64,000 nucleotides of DNA from Lineus longissimus (taxonomy: Eukaryota > Nemertea > Pilidiophora > Heteronemertea > Lineidae), in the NCBI RefSeq assembly GCF_910592395.1, contig NC_088317.1, positions 12,834,001 to 12,898,000 of the forward strand, written 5' to 3'. Under the pieces are notes generated by a model. It made no database searches. It saw only the letters and a program-made list of their open reading frames with translations, and had not been told where the DNA came from. The stretch's first letter is position 1. Each line of letters begins with the position of its first letter. Below are positions 1 through 64,000 of this stretch, one piece after another. A program made the translations under genes and the position numbers.

Positions 1-2
1 AC

Positions 3-1961
3 GGACCTTTCCACTGCATAAGAAGCTTGTTCTTATCAGTGGGTAACAACACTAATGCTAAATCGCCAACTTTCATTGTGCGAGGCCTTGCCTTCTTGTC
101 ATAGTAATGTTTGGCGCGTGTCTGAGACTGACGTAAGGAATCATGGGCCAGCTTACATGTCTCTTCCATACGATTACGTAAATCTAGCACATACTCATAC
201 GTGTTTCTCAAATCGGGATTGGACACTTCTTCTGTCCACAAGGTTTTCAAAATCTGCATTGGTCCTCTGACAGTTCTACCATAGAGAAGTTCGAATGGAG
301 AAAATCCTAAGCTTTCCTGAGGGACTTCTCTTTACGCAAACAATACCGCATCCAAATATCGATCCCACTGCCTAGGCTTATCTGCACACAGCTTCTTAAG
401 CATCTGCTTCAATGTAAAATGGAAGTGCTCCAACAAACCGTTGGTCATAGGGTGGTACGGGGTGGTCGAAATAGACTTTATGGATAGTAACCTATTAACT
501 TCCTTCATGACGTCAGACATGAACTGCGTCCCTTGATCTGTCAATATTTCAGATGGGAAACCTAGCCTACTAAACATACTAAACAGGCCTTCGGCGACAC
601 GTTCTGTTTCAACACTGGGAAGTGCCACCGCCTCCGGATATCTGGTTGCATAGTCCATCATGGTCAACAGATACCTATTTCCAGATTCCGTGGGAGGATG
701 TATAGGGCCTACTAAGTCTACACCAATCCTATCAAACGGCTCAGAGATGATCGGCATCGACTCCAACGGAACCTTCTGAACTCTGCCCTTGGGAATCGTC
801 TTCTGACAGACATCACATGACTGACAAAACCGAGTGACATCACCTGATAAACCTGGCCAATAGAAACAACTTCCTATACGGTCTATCGTGCGGCGAATAG
901 CTAAGTGGGCTGAGACTATGGACTCGTGCGCAACTTGCATGACTTTCATCCTGAACTTGCCAGGTATGACTAACTGCTTGACGGAATCACTATCCTTAGG
1001 GAAGAAAATCCTACAGAGTAACCCTTTCCTAACCTCAAACCGTTCCTGATAACGACCTCTACAACTTCCTTTCTTTCCTATCTGGGCCTTTTCTAACAAT
1101 CGACTCAAGGTGGCATCACGCCGCTGCTCATCCCTGATTTCGTCACAACTAACACCAGCAAGATTCTTGCCTGCATCACTGACCTTCAAGGGGGAAAGTG
1201 GTTTGTCCCTATTGCGAACCTGTGCTCTGGTCAACACTGCGTATGCATCAGTGTCGACATCTGATGGACAACTAGACAATCTCCCATCGCTGGCACTAAC
1301 GGTGGGCCTATCCTCAACAGGAGGCCTATCATCAACCGTACGCCAAACGTCCACAGTTCTATCACTAGGCCTATCATTTACTGGGCCTATTTCACCTGTA
1401 ACTGCCCCATTCGGCTCTTCCGAATCTAGGCCTATACATTCATCAACATCCAGGTCTGGATTATTAGGATCCCGCGCTCCTGGAATGTTGCCAATAATCA
1501 GCTCACAAATAGGACTGTTCATACACATGGCATCACCTACAACTCCAGAATAATACGGTGTATTCACAGTAATATTCGCCAACGCACACTTCCTAACTGT
1601 ACCATCAGCCAAGAAACACAAATGAAACTTTCCTGTCAACGACTCTGGACTGACAAGACTTCTTTTTACAACCACACCAGTACACCCTGTGTCACGCAAT
1701 GTTATGACAGTTACGTCACCGAGTTTCCCATTCAAAACAGGCATGCCGTGACAGAGATCACTGACCGCATGCTTATCACATGCTCCAGTCACTAACTTTA
1801 ACTCATTGCCGCATGCTAGTTTCACAATACCGTCCGCAAAACATTCAACAGGCGGAAAGTCAGTTCCTACAGTTGTCCTACACATTCCAACGGATTGGAC
1901 TTGCCCCTTGCATTGTACACTGTACACTGGACATTGCCATCACTCACGCCATTAACACTAT
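3..1961 (-). pseudogene. Gypsy A pol: aspartic protease followed by integrase, one in-frame stop
   Basis: This frame encodes the polyprotein that matures Gag and inserts cDNA. Numbering from base 1927, a retropepsin motif (D-T-G in VITLRDTGCTG) lies near residue 78. A low-complexity linker follows, then the integrase zinc domain (HESIVSAH near 332, CQSCDVC near 370) and the DDE core (VDLVGPI near 405, TDQGTQF near 462, PYHPMTNGLLE near 490). The frame stops at a TAA (332-334) inside the conserved stretch after the core. It is open again immediately afterwards in the same frame down to base 3, where the C-terminal YYDKKA and LLMQWKGP motifs appear. A 101-bp tandem duplication shifts the frame at the upstream end. 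RT is absent from the window. Confidence 0.85.
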
Positions 1962-2062
1962 CAGTTCCTACAGTTGTCCTACACATTCCAACGGATTGGA
2001 CTTGCCCCTTGCATTGTACAATGTACACTGGACATTGCCATCACTCACGCCATTAACACTAT
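1861..2062 (-). repeat. 101-bp tandem duplication at the gag-pol boundary of gypsy A
   Basis: Bases 1861-1961 and 1962-2062 are two nearly identical copies, beginning cagttcctacagttgtccta and ending in cattaacactat. They differ at a handful of bases. Because 101 is not a multiple of three, the duplication shifts the reading frame and disconnects the gag-derived frame (1968-2222) from the protease frame. It is a damaging private duplication of this copy. Confidence 0.9.
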
Positions 2063-2222
2063 CGGTGCCAGACTGACACTCACTAGGCCTACTCGAATAG
2101 TCAGAACTCTTCCGCTTGGCAGCGAAGCCTAAAATTTTCCTACCAGGATTTCCACTCTGAGTAGACCTAGGTTGACTCGAGCTAGACTTCGAGGACTCAT
2201 TCCTCGGATTCAACTTATACAA
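1968..2222 (-). pseudogene. Gypsy A Gag-Pol linker in a shifted frame
   Basis: This Ser/Lys/Arg-rich stretch has no recognised fold. It lies between the Gag zinc knuckle and the protease and ends in the duplicated 101-bp unit. Frames run 1, 2, 1 across Gag, linker and protease. The first change may be the normal gag-pol frameshift or damage. The second is explained by the 101-bp duplication. It starts without an ATG, so it is not an independent gene. Confidence 0.6.
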
Positions 2223-2612
2223 TCAGCGTACCTGTGGGCAGTGCTATTGCACCCCCAACATCCATGATGCCTAGGATCGGGTTTTATGCCCACCAAGCTA
2301 CCCTTTGTAGCGTAATCGGTATCAGCTTTCTTTACTGAGCTACCATTCTTAAACTTCTGATCCTGTCCTAAACTAAGCTTATTGAAACCTACACCATTCA
2401 AGCTATTTGCACCATGAGCTTCCATGTATTGCTCTGCCAATCTTGCCATCTCATTCACATCCTTCGGACTCCTCTCTCTAAGGAACAGAGCGAGTGATCT
2501 GTGACATGCATTGACAAACTGCTCCCTAAGCAAAAGATCGGTCAAACCTTCATAAGACTGGTCAGAATTCGATAGACTAACCCACCTATCTAGGTACCTA
2601 TCTAACCTTGCC
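2210..2612 (-). pseudogene. Gypsy A Gag, C-terminal half (SCAN-like domain and CCHC knuckle)
   Basis: A helical segment with the pattern LLLREQFVNACHRSLALFL and NEMARLAEQYMEAH resembles the SCAN-like capsid C-terminal region of Gmr1-type Gag. It is followed by one zinc knuckle, CWGCNSTAHRYADC (C-x2-C-x4-H-x4-C), before the stop. Such Gag proteins build the particle and bind the element RNA. The frame begins abruptly at the target duplication of the 19-kb insertion. Its missing N-terminal half lies at 21711-22314 on the same strand, which shows that this was one gene. Confidence 0.8.
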
Positions 2613-2621
2613 AAAAATTGG
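2613..2621. repeat. Target-site duplication, left copy (19-kb element)
   Basis: The 9 bases aaaaattgg recur at 21702-21710. If the element is taken to start one base further in, the duplication reads caaaaattggg and is 11 bp (2612-2622 and 21701-21711). The sequence cannot choose between these because the boundary bases are shared. Confidence 0.8.
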
Positions 2622-2651
2622 GGGTCTGTGAAGTTGGCTCCCAGTTCCCAG
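2622..2651 (+). repeat. Left terminal inverted repeat of the 19-kb element
   Basis: Thirty bases starting GGGTCTGTGAAGTTGGCTCC are the exact reverse complement of 21672-21701. A short cccagtt repeat continues inward and then runs into the array. Confidence 0.85.
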
Positions 2652-2819
2652 TTCCCAGTTCCCAGTTCGCAGTTCCTTATTCGTACCCAAACATGGGTAC
2701 GAATATGGGTACGAATAAGGAACTAGGAAATGGGCTAAGCATTTCCGGCCAGTTCCCAATTCAAATTTCTTTCAAATATTAACACTCCAAAGTTCGATAA
2801 CTCAACTTGGTGGTTTTAA

Positions 2820-3965
2820 CCCTTTCCTACCGAGCTCCCGATTCAACTATCAGTGACTTTAACCCTTTCTGACACATTTCCCAGTTCAAAATGCCAGCTC
2901 CATATTCGTTTTAACTCATTTTAACCCTCTATAACTCCATTTCCCTATTCAAATGATGGCTCCCGATTCAGCTACAAGTCACTTTAACCCTTTCTGACTC
3001 CATTTCATTCATTTGCAAGTCTCTTTAAGCCATTCTGACTCCATTTCCCAGTTCAAAATGCCAGTTCCTTATTCGTCTTAACTCATTTTAACCCTCTATA
3101 ACTCCATTTCCCTATTCAAATGATGGCTCCCGATTCAGCTACAAGTCACGTTAACCCTTTCTGACTCCATTTCATTCATTTGCAAGTCACTTTAACCCTT
3201 TCTGACTCCATTTCCCAGTTCAAAATGCCAGTTCCTTATTCATCTTAACTCATTTTAACCCTCTATAAGTCCATTTCCCGATTCAAATACTGGTTCCCAA
3301 TTCAGCTACAGGTCACTTTAACCCTTTCTGACTCCATTTCATTCATTTGCAAGCCTCTTTAACCCTTTCTGACTCCATTTCCCAGTTCAAAATGCCCAGT
3401 TCCTTATTCGTCTTAACTCATTTCAACCCTCTATAACTCCATTTCCCTATTGAAATGCTGGCTCCCGATTCAGCTGCAAGTCACATTAACCCTTTCTGAC
3501 TCCATTTCATTCATTTGCAAGTCACTTTAACCCTCTCTGACTCCATTTCCCAGTTCAAAATGTCATGGATCGAGTTTGTTTACAATATGCAGTGCCATCT
3601 TGGAAAAACCGTGACGTCACCGCGGTGTCGTCCTTGATTTGCAAGTCACTTTAACCCTTTTTGACTCCATTTCCCGGTTCAAAATGCCAGCTCCTTGTTC
3701 GTCTTAACTCATTTTAACCCTCTATAAGTCCATTTCCCTATTCAAATACTGGCTCCCAATTCAGCTACAAGTCACTTTTAGCCATTCTGACTCCATTTCC
3801 CAGTTCAAAATGCCAGTTCCTTATTCGCCTTAACTCCTTTTAACCCTTTATAACTCTATTTCCCGATTCAAATGCTGTCTCCCGATTTAGCTACAAGTCA
3901 CTTTAACACTTTCTAAGCCCATTTCCCGGTTCAAAATGCCAGTTCCTTATTCGTCTTAACTCATG
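2820..3965 (+). repeat. Left subterminal array of ~167-bp repeats
   Basis: Units restart with cccgattcagctac at about 2962, 3129, 3296 and 3464, giving a period of 167-168 bp. Shorter or interrupted units occupy both ends. Each unit contains several sub-repeats of the type actttaaccctttctgactc, so it is itself internally repetitive. The array is AT-rich and has no reading frame. The same unit appears reverse-complemented in the right arm. Confidence 0.9.
3565..3640 (+). repeat. Variant segment in the left array
   Basis: This 76-bp block (atggatcgagtttgtttaca at its start, tgacgtcaccgcggt inside) interrupts the regular array. It recurs reverse-complemented at 20901-20976. Its presence in both arms shows that the arms are inverted copies of one ancestral array, not two independent expansions. 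Confidence 0.85.
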
Positions 3966-4295
3966 GGCCGCATTTTGGAATTTCTCCAAAATTGGTAAAC
4001 AATCGTTGAAGAGGAATCGATGATGCCGGTAAAAATTGACCAATATTACAGCCTTGCCTCTATCTTGACCTAACTTGAAAATAGTACACATGCCTACGGC
4101 CTATATAATGTATGCTATTGCGTGGCCTACTTACTGACATAGACTCCCTGTAGCCAGGTCAGAGCTATCCGTCCGTACTTAAGCTAAAAAAATTGCAATG
4201 CATCAGGTGTGGATATACCGCCTATCATGTGATGTCCAGTATAGCATGAAGCATGCTGTTATTCACAATGTGATCTTATTTCTGTTCCTGAAAAC

Positions 4296-4376
4296 GTGAC
4301 GTCACTGGGTCCTCCACCTGCTGACGTCACGGGATACCGGCTGTTGGTGACGCGCTCGATACCCCTCCGCACCACA
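4296..4376 (-). repeat. Truncated 3' LTR of gypsy B
   Basis: The 81 bases match the start of the 5' LTR (13490-13570 in plus coordinates), reading TGTGGTGCGGAGGGGTATCG on the minus strand. Beyond 4296 the match ends abruptly, so about 218 bp of this LTR are missing. It is preceded directly by a polypurine tract. Confidence 0.85.
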
Positions 4377-4390
4377 TTCCTCCCCCTTAG
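4377..4390 (-). promoter_or_regulatory. Polypurine tract of gypsy B
   Basis: The minus strand reads AAGGGGGAGGAA immediately before the TG that begins the 3' LTR. This is the expected position and composition for the plus-strand primer of an LTR retrotransposon. Confidence 0.8.
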
Positions 4391-4615
4391 GTCGTCTCGG
4401 GATTCGGGAAGATGAGGTTGGTCACCGTCTTCTGGGAGCTGCATGATCTTGTCGATGTACTGTACAATGTAATTCCCGGCACGAGCCTCCTCAGCCTTTT
4501 TATATCCGAAGAGACACGCCGGCTGTTTTACCAAAAAAAAACTTAACCCCACTCGGGCCTATAATATGTATGAAAAAACTAGACTTTATAGTATATTATA
4601 CAAAATTTGGACTAT

Positions 4616-4915
4616 GAATGCCCAGAAGGACCCCTCAGCTCACAAAGTCCGAGGAGCGTGCTACGATGGGACACTCAGTTCCAAGGGCACTTTAGATCAT
4701 GATTATAATAACTATATACACGGAGGGAAGTAGGAATGTCCTTAAGGACCCCTCAGCTCACAAAGTCCGAGGAGCATGCTAAAGTAGGACACCCCGTTCC
4801 AAAGACAAGTTAATAGATACATAAAGGAAACTGGAATGTCCTTAAGGACCCCTCAGCTCACAAAGTCCGAGGAGCATACTAAATTAGGACACCCCGTTAC
4901 CAAGACAACTTAATT
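4616..4915 (-). repeat. Three tandem ~100-118-bp repeats in the 3' noncoding part of gypsy B
   Basis: Copies begin gaatgcccagaagg (4616), gaatgtccttaagg (4734) and gaatgtccttaagg (4834). Each contains acccctcagctcacaaagtc and a poorly conserved spacer. They lie between the pol stop and the polypurine tract. Related text (cctcctcagcctttt) also occurs on both sides at about 4485 and 4927. Their role is unknown. Confidence 0.85.
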
Positions 4916-5388
4916 TTAGTACAAATAACTAGGGCCTCCTCAGCCTTTGATTGTCCGAAGAGGCCAAACCCGTATAAGTGAACCGAGTGTAAAACCCTCC
5001 CCAGGAATGAACCGGAATAAATAGAAAAAATGACAACACTGAATCGATGTTGAAACAAATGAGGTATCAACGATCGACAAAAGGAACAGATCACCAATTT
5101 GAATTTCAGACAGGATGAAAAATATAAAATTCCCCATAGAACAAGACAAACGAACAGAGTACCAACACGGAGTAACCGATTGGGGAAAAGACGGACCACG
5201 AGAAACCCAACCTCGGCAACCCGACTCCGGCAGAATTCAACAATCAGTCTCAAGAAGCTTGAAATAGTGGAAATCGATACGCCGATAGACGAGAATTGGA
5301 CGTATCGTAAGATAGTGTTTGAACACAGAAAGGTAAAGGGAAACAATAACCCAAGCCCGCAACTATGGAATGCCTAGTTTCATGTAAT

Positions 5389-8300
5389 CTAGAGAATATA
5401 ATCTCCCAAATAAGCCGGCAACCGCCGCCTTCTCCCACCGCGTCCATCAGACAGTCTCCAGGGTGGTTCGTCAGTTTCGTCGTACCCATTATGTACCCCC
5501 CAGAGTGGTAACCCTGGAATCGGGGGCATATCCTGAGAGAAACTGATTTCAGGGAGACTAACTGACGGGGAGGAAGACAGACTGAGGTCCAACTCGGCTT
5601 CATAGTGAGAAGTTGTCTCCTCCAACCGGGAAGCCCCGCCCAGCTCTACAGATCGTCCGGGCAGCGCATCATCGGACGGAGGAGAAACTGAAAGTAATGA
5701 AGGAGAAATATTCTCTAATGAACCCTGGGCAACATCCGCAAACTCCAATTCATCCAGAGCACAAAAGGGAAACACCCCAGTTTCCATGTCAGGGGAATCT
5801 GTACATGGAGCAATCACTGAATCGTCCGGACCAAGGAGATGATGACGCTTTCTCCGAAGCCAGAACGGTAAGATCCGATCTCGACAGAGCTTAAGCCGAT
5901 CATGATGAACGACTTGGTTCTTACTCTGCCCGTCGATGAGATATAAAACCGGCGAGATTGCCTTCTCAACCAGAAACGGACCAAGCCAAGGCGGTCTAAG
6001 TTTGGAGCTTTGCCCAACCTTGGACGCAGTGTCAGACTTGTACACGATATCCCCGGCCTGATACCTCTTTTCCCGGAGTTGTACATCATAGTCCTTTTTT
6101 CTACGGTGCTCGGCTACACCCAAGTGCTGCCGAGCGATATGATGTACAAACTCAAGTTTCTCCCGCAGCTTCAGTACGTATTCGCCGGCCGATGCTGCGG
6201 GAGGTTGTTTTAGGAATGGGCTGAGGACCAGGTCGGAGGGCATGTGAACCTCTCTTCCCAACATAAGCATGTTGGGGGTGAAACCAGTACTCCGATTCGG
6301 CATAGAGCGGATAACACCAGCGAGAAGGGGTAAATCATTATCCCAATCCCGCTGGTCCTCTCCCAGGAAACAACGAATTAATTGAAGAAGAGTGCGATTA
6401 TATCGCTCAACCTGACCATTAGACGAAGGATGATAAGGCGTAGTGAGGGTTTTTGCTATCTGAAGGAGACGACAGACAGCTCCGAATAACTTTGAAACAA
6501 AGTTACGGCCCTGATCTGTGTGTATCTCCAACGGACAACCCATGCGTGCGACAAACTCATAGACGAACGTCTGAGCAATTTGCTCAGCTCCTTGAGTGGG
6601 GAGTGGAAAGCACTCAATCCAACGGGTAAACTGATCTATAATCATGAGAATGTAAAGATTGTCATTAGAACTCGGAATAAACGGACCTAGGATATCCAGA
6701 TGGACCCTTTCCATCGGAACAGAAGCCGTAAATGGCACAATAGCGGCTTTCATTTTACGGCAGGGTTTCTTATTGATACTGCATATGGAACACGAGGCCA
6801 CATATGCATAACAATCTTGACCCATACCTCGCCAATAAAATGATTGTCTCAGACGAGAAAGAGTATTTTTGTACCCCAGATGGCCGGATGTGATGTTATC
6901 GTGAACTATACCAAAGACACGTTCTTTGAGAGATGAGGGAACCATAAGAAGCAAACGGGAATTAACAACATCATCCCACTGATACCAAAGGAGGCCATCC
7001 TCCAACACCAGTTGAGTATGACATAACCAAAGATGCCTAAGCACAGGCCCACATGACTGTAGCATGGACTTGGACGGCACAACACCTTCCTTAAGCCAAC
7101 CAATGATTTTTCCCAAATCTGGGTCTTGAGTCTGAGACGCCTCTAGTTCATCACGTGTGAAACTATCCGTCCAATTCACAGGAGAGCAATATTTTGAAAG
7201 ATCGGGAACATCTGAACAACCAGAATTGTCCGCCGGGGAAGAAGGGGACCGGGGGCACACCGGCTCTATCAGATCCTGCTCCCCCTCCAGCTCAGATACG
7301 TCCGGGGGGGAAACAGGGTCACAAACAGAACCACCCCCGACTGTCCCAGGCCCGTCGCACAACTCAACCAATGAATCTGAATGATCCAGCTCTTCAAACA
7401 AACAAGGCAGTACGTCTACACGACCAGTACCCGAAGTGACAATGTCCGGAATAAAATCCAGCTCCTCACCATCCCAACTCAACTCTGAGTCCAAATCTTG
7501 ATCTTGTAAGACACTAAGAAAAGGATTACACATGGGGTTCAACATAGGGTCCTCAGGAGAGTCGTCTGAGGAATTTAATGAAACCATCCTAATTCCCAAA
7601 GGCAAAACATCATCCACCTCCTCCTCGAAGCGTGCCCACTGATTGTGCGCCCTGGTACAGTAAGCACAACCACCACAAGGAAGACTGTCTAAGGAGATAC
7701 CCGCCCTATAACAATCACAAGCGGGGAGCAAATCAGGGAGTCGAGACAGAGCGTCAGCGTCGGCATGTAATTTACCCGGACGATGAATAATTTGGAGATC
7801 ATAGCAGCTTAGCTCTTCCAACCAACGAGCCAACTGGCCCTCAATATGCTTAAATCGCATAAGCCAAGCCAAACTGCCATGATCTGTTCTGGCCGTGAAT
7901 TTCTTCCCGAGAAGGAAGTGCCGGAATTTCCGGGTAAATCTTACCAACGCCAACAACTCCTTACGGGTGGTACAGTAACGCCGTTGCTCCGGTGTCATGG
8001 TATAACTCCCATATGCAATGACTCTTTCCTCCCCATTCTGAACCTGTAGGAGTTCCCCTCCTATGGTGCGATCAGAAGCATCGCAATCTAGAATGAAGGG
8101 GTCAGAATCATTGGGATAACTTAACACCGGAGCAGACGACAGGGCCTCCCGTAACCGTACGAAAGCGGACTGCTGCTCTGTTCCCCACTGAAATGGGACT
8201 GATTTACTGAGTAATTCGGTGAGTGAAACCACAATCTCCGAAAAACCCTTGATATGAGATCTGTGGTAATTAGCGAAGCCGAGGAAAGATTGCAACTCTC

Positions 8301-8496
8301 GGAGACACCTAGGTGGGGCCCATGACTTTACTTTCTCGATGTTCTCGGGATTGACTGCAATCCCGCGCTCATCGAGAATGTGACCCAAAACCTTAGCCGC
8401 CAGTTGAAAGAGGTTGCATTTTCGAGGCTTCAACTTGAGTTTGTGTTCACGAAACCTGAGAAGTGACTTACGGAGGAGTACCAGGTGGTCTTCAAA
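5389..8496 (-). pseudogene. Gypsy B pol, second part: end of RT, RNase H, integrase
   Basis: This continues the RT frame (same phase) after a TAA at 8497-8499. Numbering the 1014 residues from 8433, RT thumb-type sequence is followed by RNase H (about 95-235: FILDCDASD, TTRKELLA, TDHGSL, DADALSRLP). The integrase zinc domain has HDNITSGH near 509 and CSIC near 548. The DDE core has LDILGPF near 578, TDQGRNF near 639 and NGQVERYN near 672. A long Ser/Asp-rich tail of about 150 residues follows and ends at 5389. There is no obvious chromodomain. All catalytic residues I looked for are present. Confidence 0.9.
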
Positions 8497-10731
8497 TTAA
8501 GTCAATTCTCCCATAATGACGTCATCCAAGTAACAAACCAGTTTGTCCCACAACAGATCAGAGAGAATATGCTCCATCGCACTTTGATACGTCGCGGGAG
8601 CATTGCAAAGTCCGAACCCCATTTTCCGGAATTGAAAGAGACCGTATTTGCTAGACGAAAATGCAGTTTTTTCTCGATCAATGGGGGCAATCTCAATTTG
8701 CCAATACGAGGAAGTAGCATCGAGGGTGCTGAAGTACTTGCACCCCCTCAGTGTGTGGTAACATTGTTCAATGTTTGGGACAGGGTATGCATCTTTTTTT
8801 GTAACAGAGTTCAGACCCCTCCAATCACAACACCAGCGGACCTTGCCGTCTTTTTTACGGATCAACACCGGGGCCGCAGACCAGGGAGATGAAGCAGGCT
8901 CAATGACAGTGGCCTTCAACATCAAAGTGAGATTCTGCCTCTCCTCATCATCAAAAGCAACAGGAGTTCGTCTAGTCGGGACCTTAATGGGCTCAGCATC
9001 ACCAGTGTCTATATGGTGCTGCACCCCCGAAAAAGTTCCAATATCGAATTCGTCTTTTGAGAAGACATCTTGGAACTCATTCAGGAGATCAGCAACTTTC
9101 ACTGCTTGCTCGTCCGTAAGGTGTACTATAGAACGGAGATATAGATCCATTAAATACTCAGGAACAGGAGCCTTGGGATCCGGATCGGGAGGAAGAGACT
9201 CACAACTAGGAGAGAGATCAATGGGAGTTCTAAGTCCCGAAGACAACACATCAGACTTCTCATCCAAGTTCCCAACAACGTGGGAGGATGAGTCCATACG
9301 GATGTTGCGTACATTGGGTTCGGAAACCGGTGGAACATTGGGTACCAGCTTAATCGGAATTGGGATATCATTCAAGATTAGATTCTCAAGGTGAAGGTCA
9401 ATAACAGCCTTTTGTGCCTTGAGAAAATCCAACCCCAACAGAATGGGATCTGATATCGGAGCAATGTACGCGTTTACCAAGAACACCTGATCACTAATCC
9501 TGAACTCCACCCCCTCCACATACGAAGCAATAATGTCACTATCCTTGGCTGCACCTTTAAGTTTTACGGATTCTTTAGAAATGAGAGCGACAGGGAGCGA
9601 ACGCACGTAGTCTGTACTCAATACGGTAACCTGAGCAGCACTGTCTATTGTCGCTTCAGCCACCATTCCCTGTATTGAAGCCAGGACCACGGCACTCTCC
9701 CCCACTACGCCCACACCCCCAAAATCTACTTCCCGGATATAGCCAATGTCTCCAGTGTTGATTGAGGAACCAAGTGACAATATAGGATTGAAAGGGCAGA
9801 TGAGCGAGACTGAATTTGATGATGACACCACGCCTCCTCCCCCCTTCCCCAGCTCTAAATTGTCCGGAGAAGGATCAGGGGCTGGTGGTGACCCGAGGTC
9901 AAAATGAGAGATAACCGAAACGGGATTAGATGATGAAACCACACCTCCCCCCTCCCTCCCCAGCTCTAAATCGTCCGGAGAAGAATCAGGGGCGGGTGAC
10001 AACCATCTCTTACCAGGATCAAAGGATTTGAACGGAACAGATTGACAAAGACCCGAAAGGTCATTGTCACAACCTCTAACAGAACGGGGCATCCCGTCAT
10101 AGTCAACAAGGGGAAGCACTTTTCCACCTCCAACACGAGACATCCCCTGAGAGTCCTCCGAGGGGACAATGTCACAACCCTCAACAGGCCGAGACACAAC
10201 CCGACAGACACTATCATGGGACATCCCGGATATATTTGGAGGGACAAAGTCACAACCGACCGGCAAACTGGACTCTACAGGAGACGGATTACTTGGGACA
10301 GCCACGCCACAACCTTCAGAGTAAATGCAACTATCTGGGGCTACAATGTCACCACTCCAATTCGCTTGGGACGACCTCCGAGACATAACAAAATCGTAAT
10401 CCCCAAAGTCGCTGTAGACCAAACCACCAGGGGGTGGGCCAGAGGCTGGTGTCCTAGCAAGAAAAAGCTCTTCTGCTAACTCACTAGTCCACTCAGTCTC
10501 CGGCGCAACGTCGGGTAGTTCGTCATTCACGACCCGAAACGGTGACGACTTGCACACATAACCTGACTGACTTTCCAACAAGTTGCTACCGAGACTAGAT
10601 CCAGATGAAGGAACCTGAACCATACGACTGTCCGAGTCCCACGGATGAGACTCAGCTAATTGCCGTATGGTGGGAGAAACATGACTCAAAGTTGGCCTTA
10701 CGATGGTAGGGACTGAATGTCGGCCATACAT
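8497..10731 (-). CDS. Gypsy B pol, first part: protease and RT palm
   Basis: This 744-residue frame starts at an ATG 8 nt past the gag stop and is probably entered by frameshift. A long Ser/Pro/Asp-rich N-terminal region comes first. The aspartic protease motif near residue 360 reads D-S-A (AEATIDSAAQVTVLS) rather than the usual D-T-G or D-S-G. RT runs from about residue 575 with VRWCCDWRGLNS, TLDATSSYWQI, FGLCNAPATYQ and the catalytic YLDD near 734. A TAA at 8497-8499 then interrupts it, a few residues after YLDD. The same frame carries on below, so this is a single nonsense change. Confidence 0.9.
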   Translation of the reverse strand: MYGRHSVPTIVRPTLSHVSPTIRQLAESHPWDSDSRMVQVPSSGSSLGSNLLESQSGYVCKSSPFRVVNDELPDVAPETEWTSELAEELFLARTPASGPPPGGLVYSDFGDYDFVMSRRSSQANWSGDIVAPDSCIYSEGCGVAVPSNPSPVESSLPVGCDFVPPNISGMSHDSVCRVVSRPVEGCDIVPSEDSQGMSRVGGGKVLPLVDYDGMPRSVRGCDNDLSGLCQSVPFKSFDPGKRWLSPAPDSSPDDLELGREGGGVVSSSNPVSVISHFDLGSPPAPDPSPDNLELGKGGGGVVSSSNSVSLICPFNPILSLGSSINTGDIGYIREVDFGGVGVVGESAVVLASIQGMVAEATIDSAAQVTVLSTDYVRSLPVALISKESVKLKGAAKDSDIIASYVEGVEFRISDQVFLVNAYIAPISDPILLGLDFLKAQKAVIDLHLENLILNDIPIPIKLVPNVPPVSEPNVRNIRMDSSSHVVGNLDEKSDVLSSGLRTPIDLSPSCESLPPDPDPKAPVPEYLMDLYLRSIVHLTDEQAVKVADLLNEFQDVFSKDEFDIGTFSGVQHHIDTGDAEPIKVPTRRTPVAFDDEERQNLTLMLKATVIEPASSPWSAAPVLIRKKDGKVRWCCDWRGLNSVTKKDAYPVPNIEQCYHTLRGCKYFSTLDATSSYWQIEIAPIDREKTAFSSSKYGLFQFRKMGFGLCNAPATYQSAMEHILSDLLWDKLVCYLDDVIMGELT

Positions 10732-10739
10732 TTCAGTCC

Positions 10740-12818
10740 CTAAGCATTTGGGGACGGTGACGGAGACAATTTAAGACAGTTCTCCTTGATGTGCCCCTTT
10801 TCTTTACAGAAGTAACATGACACATCCGGGCAGACTCTGAAGAAGTGATCCATTGAACCGCAATTTGAACAGCCCCGCCGTGGACTGGAGGATCGGGAAC
10901 GGGAGCGCTGCCGACCGTCAAGCGAACGGAGTGCCCTGTCCACCTTCTCACCCGTCGAGGACACAGTGTTTTTTATAGTAGAGACATCCTCTCGTGTCGC
11001 CTCTACGGTTGAGCGGAGGACAGAGACATCGGTCTCCAGAACTCCAACACGTCCCTCCAGACCACCAGCAGAGACAGCACGTATGCTTGGACCATCACTT
11101 ACAGGAAGAGTAGTACGACTATAAAATTTTGACTGTTTTGTACGGCCCCAAATAGCTTTTTGATTATCCAGATTTGACTGGACTAATCTGAGGGCGTGAT
11201 CAATGTTCAGAGGACATTTGTCCATAGCAAAAATGACGGCATTCTTTTCCCGGCAGCCTCGGAAGAAGGCCTCCACCGCCAACTCATCAATAATCGCGGG
11301 CTCCGCAGAGGAAAAACCACGGGACGCAAGACGTTGCGCGCGCTCCGCGAACTCCGCCAACGATTCGTTTTCATATTGTTCAAGCTCAGCCAGACGACGG
11401 CGATACGAAACCGGAGGCTCGGTCCTCCCGAAACGGGAACGTAGTTTCATATAAATTTGATTGTAATCGTTCTGGTAATAATGAGGCAACTCCGCCACAA
11501 ACTCGAGTGCCCTCCCCCGAAGAGCGTCAATGAGACGATCTAATTTCTCCACCTCCGACCACCTATACTTGGTAGCCGCCCTCTGCATCTGTAAATCAAA
11601 GGTTGACCACTGGCCACCACCATCGAAAATAGGGAGCGGGGCTGGGGGTGGATTGTACGGACGGAAATGAGAATGACGCGAGTCGTCCCTGGAGTGATCC
11701 ATTTGTTCCGGAATTGCATGATGTTGCAGCCCAGGATCTGAAAATGGGAAACGGGGGGGCATCATGGAAGTAGAATCATATCGATGAACATCCTCTCGTC
11801 GTACCTCGGGTGACTGAAAATGGGCAGATAGATGTGGAGGAGCAGGAGTAAGTGGACGTACTTGGACACCGGGTTGAGGTGGAACCACAGCTGTAAACGG
11901 AGAATATTGGGGATATTGGGAATATTGAGGATTATATTCCGGCTGTCTATTGTCCTGAAAATGATTTGGGAGACGTGGTGTCGCAGTCAAGCCTGGACAG
12001 GGACCTGCATTCAAATAGGGAGGAACCTGAAATGGTGGAAATGGGGCACGATTCAACACCTGTCCGTGCTGACCTGAAATGTAATTCGGGGGAGGTATTG
12101 GGTATCCAGTACTAGCACCTCTCTGGTGATATGTTCCTTGTTGAACATTTGGATTAGGACAAGGACGTTGTGCAACATGAGGTGGATAATACGTAGACAA
12201 TGACGGGATCCCAACGTCCTCCAGTCGCCTCCCCAGCTCATTGCCGTCCGGAGATTGGACCGAAGAACGCAACATGGGATTACCAGCATACTGTGACGTG
12301 GGTGGCCCACGTGAAATAATCGGTTCCAAACCGTCCGATAAGTCGAATTCAGACGATCGAAGAGACCTTCGATCGTGTGATGGCGTGCTAACAACTTGCG
12401 GTCGCGCATCAAAACCTGGCGGAGCTCGCGCAGTGGGCCTAAGAGAGTAACTCCCATTAGGAGCTAATAGGCCTACAGTACGGCCTAATTCCTCGACATT
12501 GGCAGGAGGAGGGTTCCCCCAAGTAATATTCCGTCCCTTTGGACGAACACTCTGGTCCCTTGATGGAGAAGAGAAATCAATAATAGACAAGTTCCGCCAA
12601 ATGTCAAGAGTCCTATAATTAAAGATGGACAACAAGTTGTCGTAGGAACGAAATATTTGACCCCGCGCACGCGCCTCTTTCAAATATACCAACTCCGTCC
12701 GACTCGCCGGAGCGGCAGAAGGAAAGCAAAGCAAACGATCCAACTCCTCATCCGAGCACTTATTTATTGAAACCGGATTGTCATAATCTTCCGAAGCGGA
12801 AGCAAATCTAAACGCCAT
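10740..12818 (-). CDS. Gypsy B Gag polyprotein (two CCHC knuckles, helix-hairpin-helix-like N-terminus)
   Basis: This 692-residue frame with a genuine ATG is much longer than a typical Ty3/gypsy Gag. Residues 15-68 (NPVSINKCSDEELDRLLCFP, then ARARGQIFRSYDNLLSI) follow the spacing of a ComEA-like helix-hairpin-helix repeat. A long Pro/Tyr/Gln-rich stretch (about 100-390) precedes a retrotransposon Gag domain (about 400-560: PIFDGGGQWSTFDLQMQ, YYQNDYNQIYMKLRSRFG). An Arg/Ser-rich segment and two knuckles, CSNCGSMDHFFRVC and CYFCKEKGHIKENC, close the protein. The frame is intact. It should assemble the particle and package element RNA. Confidence 0.88.
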   Translation of the reverse strand: MAFRFASASEDYDNPVSINKCSDEELDRLLCFPSAAPASRTELVYLKEARARGQIFRSYDNLLSIFNYRTLDIWRNLSIIDFSSPSRDQSVRPKGRNITWGNPPPANVEELGRTVGLLAPNGSYSLRPTARAPPGFDARPQVVSTPSHDRRSLRSSEFDLSDGLEPIISRGPPTSQYAGNPMLRSSVQSPDGNELGRRLEDVGIPSLSTYYPPHVAQRPCPNPNVQQGTYHQRGASTGYPIPPPNYISGQHGQVLNRAPFPPFQVPPYLNAGPCPGLTATPRLPNHFQDNRQPEYNPQYSQYPQYSPFTAVVPPQPGVQVRPLTPAPPHLSAHFQSPEVRREDVHRYDSTSMMPPRFPFSDPGLQHHAIPEQMDHSRDDSRHSHFRPYNPPPAPLPIFDGGGQWSTFDLQMQRAATKYRWSEVEKLDRLIDALRGRALEFVAELPHYYQNDYNQIYMKLRSRFGRTEPPVSYRRRLAELEQYENESLAEFAERAQRLASRGFSSAEPAIIDELAVEAFFRGCREKNAVIFAMDKCPLNIDHALRLVQSNLDNQKAIWGRTKQSKFYSRTTLPVSDGPSIRAVSAGGLEGRVGVLETDVSVLRSTVEATREDVSTIKNTVSSTGEKVDRALRSLDGRQRSRSRSSSPRRGCSNCGSMDHFFRVCPDVSCYFCKEKGHIKENCLKLSPSPSPNA
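10746..10752 (-). promoter_or_regulatory. Candidate -1 ribosomal frameshift heptamer at the gag-pol junction
   Basis: The minus strand reads CCCAAAT in gag phase C-CCA-AAT, which fits the X-XXY-YYZ rule, two codons before the gag stop (TAG, 10740-10742). The pol frame is exactly the -1 frame and is open from about 10770. A downstream pseudoknot was not evaluated. Confidence 0.5.
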
Positions 12819-13271
12819 GACGAAAATGGTAATATAACAATATAATAATAAGAACTAGGCGGACGAATAGTAATATTACGAAATCAGAATAGAAATTCTA
12901 AGAACCGGGCCTAGGTATTCACTAGACGAGAGAGAAATAATTCAAAGGCCTAGACGGGTGTGGCACACAATAATAATTCACAATCTGACTAATGAAACTG
13001 ATACGACTAAATATGCGGGTATACGTCGCCGGTGCTCGGTACAAAAATACAGTGCGGAATAAATCAACAAATTCAACATGTGCAAGTGAAATATTAGTCG
13101 CAAACTTTTACAAAACTTCAGATACGAGAGATACTAATTGCCACACCCAAAATGTCTGAGCTAAATATATTTAATAAGGCAAAAATACATTCGCCCGAAG
13201 TTGTCAGCACAGTGTACTGACTTGTACCATCGCAAAACTACAGCCACAGTGGGTTCGAACTCGTCGCCAAT
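12819..13271 (-). promoter_or_regulatory. Gypsy B leader and primer-binding site
   Basis: The bases next to the 5' LTR read TTGGCGACGAGTTCGAACCC on the minus strand (13252-13271). This TGG-led stretch with a TTCGAA core is placed as a tRNA primer-binding site should be. I could not assign the tRNA. The remaining ~430 bp up to the gag ATG are noncoding and AT-rich. Confidence 0.55.
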
Positions 13272-13570
13272 TGTAGTGCCGGCCACTTTTAGCGAGGGGC
13301 CGGACGGGGTGACCCACGGGCTGATTCAGGTGTGCACTACCGCGAATATTCAGGTGCGAGCATGATACGGTGCATTATGCATGAAATGTGCACGAAACCG
13401 GACAAGATACGGGATAAACTTACTCTGTTGACCTCTGTTGTTTTTCTGCCCCGAGACTGGGCCTGCGAGGGCTTTTATGCGGTCCGGGAGTGACGTCACT
13501 GGGTCCTCCACCTGCTGACCTCACGGGATACCGGCTGTTGGTGACGCGCTCGATACCCCTCCGCACCACA
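13272..13570 (-). repeat. 5' LTR of gypsy B
   Basis: The 299-bp block begins TGTGGTGCGG and ends GGCACTACA on the minus strand (TG...CA ends). It is followed by the primer-binding site. Its first 81 bases recur as the truncated 3' LTR. Confidence 0.8.
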
Positions 13571-15220
13571 CAGCCATGTGCTCGTCGTGTCGGCGGGGCA
13601 CAAGCCGTCATGGGGGATGTACACTACAATACACGTGATTGATGGTTGAACATTCACTCTCGTTGATAGTGTATTATTGAAATATTTGATTGTGATGATG
13701 GTGTATTGTACTAGGCCTTGCATGCCCCCAACGTGTGGCATATTTCACATTGATACTACCAGTATCAATTACAAAAAAATAGATTGTGAGTAACAATAGG
13801 CCTACAATCAATGCTACATGTCATGAGGGTGGTGTAATATTCCTACTTCGCTGTCCGTTGTGTCACTCGTCCTTGACCTCCGTCTCGTTCTATGGTCAGG
13901 TTTCTACACTTTCTCTAACTCTTCTAAACCTCTTCGAATAAACACTCCTAAATCTCAATGTACACTGGGACTGACTGGCTGGCTTGTAAACTGCCCTAGA
14001 CTGTTGTGAGAGCTGCCATTTATATACAGGCAACAATGCAGCCTCCAGCAGCCTGGATACAGTTACCAACGCAAGCCCTGTTGCAGTGCAGCAACAACAA
14101 ACCTTAACCTGGCCAATTTAGCCAAATTAACCAAAGACAATAATATTGAAATATACTACAGTGGGAACGGGGAAGGGGGGGGGTAACTGTCTCGACGTCC
14201 CGTTAGGAAAAAAGGCTTATCCCGTTTCCCAATACGCAATTTTAGCCGAATCGTGACGCAAAACACGGCTTGTCTCGAATCCCGCTAAAATAAGGGTGTC
14301 TATCCCGAATCCCGACAGTTATTTTCGGCCCATCCCAGTGTCCCGAAAATACCCGTTCTCCCCCTCGTACATAGTAGACCATATTGTCACATTGATGTTT
14401 TCTTTCATTACAGTTAGACTTCGAGATCTACATTTTCGACAAAGGCCTGGTGTAATATTACGTACTTGATGAAGGTAATATTAATTTCTTCAAATTAGAA
14501 GCATGACGTTAATGGGGTACCAGCACAACTTCATTGACTGCTACGTGGCGCTGGTTGTAACTAAGGTATTGCATCGCTCATATCACTTGAAAAAAACATT
14601 TACCCTAGTTACGACCAAAGCTGCTTAGCAGAGGGCGATACCTCATCAGGAGCGCCACAATCATATCATTGGTGTGAAAGCATTTGTATGAAGTTTTTCA
14701 GCTCTCAATGTGTTCAATGTGTTCAAAACCTTAATTGTGAAATTGTGCACTTCGAATTCAAATTTACGTCACTACATACATTGATGTCACGGTAATTTCA
14801 CTGTTATGCTGTGCTGCTTTCAGGTTTAATGACACGAATGAGTACAAGTACATTACATTTTTCGACGAAGGCCTTCTGTAATTTCATACGCTTCTTACGG
14901 TTAGTATTGATTCATAATTTCTAGTAAAAAAGTTAATTTTGAAAGTGAAAAATATGTTACAATACAATAGACCTGCAAATACCATATACGCAAGTTTTGA
15001 ACAAATATCACACATATTCCCCAGTTGACTTGTGATGGTATTGATAATGGTGGTGGTGGTGTTATCATGTACATGGCTTCTAACGTAGTAAATGTTTTCT
15101 TTTCAGCAACATTCAATAGATTTATTTACTGTATTATCATTTCGACCAAGGCGAATTCGACACTTCAATTACACAAGGTTAGTAACTTTTGTTCACAAAA
15201 TCCAAATGGAGGCAAATACA
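13571..15220. other. Noncoding interior of the 19-kb element
   Basis: I see no convincing gene here. A G-run and a block of short cgaatcccg-type repeats occupy about 14160-14360. A short imperfect inverted repeat (gctggttgtaacta against tagttacgaccaaagc) spans 14548-14630. All open frames are under 140 codons and look random. Confidence 0.5.
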
Positions 15221-15680
15221 GAACAATCAAACTTAGTCATTCCAGTCAGTTACTGAAGCACAGTGAAAACTGTCGGGAGCAGTGCAACTTATGGCATGTC
15301 AAACTTCCAGTGACTGTCCCTGTCCATATATTTCAAGACAGTACAAATCTTGTAATCATTTTGTTTATGCAATGTACGTTATTATGTATCATTTCAGCAC
15401 AATCAAACTTAGTCATTCCAGTCAGTTACTGAAGCACAGCGAAAACTGTCTGAATTAGTGCTGCTGATGGCATGTAATTACTCTACTACCACTACCAGTG
15501 ACAGTCAATGTCCATATATTTTCAAGTGTGCGAAATTAGTACTCGTCTACTTCTTAGTATTATTTTAATGCAATGTATGTTATAAAAATATTTTTTCAAC
15601 ACTATATCAACATTCTCATTCCTGTCAGTTTCTGAAAATCAGCTAAAGCAATCGCTACCAATGCAGCTGATAACAGCAAT
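15221..15680 (+). repeat. Diverged tandem repeat, about three units of ~175-200 bp
   Basis: The phrase cacaatcaaacttagtcattccagtcagttactgaagcacag and its diverged relatives recur near 15223, 15400 and 15605 (only parts quoted: acttagtcattccagtcagt). Each is followed by gaaaactgtc and a gatggcatgt-type stretch. No coding sense is visible. Confidence 0.65.
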
Positions 15681-15962
15681 TCTTTTTGTTCCCAATGCCC
15701 ATCAATGACAATATATTTCACGCATGTGACAATCATGTAATCATCCTGTTTTTTGTGTTCTATTCATGCAATAAATAAATTCAGTATTTTCAAATCATTG
15801 GTGCTACAAAACTATTCTCATTATAGATTATTCATATTTTATAAAATGCTGTCATGTCAAATTTTGTGTCCTATAAATCATTATGAAGTCGGCATTTTAT
15901 ATACAACTTTTGTACTCCTCCTAAATAAACATACAAATCTTGTTTTATGTAAGCTTTGTATA

Positions 15963-16152
15963 TGTGACCCGTCACAGCAAAACCAGGCGCATGTCGCTCT
16001 GAGCTTGGCAGGTTGAGACGGACTGTTTGTTCATTTATCTATTGTCTGCCTTTTGTAAAATATGAGCACATCAATTTCTTCCATTATCTCCTGGTGTCAT
16101 TTAGGCTCATCTTCTGTGCGACATGTACCTGGTTTTGCTGTGACGGGTCACA
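15963..16152. mobile_element. 190-bp MITE with long inverted repeats and a TA target duplication
   Basis: The ends TGTGACCCGTCACAGCAAAA and its reverse complement pair over about 35 bp with few mismatches. TA flanks both sides (15961-15962, 16153-16154). The interior is noncoding. TA duplication and size suggest a Tc1/mariner-type or similar non-autonomous element. Confidence 0.8.
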
Positions 16153-16819
16153 TATTCCATAGATATACAACACTCTAATGTCACAATGCCTCTCTCACTC
16201 GCTTTATATAGCAAGATGTATGAATTAACATGACACACCAACTATGTACAAAATTGCTAACAAACTGCACCATTTGTCAGTACACCACATGAAATACAGA
16301 GATATGTCTTAATTCTAATCTTTCATTAGCGACACCATTTCTTACCCGAGTGCCTCCTTCATTCATACATCTTGTACTTTAACTCAAGATACCCATCTTT
16401 GAATATTTTTAGTATACCAAGTACTGCAATGTCAATGTATTGAAGTCATGTTCTTGTAGTGTTATTGGCTTTCTATTATCTTGTCAAAATACCACTTGGT
16501 TCTCGCAAAATCTCAATAAAAACAAATGCTATTGCATGTATTGCATATTCTAACAGCTATCCACTGTATCGATTTATCCATCATCTGTACTCTATTTGTC
16601 ACAAAAATGTTATATTATGTAAATCATATTTCATTACATAATGCACACTGCCAATCGTTGCTGAACCATTCATACGTCATTTAAATAAATAATTTTCAAC
16701 TTTTTAAAACCGTCTTATAGTACTGTTCTTGTCACTTAGCTGAACCTATTGCTCTATAGCATGAAATTTCCAGAAATGCCCCAGGGACTGAAAAGTGCTG
16801 TTTTAACAGAGAGGTGTCC

Positions 16820-17430
16820 TAAACTGAGAAGTCGAGTTGAATGGAAACAACCAATTTGGAACCAAAAACTACTGTCCTTATTAAAGAGGTTGTCCTCAAT
16901 AGAAAGGTGTCCACAAAAAGTAGGTCCACTGTATATGAAAGTACAAACCCTGGTACATGTAGTGACATCATCTACTCCTCGATGTGGACACCTGCAAATG
17001 CAGCGACAATGTCACATCAGTTATTTAATTCATCGTCCTTTGTGCAGATGGCACCACCCATCAAGCATGTTGGTGACGAATAGTGTCGCAGCATTTCGTC
17101 ACCGAGCTTACACGAAAATGCACTCATTCATTCAGCCATAAGTGTAAGACTGTAGGGTTGTTTCCAACCAAAACATGTTCGAAATGTGTCAAGCATTCGG
17201 AACACCCAAAGACTGATTAGAATGGTCAAAATTGAATGGAAACAACCAATTTGGGACCAAAACTAGTGTCCTTATTGGAAAGGTTGTCTTTAATAGAGAG
17301 GTGTCTACTAACGGAGGTTCCACTGTATATAATGTAGGAACCCTGGTTGTGACATTGTCCACTCCTCCAGCTGCACACCACCAAATCCACAACAATGTCA
17401 CACCAGTTATTTAGTTCATCATGCTTATGG
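16820..17430 (+). repeat. Diverged direct duplication (~400-bp offset)
   Basis: Bases 16838-17040 and 17236-17430 align over phrases such as gaatggaaacaaccaatttg, ccactgtatat and caatgtcacaccagttattt. Short open frames here come from the repeat and I do not call a gene. Confidence 0.7.
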
Positions 17431-17849
17431 TCATTGTACTTTCATCTTATGTAAAATGTAACTTTTTACACGGTTTCAATAAACGATTTGTAATTTGTAA
17501 TTTGTAAATTATAAATTTCACTAATTAACTCACACAATGTAGTGAGTGTAATGGTTACGTATGTGTATAAAGTGTAAACAAAATTCATATATCCATCATG
17601 TCCATCGAATCTGAAAAAATTTGTGCAGACCCATGACAATTCTGGTTCCGGTAGTTTGTCGCATTCCATACGGGCCGCGCTTGCCGATCCTGCTTTCACG
17701 ACGCACCGCAACCACAGTTACCATGATTCCCATTGTTTCCTTCCTCGTGACGCAATTATTTCATGACGTCATGAGCCATTGACCATTCACGCAAGTAGAT
17801 TTATTCACACCAGCTCCACTGTCCTGAAGTGCGGGTGTGGGACATCATG

Positions 17850-18390
17850 TATCTAAAAATCGTCTGCTAAAACATACAGGACAACAACGTCGGCGGAGAC
17901 AGTTGTGACATTTCATTGCAGACGAAGTAAACGTCATCTCGATTTACGTACTTTACTTCCAAAAAGTCAGTTTTAACACTACTGCACAAATATAGAGTGG
18001 TCATAATGTTCCATTTGGATAGAGATTTGACGGACTGATTTGGAAATTCATTCTAATTCCAACCATGCAACTGTTTCAGAAATGAGAAAAAGCTCCTGGG
18101 TGTCATGACATGCATGGTGTGTCTTGCCTCTGCATTTTTGTACTCAGGCATGTCAGAGGGTTTTCAATTTTCATATCATTGAAGAAAGTCCAATCTACAA
18201 GTATATCAATCACATCATTTATTTAAAAATCGTCTGCTAGGACATACAGGACAACGTCGGTGGAGACAGTTGGGACATTTCAATTTTCATTGCATAGAGA
18301 TTTGACGGACGGATTTGGAAATTCATTCCAACCATGCAACTGTTTCAGAAATGAGAAAAAGCTCCTGGGTGTCATGACATGCATTCAATT
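17850..18390 (+). repeat. Diverged direct duplication (~270-360-bp offset)
   Basis: aaaatcgtctgctaaaacat (17857) recurs near 18226, and atagagatttgacggact (18020) recurs near 18294. Both copies end in gctcctgggtgtcatgacat. It is noncoding. Confidence 0.75.
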
Positions 18391-18499
18391 ATTATTTCAC
18401 CACAAATAGCTGCTTCTTCCAGCAGATATGAGACAGCTACCGGGGCGGGGACTATTTCTTTATGGGGCCCTATTGTTCAGCGTCTCCAAGGAATTATAT

Positions 18500-18665
18500 T
18501 TTTAGAGTCCAATGGGGGGGGGGGGGGTTGGGGGGGCTTCCTCCCAATGTACTGGCTAAAACCTGTCACTTTCAGAGAACGGGGGAGGGGGTTTGGGGGA
18601 CTCATCCCCCAATGTACTGGCTATATATGTCAGAAGGACGGGGGTTTGGGGGGCTCCCCCATGTC
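18500..18665 (+). repeat. G-rich repeat block
   Basis: There are three partial copies of a unit containing aatgtactggct and runs of 5-13 G, separated by 60-90 bp. The G-runs could form quadruplex structures and are also a typical place for assembly error. Confidence 0.6.
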
Positions 18666-19247
18666 AAACAGTTGTGTGAGTTCACTAGAGATTGCTCTTT
18701 ACATATTAATTTGACGCCGCCAATTCCACTGGTCTTCGAAATACGTAAGCTACACTGTTGACGACTATGACACTTCTCACAAACCACATTGTGAATCAGA
18801 CGCCGATAGGCTTGTTTTATCTTTATCTGTTCTGTTAACACACAGACCATGCATACCTTGGCCTAGGAATTTTATTACGCAATGGAAGATTAAGGGGATG
18901 TCAGCAGCAGATTAGGCTAGTTGCCCTTCGCCCTTCCTCTACGATCATAGATAAACATAAGACCAAGAGGTGTTAAGTGAGAATGGGTATTCCGAGGTAA
19001 CAGGCCCTGGTACTCAGCTATACGCCTTTGATGCTGTGACTAGAGGTCCCAGGGCCGGGTTATGAGCAGGGCAGTTGCAGCTGGGATGAGTCGTTGATGC
19101 CTTGGCGTAATTTACTGGGTAGAATCAAAATTATATATGGCGAGTAAACAAAGAAGCATTTTAAACCTGGAATGAATGATCAAGTTTATATGCAATATTC
19201 ATTGAAAGATGCGGTTAAGTATTGTTATGGTAAACAAAACTGAATGA

Positions 19248-19294
19248 ATTTGTACAACAATTTGTACAACAATTTGTACAACAATTTGTACAAC
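19248..19294 (+). repeat. 12-bp tandem repeat
   Basis: About four copies of caatttgtacaa. This is simple sequence inside the 19-kb element. Confidence 0.85.
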
Positions 19295-19689
19295 AGGTTC
19301 GTGAGAAACAACTCTTAAACAACTTGGTTATTCTAAGACTAAATTGAATCTGCTTTATTATCCACAAACATATCATATACGGGTTACAAATACGTACAGG
19401 ATGAATGCAATTACTCTGATTGGTTCAGAGAAAGGGATTAAAATCAGGAATGGTAATTAAGTCGTCTCATTGACTGCAAGAGGGAGGAGCTTAGCGGCAA
19501 GCTGCAAGTGGTATAAACAAGCATGGTTACATACATAATTAGCTGGCGGCGACAGCTAGTACACAATAATACAAGATAAACCAGGGATACCCGTCTCAAA
19601 ATAGTGCCACCTTCGTAGTGGCCATACAAAATATAGCAACTGTGGTCATCCGCGTATCACCTGATTGTACGAGAAACTTCAGACTTAGC

Positions 19690-21600
19690 TGAGCAGGGTT
19701 AAAATGAGTTAAGACGAATAAGGAACTGGCATTTTGAACTGGGAAATGAAGTCAGAAAGGGTTAAAGAGACTTGCAAATGAATGAAATGGAGTCAGAAAG
19801 GGTTAAAGTGACTTGTAGCTGAATCGGGAGCCATCATTTGAATAGGGAAATGGAGTTATAGAGGGTTAAAATGAGTTAAGACGAATAAGGAACTGGCATT
19901 TTGAACTAGGAAATGGAGTCAGAAAGGGTTAAAGTGACTTGCAAATGAATGAAATGGAGTCAGAAAGGGTTAAAGTGACTTGTAGCTGAATCGGGAGCCA
20001 TCATTTGAATAGGGAAATGGAGTTATAGAGGGTTAAAATGAGTTAAGACGAATAAGGAACTGGCATTTTGAACTAGGAAATGGAGTCAGAAAGGGTTAAA
20101 GTGACTTGCAAATGAATGAAATGGAGTCAGAAAGGGTTAACGTGACTTGCAGCTGAATCGGGAGCCAGCATTTGAATAGGGAAATGGAGTTATAGAGGGT
20201 TAAAATGAGTTAAGACGAATAAGGAACTGTCATTTTGAACTGGGAAATGGAGTCAGAAAGGGTTAAAGTGACTTGTAGCTGAATCGGGAGCCAGCATTTG
20301 AATGGGGAAGTGGAGTTATAGAGGGTTAAAATGCGTTAAGACGAATAAGTAGCTGGCATTTTGAACTGGGAAATGGGCTTAGAAAGTGTTGTAAACAATC
20401 ATCAACGTTTGCACAGAAAAATGCCATCAAAGTCATCCTTTAGCTAACTTTGCAATGCTGGCCCAGACCTACTATTCAAGATGGCAGCCGAAATAAAATA
20501 CACAAAACTTGGTTCACGCCAAGTTGATTCTAATCAATACATATAATCCTAATTACTACAGCAAAACTGAGGGCATACATGGGTAAATTCAGACCTATTA
20601 TGTAATCTTCGCACGTTCCGAAAGCTGTCTGGGGTGAGGAACTGGGCTGTTTATTGGGATAGCATTTAATACTTATAGAGGGGTAAAATGACGAATAAGG
20701 AACTGACATTTTGAACTGGGAAATGGAGTCAGAAAGGGTTAAAGTGATTTGCAAATGAATAAAATGGAGTCAGAAAGGGTTAAAGTGACTTGTAGCTGAA
20801 TTGGGAGCCAGTATTTGAGGGTTAAAATGAGTTAAGACGAATAAGGAGCTCGCATTTTGAACCGGGAAATGGAGTCAAAAAGGGTTAAAGTGACTTGCAA
20901 ATCGAGGACGATACCGCGGTGACGTCACGGCTTTTCCAAGATGGCACTGCATATTGTAAACAAACTCGATCCACGGCATTTTGAACTGGGAAATGGAGTC
21001 AGAAAGGGTTAAAGAGACTTGCAAATGAATGAAATGGAGGCAGAAAGGGTTAACGTGACTTGCAGCTGAATCGGGAGCCAGCATTTGAATAGGGAAATGG
21101 ACTTATAGAGGGTTAAAATGAGTTAAGACGAATAAGGAGCTGGCATTTTGAACTGGGAAATGGAGTCAGAGAGGGTTAAAGTGACTTGCAAATGAATGAA
21201 ATGGAGTCAGAAAGGGTTAACGTGACTTGTAGCTGAATCGGGAGCCAGCATTTGAATAGGGAAATGGACTTATAGAGGGTTAAAATGAGTTAAGACGAAT
21301 AAGGAGCTGGCATTTTGAATTGGGAAATGGAGTCAGAAAGGGTTAAAGTGACTTGCAAATGAATGAAATGGAGTCAGAACGGGTTAAAGTGACTGTAAAT
21401 GAATCGGGAAATGGAGTTATAAAAGGTTAAAACGAGTTAAGATGAATAAGGAGCTGGTATTTTGAACCGGGAAATGGGTCAGAAAGGGTTAAAGTCACTG
21501 ACAGTTGAATCGAGAGCTTGGTGGGAAAGGGTTAAAACCACCAAGTTGAGTTATCGGACTGTGGAGGGTTAATATTTGAAAGAAATTTGAATTGGGAACT
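19690..21600 (-). repeat. Right subterminal array of ~167-bp repeats (inverted relative to the left array)
   Basis: The same unit as the left array, reverse-complemented (gggttaaagtgacttgcaaa, gtagctgaatcgggagcc), repeats about eleven times with part-units. It is interrupted at about 20397-20680 by a unique block. The matching variant segment lies at 20901-20976. No genes are present. Confidence 0.9.
20901..20976 (-). repeat. Variant segment in the right array
   Basis: Reverse-complement partner of 3565-3640, including accgcggtgacgtcac and gcactgcatattgtaaac. Small differences between the two copies give a way to date divergence of the arms. Confidence 0.85.
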
Positions 21601-21671
21601 GGGAAATGCTTAGCCCATTTCGTACCCAAACACACCATGTTTCAAAATGGGTACGTATAACGAACTGGGAT

Positions 21672-21701
21672 CTGGGAACTGGGAGCCAACTTCACAGACC
21701 C
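21672..21701 (-). repeat. Right terminal inverted repeat of the 19-kb element
   Basis: Thirty bases that are exactly reverse-complementary to 2622-2651, followed directly by the second copy of the target duplication (21702-21710). Confidence 0.85.
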
Positions 21702-21710
21702 AAAAATTGG

Positions 21711-22317
21711 GTGGAGTTCTCGCCTTTCTCAGGTCTCGCCTCCCTAAACCTATGCCTATACCCTTCTTCAGTATGTTGGTATCTTTTCAACAGTTCCGTT
21801 TTCACCTTATCATAATCAGATGCATCAACAGTTTTCATTTGACTATGTGCGTCCAATGCTTTACCAGTTAATACAGTACTCAGGCGGAAAACCCACTCGT
21901 CCTTATCCCATCTCTGTTGCGTCGCGACGCGTTCATACCGTGCGATATACGCATCCATGTCATCGCCTTTTTCATCAAACTTTGGAATTTCTGGAGGCCG
22001 CATCTTGAAAGCTGGGTCGGCACGGGCTGCGCCACTTGCTGCGGTGGCGGCTTTAGCGCGTTCAATTTCTAATCTGCTCAGCTGCATCTCTCTTTCATGC
22101 TCACGAGTCAAGCGACGTTCTTCACGGGCCTCGGCGGCGGCGGCATTGGCTTTTGCTTCTGCCCTTTCAGCGAGTTCGGCTTCTTCCGCGGCGTTTTCAG
22201 CATATAATCTTGCATGTGCTTGTCGACGAACTCGCGCAATGGCTCACCAGACAGGCATAATGAAGTGCCTACTGCTAAATACTCCTTTAAAAGCTTGGCT
22301 GACATAGCGAATCAATA
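21711..22317 (-). pseudogene. Gypsy A Gag, N-terminal half, one frameshift
   Basis: The frame starts with MSAKLLKEYLAVGTSL (ATG 22303-22305). It then runs through an Ala/Glu/Arg-rich coiled-coil-like stretch and a Gag core: PPEIPKFDEKGDDMDAYIAR, RWDKDEWVFRLSTVLTGKAL, DYDKVKTELLKRYQHTEEGY. A single frameshift lies near 22190, where the Ala/Glu stretch continues in another frame. The sequence breaks off in the target duplication of the 19-kb element, exactly where the C-terminal half resumes at 2612. The PKFDEKGDDMDAYI motif is characteristic of Gags with a SCAN-like region. Confidence 0.82.
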
Positions 22318-22996
22318 AAATTCGAGAAACTTGCACGCAACCAATCGACCAGGTCAACCAGGGTTCCAAATAATCGCGACTCAAGCAACGCGAGCGACAA
22401 CCGAACTACGTCGCTGAAGAAGTCATGATGGCAATTTACGAGTAAAACTGACTGATAATAACGCTAAGGAACAACCGTTTCTAAAAAAAAAACAGGGTGA
22501 AAGAACTCAATACTTCAACAATACGAATCAAACATCAGGGCAACACGCTCTACAAATGCATTCAATGGCGAACAACAATGATTGTTATGAATGTATCTTT
22601 GTCTTCTTCCACGAAACTGTCGGCGGGTGGAAACCAGAGCTCATCTGAGAGTTGTTTCTTGTCACAAGGAAAGTCACAAAACAGTACTCTTACCACCTTG
22701 TACTGCCAGGCTGAATACGACTCGTATACGTTGTAAATACCGGAAATTTCACAGAGCTGCACGGGAATTCTTTTCTCCTGCGTAGCTTGCCGTTCACGAA
22801 CTGGGACGAAGTCCTGCAAGTTCTTGGACGCTGAATGGTGTGACGTGTATTGTCGACGTCCTGTACACTACGTAGTCATGTCGTCGCGAAACAGTGGAAC
22901 TGGAGTCCTGCCAGATGTGGACGGTGTCGACTGTCGGACGATGCTCTATACTGACGGTGTCGGACTGACGGTGATAGTCCTGCCGGGGTCGCCAGA
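22318..22996 (-). promoter_or_regulatory. Gypsy A leader with primer-binding site
   Basis: Next to the LTR the minus strand reads TCTGGCGACCCCGGCAGGAC (22977-22996), a TGG-led candidate primer-binding site. The remainder is a ~660-bp untranslated leader with no long frame. Confidence 0.6.
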
Positions 22997-23303
22997 TGTC
23001 ACAACCAAGGGCTGCGGCGACTCAACGAAGGCTTTTTTCCTCTACTGCGTTTTATTATGAAACCTAAAAAAGCATATACAAACATAAGTAAACGTAAACA
23101 TATCACAAAATACGCACCAAAGGCAAAATACGGACTAAAACGAAAACTTACGGCTGTTCTTGCTCTGTTCTTGCATGTCCAATTACCATGCGGCCAAAAG
23201 ACCAGGGACCAAAACGGGCGAGGCCAACGCGACCAAGGCCTATATGCCGATGGTCGCTACCATTATTAAGCAATAGGGGTGAAAGCAAGGGTGGTATGTG
23301 ACA
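22997..23303 (-). repeat. 5' LTR of gypsy A
   Basis: A 307-bp block beginning TGTCACATACCACCC and ending TTGGTTGTGACA on the minus strand, with TG...CA ends. It contains an AATAAA polyadenylation-type signal (ATAATAAAACG near 23050). The partner LTR lies outside the window. Confidence 0.7.
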
Positions 23304-23639
23304 TCCGGTACCTTTTTTCCGGTACCTTTATTTCCAGTACCTTTTTTACCGTATACCGTTAATCTCATAGACACAACTGTGCCAAATTTCAGGAAAATAG
23401 GACGACATTTTATGGTGTATACATAGTGGTTGGAGTTTGCAGTGTATTTGGCTGCGTATTTACTGCATTCATCAAGGTTCATCAAGGTTCGAGGCAACTG
23501 CGATGGGAAATGGGGATATCATCACGGCAAGATAATTCAGCTGGCCTCTGTGATAAATGACCTGAGGTCAGCCTCATTATCTATCACGGTCAGCTGTTAA
23601 TCGATTCTGGCCAATATTCTTTTGGGTTTTTTTATGGCA

Positions 23640-23730
23640 CTAAAAGTCCGTAACTGTTCCAGGATGTCGCCGAAAATGCAAGTAGCTCGATTGGGTAGGG
23701 AATTCCTGTGATGTGTCCCACTGATGCCAT
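23640..23730 (-). pseudogene. Fourth, truncated copy of the GPCR first exon
   Basis: The minus-strand ATG at 23730 begins MASVGHITGIPYPIELL, close to the start of the GPCR exons at 40213 and 41404. After about 20 codons a frameshift moves the conserved TCIFGDI motif into another frame. Homology ends before TM1. The upstream flank is also shared with 40214-40560, so gene start and promoter were copied together. It is not functional. Confidence 0.7.
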
Positions 23731-23824
23731 GATGGGTGACTCTCCTTATTGGAGGATTAGACATCTAACCTGAAAGGCCGGGGCCTTTCATTTGATTCCT
23801 AAAAATAAAGACAGGTCAGTGTCC

Positions 23825-24708
23825 AGTACGCGAACATTTTTTACCGCGAGAGTTCCCCACACCAATCTTAGCTCATTTGCATACAGCCACTCAGCGCTTT
23901 TGTTGTCGAAAATCACATGGCAACTTCAATAACAGAATCTGTACAAGTGCATTTGTTTACCTTTTCGACTTAGCGCAATTTACCTTCTGATGAGTTTGAT
24001 AATTAAAGGGAAGGTCTGCTGTGGGATTTCAGTGCAATTTACCATAATAATATACCATTAGCATATGTTTCTTCTGAGGAGTTTGATAAGGGAAGGTCTG
24101 CTGTGTCCTGTGTGACATCATAAGCAGTGTCGATTCAAGCTCTCGTTCTATGCTCTGTTTAGCCACTGCACTGTACAGTACTGTAGGCCTATGAACGACT
24201 TATGTTTTTTGTTTACTGTTTACTTTACGTCCAAAGCGACCAATTTTGGCTTTTGTATGGACGGGTGAGAGAGAGCGCGCCAGTGACTTCCCTCCGTGGT
24301 GGGAAGCCTCGAACGGAATACCTCTGGGGTTTCCGCATTTACCGTTTTTTTCGAGTAGCAGGTTCCAGTTAGCTACGGTTTCGACGAAGAAGGAATGTTC
24401 ATATTGAGCAAGCTATTGAATTGTGCAAGCTATCGAATAATGGCACCTCAGAAATCGCGCAATTTATCAGCGTCGCGTCGGTTCTGTAACCTGTACTCTT
24501 CTACACGCTCTATGCTATTGCTAAACTTACCGCCAGCCAAAGTTTTTGCTCAGAATCGATGCTATTGTTATGCGAATGAGAGCACAATACAAGGTTGATC
24601 GCCATCTTGAACAATGCGCGATCGATGTCAACGAGCGCTGATTGGCTGTATGCAAATGAACTAAGATTGGTTTCCGGAACTCTCGTGGGAAAAACAAAGT
24701 CGCTTCCG
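23825..24708. mobile_element. 884-bp DNA transposon with ~80-bp inverted repeats
   Basis: The left end (accgcgagagttccccacacc, then caatcttagctcatttgcat) pairs with the reverse complement of the right end (ccacgagagttccggaaacc and caatcttagttcatttgcat). The related locus near 40292 lacks the insertion and reads straight across, so the boundary is supported by an empty site. gtcc flanks both sides, but the true duplication length is uncertain. No transposase frame is present. Confidence 0.75.
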
Positions 24709-24793
24709 GTCCAATGGCATCTGAAGCGCTCATATTGCTGCGAGCGTTCCGGTTGTTTGGAAGTAGTTTGTACACACATCATCCAAAAGCCCT

Positions 24794-24950
24794 GGGCTGA
24801 GTTGTTCAAAAAAACGTTAGCTTTAACGGAGACGTTACGTCTTAACATGAACATTTCAATGGGTTTAACTGAAAGAGATAACGTACTTGAGGATACTTAA
24901 CGTAACTGTTAGGGATAACGTGATTTTTGTGCTTTTGAACAACCGGGCCC
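24794..24950. mobile_element. 157-bp MITE
   Basis: The ends gggctgagttgttcaaaa and the reverse complement of cttttgaacaaccgggccc pair. The interior carries several taacg motifs in both orientations. The paralogous sequence near 40384 lacks it, giving a second empty site in the same duplicated tract. Confidence 0.65.
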
Positions 24951-25589
24951 TGATCAGGCAAAATGTATTAAATTGCAGCCAACAAGTACAAGCTTGGCTT
25001 GCTTGGCTAGCTTAGCAAGAGTACCCAACGAGCTGTTGATGTTCATACCTCAAGATGTCGATAATTAAATTCGCAAATACATGTAACTGTTCTCTAAGTT
25101 TGCATTAGTCAAAAAAAGATGCGATTATTTGATAACTCTACATGCACGTAAACACATTAATTTATTAGATGCGGAGATTGGAATAAAGCAAACCATCGAA
25201 GAATATTTCAGGAACACTTAAAATTTTAGTGGTTGGGTGAGTTTGGGGATGACTATCACAGTGTTTGGACGAGCATGCTATATCTCCCGGAAGAAGAGTC
25301 CATTATCACATTATTTTGTTTCGAAAGGGTATTTCAATGCGAATCGGCTATTTATCTATGAGCTATACCCCGTCGGCTTTAATATGTGCCGTTGTCCACC
25401 CTTTACAGCAAAGAATTGGGCCATTGGAATGTACTTCCTCTTAGTATTGCAGGCTCTGCTTATGACGCGCGTGTACACAGTGTGTGTGTGAGTCCCGAGT
25501 AGTGACCGTCCTTGATCACAAATTACCGCTTATCAGTATAATACAATGTAGTAGCAGCCAGACACCCAAGGCCTGGGCAGATTGAGCAT

Positions 25590-25895
25590 GGGCAAGGTGT
25601 TTCCCTGCTCAGGCAATGCCCCGCTGAAATTGGCTTAGCACACGACCTGGTGGTGGTCAAAAAGTTATTACCCAATCAGAGCCAAACATCATGATCTCCC
25701 TCTCCGGTACTCTCACACATTACAATGCTGAACAGACGAATATCAACCCAAGAAATAGTCCTGTGAGGGCATTGATTGAGTGTATTTTAGGAAAGATACA
25801 AAAGGCCTGCTATGGAAGGATGCAGTACACGTACATTGGTTCTACTCGTGCTCTTGCGAGGAATATTAGTACTCAGTCCAACCAGATCGAGTTCC
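25590..25895 (+). repeat. Repeat copy shared with 35095-35400
   Basis: The two ~300-bp blocks align throughout (aacccaagaaatagtcctgt, gagggcattgattg, ggcctgctatggaaggatgc). It is noncoding. It lies next to the duplicated GPCR 5' flank here, whereas the second copy stands alone. Confidence 0.8.
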
Positions 25896-27152
25896 CTCAG
25901 TGGCCATATTGGTCACTTCAAATCCACCAATATCTCTCCTTTGCTCATGCCTACAGAATCTCGTCTACTTTTGATGGAAGGAATAGTTCATGACTCAAGG
26001 TCGGACCCAAGGTTTTTACCATGGGGAAGGGGTATGCCTTTAAATGTTTCAAGTCGCGCATTCACGCTCGAAGCTAATATCATTATATTCTGCATTGCCC
26101 ACAAACAACTGACTTGTGCGGCATACGTCTCGTGAAATGCTTTACTGGATATAGGTTTAGTTCTCAACATGGTCGGTCGCCGAAATAGTAAGTTTACATC
26201 TCATTTTACTTTCCTCCATGATCAATATCACAATTGTGTCAGAAGCGAACGCTCACTAAAAAGTGATGTTATTGTTCTTAAATAATTCATAGTACAAACA
26301 AATCAGCGGACGATTGATTGATTGATTTTCTCAGCATTGATGCCTACCCGAAATTACTAAAACACAAAGCAGGAAGAACATTATAAAGATGCGGACTGAT
26401 ATGACATAGGGATGACGACAGAGACCAACTCCACTGGACAATAGAATTATCCACCATTTAGGGCATCTGTACCCCATTCATTTCCCGATTAATTTTGTTC
26501 ACATGTGACTCAGACACGGTCATCGTTAATCAAACAAACCTGTTCCTTGTCATCCGTGTAAACATATATAGAGCTTGGTGTAGCAATGACGTCGATAAGG
26601 CCATTTTTATCTCTGACGGGATATACATGTACATGTATGTTCTTCATGTCACTACCGAAGCGGATTTACTCTGGTTGTGATATGAGTACAAGTAATCCAC
26701 CAAGAATACCCAACGGCGGTAAGGTCTTCACTCGTCCAAATATGAAACAAAGCAAGCGAGATATTGTTGTCGAAGCAACCTTCTATCGGATGCATCTGAT
26801 GTGTATCGTTTGTGGCGGTCGTTGCAGGTGCTGGGAAAATAATCGGTCAGCCACGGTTTGAGCTGCAATGCATATTAAACACGGCGATAACCGGTTTAAT
26901 CCGCAGAAAAGCGAATTTTGCCGCGCAGCCAAGCGCTGATAATCGTTGGTTGTACAAATGAAAATCTCTGGTATTCGGGGCGCTTTAGATTACGTTTTGT
27001 TTTGTTGAATTAATGTCTTGCGTCTGCTGTCTTTTTTGCCAGATCTGCAATCGCTGCTTCCGTCGCCCAGACTGGTCCTCTACGTATATCAGCTGCGCAC
27101 AAAACCCGGTATAATGTTCAGAATTAAGACTTATTGCGAAGTAAGTTATATA
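25896..27152. other. Noncoding stretch
   Basis: I see no gene. It holds a short gattgattgatt run near 26310 and an acatgtacatgtatg run near 26625. Confidence 0.4.
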
Positions 27153-27921
27153 CAGTCGTGCCTATAAGTACATGTATACATATATGCACACTTGAAAGAT
27201 TTGAATAAAATCTGAAATTCTATCCAAAATTACTTTATTTGATAAATGGTGTATGTTGTACCTATTCTTTCGTTGATTACATGCAAAAATTGGCATCCCA
27301 TGAACAATTTTACGACAATTTCACGAAAATATTACAATGATATCAGGAAAATTATTTGTTTTTAAATCCTGTAGTTATTAATATTCAAAATGAACAGAAT
27401 CATACTCTGGTTTATTCTTTTACTTTTTGCAAAATAACTTCGAAAGAAATCCCGTCTACTATCAACTGATGATATCGCGAATTTTAAGATTGAACTCGGA
27501 AGTTATCTGATCCCACTAAGTCAAAAGTTCGAAAAAATTGTCAAAAACTTTGCCTTATCAAAAGCATCAAAAGAAAAAAATCCCATGAAAATATTTAAAA
27601 ATTGAAAATCTCACATGTTACTTTGCGATATCAACAAAGTGCGCTTTTTCAAAATTTCTTCACAGAAAGTCAGAAAATGGACCAGAGAATGAATCGGTTC
27701 TGTTTCCAGATTAATAAATGGAGGATTTGAAAAGTGTATTTTTCGTTGTATTTTGATATTGTGATATTTTCAAGATATTTTTTCAGGCAATGGCAATTTT
27801 TTCATCTTACCATAGAGAGAATAGACACGGCATGCAACATCTCTAAATTGAAGTGGTTTAGGTAAAAAATGTAGATTTTATTAAGATTTTTCAAGTGTTT
27901 GTAAACTCTCGGGCACGACTG
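27153..27921. mobile_element. 769-bp MITE, Tc1/mariner or pogo type
   Basis: The ends CAGTCGTGCC and CGGGCACGACTG are inverted, and pairing continues inward past gaaagatttgaataaaatct for roughly 60-70 bp. TA precedes the left end; the right flank reads CA, probably a mutated TA. The interior is very AT-rich and has no transposase. Confidence 0.75.
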
Positions 27922-28465
27922 CATCACTTACTAATGTTTATTCTCTGGCCTGCTGCAGTATATCGAGTCTACTACCTCAATGGGAGCGATGCGACAGTGG
28001 AGTGAGTATCTCAACACTATACTTGCAAAAGGCTCCAGGTTTTAGGATTTTTAAGCATCTTTGCAAGTTACCTTCACTATTCCTTTTCAGGGAGAGATCC
28101 ATGGCATCGAAAGTATGCTACCGATGAATTGGCAGCCCTGCCGTCTTGGCCGTGTGCGCGCTTTGGCACATTTAAATTTTCACATCGTCGCATACATCAG
28201 TGTGGTGATTCAAGTGACAGTATTGGAACTCAATGGATTCGGCTCCGTTTTTATTCTACGATTGGGTATAGTGCTGGCCTTAATCCCTTTAATACACATG
28301 CCTCAATAACTGTGCTTTACTGAGGCGTAAAAATCTTCAATGCTTAGTCTGTCACGTGTATCACCACAACACAGATATTTTCACATCAGGTTATTGTTGG
28401 TGAACGTGATAAACTGCATCTGGGACATCTGAATAAAACCACTACTGCTTATCTATACATTTTAG

Positions 28466-29031
28466 AAACGGACACTATGTACAGTCGACATTATTTGGCC
28501 ATGTTCTTCACATGACTGGCGGCAAACATCAAAGTATCAATACCAAACAACCCTTCACGACAGGGTTACATCCTAAGCCCTACACTATCGCTTTTTACGT
28601 TAAGGTCAGATGTTACTGTAGTCGCCAGCGGCAGTGTATGCTTTACGAACTTAAGAAAGGCTACAGGCTCTTAATTTTCTTTGATCATGAATTCAACAGT
28701 CTGACAATAGTGCACAACGTTCGGAAATCACAATATTACACGCATGCGAACATTACTTCCTGTGAGCAAAAGGAAGGGTGGCACCTCTTGGTAGTAAGCA
28801 CGAGCTACAATGAAGGAGGGAGGTCATATCATGCGAAGGTATTTTGGGATGGCTGGGAAATTACTCAAGTCTTGAAGCGTGACCGTGTCAAACTGAGATG
28901 GGGAGATCACCATTATCCTTTACGACTTGGATCTGACTGCAGTCAGACGACCGAGACGTTCCAGGGAAAGATGGCTAGGCTTATGCTATTTAAAGGTATT
29001 CTATCACAGAAATTTATCTTGGAAAATCTTG
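28466..29031 (+). CDS. Internal exon encoding a LamG-like (concanavalin A-type) jelly-roll domain
   Basis: The exon is bounded by an acceptor (cattttag|a) and a donor (cttg|gtaagt) and is open throughout (188 codons). The pattern HVLHMTGGKHQSI, KPYTIAFYVKV, EGWHLLVVSTSY, HAKVFWDGWEI, FQGKMARLMLFKGILSQKFI matches LamG-like/pentraxin-like folds, with the usual terminal strand on which the chain closes. Such domains occur in secreted or cell-surface proteins. Possible upstream exons lie at 27959-28001 and from 28091, and a possible downstream exon at about 29180-29380, but phases do not all agree and I do not assert them. Confidence 0.55.
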
Positions 29032-29904
29032 GTAAGTACATGTACGATAGTTTCAAATTTGCAATGCTAGGGAAGAGCGAAGCAGTGCGTTACGGCAATA
29101 TAATGGTGGCCATGGGGGGGGGGGGGCAGAGTACATTTTGGCTTTAAAAGCATACGCGTCATGGACTTTTTTTCATTGATAGATCTTCTATTACAATAAG
29201 AGGAACACAGAGGATCAGCATATCCGAAAACTTGGAAAATATTGGTTCGCTCGTAGAAGCCCCTGCTGTTTGGACCGGAAACTGGGCTGGCTGTTGTAGC
29301 TGCACACATTTGACTAAGTTTCCGTCCGTAACGCTAGAGAACATCGACATAGGTTCTCTGTCGACTGGCGCCACTGACTGAGCAGATCAAGTGATTTTGT
29401 AACTTCATCATCTGCGGTAGACTATGGACGGTTGTCTGGAGCTGACGTACCGCTCTGGCCTACTAAATCGGTATGAACATGGGATACACAGGTCCCATTT
29501 CAGGTGTTACAAAAATGAGAAACGACCATTTTTTTAATGTCTTCTCCACCAGATTTATCCGATCATCGCCTCTCGCGAGAGGGTAGGAGACTGTCACACC
29601 TGACCACACAAGAGATTTAAACTCATGAACACGACTGGTTAGGCTTGTAACATATACTTTCTTCTCGGTTTTGAACGACCAGTCCGTTGGCCATGCCCCA
29701 ATCCACGATTATAATTCTGCATAGCCACATTCACGAATGGAGGCATGTCTTCAAGCGCGAATTCTCTTGATTGGCAAGTTCAGCAATGTATTGGAAGGTC
29801 AGTGGTAATCGCTGGGATCGATTGGTCGTAACCGGCTGGTCATCATTCTGGTATTCTGACCAATCACTAGTAATCGACACCATTTCTTCAATAGGTCTTT
29901 TTAG

Positions 29905-30388
29905 ACTGGGCGCGTTAAACCGAACCGGCCTAAACCCGCCCCAGGTCGGTTCCGACAAGGTCAGTTCACGTGGAGTGAAATCCCATTTACACGGTGCAGG
30001 TCAGCTGAACCGGCTTCGATCCGGATCGGGGCTGGTTCGTTCGTGCCTTGGCCGATGGTGACACGTTGGCAGGTTGGCCAGTCCCTAAACTGATAGATAT
30101 TATAGGATACACATGGTTTACATATATACTCTTATCTTAGATGTATGACACGACTCATCGCTATGCAATGTACACAAAAAGCACACATAGATTCAAACCG
30201 ACCTGGTCGGTTCGCATTTACACGGCAGCGCGATCCCCTAAACCGGCATAATTCTCCTGAACCGATCGGTCGGTTCGCTTAAGGCCGGTTAAGGTGGGTT
30301 TGGGCAAGTTAAATCCCATTTACACGGTGCGTGTTGAACCGAACAGATGTCGATCCGGATAGAACCCGCACCGTGTAAATTGGGCTAC
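29905..30388. repeat. GC-rich repeat with inverted cccatttacacggtgc ends
   Basis: cccatttacacggtgc occurs near 29983 and 30317, and its complement gcaccgtgtaaattggg near 30369. Multiple aaccggtt-like and gatccggat motifs fill the rest. It is probably one or two related MITEs. The 30313-30388 part could fold into a hairpin. Boundaries are not resolved. Confidence 0.5.
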
Positions 30389-30886
30389 AATGAGCGGCAA
30401 TGATAAGATTAGACACTGCGGGGCTATGCTCCGGATTGAACTGAGCGTTGTAGCAATGTTAAATTAAGACCGCCTCATTGTTGAAGGGGGGGCTGGACAT
30501 ACTACACAAGTACTCTAAAACCTCGAATACAAGGAATGAGGCTCCGTCAACATTCATTACTGGAGGAGGGATTCTAAAACCTTAAAGGCCATATATCAAG
30601 GTTTTTTGCCATTTTCTGCTGAAAGACGATTTCAAAAGTGTACCTAACACTTTATACAATACAGAAAACCAAATGCAATTAGCTCCATCCATTTTGAAGA
30701 TATAGCCAATAATGTGTTTGACAACTTGATTACCTAATCAGGCTAGCAACTGGCTTGTTAGAGCCAGGCGGCGGGTTCAGCAAAAGTTGTGATGTAGATC
30801 AGGTTATCTGTACATGTCATGCAATCATAAAAGCAGGAGGGCCTTAATTAATTATGCACACCTGGAAGTAATGTGTTTCATTCACT

Positions 30887-31168
30887 ATGGTGTATTGTGT
30901 GGCTCCGAATTGTGTCAAGGATAGCACAAAGAACAATCGAATGACGGATGGGACCCATTTTCATGAATTTCCAAAGCCAGTTTAACGAGAGAGGAGGAAG
31001 CTGTGGATTCGGAAGTGCAAACGTTTGGAGTGTTGGAAGCCTGGGCCTTCGGCCAAACTTTGCAGTGATCACTTTATCGATACGGATTATCACATGAATA
31101 TTAAATGCCACTTGTTAAAAACAGCTGTTCCAACCATGTCATTTGCATTTAATGCCCGAGGCTGCTGA
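30887..31168 (+). pseudogene. THAP zinc-finger domain, one in-frame stop
   Basis: The 94-codon frame has the THAP signature: C at residues 4 and 9 (MVYCVAPNC), THFHEFPKP, W in KLWIRKC, C-x2-H in KLCSDHF, and the closing AVPT. One TAA at 30983-30985 follows FPKPV; downstream the same frame resumes and completes the domain. THAP domains bind DNA, and in transposons they recognise the element ends. The frame ends shortly after the domain with no catalytic part. Confidence 0.8.
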
Positions 31169-31559
31169 GGTCGGTTGTTATACATAATGTGTAGGCCCTA
31201 TTGGGGCCTGTGATACCGCATAGTGTCTTCTTGTGTTCCAGCCATAGCAAGGTGACAGCGACACAGGTCAGTGTCAATGACAGCCACTGTCAATGATAGA
31301 TTATTGTCATCTGACATCTAGGCCTATCTAACGTTGCACGGCATTATATCGTCACGTCAAGATGATTGTGCATAATACCGTCACTTTTCAATAGTTCAGC
31401 GTCATGACATAACTGGCGATACAACACTGACGAGGCGAAACAATATTGTGCAACACTAGTCTGTTCAAAAATCATACATGTTATGCATCTGCAACCGTCT
31501 ATCAATGTCTTCTTTGCTATATCGGCAGGTCTGCCATGCAAATTGATTAACCACAAATT

Positions 31560-31712
31560 CTAATCACTTTCGTCCGAATGATCACTCTCATTATGATCTA
31601 GTGATATTAATGGCTCGAACATGTACGGCTCAACGTTTAAATATTCTTCTGTATCGACCAAAACATCCTCAAATTCACTGCTCTCACTCTCTGAACTGTA
31701 TGCGGAAGCCAT
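31560..31712 (-). CDS. Short acidic frame divergent to the THAP frame
   Basis: This 50-residue frame with an ATG is rich in Ser, Glu and Asp and contains VEPYMFEPL. It resembles the acidic N-termini (with a P-Y-x-F-E-P motif) that I recall from invertebrate proteins annotated P2X7-like, but that is a weak recollection. Its position inside the TTAA element and opposite orientation suggest a second element gene or its first exon. Confidence 0.35.
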   Translation of the reverse strand: MASAYSSESESSEFEDVLVDTEEYLNVEPYMFEPLISLDHNESDHSDESD

Positions 31713-31950
31713 CTTGCTTTGTTCTGACTGACCTGATCTACGTCATCAAAAAATCCCTAGCGGCCACATGTGGAACTAATCTAAAGTTGTGTGTGGTGGG
31801 AAATTCAAATAGTTTAAAATTGAAAATTGAAATAACTAAATAATGACTTTATTATTAGAATTTTTTAATGTCTGGGATCTTGTTTTTTTAACCCTCAACA
31901 TATTTCATGAGTATCAAGCATGTTTTCAAACCTTGATATATGGCCTTTAA

Positions 31951-34082
31951 CATCAATTCTAAAGATACGACACAATAGGGTATATTTTATTGGCCTACGC
32001 TAACCAGTGACGTTGAGTTTGTTTCAAGATTATAACACATGCGACTCCATTTTACACATTAAGAGGTCAGTCCTTGTGAACCAGGTAATACCACCCACTA
32101 TTATATATCAAGCCCGATCGGTCAGATATTCATGTACATTTCCATAAGGTCAATCAAAAGATTAATAACCATTTGTTAGTAATGACCACCATTGGAAATG
32201 TACAATTCTAGTAGCCAATGGTTGTGCTGTGTTACCTGTCAATCATGTTTTCTGTACACTTTTGGGACTGACCTCTTAACGTGTCAAAGACAGTATATTT
32301 TTAGTCATGTCAGTCTACAATTAGGTGATGCTATAGCACATTATGTATTCTTAGTCTATGTCTATTATTGGTAATCCCACGAACCTGTAGATATTTCGGG
32401 TTATTTAGAGAACAACCACCTGTCTCTAAAAGTTGTGTATCAGATAGATGGACGAAGAGAATTTATCAAACTTTATACACATCTAGGATCACCTGATATA
32501 AACATTGTGATCGTGTACATTTCAGCACGCTGATCTTGTACGTTTTACACGGCGATGTCCATTTTAAAAATTCTGGTTTTATCCAAAATGCCATCATGTA
32601 CATGAATGCAGTTTCAATAACTTGATCACCACACAATAATGTTTACTTTGACCAAAGTTTTAATCATAGTTATCAAATGAGATGTTATTGGCTACAAACT
32701 AGGTGTCTATTGCCCTATGTTATAGCAACATCTGATTGGCTGTCTATCTGTCGACGTCATCATTTAATCAATTAGATAACGGTGTTTTGTACATAATGGT
32801 AAATCACTGCTAACTGTGATTGTTGTTGCGTCCTATATATGTGGTTATTGTTTAAAAATACCAAATACCACGGTGTTGACGAAATTGACACAAGATATCT
32901 TGATTAAGACGTCATCAAAGATAGGTAAAAATTTAGCACATTTCGTCAGTTCACCTTCTAGATATAGGACTTGAACGACAGGCTGTATTTTTCTAAACAA
33001 TCCGACACAGTGCACCTTATGGTATGAGGCAACACCAAGCTTAAATCAAAGCTATATAACGTACTAAAATGTTGCTTATAAGTTCCTAGTTTATTTACAC
33101 TTGATATTCTAAAATACTTCGATTCACAATTAGCATCATTTACAGAGTAGATGCATTATGCGCCTAGGGAGCCTCGTCTTCAATTCAGGGGTTATGGTTA
33201 GGCAACCAAAACCACTTTGATCGGTGCAAAATGTTGGAGAAATGGAAAGCATCTAAAATCACGTCATTTGTTGTATATTTTGAGGTGTTTTTGAAAAGAA
33301 ATTGATCCCTCATTGTCGGTACTGATTGGCTCACCGAAACCGCGAGTTTGAGCCAAAATTTTGCCCAAAACTTCGGTTTCGCCTCGGTTTTGGTCAACAT
33401 TTAAGTTACACCCTCGCGGTTTCAGTGAGAAAACCAATACCTTCAAGTTCAGCCGAGTATCAATTCCTGAAATTGATAGCTCAATTCCTGAAACTGATAG
33501 CCTATTGGTATCATTGAATGCACTCATAATGTTTTCTAGTGATTTGTAAACCGAATCCTCAGTCTCATGGGAAATATTGCACCATGGAGTATAGGTCAAA
33601 GATCTATCGGGCCGCCAGGGCAACTTCCGAAGAAACCAACGCCTGTGCGGGAATTATGTACTACCAAAGATCAAAATGCTGCATAAACATGTAATGACGT
33701 TATTTTACGGATTTTTCCCGAGGAATTCTGAATGAAATGACGGACGTTTTTTTGTCTGTTTCAACAACGTGCTTAAACATGTTAAAGGACCATTGGCATT
33801 ACTAAGGACAATAATACCAATCACAAATTGCACAATAAAGAAAAATTCAAAATCTGACTGATTTATCACGATATCCCGATGTTGACTCCGATTTGACCAG
33901 AGTTAGCCCTCCATGTCTCGATCTTCTCCATGTGGATAGATGCACTTGTAAGGCGCTACCTGGCCATAGATCCATGGATCTACACCGTGAGACGTCGCGC
34001 TGTAGATAACGACTTTTCCTGTTGCTTGGCGAATCGGGGAGAGCCCAAATCAACCTCGGTGGCGGATGAGGTTACTTGTTAT
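31951..34082. other. Noncoding stretch with one MITE
   Basis: Apart from the TTAA element at 32063-32275 I see no supported gene. Open frames near 33185-33623 contain repeated gcggtttcggtgag-like text and no domain. Confidence 0.4.
32063..32275. mobile_element. 213-bp MITE with a TTAA target duplication
   Basis: The ends GAGGTCAGTCC and GGACTGACCTC are exactly inverted and flanked by TTAA at 32059-32062 and 32276-32279. TTAA suits Kolobok or piggyBac. The ends differ from those of the 30.6-kb element, so this is another family. Confidence 0.75.
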
Positions 34083-34712
34083 GGTCTCACTAGCCAGTGC
34101 GGAGGCCAGGCCTACCGCGACGTCATTTCATGCATACCCCAGTTCCAGCGGCTGTAGATTTGGCAGTACCTTACTCTCACACAGACTATACTTTTCTGAA
34201 CAGCTTGTCACTTCTAGAATACATCTGGTCAAGTTTCAACGTCGTCTAGACATACAGTCATGCATAGACTGGTGCAACACAATGCATGAGATACACTGTA
34301 TGTTAATGCAAATTTGAAAAATTTCACCTTTATGCCTTATAACTTCAAGATTATCAAAGACGGTAAAAAAATAAATTTCATACACATCTTCTCATCACCT
34401 TTAGAAAGCCAACTGTCAACTCTTTCAATCTTTTATATAAAAATAGGGTGTCGTTGCGGCTTTTGTTTGAGTTTTTTGCCCTCGAAATTTCACCTTGAGA
34501 ACATGTGCAATATCACAGGAACCAGTCTCTGTCAACTTCCTGTTGAGCTATAAATAGCATGCAGGGCCTGCTCACCGCGTAAGTGCACAGAAGAAGTCGG
34601 TATTTTCCTCAAATAATCGTCAGAGCTACCCCTTCACAAAATACCTCCGTAATCGCCCGAGATTGAAGAACTAGTTTTTGGGCCGACCTGATCACCACTG
34701 GCTAGTGAGACC
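34083..34712. mobile_element. 630-bp candidate DNA element
   Basis: GGTCTCACTAGCCAGTG at the left end is exactly inverted at the right end. tat flanks both sides, possibly a 3-bp duplication. The interior has no transposase. A short palindrome (catacagt...actgtatg) lies near 34252-34304. Confidence 0.5.
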
Positions 34713-36690
34713 TATAGCTTGAACACATAAACGTACATTGCCTTCATCTGTTACTAACGTGGCTTTAAAGAACAGGAAATATGGAAAAGAAAATGCGTAA
34801 TTTGCAAGGCTTCAGCCCCGCCCCGCCCCCCCCCCCCAACTTTTGGCAAAATAACACTGCCTTCACTGTTCTCACTTGACCCTATTGACTTGCTGAAATT
34901 GAAATGACGCCGCGGAATTCCGCCGGCTTCGGGGAGTGGGAAAGAAAGTTGCGCTCTAGGAATAATCTTTGAGGGCGAAGAAAATCGTATTTTTCATATA
35001 CCTATATATATAGAGTAAAAATCGTCAAAACGTTCAGAATTATGGTGTGCTAATGAAGCGGCAGAAGAATAAACATATTGAAGTAAAAATTAAGCCGCCC
35101 ATTTCCTTTGAGCAAGGAATTCAAATAGTATTACATCTCCCTGCTCAGACAAAAACCAATTGAAATTGGCTCCGCACACGAGATGGTGGTGGTCAGAAAG
35201 TTGCCCAATCAGAGCCCAACATCAATATCTCCCTCTCTCGTACTCATCACAATGCTGAACAGACGAAACTCAACCCAAGAAATAGTCCTGTGAGGGCATT
35301 GATTGGGTGTATTTTAGAAACGATGCATAGGCCTGCTATGGGAGGATGCAGTACCATTGGTTCTATTCCTGCTCCTACGAGAAATATTAGTATTATGGTA
35401 CCACTAGCCAAATTCTGAGGTACGCGATCAAAATTAATCAAAATAACCCAAAATTGTTATATATCAATACTGGTTTTTATCTCTGTATCCAAATGACACA
35501 TACACCTGCGGTCTCGAGCTTTCGGGCCGTAGAAAATCATCTCGTGAAATCTGGATACCCGGATCAGCCACTCGTGCGGTTTTCTTATTTTAGCTACAGT
35601 GCAGGTTAAAAAAGCCTACAATAACAAACTTAAATAAGCACCCAAAAACAACATAAGAATTCACTTTAAATGTAAATGTACTTAAGCAAGAACAGAACTG
35701 ACGACTCCTTTTGATAGATGTAGTACCGAGAGTTCAAATATCAGGAATGTAGCAGTGGCTTACCACTTTATATGGGTTCAGAAGAAATCCAGGGGTGACC
35801 GGTAACCCCGGGACAGCCAATAACAGTATGGTAGACAGTAACTTCTTTGCCGAAATAAAAATATAAAATCAAGAGTTGATAAAGACCATAATTAATTCTT
35901 GGTACAATGTACATGTACTGTATATCGAAAAAAATAATGCCAATCATGTTTTAATTTTCGATCATATCTATCTTTTTTATATAATACCTGCTTGGTACAT
36001 CAGTCTAATTGTGGTTTTGAGGTTACACGATGGAGTAGTTGCATTGGGCGATTTTAAAAACAAATCCCTGTGTCTCTTGAACATACCGATTAATGGCCAT
36101 TTCTGTTGAATTGATAGTCTCGAGGAAGTGGTTTATAACAAGACTCATGATGATTCCAACATGTGTCTGTTAAGGACGATTAGCATACTGCCACCCCTTC
36201 ACCGGACTATGCACCTTTATTTGAGATGTAGGAGGCACACCAAATAAAGCACATTCACTGTGTGTAATCTCCTCTTGATTTTGACTCTGGTCAATGGTGT
36301 TGACGATATTAAGCCGGATGTGGAGCGCCTGTACAAAATGCCTTTGTACAACAGACACGTCAAAACTGATTAATTGGCGTCGAAACAGTACTCGAAGCGA
36401 GATAGGAGGAAATAGTTAGGCAACGGGGTCGTTCCAAGGAGTACAGTGTCGCTTTGTGGTCAACAGTGGCGAAATAGTCACTCCTGCTCAAACATTTAGA
36501 CTAGAAACCGCTGCCGACTTCGTCGTTTGCCTATACTAAATTCGGTATTAATTGATGCGAAACTCATTTAAACAATAACACCGACTAAGACATATAAATC
36601 TTTCCAGTGAATTATGCTAAAATGTTAATAGATGATCGTTTTGTTTTCCGTCAGCGGAGATCGCCAGTGCAAGTGCACAATGCACTCTGT
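34713..36690. other. Mostly noncoding stretch
   Basis: This stretch holds a C-run near 34826 and the repeat copy 35095-35400. No exon with good splice sites or a known domain was found. Confidence 0.4.
35095..35400 (+). repeat. Second copy of the 25.6-kb repeat
   Basis: Direct-orientation relative of 25590-25895 with scattered substitutions and small indels. It suggests segmental duplication or an unclassified dispersed repeat. Confidence 0.8.
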
Positions 36691-36881
36691 CATTCGCCAC
36701 TTTCCTCAAGCAGCAATTTGGTACTTCCTGACAGGAATGACCAATCAAAACAGAGCTATCAAGCTTGTTTGGCACATACAGCGCAGCACGGCCATGATCA
36801 CATACTGGAGTTTTGATTAGTCAAAACCTGTCACCTGACAGGAAGTCCTACATGATTCCTGCTGGAAGAAATTGGCGAATG
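36691..36881. mobile_element. 191-bp MITE
   Basis: The ends CATTCGCCACTTTCCTCAAG and the complement of cttctggaagaaattggcgaatg-type sequence pair over about 27 bp, and acttcctg(a/t)cagg is inverted further in. No clear target duplication is visible. Confidence 0.6.
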
Positions 36882-36911
36882 CGGAGCAGCCTCTTCGAAA
36901 ATATATTGGCC

Positions 36912-37423
36912 TCATCTACCATACTTTTGTACGAAGCAACACGTTGCTCTCTTCAAGACTTTCGCTAAATCTTCCCGGTATCGTTTCCCGCCGCCGAGAC
37001 AATACATGTAAAAATTAATGGTATGATTCATAATCCAAAGTATGTAAAACAACGACGTCATGATATTAAACAAAATGAAATAGCACGGGTCCGATAAGTC
37101 GAATACCTGTTTGAGGTATCAATAGTACCAGGGAAAAAAGCCTGTATGGTATAGAGGTTAAGACGTACGCCATGCTGACGAATATCAGCAGTCGTGTAAG
37201 GTATTGGTTGTCTAGCCTCTCCTGTTCTGACCTTCCTTCCGTGGTTACGCTTTGGAGGAATCTGCGTTTCTTTGCGGACGTCCTAACGGTGGAGATGATC
37301 ACTAGGTTACAGGTGATGATGATTGCGGAAGGGAGGATTGTACCGTAAAGGAGCGGAAAGCCTGTTGCTAGGAATCCGTCTATAAGGGGTCACCTGGGAC
37401 GTCAAGGACAAGGTCTTCGAGAC
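36912..37423 (-). pseudogene. GPCR exon 3: TM5, TM6, TM7 and C-tail, two frameshifts
   Basis: The acceptor (ctccgcag|GT) enters in the phase required by exon 2. Extracellular-loop sequence is followed by TM5 (LLYGTILPSAIIITCNLVII), a basic third loop, TM6 (LLIFVSMAYVLTSIPYRLFS) and TM7 (MTSLFYILWIMNHTINFYMY) ending in a basic tail (KRYREDLAKVLKRATCC) and stop. One frameshift lies before TM5 (about 37385) and another between TM6 and TM7 (about 37105). The domain is complete once frames are ignored, so this is either a recent pseudogene or carries sequence errors. Confidence 0.7.
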
Positions 37424-37771
37424 CTGCGGAGGGAAGAGACATCATTAACGATAGTCATGTGATCAATGAACATTGTAAAACAAAACTGTAATATGAGATC
37501 TGTTATCGAGGAAGAATCTTTCAAAAATTGTTCAGGGTTCGACAATTCCTCGACCTGGCTGCACTTGCACTACACTCGATTGTGACCTCTCTTGGGGACT
37601 AAATGTCGTGTTCCGCGAGGGTATTAAATATCTATACGTCTTTTGATATTTCCGCTTCGCAGCGGGTGATTTTAATCACTGGTTGGGACCAACTTACTTG
37701 CTACTCGCCGTGGCGACACCCGACTTAGAATCTGGCTAAAAACTATAAAAACTATGAAAACTATTACTTAC

Positions 37772-37990
37772 CACTATCCTCGTTCTTTATGTACCGAAAC
37801 AAGAAAAAGAGATATACATTTGCTGCCATAGTCAAACTGGTCCCTAACCAGACGACTTTCTTGGCCCGTTCCGGGGTGCACATGGTTGGTGCAGACATGG
37901 AAAACCTTACAGCTATGAGGCGGTCGACGGACAGAGATGTGAGGAAAAAAACAGAGAGCATGCCAAAGGTTACAATCAGGGACATCATGG
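37772..37990 (-). CDS. GPCR exon 2: TM3 and TM4
   Basis: The exon is open and bounded by acceptor (tttagag|CC) and donor (AGTG|gtaagt). It encodes TM3 (MMSLIVTFGMLSVFFLTSLS) followed by the DRY-equivalent VDRLIAVRF, a short basic loop, and TM4 (KVVWLGTSLTMAANVYLFFL). The TM3 motif is the main evidence for the rhodopsin family. Confidence 0.75.
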
Positions 37991-38220
37991 CTCTAAAATA
38001 AAAATGAAAATATGTATAGTAATTGTTTAATATAACAGTTTATTAAAGAAAAAAGTATTATTCTTCCATGAAATAGTTCTTCACCGGTTCAGTAAAGTAT
38101 TTTTCTGAAAGTGTTGGACTTTTTTCCATTTCTTTTCTACTCTTAGATAGTAGAAAAATAAGTTATTGCTTATAGCACGCACACGGCTAGACACGGAACA
38201 AGTCTTCCCTCTGTCAGATG

Positions 38221-39114
38221 GGGTTATGCCTGTTTCGCCTATTCCTGTTTCGCCTACAAAATTCCTGTTTCGCCTATTCCTGTTTCGCCTATTCCTGTTT
38301 CGCCTACTTTCCAGTACCCCTACAATAAATCGACTCTCCCAGGGGGAACCTTAGGGATGCATGTCCATTTTATGGGGAAAACGTGAGGGGACAATTGGAT
38401 GATGTTAACGATGTGATGACAATTTGACTAATCAAATGCCATCAACTTTGTTAACAAACCATGCCATGACCGTTTTGAAAGAGTCAACTTGAAAGCGGGG
38501 ACAGTCCGGGACTTATTTGACCATATGACCATACTGACACACAGTAAAAACTAATAGATTAAGTAGAGTAAAGCAGTCGCTTATTTTATAAAAACAGGAA
38601 TTCATGACTTTTTGATAAAAATACATAATACTGTACATTCTCATAATTATTTAATCAAAATCAGCTGTAAAACCCATGTCATAGTAAAGAACAATGTAGC
38701 TATAGGTATTCTTTCTATTACGAAGCCAGTTACTGACTAAGACAAAAGAAAGAGAATCCACAATATAAAATGCAGGCCTAAGAAACCTTTCTCAAATCTG
38801 ATGAAAGGGTAAAATTTTCTTACTATTTTATTTCTTGCCTTTTAAAATAAGCTAAAACATAAGCCGATGTAAGCTATGTATAATTTTCCAAAGTTATTCC
38901 GAATAATACTGAAATAATTGACATGTCGCTAAATCCATTATTTCAGACTTTATTCTTAATGATAGCCTTTAACACTATAGTAAGGGACGATTCATATTCC
39001 TACGTCTGTGGGGAGGTTAGCAATACATTTGAATAGGCGAAACAGGAATAGGCGAAACAGGAATAGGCGGAACAGGAATAGGCGGAACAGGAATAGGCGA
39101 AACAGGAATACACC
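38221..39114. mobile_element. 894-bp element with inverted 15-bp arrays and an 8-bp target duplication
   Basis: gtcagatg flanks both ends (38213-38220, 39115-39122). Left of centre are five copies of cctgtttcgcctatt-type 15-mers. At the right end the same 15-mers stand reverse-complemented (ggcgaaacaggaata, five copies with ggcggaacagg variants). The outermost bases (GGGTTATGCCTG, GGTGTATTCCTG) form a loose inverted repeat. An 8-bp duplication suits hAT or P-type elements. No transposase is present. It lies in the first GPCR intron. Confidence 0.8.
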
Positions 39115-39914
39115 GTCAGATGATTACGATACCCCACTTCACGACGCGCGCAACGGCCAACGTGACAGAAGCAGGGTCTTCTCACGGTGATGTCACTGCG
39201 AAGGTTTTCGCTTCCGCGCAGCATGTCGTCAATGCATCGAGGCCCACAAAGATTATCGCTGCACGGAGGTTCCTATCGAGATTGCAATTGGAATAGGGTG
39301 ATGACTTTTTTTCATTTCATGTGGAACTCTATGATATCAACTACTAGTATGGAGAGTGGAAAGTGACTTGACAGCCGCCAGCTTGGTAATATAATGCCCT
39401 TAAAGGCATACACCGTTCGTTAAAAAATTTTAAATTTTAAATCTTAAAATTCCCAATTGCATAAATAATTACTGACTGCAAATTTCAACATTGTTGCTCT
39501 GTAGACCGATATACACATACAATGTACTGTAAATAAAAAGTTTAGGAAATTTTCATAACATTACATGATCATGACAACTGCACGACGGCGTTGTGTATAA
39601 CTGCAAAAAAATGAAGTGCCCGGTCATAGGTCGGTGGAACTAGAGTATAGGTAAGTTACGTGTAATTAAGTTACGTTTGTGCTTGCGTGTGTGTGTATGG
39701 GGGGGGGGGGGGGCATAGACTAATTATTTTAGCATCGGGCATTTCATAAGTAGTACTCTTTCGGCTTTTTGTGTCCCGATGCAATTTAGTTAACCGTTTA
39801 AGTAAGGCGTCGGCGTGTATTTTCGTGATTTTTTTCATTTTTGATCAGTCAATATCTAATCACTATTGCCGGTATTCTTTCCCTCACATATACATACATA
39901 CTCCTGCCTCAGGA

Positions 39915-40213
39915 CTAATTGATGAGATCAGATCCATAGAACAAGGGGAAGAATATCCCTGACGATAGGAGGCGACACATGTCCACCGCAGCCATGGCTG
40001 CCATGTAGATGGACGGCGATAAAGTTCTATTCCGCCTTTGGTTTGCGATGAGAATTATATTCCCAGGGAGCCCGATGGTTAGGGATGGCAGGTCACCGAA
40101 TGTTGTCAGTGTATCATTGGCTGACTTCAGTTCTGGCATGTCGCCGAAAATTCAAGTTAGTTGCTCCTCGTTTGAGTGGAGAGTTTCGGTGATGTAACTA
40201 ACCGACGCCATGA
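39915..40213 (-). pseudogene. GPCR first-exon copy 1a (TM1-TM2), in-frame stop
   Basis: It begins MASVSYITETLHSNEEQLT, then TGA where the sister copy has Cys. It continues IFGDMPELKSANDTLTTFGD, TM1 (LPSLTIGLPGNIILIA) and TM2 (SPSIYMAAMAAVDMCRLL) in the same frame. It ends at a stop after GSDLIN with no obvious donor, whereas copy 1b runs on to a good donor. It is therefore a decayed duplicate lying between exon 1b and exon 2. Confidence 0.75.
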
Positions 40214-40602
40214 TAGGTTACTCTCCTTGGAGGATTAAATATCTAACCACAAAATAAAAGCAGGGGCCTTTTATTTGATTTCATAAAGACAGGTCAGTGT
40301 CCGGCCCATTCGGCATCTGAAACGCTCATGATGCTGTGAGCGTTTCGGATGTTTAAATGTAATTTTTACACACATCATCCATACGCCATAATGACGTTTG
40401 AATTCGCAGCCAAAGGTACAGGTTTGACTTGTTTCGCCGGCTCAGTAAGAGTTGTCCAACGAGCTGTGTGTTAGTTCCGAGTACATGTAGTTACTTCCCT
40501 CGATCGCAAATTAGCGCGTATCAACAGTAGCAGTCAGCCCAAGGCCGGGCTTATCGAGCAAAACCTCCCTTAGACTTGTGTGTGCGGGAAAAGTATTCTA
40601 TA

Positions 40603-40899
40603 ATGCGCTTGGGATTCAAAACTGTTATACCGGTATTTTTATTATTATCCTTGATTAATCCGTGTCCACGGCCCGCCTCTGCAGGGCCAACCCATCTTGA
40701 TCAATATCGCCTTTATAAGTGTCTGATGAGCAACTCCTGCGAAACCGTTCACACCACCCCTGGCATAACCCACATGGCGCGCCTCCCCGCCATTCCGCGC
40801 AACTTTGCCGCCATGCTCCCTAGGAGCATGACGTCATGTCCGTCTCAAAGCCATGACGTCATAAAGGGGCCCAGCATCACGTCAACCACTGCGTCTTGA
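40603..40899 (+). CDS. Possible small secreted protein
   Basis: This 98-residue frame with an ATG has a plausible signal peptide: basic MRLGFK, hydrophobic TVIPVFLLLSLI, and a small-residue cleavage region PASA|GP. Two Cys follow in YKCLMSNSC. It lies between GPCR first-exon copies on the opposite strand, and its tail overlaps a cluster of TGACGTCA sites. No family is recognised and chance cannot be excluded. Confidence 0.3.
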   Translation: MRLGFKTVIPVFLLLSLINPCPRPASAGPTHLDQYRLYKCLMSNSCETVHTTPGITHMARLPAIPRNFAAMLPRSMTSCPSQSHDVIKGPSITSTTAS

Positions 40900-40904
40900 C
40901 GTCA
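40829..40904. promoter_or_regulatory. Cluster of three TGACGTCA (CRE-type) palindromes
   Basis: Exact TGACGTCA occurs at 40829-40836, 40854-40861 and 40897-40904, with a half-site between. CREB/ATF factors bind this palindrome. The cluster lies upstream of GPCR exon copy 1a and inside intron 1 of copy 1b, so it could be an old promoter. TGACGTCA also occurs in the LTRs of gypsy B, so it is not rare in this window. Confidence 0.35.
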
Positions 40905-41067
40905 GTTCCAACACCTCACACGGTTTAAGAGATCAAGCGAAGACTTTTGAGCCTTCACAACGGTCACACAAGCCAATTAAGCTGGTCGCATCTCACCGCA
41001 TTGCCACGTCAAAAATAAAATAATAAATAATAATCCGTGAGATTTAAGGAAGATCCTATGCCTATAC

Positions 41068-41404
41068 CTACATAAAAAATGCTTCCTCTAAACGGCTTAA
41101 TAATCAATTCAGATCCATCAAACAAGGGTATAAATATCCATGACGATAGGAGGAGACACGTGTCTACCACAGCCATCGCTGCCATGTAGATTGAAGGCGA
41201 TAAATTTCTATTCCGTCGTTCAGTGGCTATGGCGATGATGAAAATGTTTCCCGGGAGTCCGAAGGCCATTGATGTAATGACGCCGTAAATGACCATTGAA
41301 TCATGAGCAAAATTCAGGGCCAGGATGTCGCCGAAAATGCAGGTTCGATGCTCGGTTTGGCGGGGAGTTTGTGTTATGTAACCCACTGACATGATTGATG
41401 CCAT
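41068..41404 (-). CDS. GPCR first exon 1b: N-terminus, TM1, TM2 (intact)
   Basis: It begins at an ATG (41402-41404) with MASIMSVGYITQTPRQTEHR, then CIFGDILALNFAHDS, TM1 (GVITSMAFGLPGNIFIIAIA), the ERRNRNLSPS loop, TM2 (IYMAAMAVVDTCLLLSSWIF) and a donor TGTAG|gtatag at 41068. The phase (one extra base) fits the acceptor of exon 2 exactly. It is the only intact one of four first-exon copies. A half foldback element lies 49 bp upstream, so its promoter differs from that of the sister copies. Confidence 0.7.
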
Positions 41405-41452
41405 AATGGGTTAATCGGGCGACTGGAAGTTATTGCAGTGAAGCGTTAAGTT

Positions 41453-41768
41453 ACGCGTTTAGGCCTATAGGTCTTTGAAAGCACATTTTGGATATATCCC
41501 TCCTATATACCTTTTCTGAATAAATCATACGCGTTTTTTTCTGTTTATCTGTTCTTTTTATTTCGCGCACTGCTAATGCCACAAGTACCACGGCGCGAGA
41601 TAAAACGAGATTGCAAGAAACGTCCTCGTCCCTTAGATCCGTAAGCCAGGCAAAAAGAAGCTGGGTGTTATTTGTCTAGTGTAATGGCACCCAGGGTGCT
41701 TATTTTCCAGTCGATCTCGAACCTGGGTACCATTTGTCGGCACCCAGGACGACATCCACCCTTCCAGC
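41453..41768 (+). mobile_element. Half copy of the 579-bp foldback element
   Basis: It matches the loop and right arm of the palindrome at 53585-54163 (ggcacccaggacgacatcca at the end), with a 33-bp inner deletion and without the left arm. The few point differences suggest a recent common source. Confidence 0.85.
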
Positions 41769-41899
41769 ATCACTGCATGATAATTTAGGTACATGTATGT
41801 GTCCACTTGCTGGTTTGTCACATGAGAATACTACAATGCCATTGACCTTACACAAGTGAAACGAGAGTACGCTACTGACTTTGCACTGCTCCCTCTTGA

Positions 41900-42210
41900 C
41901 TGCTCCATGAAGAAGAATATCCCTGACGATAGGAGGAGCCACGTTTCCACAACAGCCATCGCCGCCATGTAAATTTCTGTTCCGCCGTTGGTTTGCTATA
42001 CATGTATATCGCAATGATGAAAAATATTTCCCGGGAGTCCGAAGGCCAGGGATGGCAAAATACCGTAGCTGGTCAATGCATCATTGGCATATTTCATAAC
42101 CGGGATGTCGCCGAAAACCCATGCAAGTCCGTTGCTCGGTGTGGGAATACCGGTGATCTGACCCACTGCGCCCTTGATAGCTAACTTTTCCCCTAAGTAA
42201 CAGATACCGA
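41900..42210 (-). pseudogene. GPCR first-exon copy 1c, heavily decayed
   Basis: Homology to copy 1b starts around 42200 (GAVGQITGIPTPSNGL, FGDIPVMKYANDALTSYGIL, PSLAFGLPGNIF). The start codon is lost, a frameshift follows GNIF, and a deletion removes most of the first intracellular loop. TM2 is recognisable only at DNA level (acatggcggcgatggctgtt). It is a third tandem copy. Confidence 0.7.
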
Positions 42211-42249
42211 TTATGGTGTCAGTAACTTCTCTGCCGCGAATCACTGCAT

Positions 42250-43261
42250 AAGAGTTTCCTCTTTATTCGGTTCTATTGAACTGAGTGCGTTTCGACAGAA
42301 TTCCTTATTCTGTGGTCCACTGATCATGATCCGTGGCGTAAGAAAAGCTGGGAATGGTTGGTCAAAAAGGCAAATGATTGCGCACCTATTGTTTGAAAAT
42401 GATGACCAAGCTAATGTGTTAATCGGCAACTAGCCCAACCTCGGCCCCAACTCTCGGTTAGCTTGGCGAAAACGACCCCAGCGTTTGTTTGCTCGTTCTT
42501 TAGCATTAAAGATTGGAAATAAATGCTCTTCAAATAAATTGCTAGGACTGATTTAGTAAATTAAACCATGAGGCACGATTGTGACAAATGTGCGCTTCTG
42601 GGAGCGATGATTGGTTGAAAATTGCCCTTCGATTGTCTACTCGACGCGAAAAAGAAAAATAGCTATTAACAATGGAAGTAACATTTTAAATTCTATTATC
42701 CATTTATTTCAAACAACACAAATACACACAGTATTCCATATGGTAACATGAAGATGCCTCTATCAAGCACTCGAGTAATTCCTTTTTATGATGCCCAGCC
42801 TTGGGAGTATTTATTGAGCAATTGATGGCGAGAACAAGGCTGCATCCCACTGGATACTTTACTTTGAATAAAATTATCGGAGTTGAACATGGTTCAACGA
42901 GTGGCCCAATATCAATAGTGCACAGTTTTCCCAACCAATCGAGCAAATGTATGATCCGGCCGGGAGACGAAATCCAAGATGGCCACTATAACGGCTATGT
43001 TAAATAAGTGACTTTTCGTACGTGTTTTTCACAAAGCGCCACACGGTCCTAAAGACCAAAGTATATGATTCGAAACGTGGTAAAAGGCATTTCCATGCGA
43101 CGAGGTTTTTGTTTCAGGGATTCCGCTATCGGAAAGTTCTGTTCGATCAGCTGCAAAATAGCTCGAGTTAAGAAAACCCCTAATGGTCGCACTTGTTTGT
43201 TGGGAATTACTAAGTAAAGCTTTCTTATTGACGGAATAACAACATTTTTTCTCTAATCTTC
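42250..43261. other. Noncoding stretch
   Basis: I find no supported exon or repeat. Several open frames of 60-80 codons lack motifs. Confidence 0.35.
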
Positions 43262-43408
43262 AAGGAGGCACCAACAAAATTGCACCAACCATCCAAGGCA
43301 TAAAAAGCGGCCAGGCTTTTTTGCGCAATTTACAAAATACTGCACCTTTTGTTGATGAAAGTGACATGGACTGGGAATCCATTGTGCTTTGGACGCCAAC
43401 CGGTAATA
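43262..43408 (+). CDS. Possible isolated internal exon
   Basis: An open stretch between acceptor (taatcttcaag|) and donor (ccaaccg|gtaata) encodes GGTNKIAPTIQGIKSGQAFL and DESDMDWESIVLWTPTG. The composition looks coding, but no family is recognised and no partner exon is found. Confidence 0.25.
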
Positions 43409-44252
43409 AAATTCCCCATTACCCATTCACCCAATATATTTCCGATTTCACAGTTGACTTTGAATATTCATTTAGTTTATACTTTTTTATATTTGTATTA
43501 CATTCTTTTATTTTAAACCGTCTTGATCCAGCCTGCTATTTTTTCATTAGCACCTTTTATTCTCAGGTTCATATTGTCATATATGACTGCATGTATGTTG
43601 TTTTGGTGATTTCCAATTCTCAAATTTTCTCTGACAGACTTTGAAGTATAGACACGGTATTTATCTCAACAAAATTGAAGTTGATCGACAAAAAAATAGT
43701 TTTAGTATTACATGTATATACTGTCTTTTCATCGACAAACCACCGGTTCCTAATATTCAGGCCAAACCCACCTTATGATGGTACGCAGTAGAGGATCACA
43801 ATACACGCATGGTAACGACCAATAGCAGTAGACTGTCAACTTGGAAGGCAGGCCTAGGTTTTAGAGGGGCTGCTGTATGTTTCGCAGGTGACCTAATAGG
43901 GTTGCGTCATTTGTACGGACGAGTGCCGCGGCGGAATAATACGGGGTGTCCCACACAATACTCCACCGGTTTTTACAGGGTGTTTAATTTCAAAATTTGA
44001 GTACCTTAAAAAGCGTAAAAAAGGCATATCAAGGCTTGTTTGCTAAGTGTAATGGATGATTGAAAGGAACTTCGAACAACAATGTCTGGTCCATAGTTTG
44101 GAATCCGGGAGAATTACCTTAGCATTTTAGTTGGGACAACACGTAGGCCTAAAAGGGCAAAAACTATTGAGTAATCAGTGAGGTTTCAGGCGTATATAAA
44201 GTTTGGGTACTGTCGGAAACCTCTTCTTGCCTTGCCTACAACTTGAAGCAAT

Positions 44253-45607
44253 ATGGATGAGCCACTGCCTAAAAGAAAGCGTAGTTATTCCGTGTCGGAG
44301 AAGCTGCGATACCTGCGATACTTTGAGGTTGCCATTGGAAATGGCACTGTGCGAACGATGACAGAATTTGCCAACCACCACAACATACCTTTTGAGACGT
44401 TTCGCAGGTGGAACCGTCATGACCTGGAATTGAAGGAGGAGCAGAACCGGGGCAAAGACCGAAAGGTGAAGCAGAGGATGATTGGTTACTGGCCTGAGGT
44501 CGATGACCAACTATAAATTTGGTTCCGGGATGTTCGGCGAAGACGTCTACCTGTTGTGATCCAGGATGTCGAGGAGAAGACCGTGCAACTATTCCAGACC
44601 TGGTGGGAAGCCCTCCCAGAAGAGCGCCGACAACTCGCCACAGAGGCAAAACCACTAATGCATGATTTCCATGCATCCAACGGCTGGGTGGAACTTTTGA
44701 TGAAGAGGAAGGACATCAGCCTGCGAAAGGTCATGAAGAACACTACCACCATTCCAGAAAACGCCGTTGTCCTGGTTCGAAACTTTCGCGATGAAATAAC
44801 CAACACCATCGAAAATTTTGGTATACGAATGCGCCTGTTTTTCAACATGGACCAGACTTTCCTCCTTTTTGACCTCCGCCTAATGTACACCCTCAATGAG
44901 AAAGGTGCCACGGCTGTTGATGTACGAACCTCCAGGAAGAATGCAAAGCTGGGATGTTCTGTTACACTTTGCGTGGCGGCGAATGACGATAAGAAGCGAG
45001 CCTACATCACCTTTCCGAGAAGAGGATTTGTTCGCGCGCTTCGAGCTCTGGAAGAGGCCGAGTTGCCCGAAAACGTTGTGGCCACATCGTCCGCCACGGG
45101 ATGGGTCAGACAGGAGACGAGTCACCATTGGCTTGACGAAATCTTCATCCCATACGTCCATGAGGCCCATGCTGAACATTTCATACTTTTGGTGGATCAG
45201 TTCAAAGTACATCGAACGGAGAACTTCAGGAATCGTCTCACTACAGAAGGGGGTAGACTCAACTTTGTACCGGCCGGATGCACATCTTTGGCACAACCCC
45301 TGGATGTGGCTGTCATGAGATCCTTCAATGTCACGCCAGACAAGCATGGAAGTCATGGAAGACCGAAAACACCAACGAAGCAGGCCAGTGTGATCCAATT
45401 GGACTCAGAGATGTTGTCAACATCGTCAGCCGTGCCTTGGAAGCGATCAGCCCAGAGGTCGTCGAGCATGGATTTGAGAAAGCGTTACGCCCACAGAACA
45501 TAGACGCAGGTCCACACCCAGTTCCAGATGACGACGATGACGACGAACAGGGGGTAGAATTCCTCAATCTGCCTGATAAGTTTGAGCCTGAGATAGCAGG
45601 GCAGTAA
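44253..45607 (+). pseudogene. Pogo-like DDE transposase, intronless, one stop and one frameshift
   Basis: The product would cut and paste its own element. It starts at an ATG with a basic N-terminus. A psq/CENPB-N-type helix-turn-helix (YSVSEKLRYLRYFEVA, HNIPFETFRRW) is followed by a second Tc5/CENPB-type DNA-binding region (YWPEVDDQL to LLMKRKDISLRK). The catalytic core has NMDQT (D1), LLVDQF (D2) and PLDVAVM (D3), with GCTSLAQPLD as expected of the family. A TAA at 44514-44516 interrupts the second domain, and a 1-base frameshift near 45330 moves the tail to another frame that ends in a long Asp/Glu run at 45607. A-rich sequence follows at 45640-45740. No terminal repeats were found. Confidence 0.85.
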
Positions 45608-46842
45608 GCAATCGAGTCAACAGAGAAAATCGACAACCGGACCAGAATAAAAATCCAAAATAATGAATAAAAAAAAAACAGAAATGAGAAATAAAAAATA
45701 AAAACAATGAATAAAGGCAAAAAAGATGAATAAAGATTGGATGAAAGCCAATCTGAATAAACCTGAATGCATAAAGCATCGCTGTCTTGAAGCGATGCTG
45801 GTAGAGCCCCAAAAGGCCTGTGATGCCCACTCAAACGCGTTTTATGTGAGAAAGGGTTAACGTTGATCTATCAAACAGACCCAAACCGCAAAACCGCACT
45901 GATACCGCAAACTCAGACCGCAAACCACAATAAACGCGAGCACTTTGCATATCCTATGTGTCTCGTTAGGCCAATCTGTCATTCTACTAGTAATACACCT
46001 ACTTCATTCAACTTTCGACCAATGAGTGAAATGGTATTGTGCCCTGTGCTCGCGGTAGGCGTATGCATTAAGCCTAATGAACCGGTCTTACATCGATGAA
46101 AAGACAGTATACTTTTTTTCTAATATTATTGATATTGATCAACACGGCAACTTCCCATTCTCACGTTAAAAAGCCCATTCATGACGAAATATAGAATACA
46201 AGACAATAAAAATCAATGGTAGTAGCATGTTTGACGAGATATCGATGTTTTCGATACTGGCATATCGTTTGAACACTGAATCTGACACATTTGTATGCAC
46301 TTTGTCATGCTACTCATATGGGACTTTGTGTTTCATAGTCGTGGCATTCATTGATATACAGTGTGATTATACTCTATACATTGGCTCATTGATACGAGTA
46401 CATGTACTTTCAGATGCTGTGCATTTATTCGAAAATTTATTCGATTGACAAAACCCGTCCAGGGGCTGAACAAAAATGCGGTACCTGTGTACGGTTTTCA
46501 TATAATTTCTCGAGGACTTCAAAAGAAAAGAGTTACTGGCTCACTTTGTGTAAACGAATTCGAGAATTCGTGATGATCGGTACAATCCCGCTTAGCAAGG
46601 ATCGCTTTTCGTCACCTTAGTCTTTCTGGATAATGATGAAAATCTGGATAACGACAGTTGGTCAGACTGAATGTCCGTTTGTTTTTCGTATTTCGCCTCA
46701 ATTTTCTAAACTTCTTTGGTAATCATAGCGGTACGGATGCTACGTATATAATTTTCTCACTTTATTTTATTTTATTATTTATGCGGCATATGCTTATTTC
46801 TTACAGTTCATTTCGAATACCTATATGTAAGATATCGATATA
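45608..46842. other. Noncoding stretch
   Basis: A-rich sequence after the transposase gives way to unremarkable AT-rich DNA. No exon or repeat with clear ends was found. Confidence 0.4.
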
Positions 46843-47010
46843 CGGGAGAATCAAACTTACCTCGACGCGAGTCCATGTCATAAAATTTTCTAAGTTCTCA
46901 TAATACCGTAATATAGTAGGGGTAGCAAAATAATAGATGGAACAGCTTGTATTACCTGTACGAATGGTGGTATTTTGTAGGCCTTCAATCAGCCCCTCAA
47001 TCAATTGAAT
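46843..47010 (+). repeat. Left TIR of the pogo-like transposon
   Basis: Inverted relative to 49412-49577. The shared core includes cgcgagtccatgtcataaa and tagtaggggtagca. Confidence 0.85.
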
Positions 47011-47150
47011 GATGTAAGGCCTAGAAATGTCTGTAGGGCATGACACGCGCCTGATCAAGGCCCACACTGCAAAATTTGTTTTCCAAACGAAGACGAATGA
47101 TCTGCTTTTGGATTATTTTGGTTCTTTCCTCATGCTGTTCAAATACGGCG

Positions 47151-49152
47151 ATGGACGAGGCTGGGGGACCGCCAAGGCGACGGCTTCAGGCATACTCCTT
47201 ACAGCAAAAAATCGATTATTTGGACGAATATTGGTTAGCTCATTTAGAAGGGCTGGAACATGGGCAGACACCAACTCATTTTGCAAGATTCCGAAATATT
47301 CGGGCGCCGACATTTCGGGACTGGATAAGAAACGAAGATGACATTAGAACTGAGTTTGTAGAGGGTCAACAACGACGACGACGAATGAGAAGATACTGGC
47401 AACTTGGCAACGGTAAGCAATCGATTTCCACAGGCTAAAGGAAACCTATCGCGAAACGCTTGTAAAAATGGGGAGTTTTGAACGGCCCGGTTAAAACCTA
47501 AGGTGGAAATAAGCTTCCATTCTTAAAATTTAGCAGTTTCGAGTTCCCCGGGTCGTGAGCTGGCATCAAGGTAACATTGCATATCGTGCATAACATTACT
47601 GACTCCAGTCAATGAACTGCATAAGATGTAATCACCTATTTAGTTATTTTTACAACGTTCAGCCAGTCTAAATAAAGATTTTGATCTCTTTAAGCATAAA
47701 CTATTTGCTTGTTCACAGAAAAGTCATATGATTGTATACAGCTGATAATTAGGCCATTGTTTGTGCTTAAAGGTTTCTGGCCCGAGGTGGAAGATTCTCT
47801 AGCAGACTGGTATCGAAATAGAAGGACGCTGGGTTTTCCCGTAGCTGGGCAAGATCTCACAGGACAAGCAACGAGGGAATTTCGTCAGTGGATCGGGGAA
47901 TTGCCAGATGGAGATATGGAACTTTTACAGAGGGACCGCCCCCATAGACTGGACTTTCGGGCATCACAGTCATGGCTGAAGGGATTCATGCAAAGGTGAA
48001 TCATATTAATGTATTACGTTTCTATTGTTCGTTGACCCTAACGGCGTCGTCCCATTTCTATCGAAGAACGCAGGCACAGTACCATTCACTTTCGGTCCGT
48101 GTAATAGACATGCTTATTTCATTTCAGGCATCGAATAAGTTACAGGCGCGCCACAAAGGACTCCAAAAAGATACCACCGAATGCTGCAGAACTTGTTGAA
48201 GCATTTCAGAGACAAGTTGCAGACACGTCACGAGAACAGAACATTCAACCAGATCATCTTTTCAATATGAATCAAACGTTCGTCCGTTATGACTTTTCTC
48301 CGAACTACTCGATGGACAACAAAGGAAACCGCGACACCGATATCCCATCTTCCAGGGGCAACCCGAAAGAAGGATGTACAGTCACTTTACTGATTGCAGC
48401 TGATGGGAGGAAAGGAATTGCCGAGATAAGTTTCCGTAGACTAGTTCCGCACGGACGTGTTATGCAAGAACTGGGGGAGCATGCACCCGAAAACGTTAGG
48501 GTAAGTCATATCAACACAAAATCCTACTAGGTAAAAATCCGCTCTTTCCTTGTGCCTATTGGAGTAGTAACTGAGAAAGCTGTAATCTAGTAAAACTTTT
48601 TAGATTTCCGTCGATGAAGAACTGAACATTTTGCATATTTCTCTTCAGTTAACATCCAGCCCAAATGGATGGGCTAGAATCGAATCGTTAGTTCAATGGG
48701 CTGAAACAGTGCTCACCGACTTCGTTGATGGAGCTGCATTTTTGCTAGTTGTGGACCGGTATCCCGCTCACCTTAATGGACTGTTTCGAGAAGCAGTAGA
48801 GAACTTGGGTGGCGGCTTGGACTTTGTTCCCGGAGGTTGTACTTCGCGTGTCCAACCACTGGATTTAACGATCATGTATGCTTTTAAATCGAGACTGAGG
48901 GCGATCTGGAAGGCGTGGAACGTAGGAAATACCGACGATGACGGTAACTGTCCGCCTATATCGCGTAGAGAAGTTGTAAGAATGATTGGACTAGCGTGGG
49001 AGAGAATTGTTGATGAGGCAGTGCGTGTTGCCTGGCGTGTAAGTGGCCTTGTGGCAGAACATGCTAATATCGGTATCAATGACCTAGTTATTGAAGATGA
49101 AGAGCACGTTGATGGTTTAGAGTTCCTTTCTGACCCCGAAAATGACGAGTAG
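47151..49152 (+). CDS. Pogo-like transposase, four exons, first catalytic Asp replaced by Asn
   Basis: Exons 47151-47412, 47773-47995, 48128-48500 and 48649-49152 have GT/AG borders, agree in phase (1, 2, 0) and would give 453 residues. Domains are an N-terminal helix-turn-helix (YSLQQKIDYLDEYW, RAPTFRDWIR), a Tc5/CENPB-type region (FWPEVEDSLADWY to WLKGFMQRHRISYRRA), and a DDE core with LLVVDRYPAHL (D2) and GGCTSRVQPLDLTIM (D3). At the D1 position the codon at 48270-48272 is AAT, giving NMNQT where the relative at 44.2 kb has NMDQT. DDE enzymes need this Asp for metal binding, so the protein should bind DNA but not cut it. No stop or frameshift is seen. Confidence 0.85.
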
Positions 49153-49411
49153 TCTGCTCAGTACATGTTAAATGATTTCGTTACCGTACATTGTGTTTGA
49201 ATAAAAGGTTAATAGTGTATTACAGAATAAAGTAATCCCACTACAAATTGTGGCTTACGGTTATTCACTATAATTATTTCATCTAGTCGTCCTAATACCC
49301 AAGCCTCGTAACTAAAGCTTTTACGATCGTTTACGATTATTATACCCCTCAATCTTGCGCGCTGGACAAGTTGAAGTCCTGCCCCACAGAAATGTCTAGC
49401 CTTCACATCAT

Positions 49412-49577
49412 TCTATTGAGGGACTAAAGGCCTACAAAAGGCATGCCCATGAAGAACACCATTAGGTAATACAAGCTGTTCGATCTACCATGCTACCCCT
49501 ACTACATTACGGTATTATTAGAACTCAGAAAAATGTTTATGACATGGACTCGCGTCGAGGTAAGTTGGATTCTCCCG
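49412..49577 (-). repeat. Right TIR of the pogo-like transposon
   Basis: Ends gattctcccg|ta. Reverse complement of the left TIR with small indels. Confidence 0.85.
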
Positions 49578-50435
49578 TATATGCAGGTTGTACTTTTAGA
49601 AAGGAAGAGACAATGCCCCTCTCACTGCCACCGAAAACTGTGTTTTGATGGACAGGTGGGTGGGGAGTCAGCTTTTGGTCGTATTTTGGTTCCAAAACAA
49701 AGCTGGCTATTGTTACTGGCCTATTATGCATAGGCTTTAACACGTTTATATTTTGACAACGCTGAATTGGTCATATAGACATTCAAAAAGTTAACCCTGT
49801 TGTGAGCAATTATAAAATTCAACAATATAAAATTATTTTAAAATGGACTCTTCTGTAAGAAATCTGAATATGTCACTACTTGCTAAGTATATTTGTGGGG
49901 GGTCGCCCTTTGGCGGGTACCCTCAGCGAGTCCATCTGTGAAACTGGATGCTCCCCTTCCGCCTTGGCATTCGGTCAGACGGCTCGGTCGGTCCGTGCTG
50001 AGGGCACTCCTCCACGCGGATGACTTCAGCAAGAGGCAATCCCAGAATAAGGTAATGGAAGGCCTCCTGGTGCGGGTTTTCTAATTTTAATTACACATTG
50101 TACGCTGTACCTTGGAGTACATTGTAGTTGGTCTTGTCAGGGTTATAACTTCAGGTTTTGTATGTAAATTTCCTCAATTATTATTCTAATGATATGAAAT
50201 GTTTTATGTATGATACAGGTTATCTTCTACAAGGAGGTTTTATAGATAAATAAATAATCAAAATAGAGGTTTATGGAGGAATTTCCATCGTGACGCTACA
50301 CAGAAAAGCGATATATGAAAATGATAATACTAGAAATGTGGTGTTTTTTCTGTCGACGCAATCACATTATTTTTAAAGCGATCTCTGAATGCATTTTATA
50401 TTGTTGTTAGCGCGATCGTTGTTTGTGAACATTTC
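49578..50435. other. Intergenic stretch between transposon and PAN gene
   Basis: A GC-richer island at 49890-50085 contains a 63-codon frame without an ATG-supported domain. The rest is AT-rich and is the likely promoter side of the next gene. Confidence 0.4.
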
Positions 50436-50780
50436 ATGCAGGTTGCGAAGTCAAATTACTCTACAAAAATGGTTACATGTTTTGCAGTTTTCGTAATCTT
50501 ATATATTTACTACCAACCTGTTTGCCTCGCGTATATTGGTGGTCTTTCTGCGTCGTTCAAGACCAATCGACGGGACGTCTCTATCGTCACACCGGACCGG
50601 AATCTCGCGGACGTCTCGTCGATTCTCGAATGTTCTTCAAACTGTATCAGTGATCCAAAATGCCAGACGTTCAATTTTGACCGGAAAAATAATTTTTGCC
50701 AGTTCAGCAGATATGAAGCTGGCATTTTACTCTTAGGGAAGGCAGAGGGCAGTGTTATATATTCCCGTGAAAAGGCGAAG
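50436..50780 (+). CDS. PAN/Apple-type secreted protein, exon 1
   Basis: It starts at an ATG (50436; a second ATG at 50469 is also possible). A hydrophobic signal peptide (MVTCFAVFVILYIYYQPVCL) is followed by a PAN/Apple-like module: VSSILECSSNCISDPKCQTF, NFDRKNNFCQFSRYEAG, with the four Cys spaced as in that fold. The donor AAG|gttagt at 50780 ends in phase 0. PAN modules mediate protein or glycan contacts outside the cell. The next exon in matching phase is at 54694. Confidence 0.6.
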
Positions 50781-51112
50781 GTTAGTAGTCAGATTCGATG
50801 ACAATGTTTTACCGCGATAATAATAATGGTCATCTTCATCGAGAAAAATCAGCGAAGTTGATCTTAATTCTCCGCAATCAATAACAGATCGTGGTCAGAG
50901 TTAGTTCCTGCCGGAATGACAGAGATCTACGACCCATCATACTGTAGTCTGGGCTAACCAAATAGTCCAGTGTGCGATTAAAATATCAGATCTTGGTCCT
51001 TCTCACTGGACGTAACTCCCCTGAAAAATAAAATTATTTTCACCTCCGGTGTTGCAGTCTTAAATGTAGAAGACCCATGACATTTAATACCGCTGATAGA
51101 AAACACATAATA

Positions 51113-51591
51113 GGGAGTTTCCGCATCGCTTACGATTACGATTACGATTACGATTTCAAAGTCGTAATCGTAATACTCTCAAAACCGGCATGAACCAGCA
51201 ATTTTGTTTCCGCATTCACACCAACGACTTGGTGAACTGTAATATAGGCCCTATACTCTGCTCTCATGCTCTGGGTGCACTTTTCTCGGCGCTAAAACAT
51301 GATCAAAATCGCCGTTGATCACATTAAATGCAGTTCCTATGTTTGACAGATATGTTCTAAAGTATTCTTCAATGAATATTTCACCTTGAATTTGATATGT
51401 AGCGTGGAAAATAGGCTTTTCGCTAATCCATGTAATCGTTTTTCGACTTACGAAGATCAGCCGGAATCCTCGTAAGAACGAGACTAAAGTACCATCGACG
51501 ATTTCGCCGGGGATGACGTAGCACCAAAAATCGATGACGTCAAACACAAATTGTAATCGTAATCGTAATCGTAATCGATGCGGAAACTAGC
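51113..51591. mobile_element. 479-bp element with inverted GATTAC arrays and a TAATA target duplication
   Basis: TAATA flanks both ends (51108-51112, 51592-51596). The left end reads AGTTTCCGCATCG followed by about four GATTAC hexamers; the right end has GTAATC hexamers followed by CGATGCGGAAACT, so ends and arrays are inverted. A minus-strand frame of about 98 codons (51251-51547, no ATG at its start) fills most of the middle. It lies in the intron of the PAN gene. Confidence 0.75.
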
Positions 51592-53111
51592 TAATATAAC
51601 CCTTCGTCCCCGGGACACTTTGCCCTAGGACATTTAAACACGTTACAACAGTAATAAATGTCCTACACCAGAGAGAAACGACCTAGGTCGCATAATGTAA
51701 AATTTTGGTCACATGACTTTGCCAGGAGTTGAATATATTTCTTTTCGTCCGTTACGAGGTATCGCTCGCTAATGTGTTGCACAATCCTAACAATAAGAGA
51801 GGTTCAGTTGCACTCCGAGAACGAGGCGATTCCCTTTTTGCATACTACGTCATCAGTTCTCGAGGGCTTCCAACAGAATGCAGTACACTTTTGGCTCTAT
51901 TCAATGCATGTAGCCTATGTACAATGAACTGATCACCGCATTTTCTCAGGAATGTGGACTTTTCTGAGATATGGAAGAGCCTCACGCCTTCAGAGAACAA
52001 ATACGACTTCACCTCGTTCTTGTTCTTGTTCACGGAGATATCTTTCGTGACAACATCTCTGGGGCCGACTGAGTGAAAGTGCTTTTGTCACGATGAATTA
52101 GGTGATCACATCACATAATAAAACGGTTCCGCCGAAAATAGCTGCAAGTTAACCGGATATATACTGACTAATCATGTATTCACAATAATATCACATAAAC
52201 TTCAGTTATTTTAGTGCACCTACTAGCTCCTTGGTGGCCAAAACTTTTGTCATTCAGTGCTGCCACCTAGGATGGAATTTATCAACTAGAATTCGGTCTC
52301 AGTTAAGCTCAGTCCCAGTTTGGTTTGGCCAACGGCCAAATGGGAGGGGTAAAAGGCTTGTTAGGATTTTTAGAGTAAATCATTGGCCGCTAAAGTATTT
52401 GCTTGGTCAGTTTTTCATGATAGAATTGAAGTAAGAGGCTGAACAACCCAATCCTGAGATTGCTTCGATTGTAAAATACACTCACGTTTATGGACGATCT
52501 CTAATGCAGATACCACTGGATTTCGTTGCCCTCCGTACAGCTCCTCCTATAACCGTGTTTGGAAAACTTGAGCAGAGAGCTCATTGTCAAATACGAGTAG
52601 TTCGAGCGCATAGGTATAGTTCGGGTTTCGGACAGGTACACAGTCAAGCGAAAATATTCTAATATTAATTGCACTTGTTAAGGAGTCTGTAGTCTGACAG
52701 TACTGACATTTGTAGCGAAATTATCAACTACTATGAGACGTCACTAGTTCCATATAAGGAAGCTCATTTGCATAACCTTACAACTTTGTTTACTAGGCGG
52801 CGTTGAAAATTCGCGAGCAGCGCGTGGATTCCCGGGTACTGTCAGCTGTTTCCACAATGGTTTTCGTAAGTGACTACAAAAGAGACCACAGTCTTCCGGT
52901 ATACAAATAATGTTTGCGATGATAGCAAAAGGCTGTTAGGATAGCCTATGTTACACTCTCAATAGTAATTGCAAAGAAAAGATGGAGAATGCAAAGAATA
53001 TTCATTAAGAAATAACTTTGAGGCAAGCGGGAACGTGGAAACCCTGTCGGAGGAATTAGCAGGGGAAGTAAATAACCTTAGAAACTGTACTGAACACAAT
53101 ATGGCAAAATA
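51592..53111. other. Intron sequence
   Basis: No exon with convincing borders was found. This is part of the 3.9-kb intron of the PAN gene. Confidence 0.4.
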
Positions 53112-53497
53112 TACTCTGTTTCCTCACGTATACCGTCTTCCTATACCGCTAATAAAAATAACAGTGTCCATATTGGGTGGGGTACGCAATAGGGTTCACC
53201 ACATGCGGGCCGGTTTTTCTTTGCCCACGTGAATAGGCATTGTCAATTTGCTCCGCCTCCGTCACGCCATGAATAAAGCCCAAACACGATTGTCTGGTAA
53301 TACAACCCATTCAATTCATTTAAAATACCATCGACCAATGGTAGTGGACTGCAAGTGGTGGGTGTCTCCGCGCCACGATCTGAGCCAGTTAGTCCAATCC
53401 ACTAGGCCTAACCTTTGTATTAGGTATGCGAGGTATTCATCCCTTCAGGCCTCTTGCATATGGCGCCCAAAGACGGTATACGTGAGGAAACAGAGTA
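53112..53497. mobile_element. 386-bp MITE with a TA target duplication
   Basis: TACTCTGTTTCCTCACGTAT at the left is inverted at the right over about 28 bp and flanked by TA on both sides (53110-53111, 53498-53499). No coding content. Confidence 0.7.
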
Positions 53498-53584
53498 TAC
53501 CAGACAAACCGCTGTGTATATTTTGTACAGTATTTCGTGTGCTGTAGGCTTCCATGTGTACACATACCTGGGGCACCGAGTGGA

Positions 53585-54163
53585 GCTGAAAGGGTGGATG
53601 TCGTCCTGGGTGCCGACAAATGGTACCCAGGTTCGAGATCGACTGGACAATAAGCACCCTGGGTGCCATTACACTAGACAAACAGCACCCAGCTTCTTTT
53701 TGCCTGTCTTACGGATCTTAGGGACGACGTTTCTTGCAATCTCGTTTATCTCGCGCCGTGGTACTTGCGGCATTGGCAGTGCTCGAAATAAAAATAACAG
53801 ATAAACAGAAAAAAACGCGTTTAGGCCTATAGGTCTTTGAAAGCACATTTCGGATATATCCCTCCTATATACCTTTTCTGAATAAATCATCCGAAATGTG
53901 CTTTCAAAGACCTTTAGGCCTAAACGCGTTTTTTTCTGTTTATCTGTTCTTTTTATTTCGCGCACTGCTCATGCCACAAGTACCACGGCGCGAGATAAAA
54001 CGAGATTGCAAGAAACGTCCTCGTCCCTAAGATCCGTAAGCCAGGCAAAAAGAAGCTGGGTGCTATTTGTCTAGTGTAATGGCACCCAGGGTGCTTATTG
54101 TCCAGTCGATCTCGAACCTGGATACCATTTGTCGGCACCCAGGACGACATCCACCCTTTCAGC
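53585..54163. mobile_element. 579-bp foldback (near-perfect palindrome) element
   Basis: Two ~265-bp arms starting GCTGAAAGGGTGGATGTCGT are reverse complements with few differences, separated by a ~45-bp loop. The 9-bp duplication ccgagtgga flanks the element (53576-53584, 54164-54172). A 9-bp duplication with long inverted arms suits a Mutator-like foldback MITE. A half copy lies at 41453-41768. Such a palindrome in transcribed RNA would form a long hairpin. Confidence 0.9.
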
Positions 54164-54693
54164 CCGAGTGGAGCATCAATTTTCATCGGATAGTCTATTG
54201 TATTTGGTAGCGGTAGGCATTCAAGACTCCCAAAAAAGAAACTTAAGAACATCTTCAAAAATCATACAACATGTAAAATGGCATATTCCTTTCTCCTCTT
54301 ATTCCAACAGTTTAAAGTACCGACAGTGAACCTTATTCATTTATCTGCAAGCATAGAAACTGGACGAGGCAGATTCTCTCGACTTTACGAATCCGCAAGG
54401 GGCACGTTACCGATAATGTTGCGAAATCAATGAACAAATTGATGGCATTGATCGTAAATATTGTCTTATTTTTCGAGATGAGATCATGTAAATTCTACGA
54501 AAACGAATACCAGTGAAAGACCAGTATTCCTCGAACTTTACAAGTGATTTGGGGTCCTTGAAACTCCTCAGATTTATCAATGAAAGCTTATTCCCGCATT
54601 AGATTTTTACCGTGCCAATAAAAGCTCCCGATGTTATAAGAGTTTCCAAGCGACACTCCCTTTAACATGGTAAAATACCGCCGTATTATTACA

Positions 54694-55675
54694 GGTTAAC
54701 TTATCTTACTATAAACGAAAGGTATTGGCCATGAAACCAGCTATAAAATATAGTCATGATGTCTACTACCACATGAAAGAAGACAAGATCATTGTAACTA
54801 CCTTTCTTCCTCAACCAAAGCATCTGATCACAATCATGTGGCTATACAGTTTAAGGAACGTTAGTTCGGAGATTTGCTATTCACATTCTGGTATAAAACT
54901 CAAAGGCTCCTTTATCATAACCGGCGAATATGACAATTTCTTGATTATTTCATCGAAGAACACCGCATTGTTAAGTCTGGGAGGAAAAGTGCATGAAAGA
55001 ATTCAGATAACTGTATTAAGACCAAATGATAGAAAAATCCAAAAGATAAGTTGTCTTTCACATAGGTTTATTATTGATAAGGGAAAACCTGATAGAGTGT
55101 TACTGTATTGTCATGATGAGAAACGTCGAGGCAAAGTTTTAGTTTTTATTGGCTTCGTGCAGAAGAAAACGAAAAATCCGCGGATTATATACTTTGTCAT
55201 AGAAAAACTTATACACAAACACATTGGCACTGAATGGGTCACATCTCTCACTAATTTCGGTGATTTCGCTACTTGTAAAAAGCTACCTGACCTTGATGGA
55301 ACTATAAGACTCTATCTTCGCAACAGAAACTCCAGCGAAATTCAAGAGAAGGTATTCCGTATTCCAAAATCCAAAGAAAGCATTACGGATCTTTTGATGG
55401 ACACTACCAATAACAGAGTGATGTTTGTCCGGGGAGGGTCAGAGGTGATCAGCCTGGATTGGAATCTACTTACGCAGAGTAGGTGGCAATATGAAATCAC
55501 TGTTCAGGATATGTTCATTTTTAGATTTCCCAGTCGTCATAATTTCATCGTCCGTAACAATGGTAACATTTTGCAATATCAGGCTAATGTATTAGCACGT
55601 GACACCAAGGGCCCACATGCCAAGTACTATCACAAATGGTTGGAAGAAATAAAAATTTGGGAACAGGTGTTTTAG
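54694..55675 (+). CDS. PAN-gene exon 2: ~326-residue region of unknown fold
   Basis: An acceptor (ttattacag|gtt) opens a frame in phase 0 that fits exon 1 and runs to TAG at 55673-55675. The sequence alternates short beta-type stretches with basic turns (FIITGEYDNFLIISSKNTAL, MFVRGGSEVISLDWNLL, FRFPSRHNFIVRNNGNILQY), which hints at a beta-propeller-like repeat, but I recognise no family. There are no TM segments. Joining to exon 1 is an inference from phase and strand; it could be a separate gene with its own start at 54731. Confidence 0.55.
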
Positions 55676-55733
55676 AACTGTTTGCCATTTTTTTATGGAC
55701 TTTCAGTTAGTTTATTTTGGGACACGCTTTATG

Positions 55734-55861
55734 TCATAACCGGCGAATCTGACAATTAATTGATTATTTCATGGAAGAACACCGCATTGGTATGTCTGGG
55801 AGGAAAAGTGCATGAAACAATTCAGATACATGTACATGTATTAAGACCAAATGATAGAAGT
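55734..55861 (+). pseudogene. Partial duplicate of PAN-gene exon 2
   Basis: This ~128-bp block (cataaccggcgaat, gaagaacaccgcattg, gaggaaaagtgcatga) repeats 54915-55030 at about 90% similarity by eye, including a small acatgtacatg expansion. It is out of context after the stop codon and has no function visible. It implies an unequal event or a second broken gene copy. Confidence 0.8.
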
Positions 55862-56507
55862 AATTGGCTTCTGGTGATTTTCGTAAGCCCTTTTCGGAGT
55901 GTGTTCCTGCGTGTTTAGGCGGGGGCGGGGGAGGGGAGGGGGGGGGGGCTGTAGCCATATCCTTGTTCGATTTTCATTATGGCATGTCGCAAGCCGTGTC
56001 CCGATGCATTCCAGTGTGGGGTCTGTGAGATCTGGACGCAATGCCACGCCAGACATTTGATGGATCAAATATGGGGAAAACTAATTGTTTGTTATGATGC
56101 TGACAGTAATTTTTATTGAGGGTTACATCTAAAATGTGGACCGGCTAGTTCCAAGACGGAACGGCACCTGAAGACTTTACAGTTTTTCACATCCCTCTTT
56201 GCAGTTTTGTTGCGGTCCAACTTTGCGCCAACACTTTAAACTATAAAACTATAAAACCATAAACTATTAACTGAAAACCAAAAAACGATACAAGGCAACG
56301 CTCAAGAACATGGATGCTTGGACCAACTGACTATAGATGTCACTATGCTGACTTGGCGCGGATCGAAACGATTGCCCTAATTGTCCTAACTACGTACGCG
56401 TATATGAAACACACACAAGTAACGCGAAACAATTGCGCAAAACTTACTTTAACAATAACGCATGAAAACTAGTGAACATAACTTCGCGCGCAGATACAGA
56501 GTCCTTG
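55862..56507 (-). other. Downstream stretch, probably including the 3' end of gypsy C
   Basis: It holds a purine-rich/G-rich tract at 55915-55950. From 56507 leftward the minus strand continues the gypsy C integrase tail for about 19 codons (VSAREVMFTSFHALLLK) to a stop, so it belongs to the element interrupted by the LINE. No LTR could be delimited. Confidence 0.45.
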
Positions 56508-56762
56508 AAAGAAGAATATTGTCTTAGAAGCGCCTTTAGGCTCGATCATTGGAACTACATTGTTTGAGAACCAAAGATGGCCAACATTTTACGGTTAGCA
56601 TAGTTTATAAGGATAAGGAATTCAAGATGGCGGCAGAGCTGGTCGATCTTCAAGGACCGGTGTTAGTTTTCTTCGGATAACCCAACATAGCGAGGACTAT
56701 CTTACCCGTCTTCAACCGGAATATAAACAACTAGAGGTGAGGAATCTAATGATGTCACAATG

Positions 56763-58916
56763 AGTTTTGAGAGCAACGCAGATCTCACGCCAGAAGGACT
56801 TTCAAGGGAGTTAAATTCTCCTTCGGTTTCCTCACAGGCATCCATGTTGTCCGACAATGGCGAAAGTGGCGATATACCCGCTGATCAGGCCTGGTACGGC
56901 CACTTTCAATGAGAACTCTCAAATCTCCCTAAAGACTCGTACGTCGAAAGATTACTCGAGCTGACAGGAGAGAACACTGTGCAGATAGATCTGTTTAGAT
57001 CATGGCTGTCCGATAAGGCTAAAGCAGCCCGGCCAGACGATTGTCCGACTTCCGAACCCATCAAACGCAAAAGCACCAAGGGTGGTGGGACCAAGCACGT
57101 CAAAAATGCTAATGACTGTTATTTGCTCCAGTCTTTCTTGGACGGGGCCACAGTTCACGATATTTATGAGGTTTATCGCTCGCATAGCAGAGGTTCAACC
57201 CCTGCGGATATCAATAGAAGGCAGCTGATCCTCGACCTAGCCATGCGCCATGTCCGAATCGCGCCTGCCAACTCATGCGCTACCAGTGTAGATGTACATG
57301 AGCAAGGTGTTGAAGCGGAAACCGATCAGGAAACCTCAAACATTCGCATAACCGCAAATACTAATCCAGTGCATGGCCCAAAGCTTCTCTCAATGGCGGA
57401 CATTTGCGCGTGTGTGTGCAGGTTTGAAAATGACATGGCTTCTTTCAAAAACACTCATAGCGATCTCGCGCTTGAGCTCGAACAGTATAAAGAGCTTAAT
57501 AAAGCAGTGTCACACGATTTTAATGCAAACAAAGTCAAACTTGCAGAACTTACTGCAACTGTCTCAAGGCTCGATGCTGAAAATGGTAACCTGCAAGCGC
57601 AGGTCACTAATCTGCACCGGGAAAAGGATGAAAAAGACCACGCAACTCTGAACGATCCGATCACCGATATCGTTGCGCTGAAAGAATCTGTGGGCTCGTT
57701 TGAGACAGAACTGAACCGAATTCGGGATAAAGTTACTGATTCTCAAGAGCCAGACAAAATCTCGAATCGAGGCAAAACGTTCGTTAAACAGACAAAATCC
57801 GATATCGCTTCCGTACTTGCTAGGATGGAGGCCTGTGAAGCAGCGTACGAAGGCCTTCACGCTGCCCTAAAGGAGCACCAGCAGGAGTACTCCTCGTTAA
57901 AGGCAGAGTGCCACAAACTGCAAAGGGATCTCAGTGACACGCGTTCGGAGTTGTCGGATGCGAGCCGGAAACGCGAGGCCCTAGCTAAGGATAACGAGAG
58001 ACTGCGGGGTAAATGTGAGACCTTTGAGAATCTGCCGAAAGAATTCAAGGAGGTGAAAATTGCTTTTGAGCGCATAAAGGATACGCGCGACTCGGGTGTG
58101 GCCAAGTTGCGCAATGACGTCAAACAGGTAAAAACGGACGTCAAAAACACCGAGACTATCTTGAATGAACTTGACTCTAAATTCAAAGATCTGCGCAAAG
58201 GGCTTGACGCAGTCAAGTCCAAGGCCTCTGATACCGAAAGGAAAGTAGCAAACGAATTGAAGTCCCAAAAGGATAGCTATGCTACTCGTACCCGCAATGA
58301 GCAACATAAGGATGCCAGCGCACAAACGGTCGCGGGAAACCAGCCATCCACTCGTGTCAAAGGCACTCAACCTCTCGGTGATGCATCAGCGGTCCACCAT
58401 TCAGAACGAGCAGCCTTGGCCAGGAGGGCTGAGCAAGGGATCCTCCCGCCCCAGCAAGTTGAACGAGTGGGGGCCAAACCCCAGCATATCGAACGGATGA
58501 TCACCCCCACTACCCAGCAAACTGAACGAGCGGTCCCTCCACCAAAGCAAATTGAAACAGTCGTCTTCTCCAATCAGTGCATGGTAAAGAACAGACCGAA
58601 CCCGGATATCGACTCTGGGGTAGATAGCTACAGAACGAACGAGCAGGGCTGCGGGGAATTCACTGGCGTGACCAGAAAACCTCGACGGCGGAGGGCGCCC
58701 CTATTCGTGGGGTTCATCTCGCCCCGGACCACCGTTGACTCAATACTTAGGTTCTTAGTTGGTCACAAAGTGAGCGAGCCGCACGTTAGACTCATGAAAA
58801 GCAAAATTAGAGGCACCCAGTCAGCTAAAGTCATTGTTGACCTACAGGACAAGGACATGTTGCTCCATGAGGACTTCTGGCCAGCCGGTGTCCTCTGTCG
58901 GGAGTGGATGGATTAG
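56763..58916 (+). pseudogene. LINE ORF1: coiled coil plus RRM-like domain, one in-frame stop
   Basis: The frame opens at ATG 56763 (MSFESNADLTPEGL) and meets a TGA at 56910-56912 after GHFQ. It continues unbroken in the same frame to 58916, about 717 codons. A long coiled coil occupies roughly residues 220-500 (LELEQYKELNKAVSHDF, LDAENGNLQAQVTNLHREKD). A Pro/Gln-rich repeat segment (QQVERV, PQHIERM, QQTERAV) follows, and the C-terminus (LFVGFISPRTTVDSILRFLV to WPAGVLCREW) is an RRM-like nucleic-acid-binding fold seen in ORF1 proteins. ORF1 proteins coat LINE RNA. Confidence 0.85.
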
Positions 58917-58927
58917 ACAATCGTTTC

Positions 58928-61900
58928 ATGGATAGCTCGTCTCGTAACCTATCTCTTGCGTGCTGGAATGCGCGCGGCATAATGTCCGGGTCACTATATG
59001 TGGACAAACTGCTCACTTCCCGGAATCTCGACATTTTGGGAATCTCAGAACACTGGCTATATCCTGACTCGGCCCAGTTCTTAGAGTCCGTTAACAATGA
59101 TTTTTCTGCTTATGTAGTCTGTGATAAAGACCTATTTATCTCCGATAAGGTGCGCCGTGGTAAAGGTGGTGTGGCCCTCCTATGGCGCAAGGATCTTACA
59201 CCCTCTATCACCGACCTGCACCTGGATAGCGATAGAACAGTGGGAATATCACTGAGTATTACGGGGTATAGGATGATCACAATCATTGTGGCTTACCTCC
59301 CAAGCTCGAACCACCCGGACGATTACTTCATCGAATACGTGGACTACTTATCTCAGCTGTATGATTACTACAGCCCCCTTGGTGAGGTGATCATCATGGG
59401 GGATCTTAACGTGAAAATCGACGGGACAAGGGTGCCGCTGTGCGTTACTAGTCGAAGGATACGCGCAATGAACGCCTTCCTTTCAAACTCTGGACTTATA
59501 TCTGTCCCCGCCAGCAATATCTGCAAGGGCCCCACCTATACCTTTGATCCGTTCGAGGGGGCCAACAAAACCCTTATTGATCACATCCTAGTGAATGCTT
59601 CGCTGATGGAATCGGCTAGTGATTGTGTTATACTGCAAGAAAATGGCATAAACACATCGGACCATTTACCCATCTGTGCAGTAGTAAAAATGTCCCATAC
59701 TGGCGCCTCAGACAACACTACTGCTCGGGGATTTCTAGTTGTGCGCTACAATTGGGACCGGTGCATAAGAGACAACTTCTGTTGCATAACTGACTACAGA
59801 GCAATACTCGAAAGAAACCTCCCGCAGGTCGATACGTCAACTGCGCGTACGCACGCCGAAATTGATGCACTGTATGAATCAGTAGTTCGCACAATGGTCA
59901 CCGCAGCTGATCTCTCCATTCCCAAACGGAGGAATTCGCGTATGAAGTGCAGACCGAACTGGAATGAAAAACTCAAGCCTATCTATCAGCAAATGAAACA
60001 GGCACGCCACCTGTGGGTGCAAGCAGACAAACCCAGATCCGCGGACTCGGAGGAATTCAAACTGCACAAAGAGACCAAACGGGCTTTCAGAGCGGCTCTG
60101 CGAAAGCAGAATGCCGACTTGGAGGCGAATTTCTATGCAGAACTGGACGAGCTTGCCGAGGTAGACCAGGACAAATTCTGGAGACTGCTAAAAAGCCGTA
60201 AACTCACGCCAAACAGGCCCCCTCCCCCTATGCGCTTCAAAGGGGAAATGTGTTATGACACTTCGGACATCGCGAATAAGTGGGCCGCATATTTTGAAGA
60301 GCTTTATTCTCCGAAATGCGACCTGAGATATGATGAAACGTTTAGGTGTGAAGTAGACAGGTCAGTGCAAGACATGGACGAAAGGTCAAAGCAGATACAG
60401 ATAGACGGCCTCGACCACCCTTTCTCTTTTGAGGAAGTTACGCGCGCGATTCGTGGACTTAAGTGTGGGAAAGCAGGAGGTCACGATTCCCTCACGAACG
60501 AACACATCAAATATGGAGGTCGCATCCTCCATACAACGCTCACAAATCTCCTTAACGTGATACTGACATCTGAGCATGTACCGGCCAGTGCCAAGAACGG
60601 AGTTATCCACACTATACATAAGGGTGGGGGAAAGGATCGGGCCGAACCAGGGAGTTATCGTCCGATAACGTTGCTACCTGTTCTGTACAAACTGTTAGAA
60701 AAACTGATGCTAGAGAAACTGAATCGATGGACGCAAGACAACAATATAGTTTTCCCTAATCGCCAGCAAAGTGCCTACCAAAAGAAGCGCAGTTGTGTAT
60801 CCACTGCCTTCGTGCTCCAGGAAACAATCCGTCACAATCTCGAAAGGAACTCGAAAGTGTACGCGTGCTTCTTGGATACATCCAAAGCCTTCGATACCGT
60901 CTGGCATAACGGGCTCTTCTACAAGCTTTTTAATTTTGGGGTGCAAGGCAAGCTTTGGCGCTTGACCAAAAACTGCTATGTGGATGCTGAAAGTTGCGTG
61001 ATTGTCAGTAATACTATGTCCCCGTGGTTTGCGCTAAAACAGTCTGTCAGACAAGGTGGTGTACTCTCAACCTGGTTGTACCTACTCTACATCAACGAAC
61101 TTCTTGACAACCTTGATCAGTAAGATGTCGGTGCTAAAATCGAAGACGTGAACTGTGGATCGCCTTGCCACGCGGACGATCTCACCCTGGTATCGCTCTC
61201 AAAGTTTGGATTAGACGGCATGATGGGGTGCTGTGACCAGTATGCAATTAAGTGGAGATACGACTACAATGGACAAAAGTGCCTGATAATAGTATTCGGT
61301 GAAAGCGTGAGACAGTGGGAACGAGCGAAGCCACTCCGCAATTGGCACTTGGGTAACAAACAAGTCAGGGAAACAGATGTTTGTGTGCACCTTGGGGTAT
61401 CCCAGGATAAGCACTCCAAGCCATTGAGGCAAGTAATAGCCGCCGCCCAGAAGCTGAAAAATACGTTAATGTGCATCCTAGGTCCGGGGATTCAACCTTC
61501 TGGTTTTAATCCAGCCTCGTCTTTCAAACTCTACTGCACCGTATGCCTCCCCCGAGCGCTCTACGGTAGTGAAATTTGGAACAATCTGTCTGCGCGCGAA
61601 ACGATGATCCTCGAAAGGGCACACCGCTTTTGCTTGAAAAGGATGCAAGGATTTCCGAGAATGACTAGGACTTTAGTGGCTCAAGCAATGATCGGGAGCC
61701 ATTGTATTCAATCTTCAGTGGACGCTAGACGTCTCCAGTTCCTTGGTCAACTTGTAGCCTTAAGTAAAGCGCCATGCAAACTCCCGTGGACGGTATTCAG
61801 ACTCAGGTACCTATCCATGCAGGACAGAACTACCCGCAGTAAGGAGTGCATTGGCTATGTTCCCTTGCTCAGGGACACGTTATATAAATATCATCTATCG

Positions 61901-62425
61901 GATTACTTAGAACTAGCCGCCACGGACCCAGCTCTTTTCCCTCACAAATCCGTCTGGAAATCGACTGTACGATTAGCCATAGAGACTCATGAAAATGTTA
62001 ACTTCGTGTCCGCGTGTAACAAGGACTGCGAACTAACCAGAATTCTGAACATTGAGAAAACGTTGGACTTTCCGTCCCTCCTCTGGCTGTCCGCCCAAAA
62101 GGACCCGAGGAGTAAACATAGATATGCTTTTCTTGCAAAGCTGAACACATTTGTCATATTGCAAGAGCCTATATATTGCTCACATTGTAAAAGCGCATAC
62201 ACGGACACACCACGACATCTCTTCTGCAAGTGCTCGGGTCTCGCGGTAAAGCGAGACCTATTCTGGGAAAGAGCCGTAGACGAATGCTCCGTAGAGGTGT
62301 CCGCGGCACTGTGGAACATGAATGACAATGATCTAACAGAGACATTGCTAGGTAAGCAAATACCTGGCAGCGACCTAGAAGATAACATGTCATTGCTGCA
62401 AATTGCAGCGGAGTGCTGGTATTAA
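58928..62425 (+). pseudogene. LINE ORF2: APE endonuclease and reverse transcriptase, one in-frame stop
   Basis: It begins 12 nt after the ORF1 stop. The endonuclease (about residues 1-240) has CWNARG, GISEHW, MGDLNVK and TSDHLPI. The RT has KCGKAGGHDSL, GSYRPITLL, AYQKKRSCVS, FLDTSKAFD, SVRQGGVLS and motif C as HADDL. A TAA at 61121-61123 falls between the last two; the same frame then runs on to 62425. The C-terminus carries a zinc-finger-like CSHCKSAYTDTPRHLFCKC. This enzyme nicks target DNA and primes reverse transcription there. The copy would be inactive without readthrough. Confidence 0.9.
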
Positions 62426-62570
62426 CCAGCTCACTCAATTAATTACCAAATTACCTGTAAATAATGCACTCACTCCTCATACACTCTGTTAAATTTATTG
62501 TATACTATTTTGTATATCTTCTTCTGCATAGGAGGAATAAATAAATATATATATACATATATAGTCCTTG

Positions 62571-64000
62571 GCCCAAATGGGTAGAGACCTGGTCCTGCCA
62601 CTGACTCTGCAAGGCTGTATGGGGTCAGCAACACTTGGAGTTCCTGGGGTTGCCATGGGCATATCTTCACTTGTCGACTCTGTCTGTGGCCGGGGGGTCT
62701 GCATTCTCCGTTTCGAATTCAGACTTTTTTGGGCAAACGGCTTAATAGGTGACTGACGGAGATGGCGCCTGTTACGGCGGTAATCGGCACCATTATCGGA
62801 GGTAACAACGTAAGACCTGGGGGTCTCATGAATGTCTTTAACGACGGCCGGCTGCCACTGACAGTCCTTACAAATACGGACAGTTTCTCCAGTTTTTACC
62901 TCAGGAAGCTTTCTGGTCCTACGGTCGTAGTATTTTTTCTGGACGGCCTGGCGTTGGCGGAGCTGAGCTGTCACATCCTCAGGAATCACTGGTTTCAAGA
63001 GCTCCTCACTCACATGCATCGTTGTTCGGAGGTGGCGGTTCTTTAGCATTTGAGCCGGTGAATAGTTCATTCCCGACACTGGCGAGTCGCGAAAATCTAA
63101 CATTGCGAAAAATGGGTCTGCCTATCACCAATTGCCTTTTTAGCAGATTTTTAACAGTCTGCACATTCAGTTCGCTAAGACTGTTGCTCTGTCGACACCG
63201 TGGGCTTGAGGTCACCAATTTAAAACCCTATTCGTCTACAAATGACCGGAGTTCACGGCTACTCTATGGCATATTGTCAGCGACCAGTTCTTCGGGTATG
63301 CCATATCGCGAGAAGCGCTCTTTCAGCTTCTGGATGACAGCTGTCGCGGTTTTTGATGGCAGCTAAAATACTTTAGGATATTTCGACCGGTAGTCCACGA
63401 CCATAAGATAGTCTTTCTGATAGGTGAAAATGTCTGAGCCTAACTTGGCCCATGGGCGACCCTTGATTTCATGTGGGCTTATTGGTTCCTTTTGCTGATT
63501 GCGACTGAACCGCAACCTGCAACATGCGTTTCAATGTCCGATGACAGTCCTGGCCAGTAAAGTACCTGCCTTGCGCGAGCTTTGCGTTTCAAATGCCGAG
63601 ATGACTTGCATGAATTATTTTGAGATAGTCTGATCTCAAACTGACCGGAACAACACTCTTGTGGTCCCGTAACACAATGTCTTCTGCCATATGGAGCTGC
63701 TCTTGAATGGGCCAGTGACACTGCGCGTCTGGTGACACTTTGCCTTTATATGTTGGCCATCCAAAGTGAGCATAGCGACTGATTTCCTGCAGCACTTTGT
63801 CTTCATGAGTTGCGGTTTGGAGTTGCATTCTGCGGCTCTCGGATATTGGCAACTGGTGACCATCGTGTGGACCTGTTTGTCAGCTTCGGAAAACTGTTGT
63901 TCACCAGAGTCACCAGATGCCAGACTGGCTCGGCTTATCTGCAATGTACATGTGCTTGCCAGTTAGGTACTTGATATGCAAATCGTACTTCATTGCGCGC
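62571..64000 (-). pseudogene. Gypsy C: decayed Ty3/gypsy integrase, interrupted by the LINE
   Basis: Reading leftward, the integrase zinc region (IIHASHLGI, VLYWPGLSSDI, HVAGC), first catalytic region (GRPWAKLGSDIFTYQKDYLM), third catalytic region (SSPRCRQSNSLSELNVQTVK) and C-terminal domain (MNYSPAQMLKNRHLRTTMHV, KKYYDRRTRKL, ETPRSYVVTSDNGADYRRNR) all appear, but in different frames with several indels and stops. The order ends with integrase, so it is an ordinary gypsy layout unlike gypsy A. Coding continues past the LINE to about 56450. It is clearly older than the LINE and gypsy A and B. Confidence 0.8.

Follow-up and report, generated by a model that had tools for sequence, protein, structure and literature searches.

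Mirror-image repeat arrays in the ribbon worm Lineus longissimus are the arms of a foldback transposon

Among foldback transposons, Tetris of Drosophila virilis carries ~220-bp units and generates target-site duplications (TSDs) of 8-10 bp, and the paper describing it also cites foldbacks in Drosophila (FB) and sea urchin (PMC4079207). Tm1, a Mutator/Foldback family of root-knot nematodes, shows 9-bp TSDs, and some of its elements encode a putative Phantom/Mutator-like transposase (PMC3169594). For both, Mutator membership was assigned or suggested by the authors (PMC3169594, PMC4079207). Galileo, a Drosophila element of the P superfamily, makes 7-bp TSDs (PMC3573991), and its tandem repeats contain THAP transposase sites (PMC3688188).

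Here, we analysed a 64,000-nt stretch (the window) of Lineus longissimus assembly GCF_910592395.1 (NC_088317.1, 12,834,001-12,898,000, forward strand). Positions 2622-21701 hold a DNA transposon whose ends are identical over 30 bp and which is flanked by a 9-bp duplication, AAAAATTGG. We consider it highly probable that this is a non-autonomous Foldback-type cut-and-paste element whose family has recently been active in L. longissimus; the mirror-image arrays form its arms, a design already known.

The window copy and its empty site

2210..2621, minus strand: gypsy A gag (target gene), 3′ part, from its reading frame
2613..2621: left 9-bp TSD copy, AAAAATTGG (flank comparison; site empty in four other gypsy A copies)
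2622..2651, plus strand: left terminal inverted repeat, 30 bp exact (30-mer match)
2622..2858, plus strand: left flanking domain, with terminal repeat, TTCCCAG heptamers, short hairpin and shared unique part (inner limit by eye)
2859..3965, plus strand: left array of A63+B63+C41 units, a 167-bp higher-order unit (repeat analysis)
3563..3638, plus strand: 76-bp variant segment, left arm (arm comparison)
3966..4260: native middle domain, left part (joined to 18813 onward in other copies)
4261..18812: nested insert, 14,552 bp, with 4-bp TSD TGTT at 4257-4260 / 18813-18816 (comparison with other copies)
4297..13570, minus strand: gypsy B LTR retrotransposon within the nested insert (reading frames)
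5392-8496, minus strand: gypsy B RH-IN (reading frames)
8500-10770, minus strand: gypsy B PR-RT (reading frames)
10743-12854, minus strand: gypsy B gag (reading frames)
18813..19690: native middle domain, right part (longest stop-free segment 70 aa)
19691..21492, minus strand: right array, mirroring the left with more units and one ~300-bp non-array stretch (repeat analysis)
20901..20976, minus strand: 76-bp variant segment, right arm (arm comparison)
21493..21701, minus strand: right flanking domain (inner limit by eye)
21672..21701, minus strand: right terminal inverted repeat, 30 bp exact (30-mer match)
21702..21710: right 9-bp TSD copy, AAAAATTGG (flank comparison)
21702..22243, minus strand: gypsy A gag (target gene), 5′ part, from its reading frame

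At up to 3 mismatches, the terminal 30-mer (GGGTCTGTGAAGTTGGCTCCCAGTTCCCAG) matches the window at these two ends only (shuffle mean 0, n = 100). The TSD is 9 bp in its symmetric reading; the 11-bp alternative offered by the first-pass annotation arises because the target CC adjoins the CCC of the right end. The chance of such a 9-bp flank match is 2.2e-5 (44 of 2,000,000 random window position pairs). Joined without the element, the gypsy A flanks give a single open gag frame through the site, and a 240-bp joined query returned six genome matches, four of them full-length (printed at 100, 99, 95 and 94%) and two the window's own halves. For the best match, the bit score implies one mismatch (239/240) despite the printed 100%. 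One empty site is located at C6:8543332. The annotation's proposal of a mobile element inserted into gag with a target duplication is borne out by the exact ends, the TSD, the rejoined frame and the four full-length empty sites.

The left arm (2622-3965) and the right arm (19691-21701) are mirror images, in which a flanking domain is followed by 63+63+41-bp units in varying copy number. The opposed ~167-bp arrays sharing a 76-bp segment, as first described, were recovered, with the unit now resolved as a composite (63+63+41 bp) and the two variant segments differing at 5 of 76 bases.

A family dispersed through the genome

The 23-bp end has 99 matches in the Lineus longissimus genome and none in the control. 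Fifty of these form 25 paired elements, 688-23,104 bp long; of the 49 unpaired ends, one overlaps a paired end. Further copies with the same ends and a duplication, which the annotation had set as its test, were thereby found: an exact 9-bp TSD flanks 21 of the 25 paired elements (17 of 21 once duplicated loci are merged), and the 25 pairs show no exact repeat of any other length within 6-13 bp. The remaining four match at 8/9 (L034), at 7/9 (L030) or essentially not at all (L009 and L041). Such a constant length across independent insertions is characteristic of Foldback elements, and ~9 bp is also the length expected of Mutator-like elements (MULEs).

By a crude anchor count, tabulated for all 25 paired elements, arm length ranges from <100 bp to ~2.5 kb and sub-repeat number varies between arms and copies. 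Long inverted arms of tandem sub-repeats, as in Foldback elements, were resolved in the window copy and are seen in other copies by anchor count only. The middle is variable, and a transposase is usually absent, again as in Foldback elements: 11 of 25 copies lack any stop-free segment as long as 100 aa, and the segments scanned from the remainder held no transposase domain attributable to the family itself. Discrete ends, 9-bp TSDs at 17 of 21 independent insertions, tandem-unit arms and unoccupied sites at other genomic loci are thus shown.

Terminal ends of different elements reach 100% identity in aligned columns, and this near-identity between elements therefore indicates recent movement. 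When ends were compared within elements, the partner end was the nearest relative for only 3 of 42. A 16-bp end pattern occurred at 47+57 sites (control 1+2); among the 100 sites listed, 8 lie outside the 99 ends, giving no sign of a large autonomous set related to the family through the outermost tip alone. With near-identical copies that differ in unit count, and with near-exact empty sites, the family offers a good natural series in which to study how the arms of a transposon become satellite-like arrays.

Transposase search and competing readings

Between the GGGTCTGTGAAG ends of the 25 paired copies, where the annotation had advised looking, no transposase was recognised, and no autonomous copy was found. 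Within the window, 13571-19690 contains 51 stop-free segments of ≥45 aa, and the 10 longest had no Pfam match above the cut-off. In the native middle, 18813-19690 contains seven of ≥40 aa, of which the four scanned had no match of any kind; a 45-aa segment within 3966-4260 lay outside these scans. The initial observation that no transposase is visible holds for these scanned segments. For the paired elements that do have a stop-free segment of 100 aa, the longest or a longest piece was scanned and most shorter segments were left out; for L023, L038 and the C5 copy the longest segment was covered through a near-identical twin, and L042 (one 106-aa segment) was left out. The 25 pieces scanned over all fetched loci yielded BEL/Pao, copia, PIF1, Ulp1-like, zf-His_Me, Myb/SANT, THAP and PF20700, and nothing common to the foldback family as a transposase.

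Mutator-type transposases with long open reading frames are numerous in the host. By-eye comparison of PF10551 (at least 127 matches) and PF20700 (at least 72 matches) with the 25 pairs placed none of the matches listed between paired ends; the transposase expected inside a MULE with these ends was thus not seen among the 25 pairs in the matches listed, with 49 ends unpaired. The PF20700 matches comprise 31 clusters, from 61 start positions among the at least 72. Against 98 of the 99 ends (overlapping end C6:12741611 left out), 2 of 31 clusters lie ≤15 kb from a foldback end, a mild excess over the ~0.3 expected by uniform chance. In this young family, one gene lies inside a foldback copy on C20 and one cluster ~8 kb from a C11 foldback end.

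Most PF20700 loci have no foldback end nearby (29 of 31 clusters), and the PF20700 gene of the unpaired copy L014 was rejected as the family's own. Also rejected were a MULE-like 145-aa fragment of L014, flanked by its own 95-bp inverted repeats; a THAP fragment inside two copies, part of a different, TTAA-ended element nested there; and PF10551 matches at six of the eight foldback ends on C14, all lying outside the element, 2.8-4.6 kb past the end. L012, the sole such C14 end that was read, is a half copy by eye. The end sequence had no match in a viral collection, nor the array sequence in viral and prokaryote genome collections, as expected of collections without animals; Rfam (gathering threshold) and tRNA scans likewise returned no match.

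All 19.1 kb are enclosed by the ends and the TSD, as they would be in a natively giant element with the gypsy and the rest of the 14.5 kb as its own cargo, yet this reading is very improbable: the insert is flanked by a 4-bp duplication of its own, and it is missing from five rows that represent three independent insertions (L039, the C5 and C8 copies, L037/L038), where 4260 joins 18813 directly. The insert also carries a 12-bp inverted repeat, ATTCACAATGTG, at 4261-4272 / 18785-18796. The native element is ~4.5 kb, its 19.1-kb size being secondary to the 14.55-kb insert carrying the gypsy; the window copy looks giant because other mobile DNA landed inside it later. The label "giant" is accordingly dropped, and the retrotransposon first reported inside the element is real (gypsy B, whose sole repeat common to both ends is 81 bp, 80/81 identical) but sits in the later insert, not in the native element. 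The apparent size and layout of an element can thus stem from nesting. Hardly credible is an artefact in which two inverted satellite arrays were united by chance, recombination or assembly: repeat arrays are prone to misassembly, but against it stand the window TSD, the four gypsy A copies in which the site is empty and another 16 independent insertions flanked by an exact 9-bp TSD.

A Mutator-type transposase acting in trans appears to be the likeliest mover, because of the 9-bp duplication and precedent. Merlin-like, hAT and P-like transposases produce 8-9-bp duplications, and it is possible, though rather unlikely, that one of these moved the same element. The P superfamily duplicates 8 bp; the 7-8 bp expected of it or of Galileo was not found, exact TSDs being 9 bp. 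The lack of Mutator-type matches between paired ends, among those listed, favours a non-Mutator mover, as does Galileo, a foldback layout that arose within the P superfamily, but Galileo TSDs are 7 bp (PMC3573991) against 9 bp in 21 of 21 exact cases here, the THAP fragment is foreign to the family, and Tm1 and Tetris were assigned to Mutator, or suggested to belong to it, by their authors (PMC3169594, PMC4079207). The first-pass suggestion "Mutator-like" therefore stays plausible, given the constant duplication and precedent, although no transposase with these ends was found.

In the favoured reading, the element would depend on a transposase produced elsewhere, most likely a Mutator-superfamily one, which would bind its ends and probably repeated sites within the arrays too, a putative binding role supported by the THAP sites in Galileo repeats (PMC3688188). 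This transposase would excise the element and reinsert it with a 9-bp stagger, while arrays would lengthen or shorten via slippage or unequal exchange and be traded between copies. The complete model, in which the 63+63+41-bp arms are exchanged among copies and serve as multi-site transposase-binding arrays, and the element is moved in trans by a host Mutator-type transposase such as PF20700, is quite unlikely to hold as a whole.

Comparison with known foldback systems

Inverted arms of tandem sub-repeats also characterise Drosophila FB and the sea urchin foldback TU; hosts and units differ, and the comparison is of layout. Rehavkus and Phantom share the 9-bp TSD (8-10 bp in Phantom) and, in some members, minisatellites near one end, but these groups are defined by their transposases, which in Rehavkus have a PHD finger and which did not turn up in the scans here, and Rehavkus carries its minisatellite before the 3′ terminal inverted repeat, whereas the Lineus family has arrays at both ends (PMC6446971). 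Galileo has long arms and, in one subfamily, ~210-bp tandem repeats of variable copy number, but differs in its 7-bp TSD and known THAP/P-type transposase (PMC3573991, PMC3688188).

By layout and TSD, Tm1 and Tetris appear closest, which corrects the earlier view that no named family has this layout. Tetris shares a flanking domain and an outer domain of tandem units in long inverted arms, a variable non-coding middle and copies found without a transposase; it differs in host phylum and unit (~220 bp versus 167 bp = 63+63+41), and the comparison is of layout (PMC4079207). Tm1 shares composite inverted arms, variable tandem unit number, 9-bp TSDs and non-autonomous copies, but has ~14-bp units, asymmetric 7-bp outer motifs and a transposase in some elements (PMC3169594). 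In text searches, nemertean terms were absent from the 10 matches listed of 37 and from the 10 listed of 1,364, which is not proof of absence. The Foldback layout is known; what is new is a recently active, many-copy family in a ribbon worm.

A foldback insertion in gypsy A and its genome-wide family

The foldback copy at window positions 2622–21701 interrupts the gag gene of gypsy A. An exact 30-bp inverted repeat is present at both of its ends, and no further match to this end occurs elsewhere in the window at up to 3 mismatches. AAAAATTGG flanks the copy on either side, and gag becomes a single open frame once these flanks are joined. Three features reported by the first-pass annotation (identical 30-bp ends, a 9-bp duplication and a rejoined gag frame) were thus observed. 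Using the 240-bp empty site formed by the joined flanks as a genome query, we obtained six matches: four span all 240 bases (printed identities 100, 99, 95 and 94%; one mismatch in the best, as deduced from its bit score), and the remaining two are halves at the window's own locus. Real empty sites therefore exist in four genome copies, demonstrating that the foldback element inserted into a copy of gypsy A; how closely the best site matches suggests a recent event. Gypsy A also carries a 101-bp tandem duplication (99%; 1860–2063) where its integrase frame begins.

Across the 391-Mb genome, the 23-bp end identified 48 forward and 51 reverse sites at up to 2 mismatches, and its reversed control identified 0. 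Pairing 50 of these 99 ends gave 25 elements, 688–23,104 bp long, and left 49 unpaired, one of which overlaps a paired end. An exact 9-bp direct repeat borders 21 of the 25 elements, and no exact repeat of another length from 6 to 13 bp was found at the ends in these 25 rows; the non-exact target-site duplications (TSDs) are those of L034 (8/9 bases matching) and L030 (7/9), and no match is seen in L009 or L041. Flank comparison revealed copies of one insertion each on contigs C14 (two), C16 (two) and C5/C8/C13 (three), reducing the set to 21 independent insertions, 17 with an exact TSD (A+T 64%, without a strong motif). Further copies with the same ends and duplication, which the first-pass annotation had proposed to seek, are therefore documented, and TSD length is 9 bp in every exact case.

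The insertion found on three chromosomes (L043 on C13, L044–L045 on C5, L046–L048 on C8) shares the TSD AACTTTATC. Up to 1.17 kb of its left flank is shared at ~99.5% identity, indicating that a larger unit carrying the foldback insertion was copied; these copies differ afterwards in their inserts.

Nested composition, arms and ends

In L039, in the copies on C5 and C8 and, inverted, in L037/L038, window position 4260 runs straight into 18813; these five rows represent three independent insertions. The features of the window are as follows.

Features of the window
4261–18812: nested insert, 14,552 bp, bearing a TGTT duplication (4 bp) and, near both ends, the 12-bp inverted repeat ATTCACAATGTG; contains gypsy B (gag, PR-RT, RH-IN) on the minus strand
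30579–31951: ~1.4-kb repeat with a THAP-domain piece
44517–45500: ORF with DDE_1 transposase domain, presumably pogo/jerky-like
48604–49149: second such ORF, presumably of the same kind
53585–54163: near-perfect palindrome, 579 bp, 91.6%; relative at 41453–41786
58871–61120: LINE-like ORF encoding endonuclease and reverse transcriptase domains; the following 433-aa frame has no Pfam match

Since other copies lack the 14,552-bp insert holding gypsy B, the window is a nest, built in the order gypsy A, foldback element, insert, gypsy B. The native element measures ~4,528 bp, and the 19.1-kb size is, judging from these joints, secondary to the nested insertion; the earlier description of a "giant" element is accordingly not supported. 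The ends of gypsy B have only an 81-bp repeat in common (4296–4376 and 13490–13570, 80/81 identical), so one LTR seems truncated.

The nested insert is unclassified, and its part at ~17520–18709 recurs in foldback loci L016 and L021 in several copies each. The THAP-piece repeat is likewise nested in foldback copies L009 and L030 (94–98% identical); its L009 ends, AGGCCATATATC...GATATATGGCCT with TTAA on both sides, suggest a TTAA-targeting DNA transposon.

From the outside inward, each arm comprises a flanking domain of ~210–240 bp followed by units A and B, each of 63 bp and 73% alike, and C, of 41 bp, with a repeat period of 167 bp. A 76-bp variant segment occupies corresponding places in both arms (5/76 bases differ), as if one arm had arisen by inverted copying of the other and units had then been gained and lost. 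The right arm has an extra inner array of ~3.5 units (98% matches). Stop-free segments in the native middle domain reach at most 70 aa, and the four scanned yielded no Pfam match.

To compare ends, we aligned the terminal 260 bp of 21 elements (42 ends, four duplicate rows dropped). Over aligned columns, identity between ends from separate elements is as high as 100%, and the own partner is the top-ranked relative for only 3 of 42 ends. Mean identity is 0.91 to the partner end, counting L036 (without usable alignment) as 0, versus 0.94 to other ends. The window copy's left and right ends are nearest to the corresponding ends of L043 (99.6% and 98.8%), whereas identity between the two is 93%. 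Sharing of ends between copies is thus at least as extensive as sharing within a copy.

Candidate mover of the family

The family inserts with a 9-bp stagger and has discrete ends, many copies, near-identical ends and variable arms. Such foldback elements would be moved by a transposase acting in trans. The constant 9-bp TSD and the published assignment of some foldback elements to Mutator by their authors (PMC4079207, PMC3169594) favour a Mutator-type mover. None of the at least 127 genome matches listed for the Mutator-type transposase family PF10551, many with long open frames, lies inside any of the 25 paired elements (positions compared by eye), nor does any of the at least 72 listed for PF20700, both counts being lower bounds in which only the best candidates were scored; 2 of 31 PF20700 clusters lie near a foldback end. 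Eleven of the 25 paired elements contain no stop-free segment of 100 aa, and the pieces scanned from other paired elements for a family transposase gave nested elements or nothing. Mutator-type transposases are therefore abundant in the genome and could act in trans, although no link between any of them and these ends emerged. By analogy, the arrays may provide extra transposase sites, as in Galileo, where such sites have been reported in tandem repeats (PMC3688188).

Two Mutator-like arrangements were also observed. A tandem cluster on C13 (G000 C13:10107975-10225086) contains 16 near-identical PF20700 matches, many ~3.76 kb apart, with a 746-aa open frame in 12 of the 16 and a stop inside the match in 3 of these 12. 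On C14 (3.13–8.30 Mb), eight unpaired reverse foldback ends occur, of which L012, the one inspected, is a half copy; at six of these eight places a MULE-domain match lies 2.8–4.6 kb beyond the end.

Relation to known foldback systems

A transposase ORF from this genome has as its nearest named relative a sequence of the nemertean Lineus longissimus (97% identity across 48% of the query), which is very probably the host. In a literature lacking most subscription papers, nemertean terms were absent from the 10 entries listed of 37, and from the 10 listed of 1,364, for foldback or transposon work in nemerteans. The main text of the Lineus longissimus genome paper, which describes 32 scaffolds and 19 chromosomes, makes no mention of repeats or transposons (PMC8593623).

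The first-pass annotation's statement that no named family has such a layout is not upheld, because the foldback layout is already present in Tetris, Tm1 and Galileo. Tetris has the same layout, with units of ~220 bp and TSDs of 8–10 bp (PMC4079207); Tm1 has units of ~14 bp, TSDs of 9 bp and a putative Phantom-like transposase (PMC3169594); and Galileo, with 7-bp TSDs, shows that a P-superfamily element can also acquire this layout (PMC3573991). Set beside these systems by published layout, the novelty lies in the family as such, the host group and the structure of the units, and the evidence supports well a foldback family that is ordinary in kind yet attractive.
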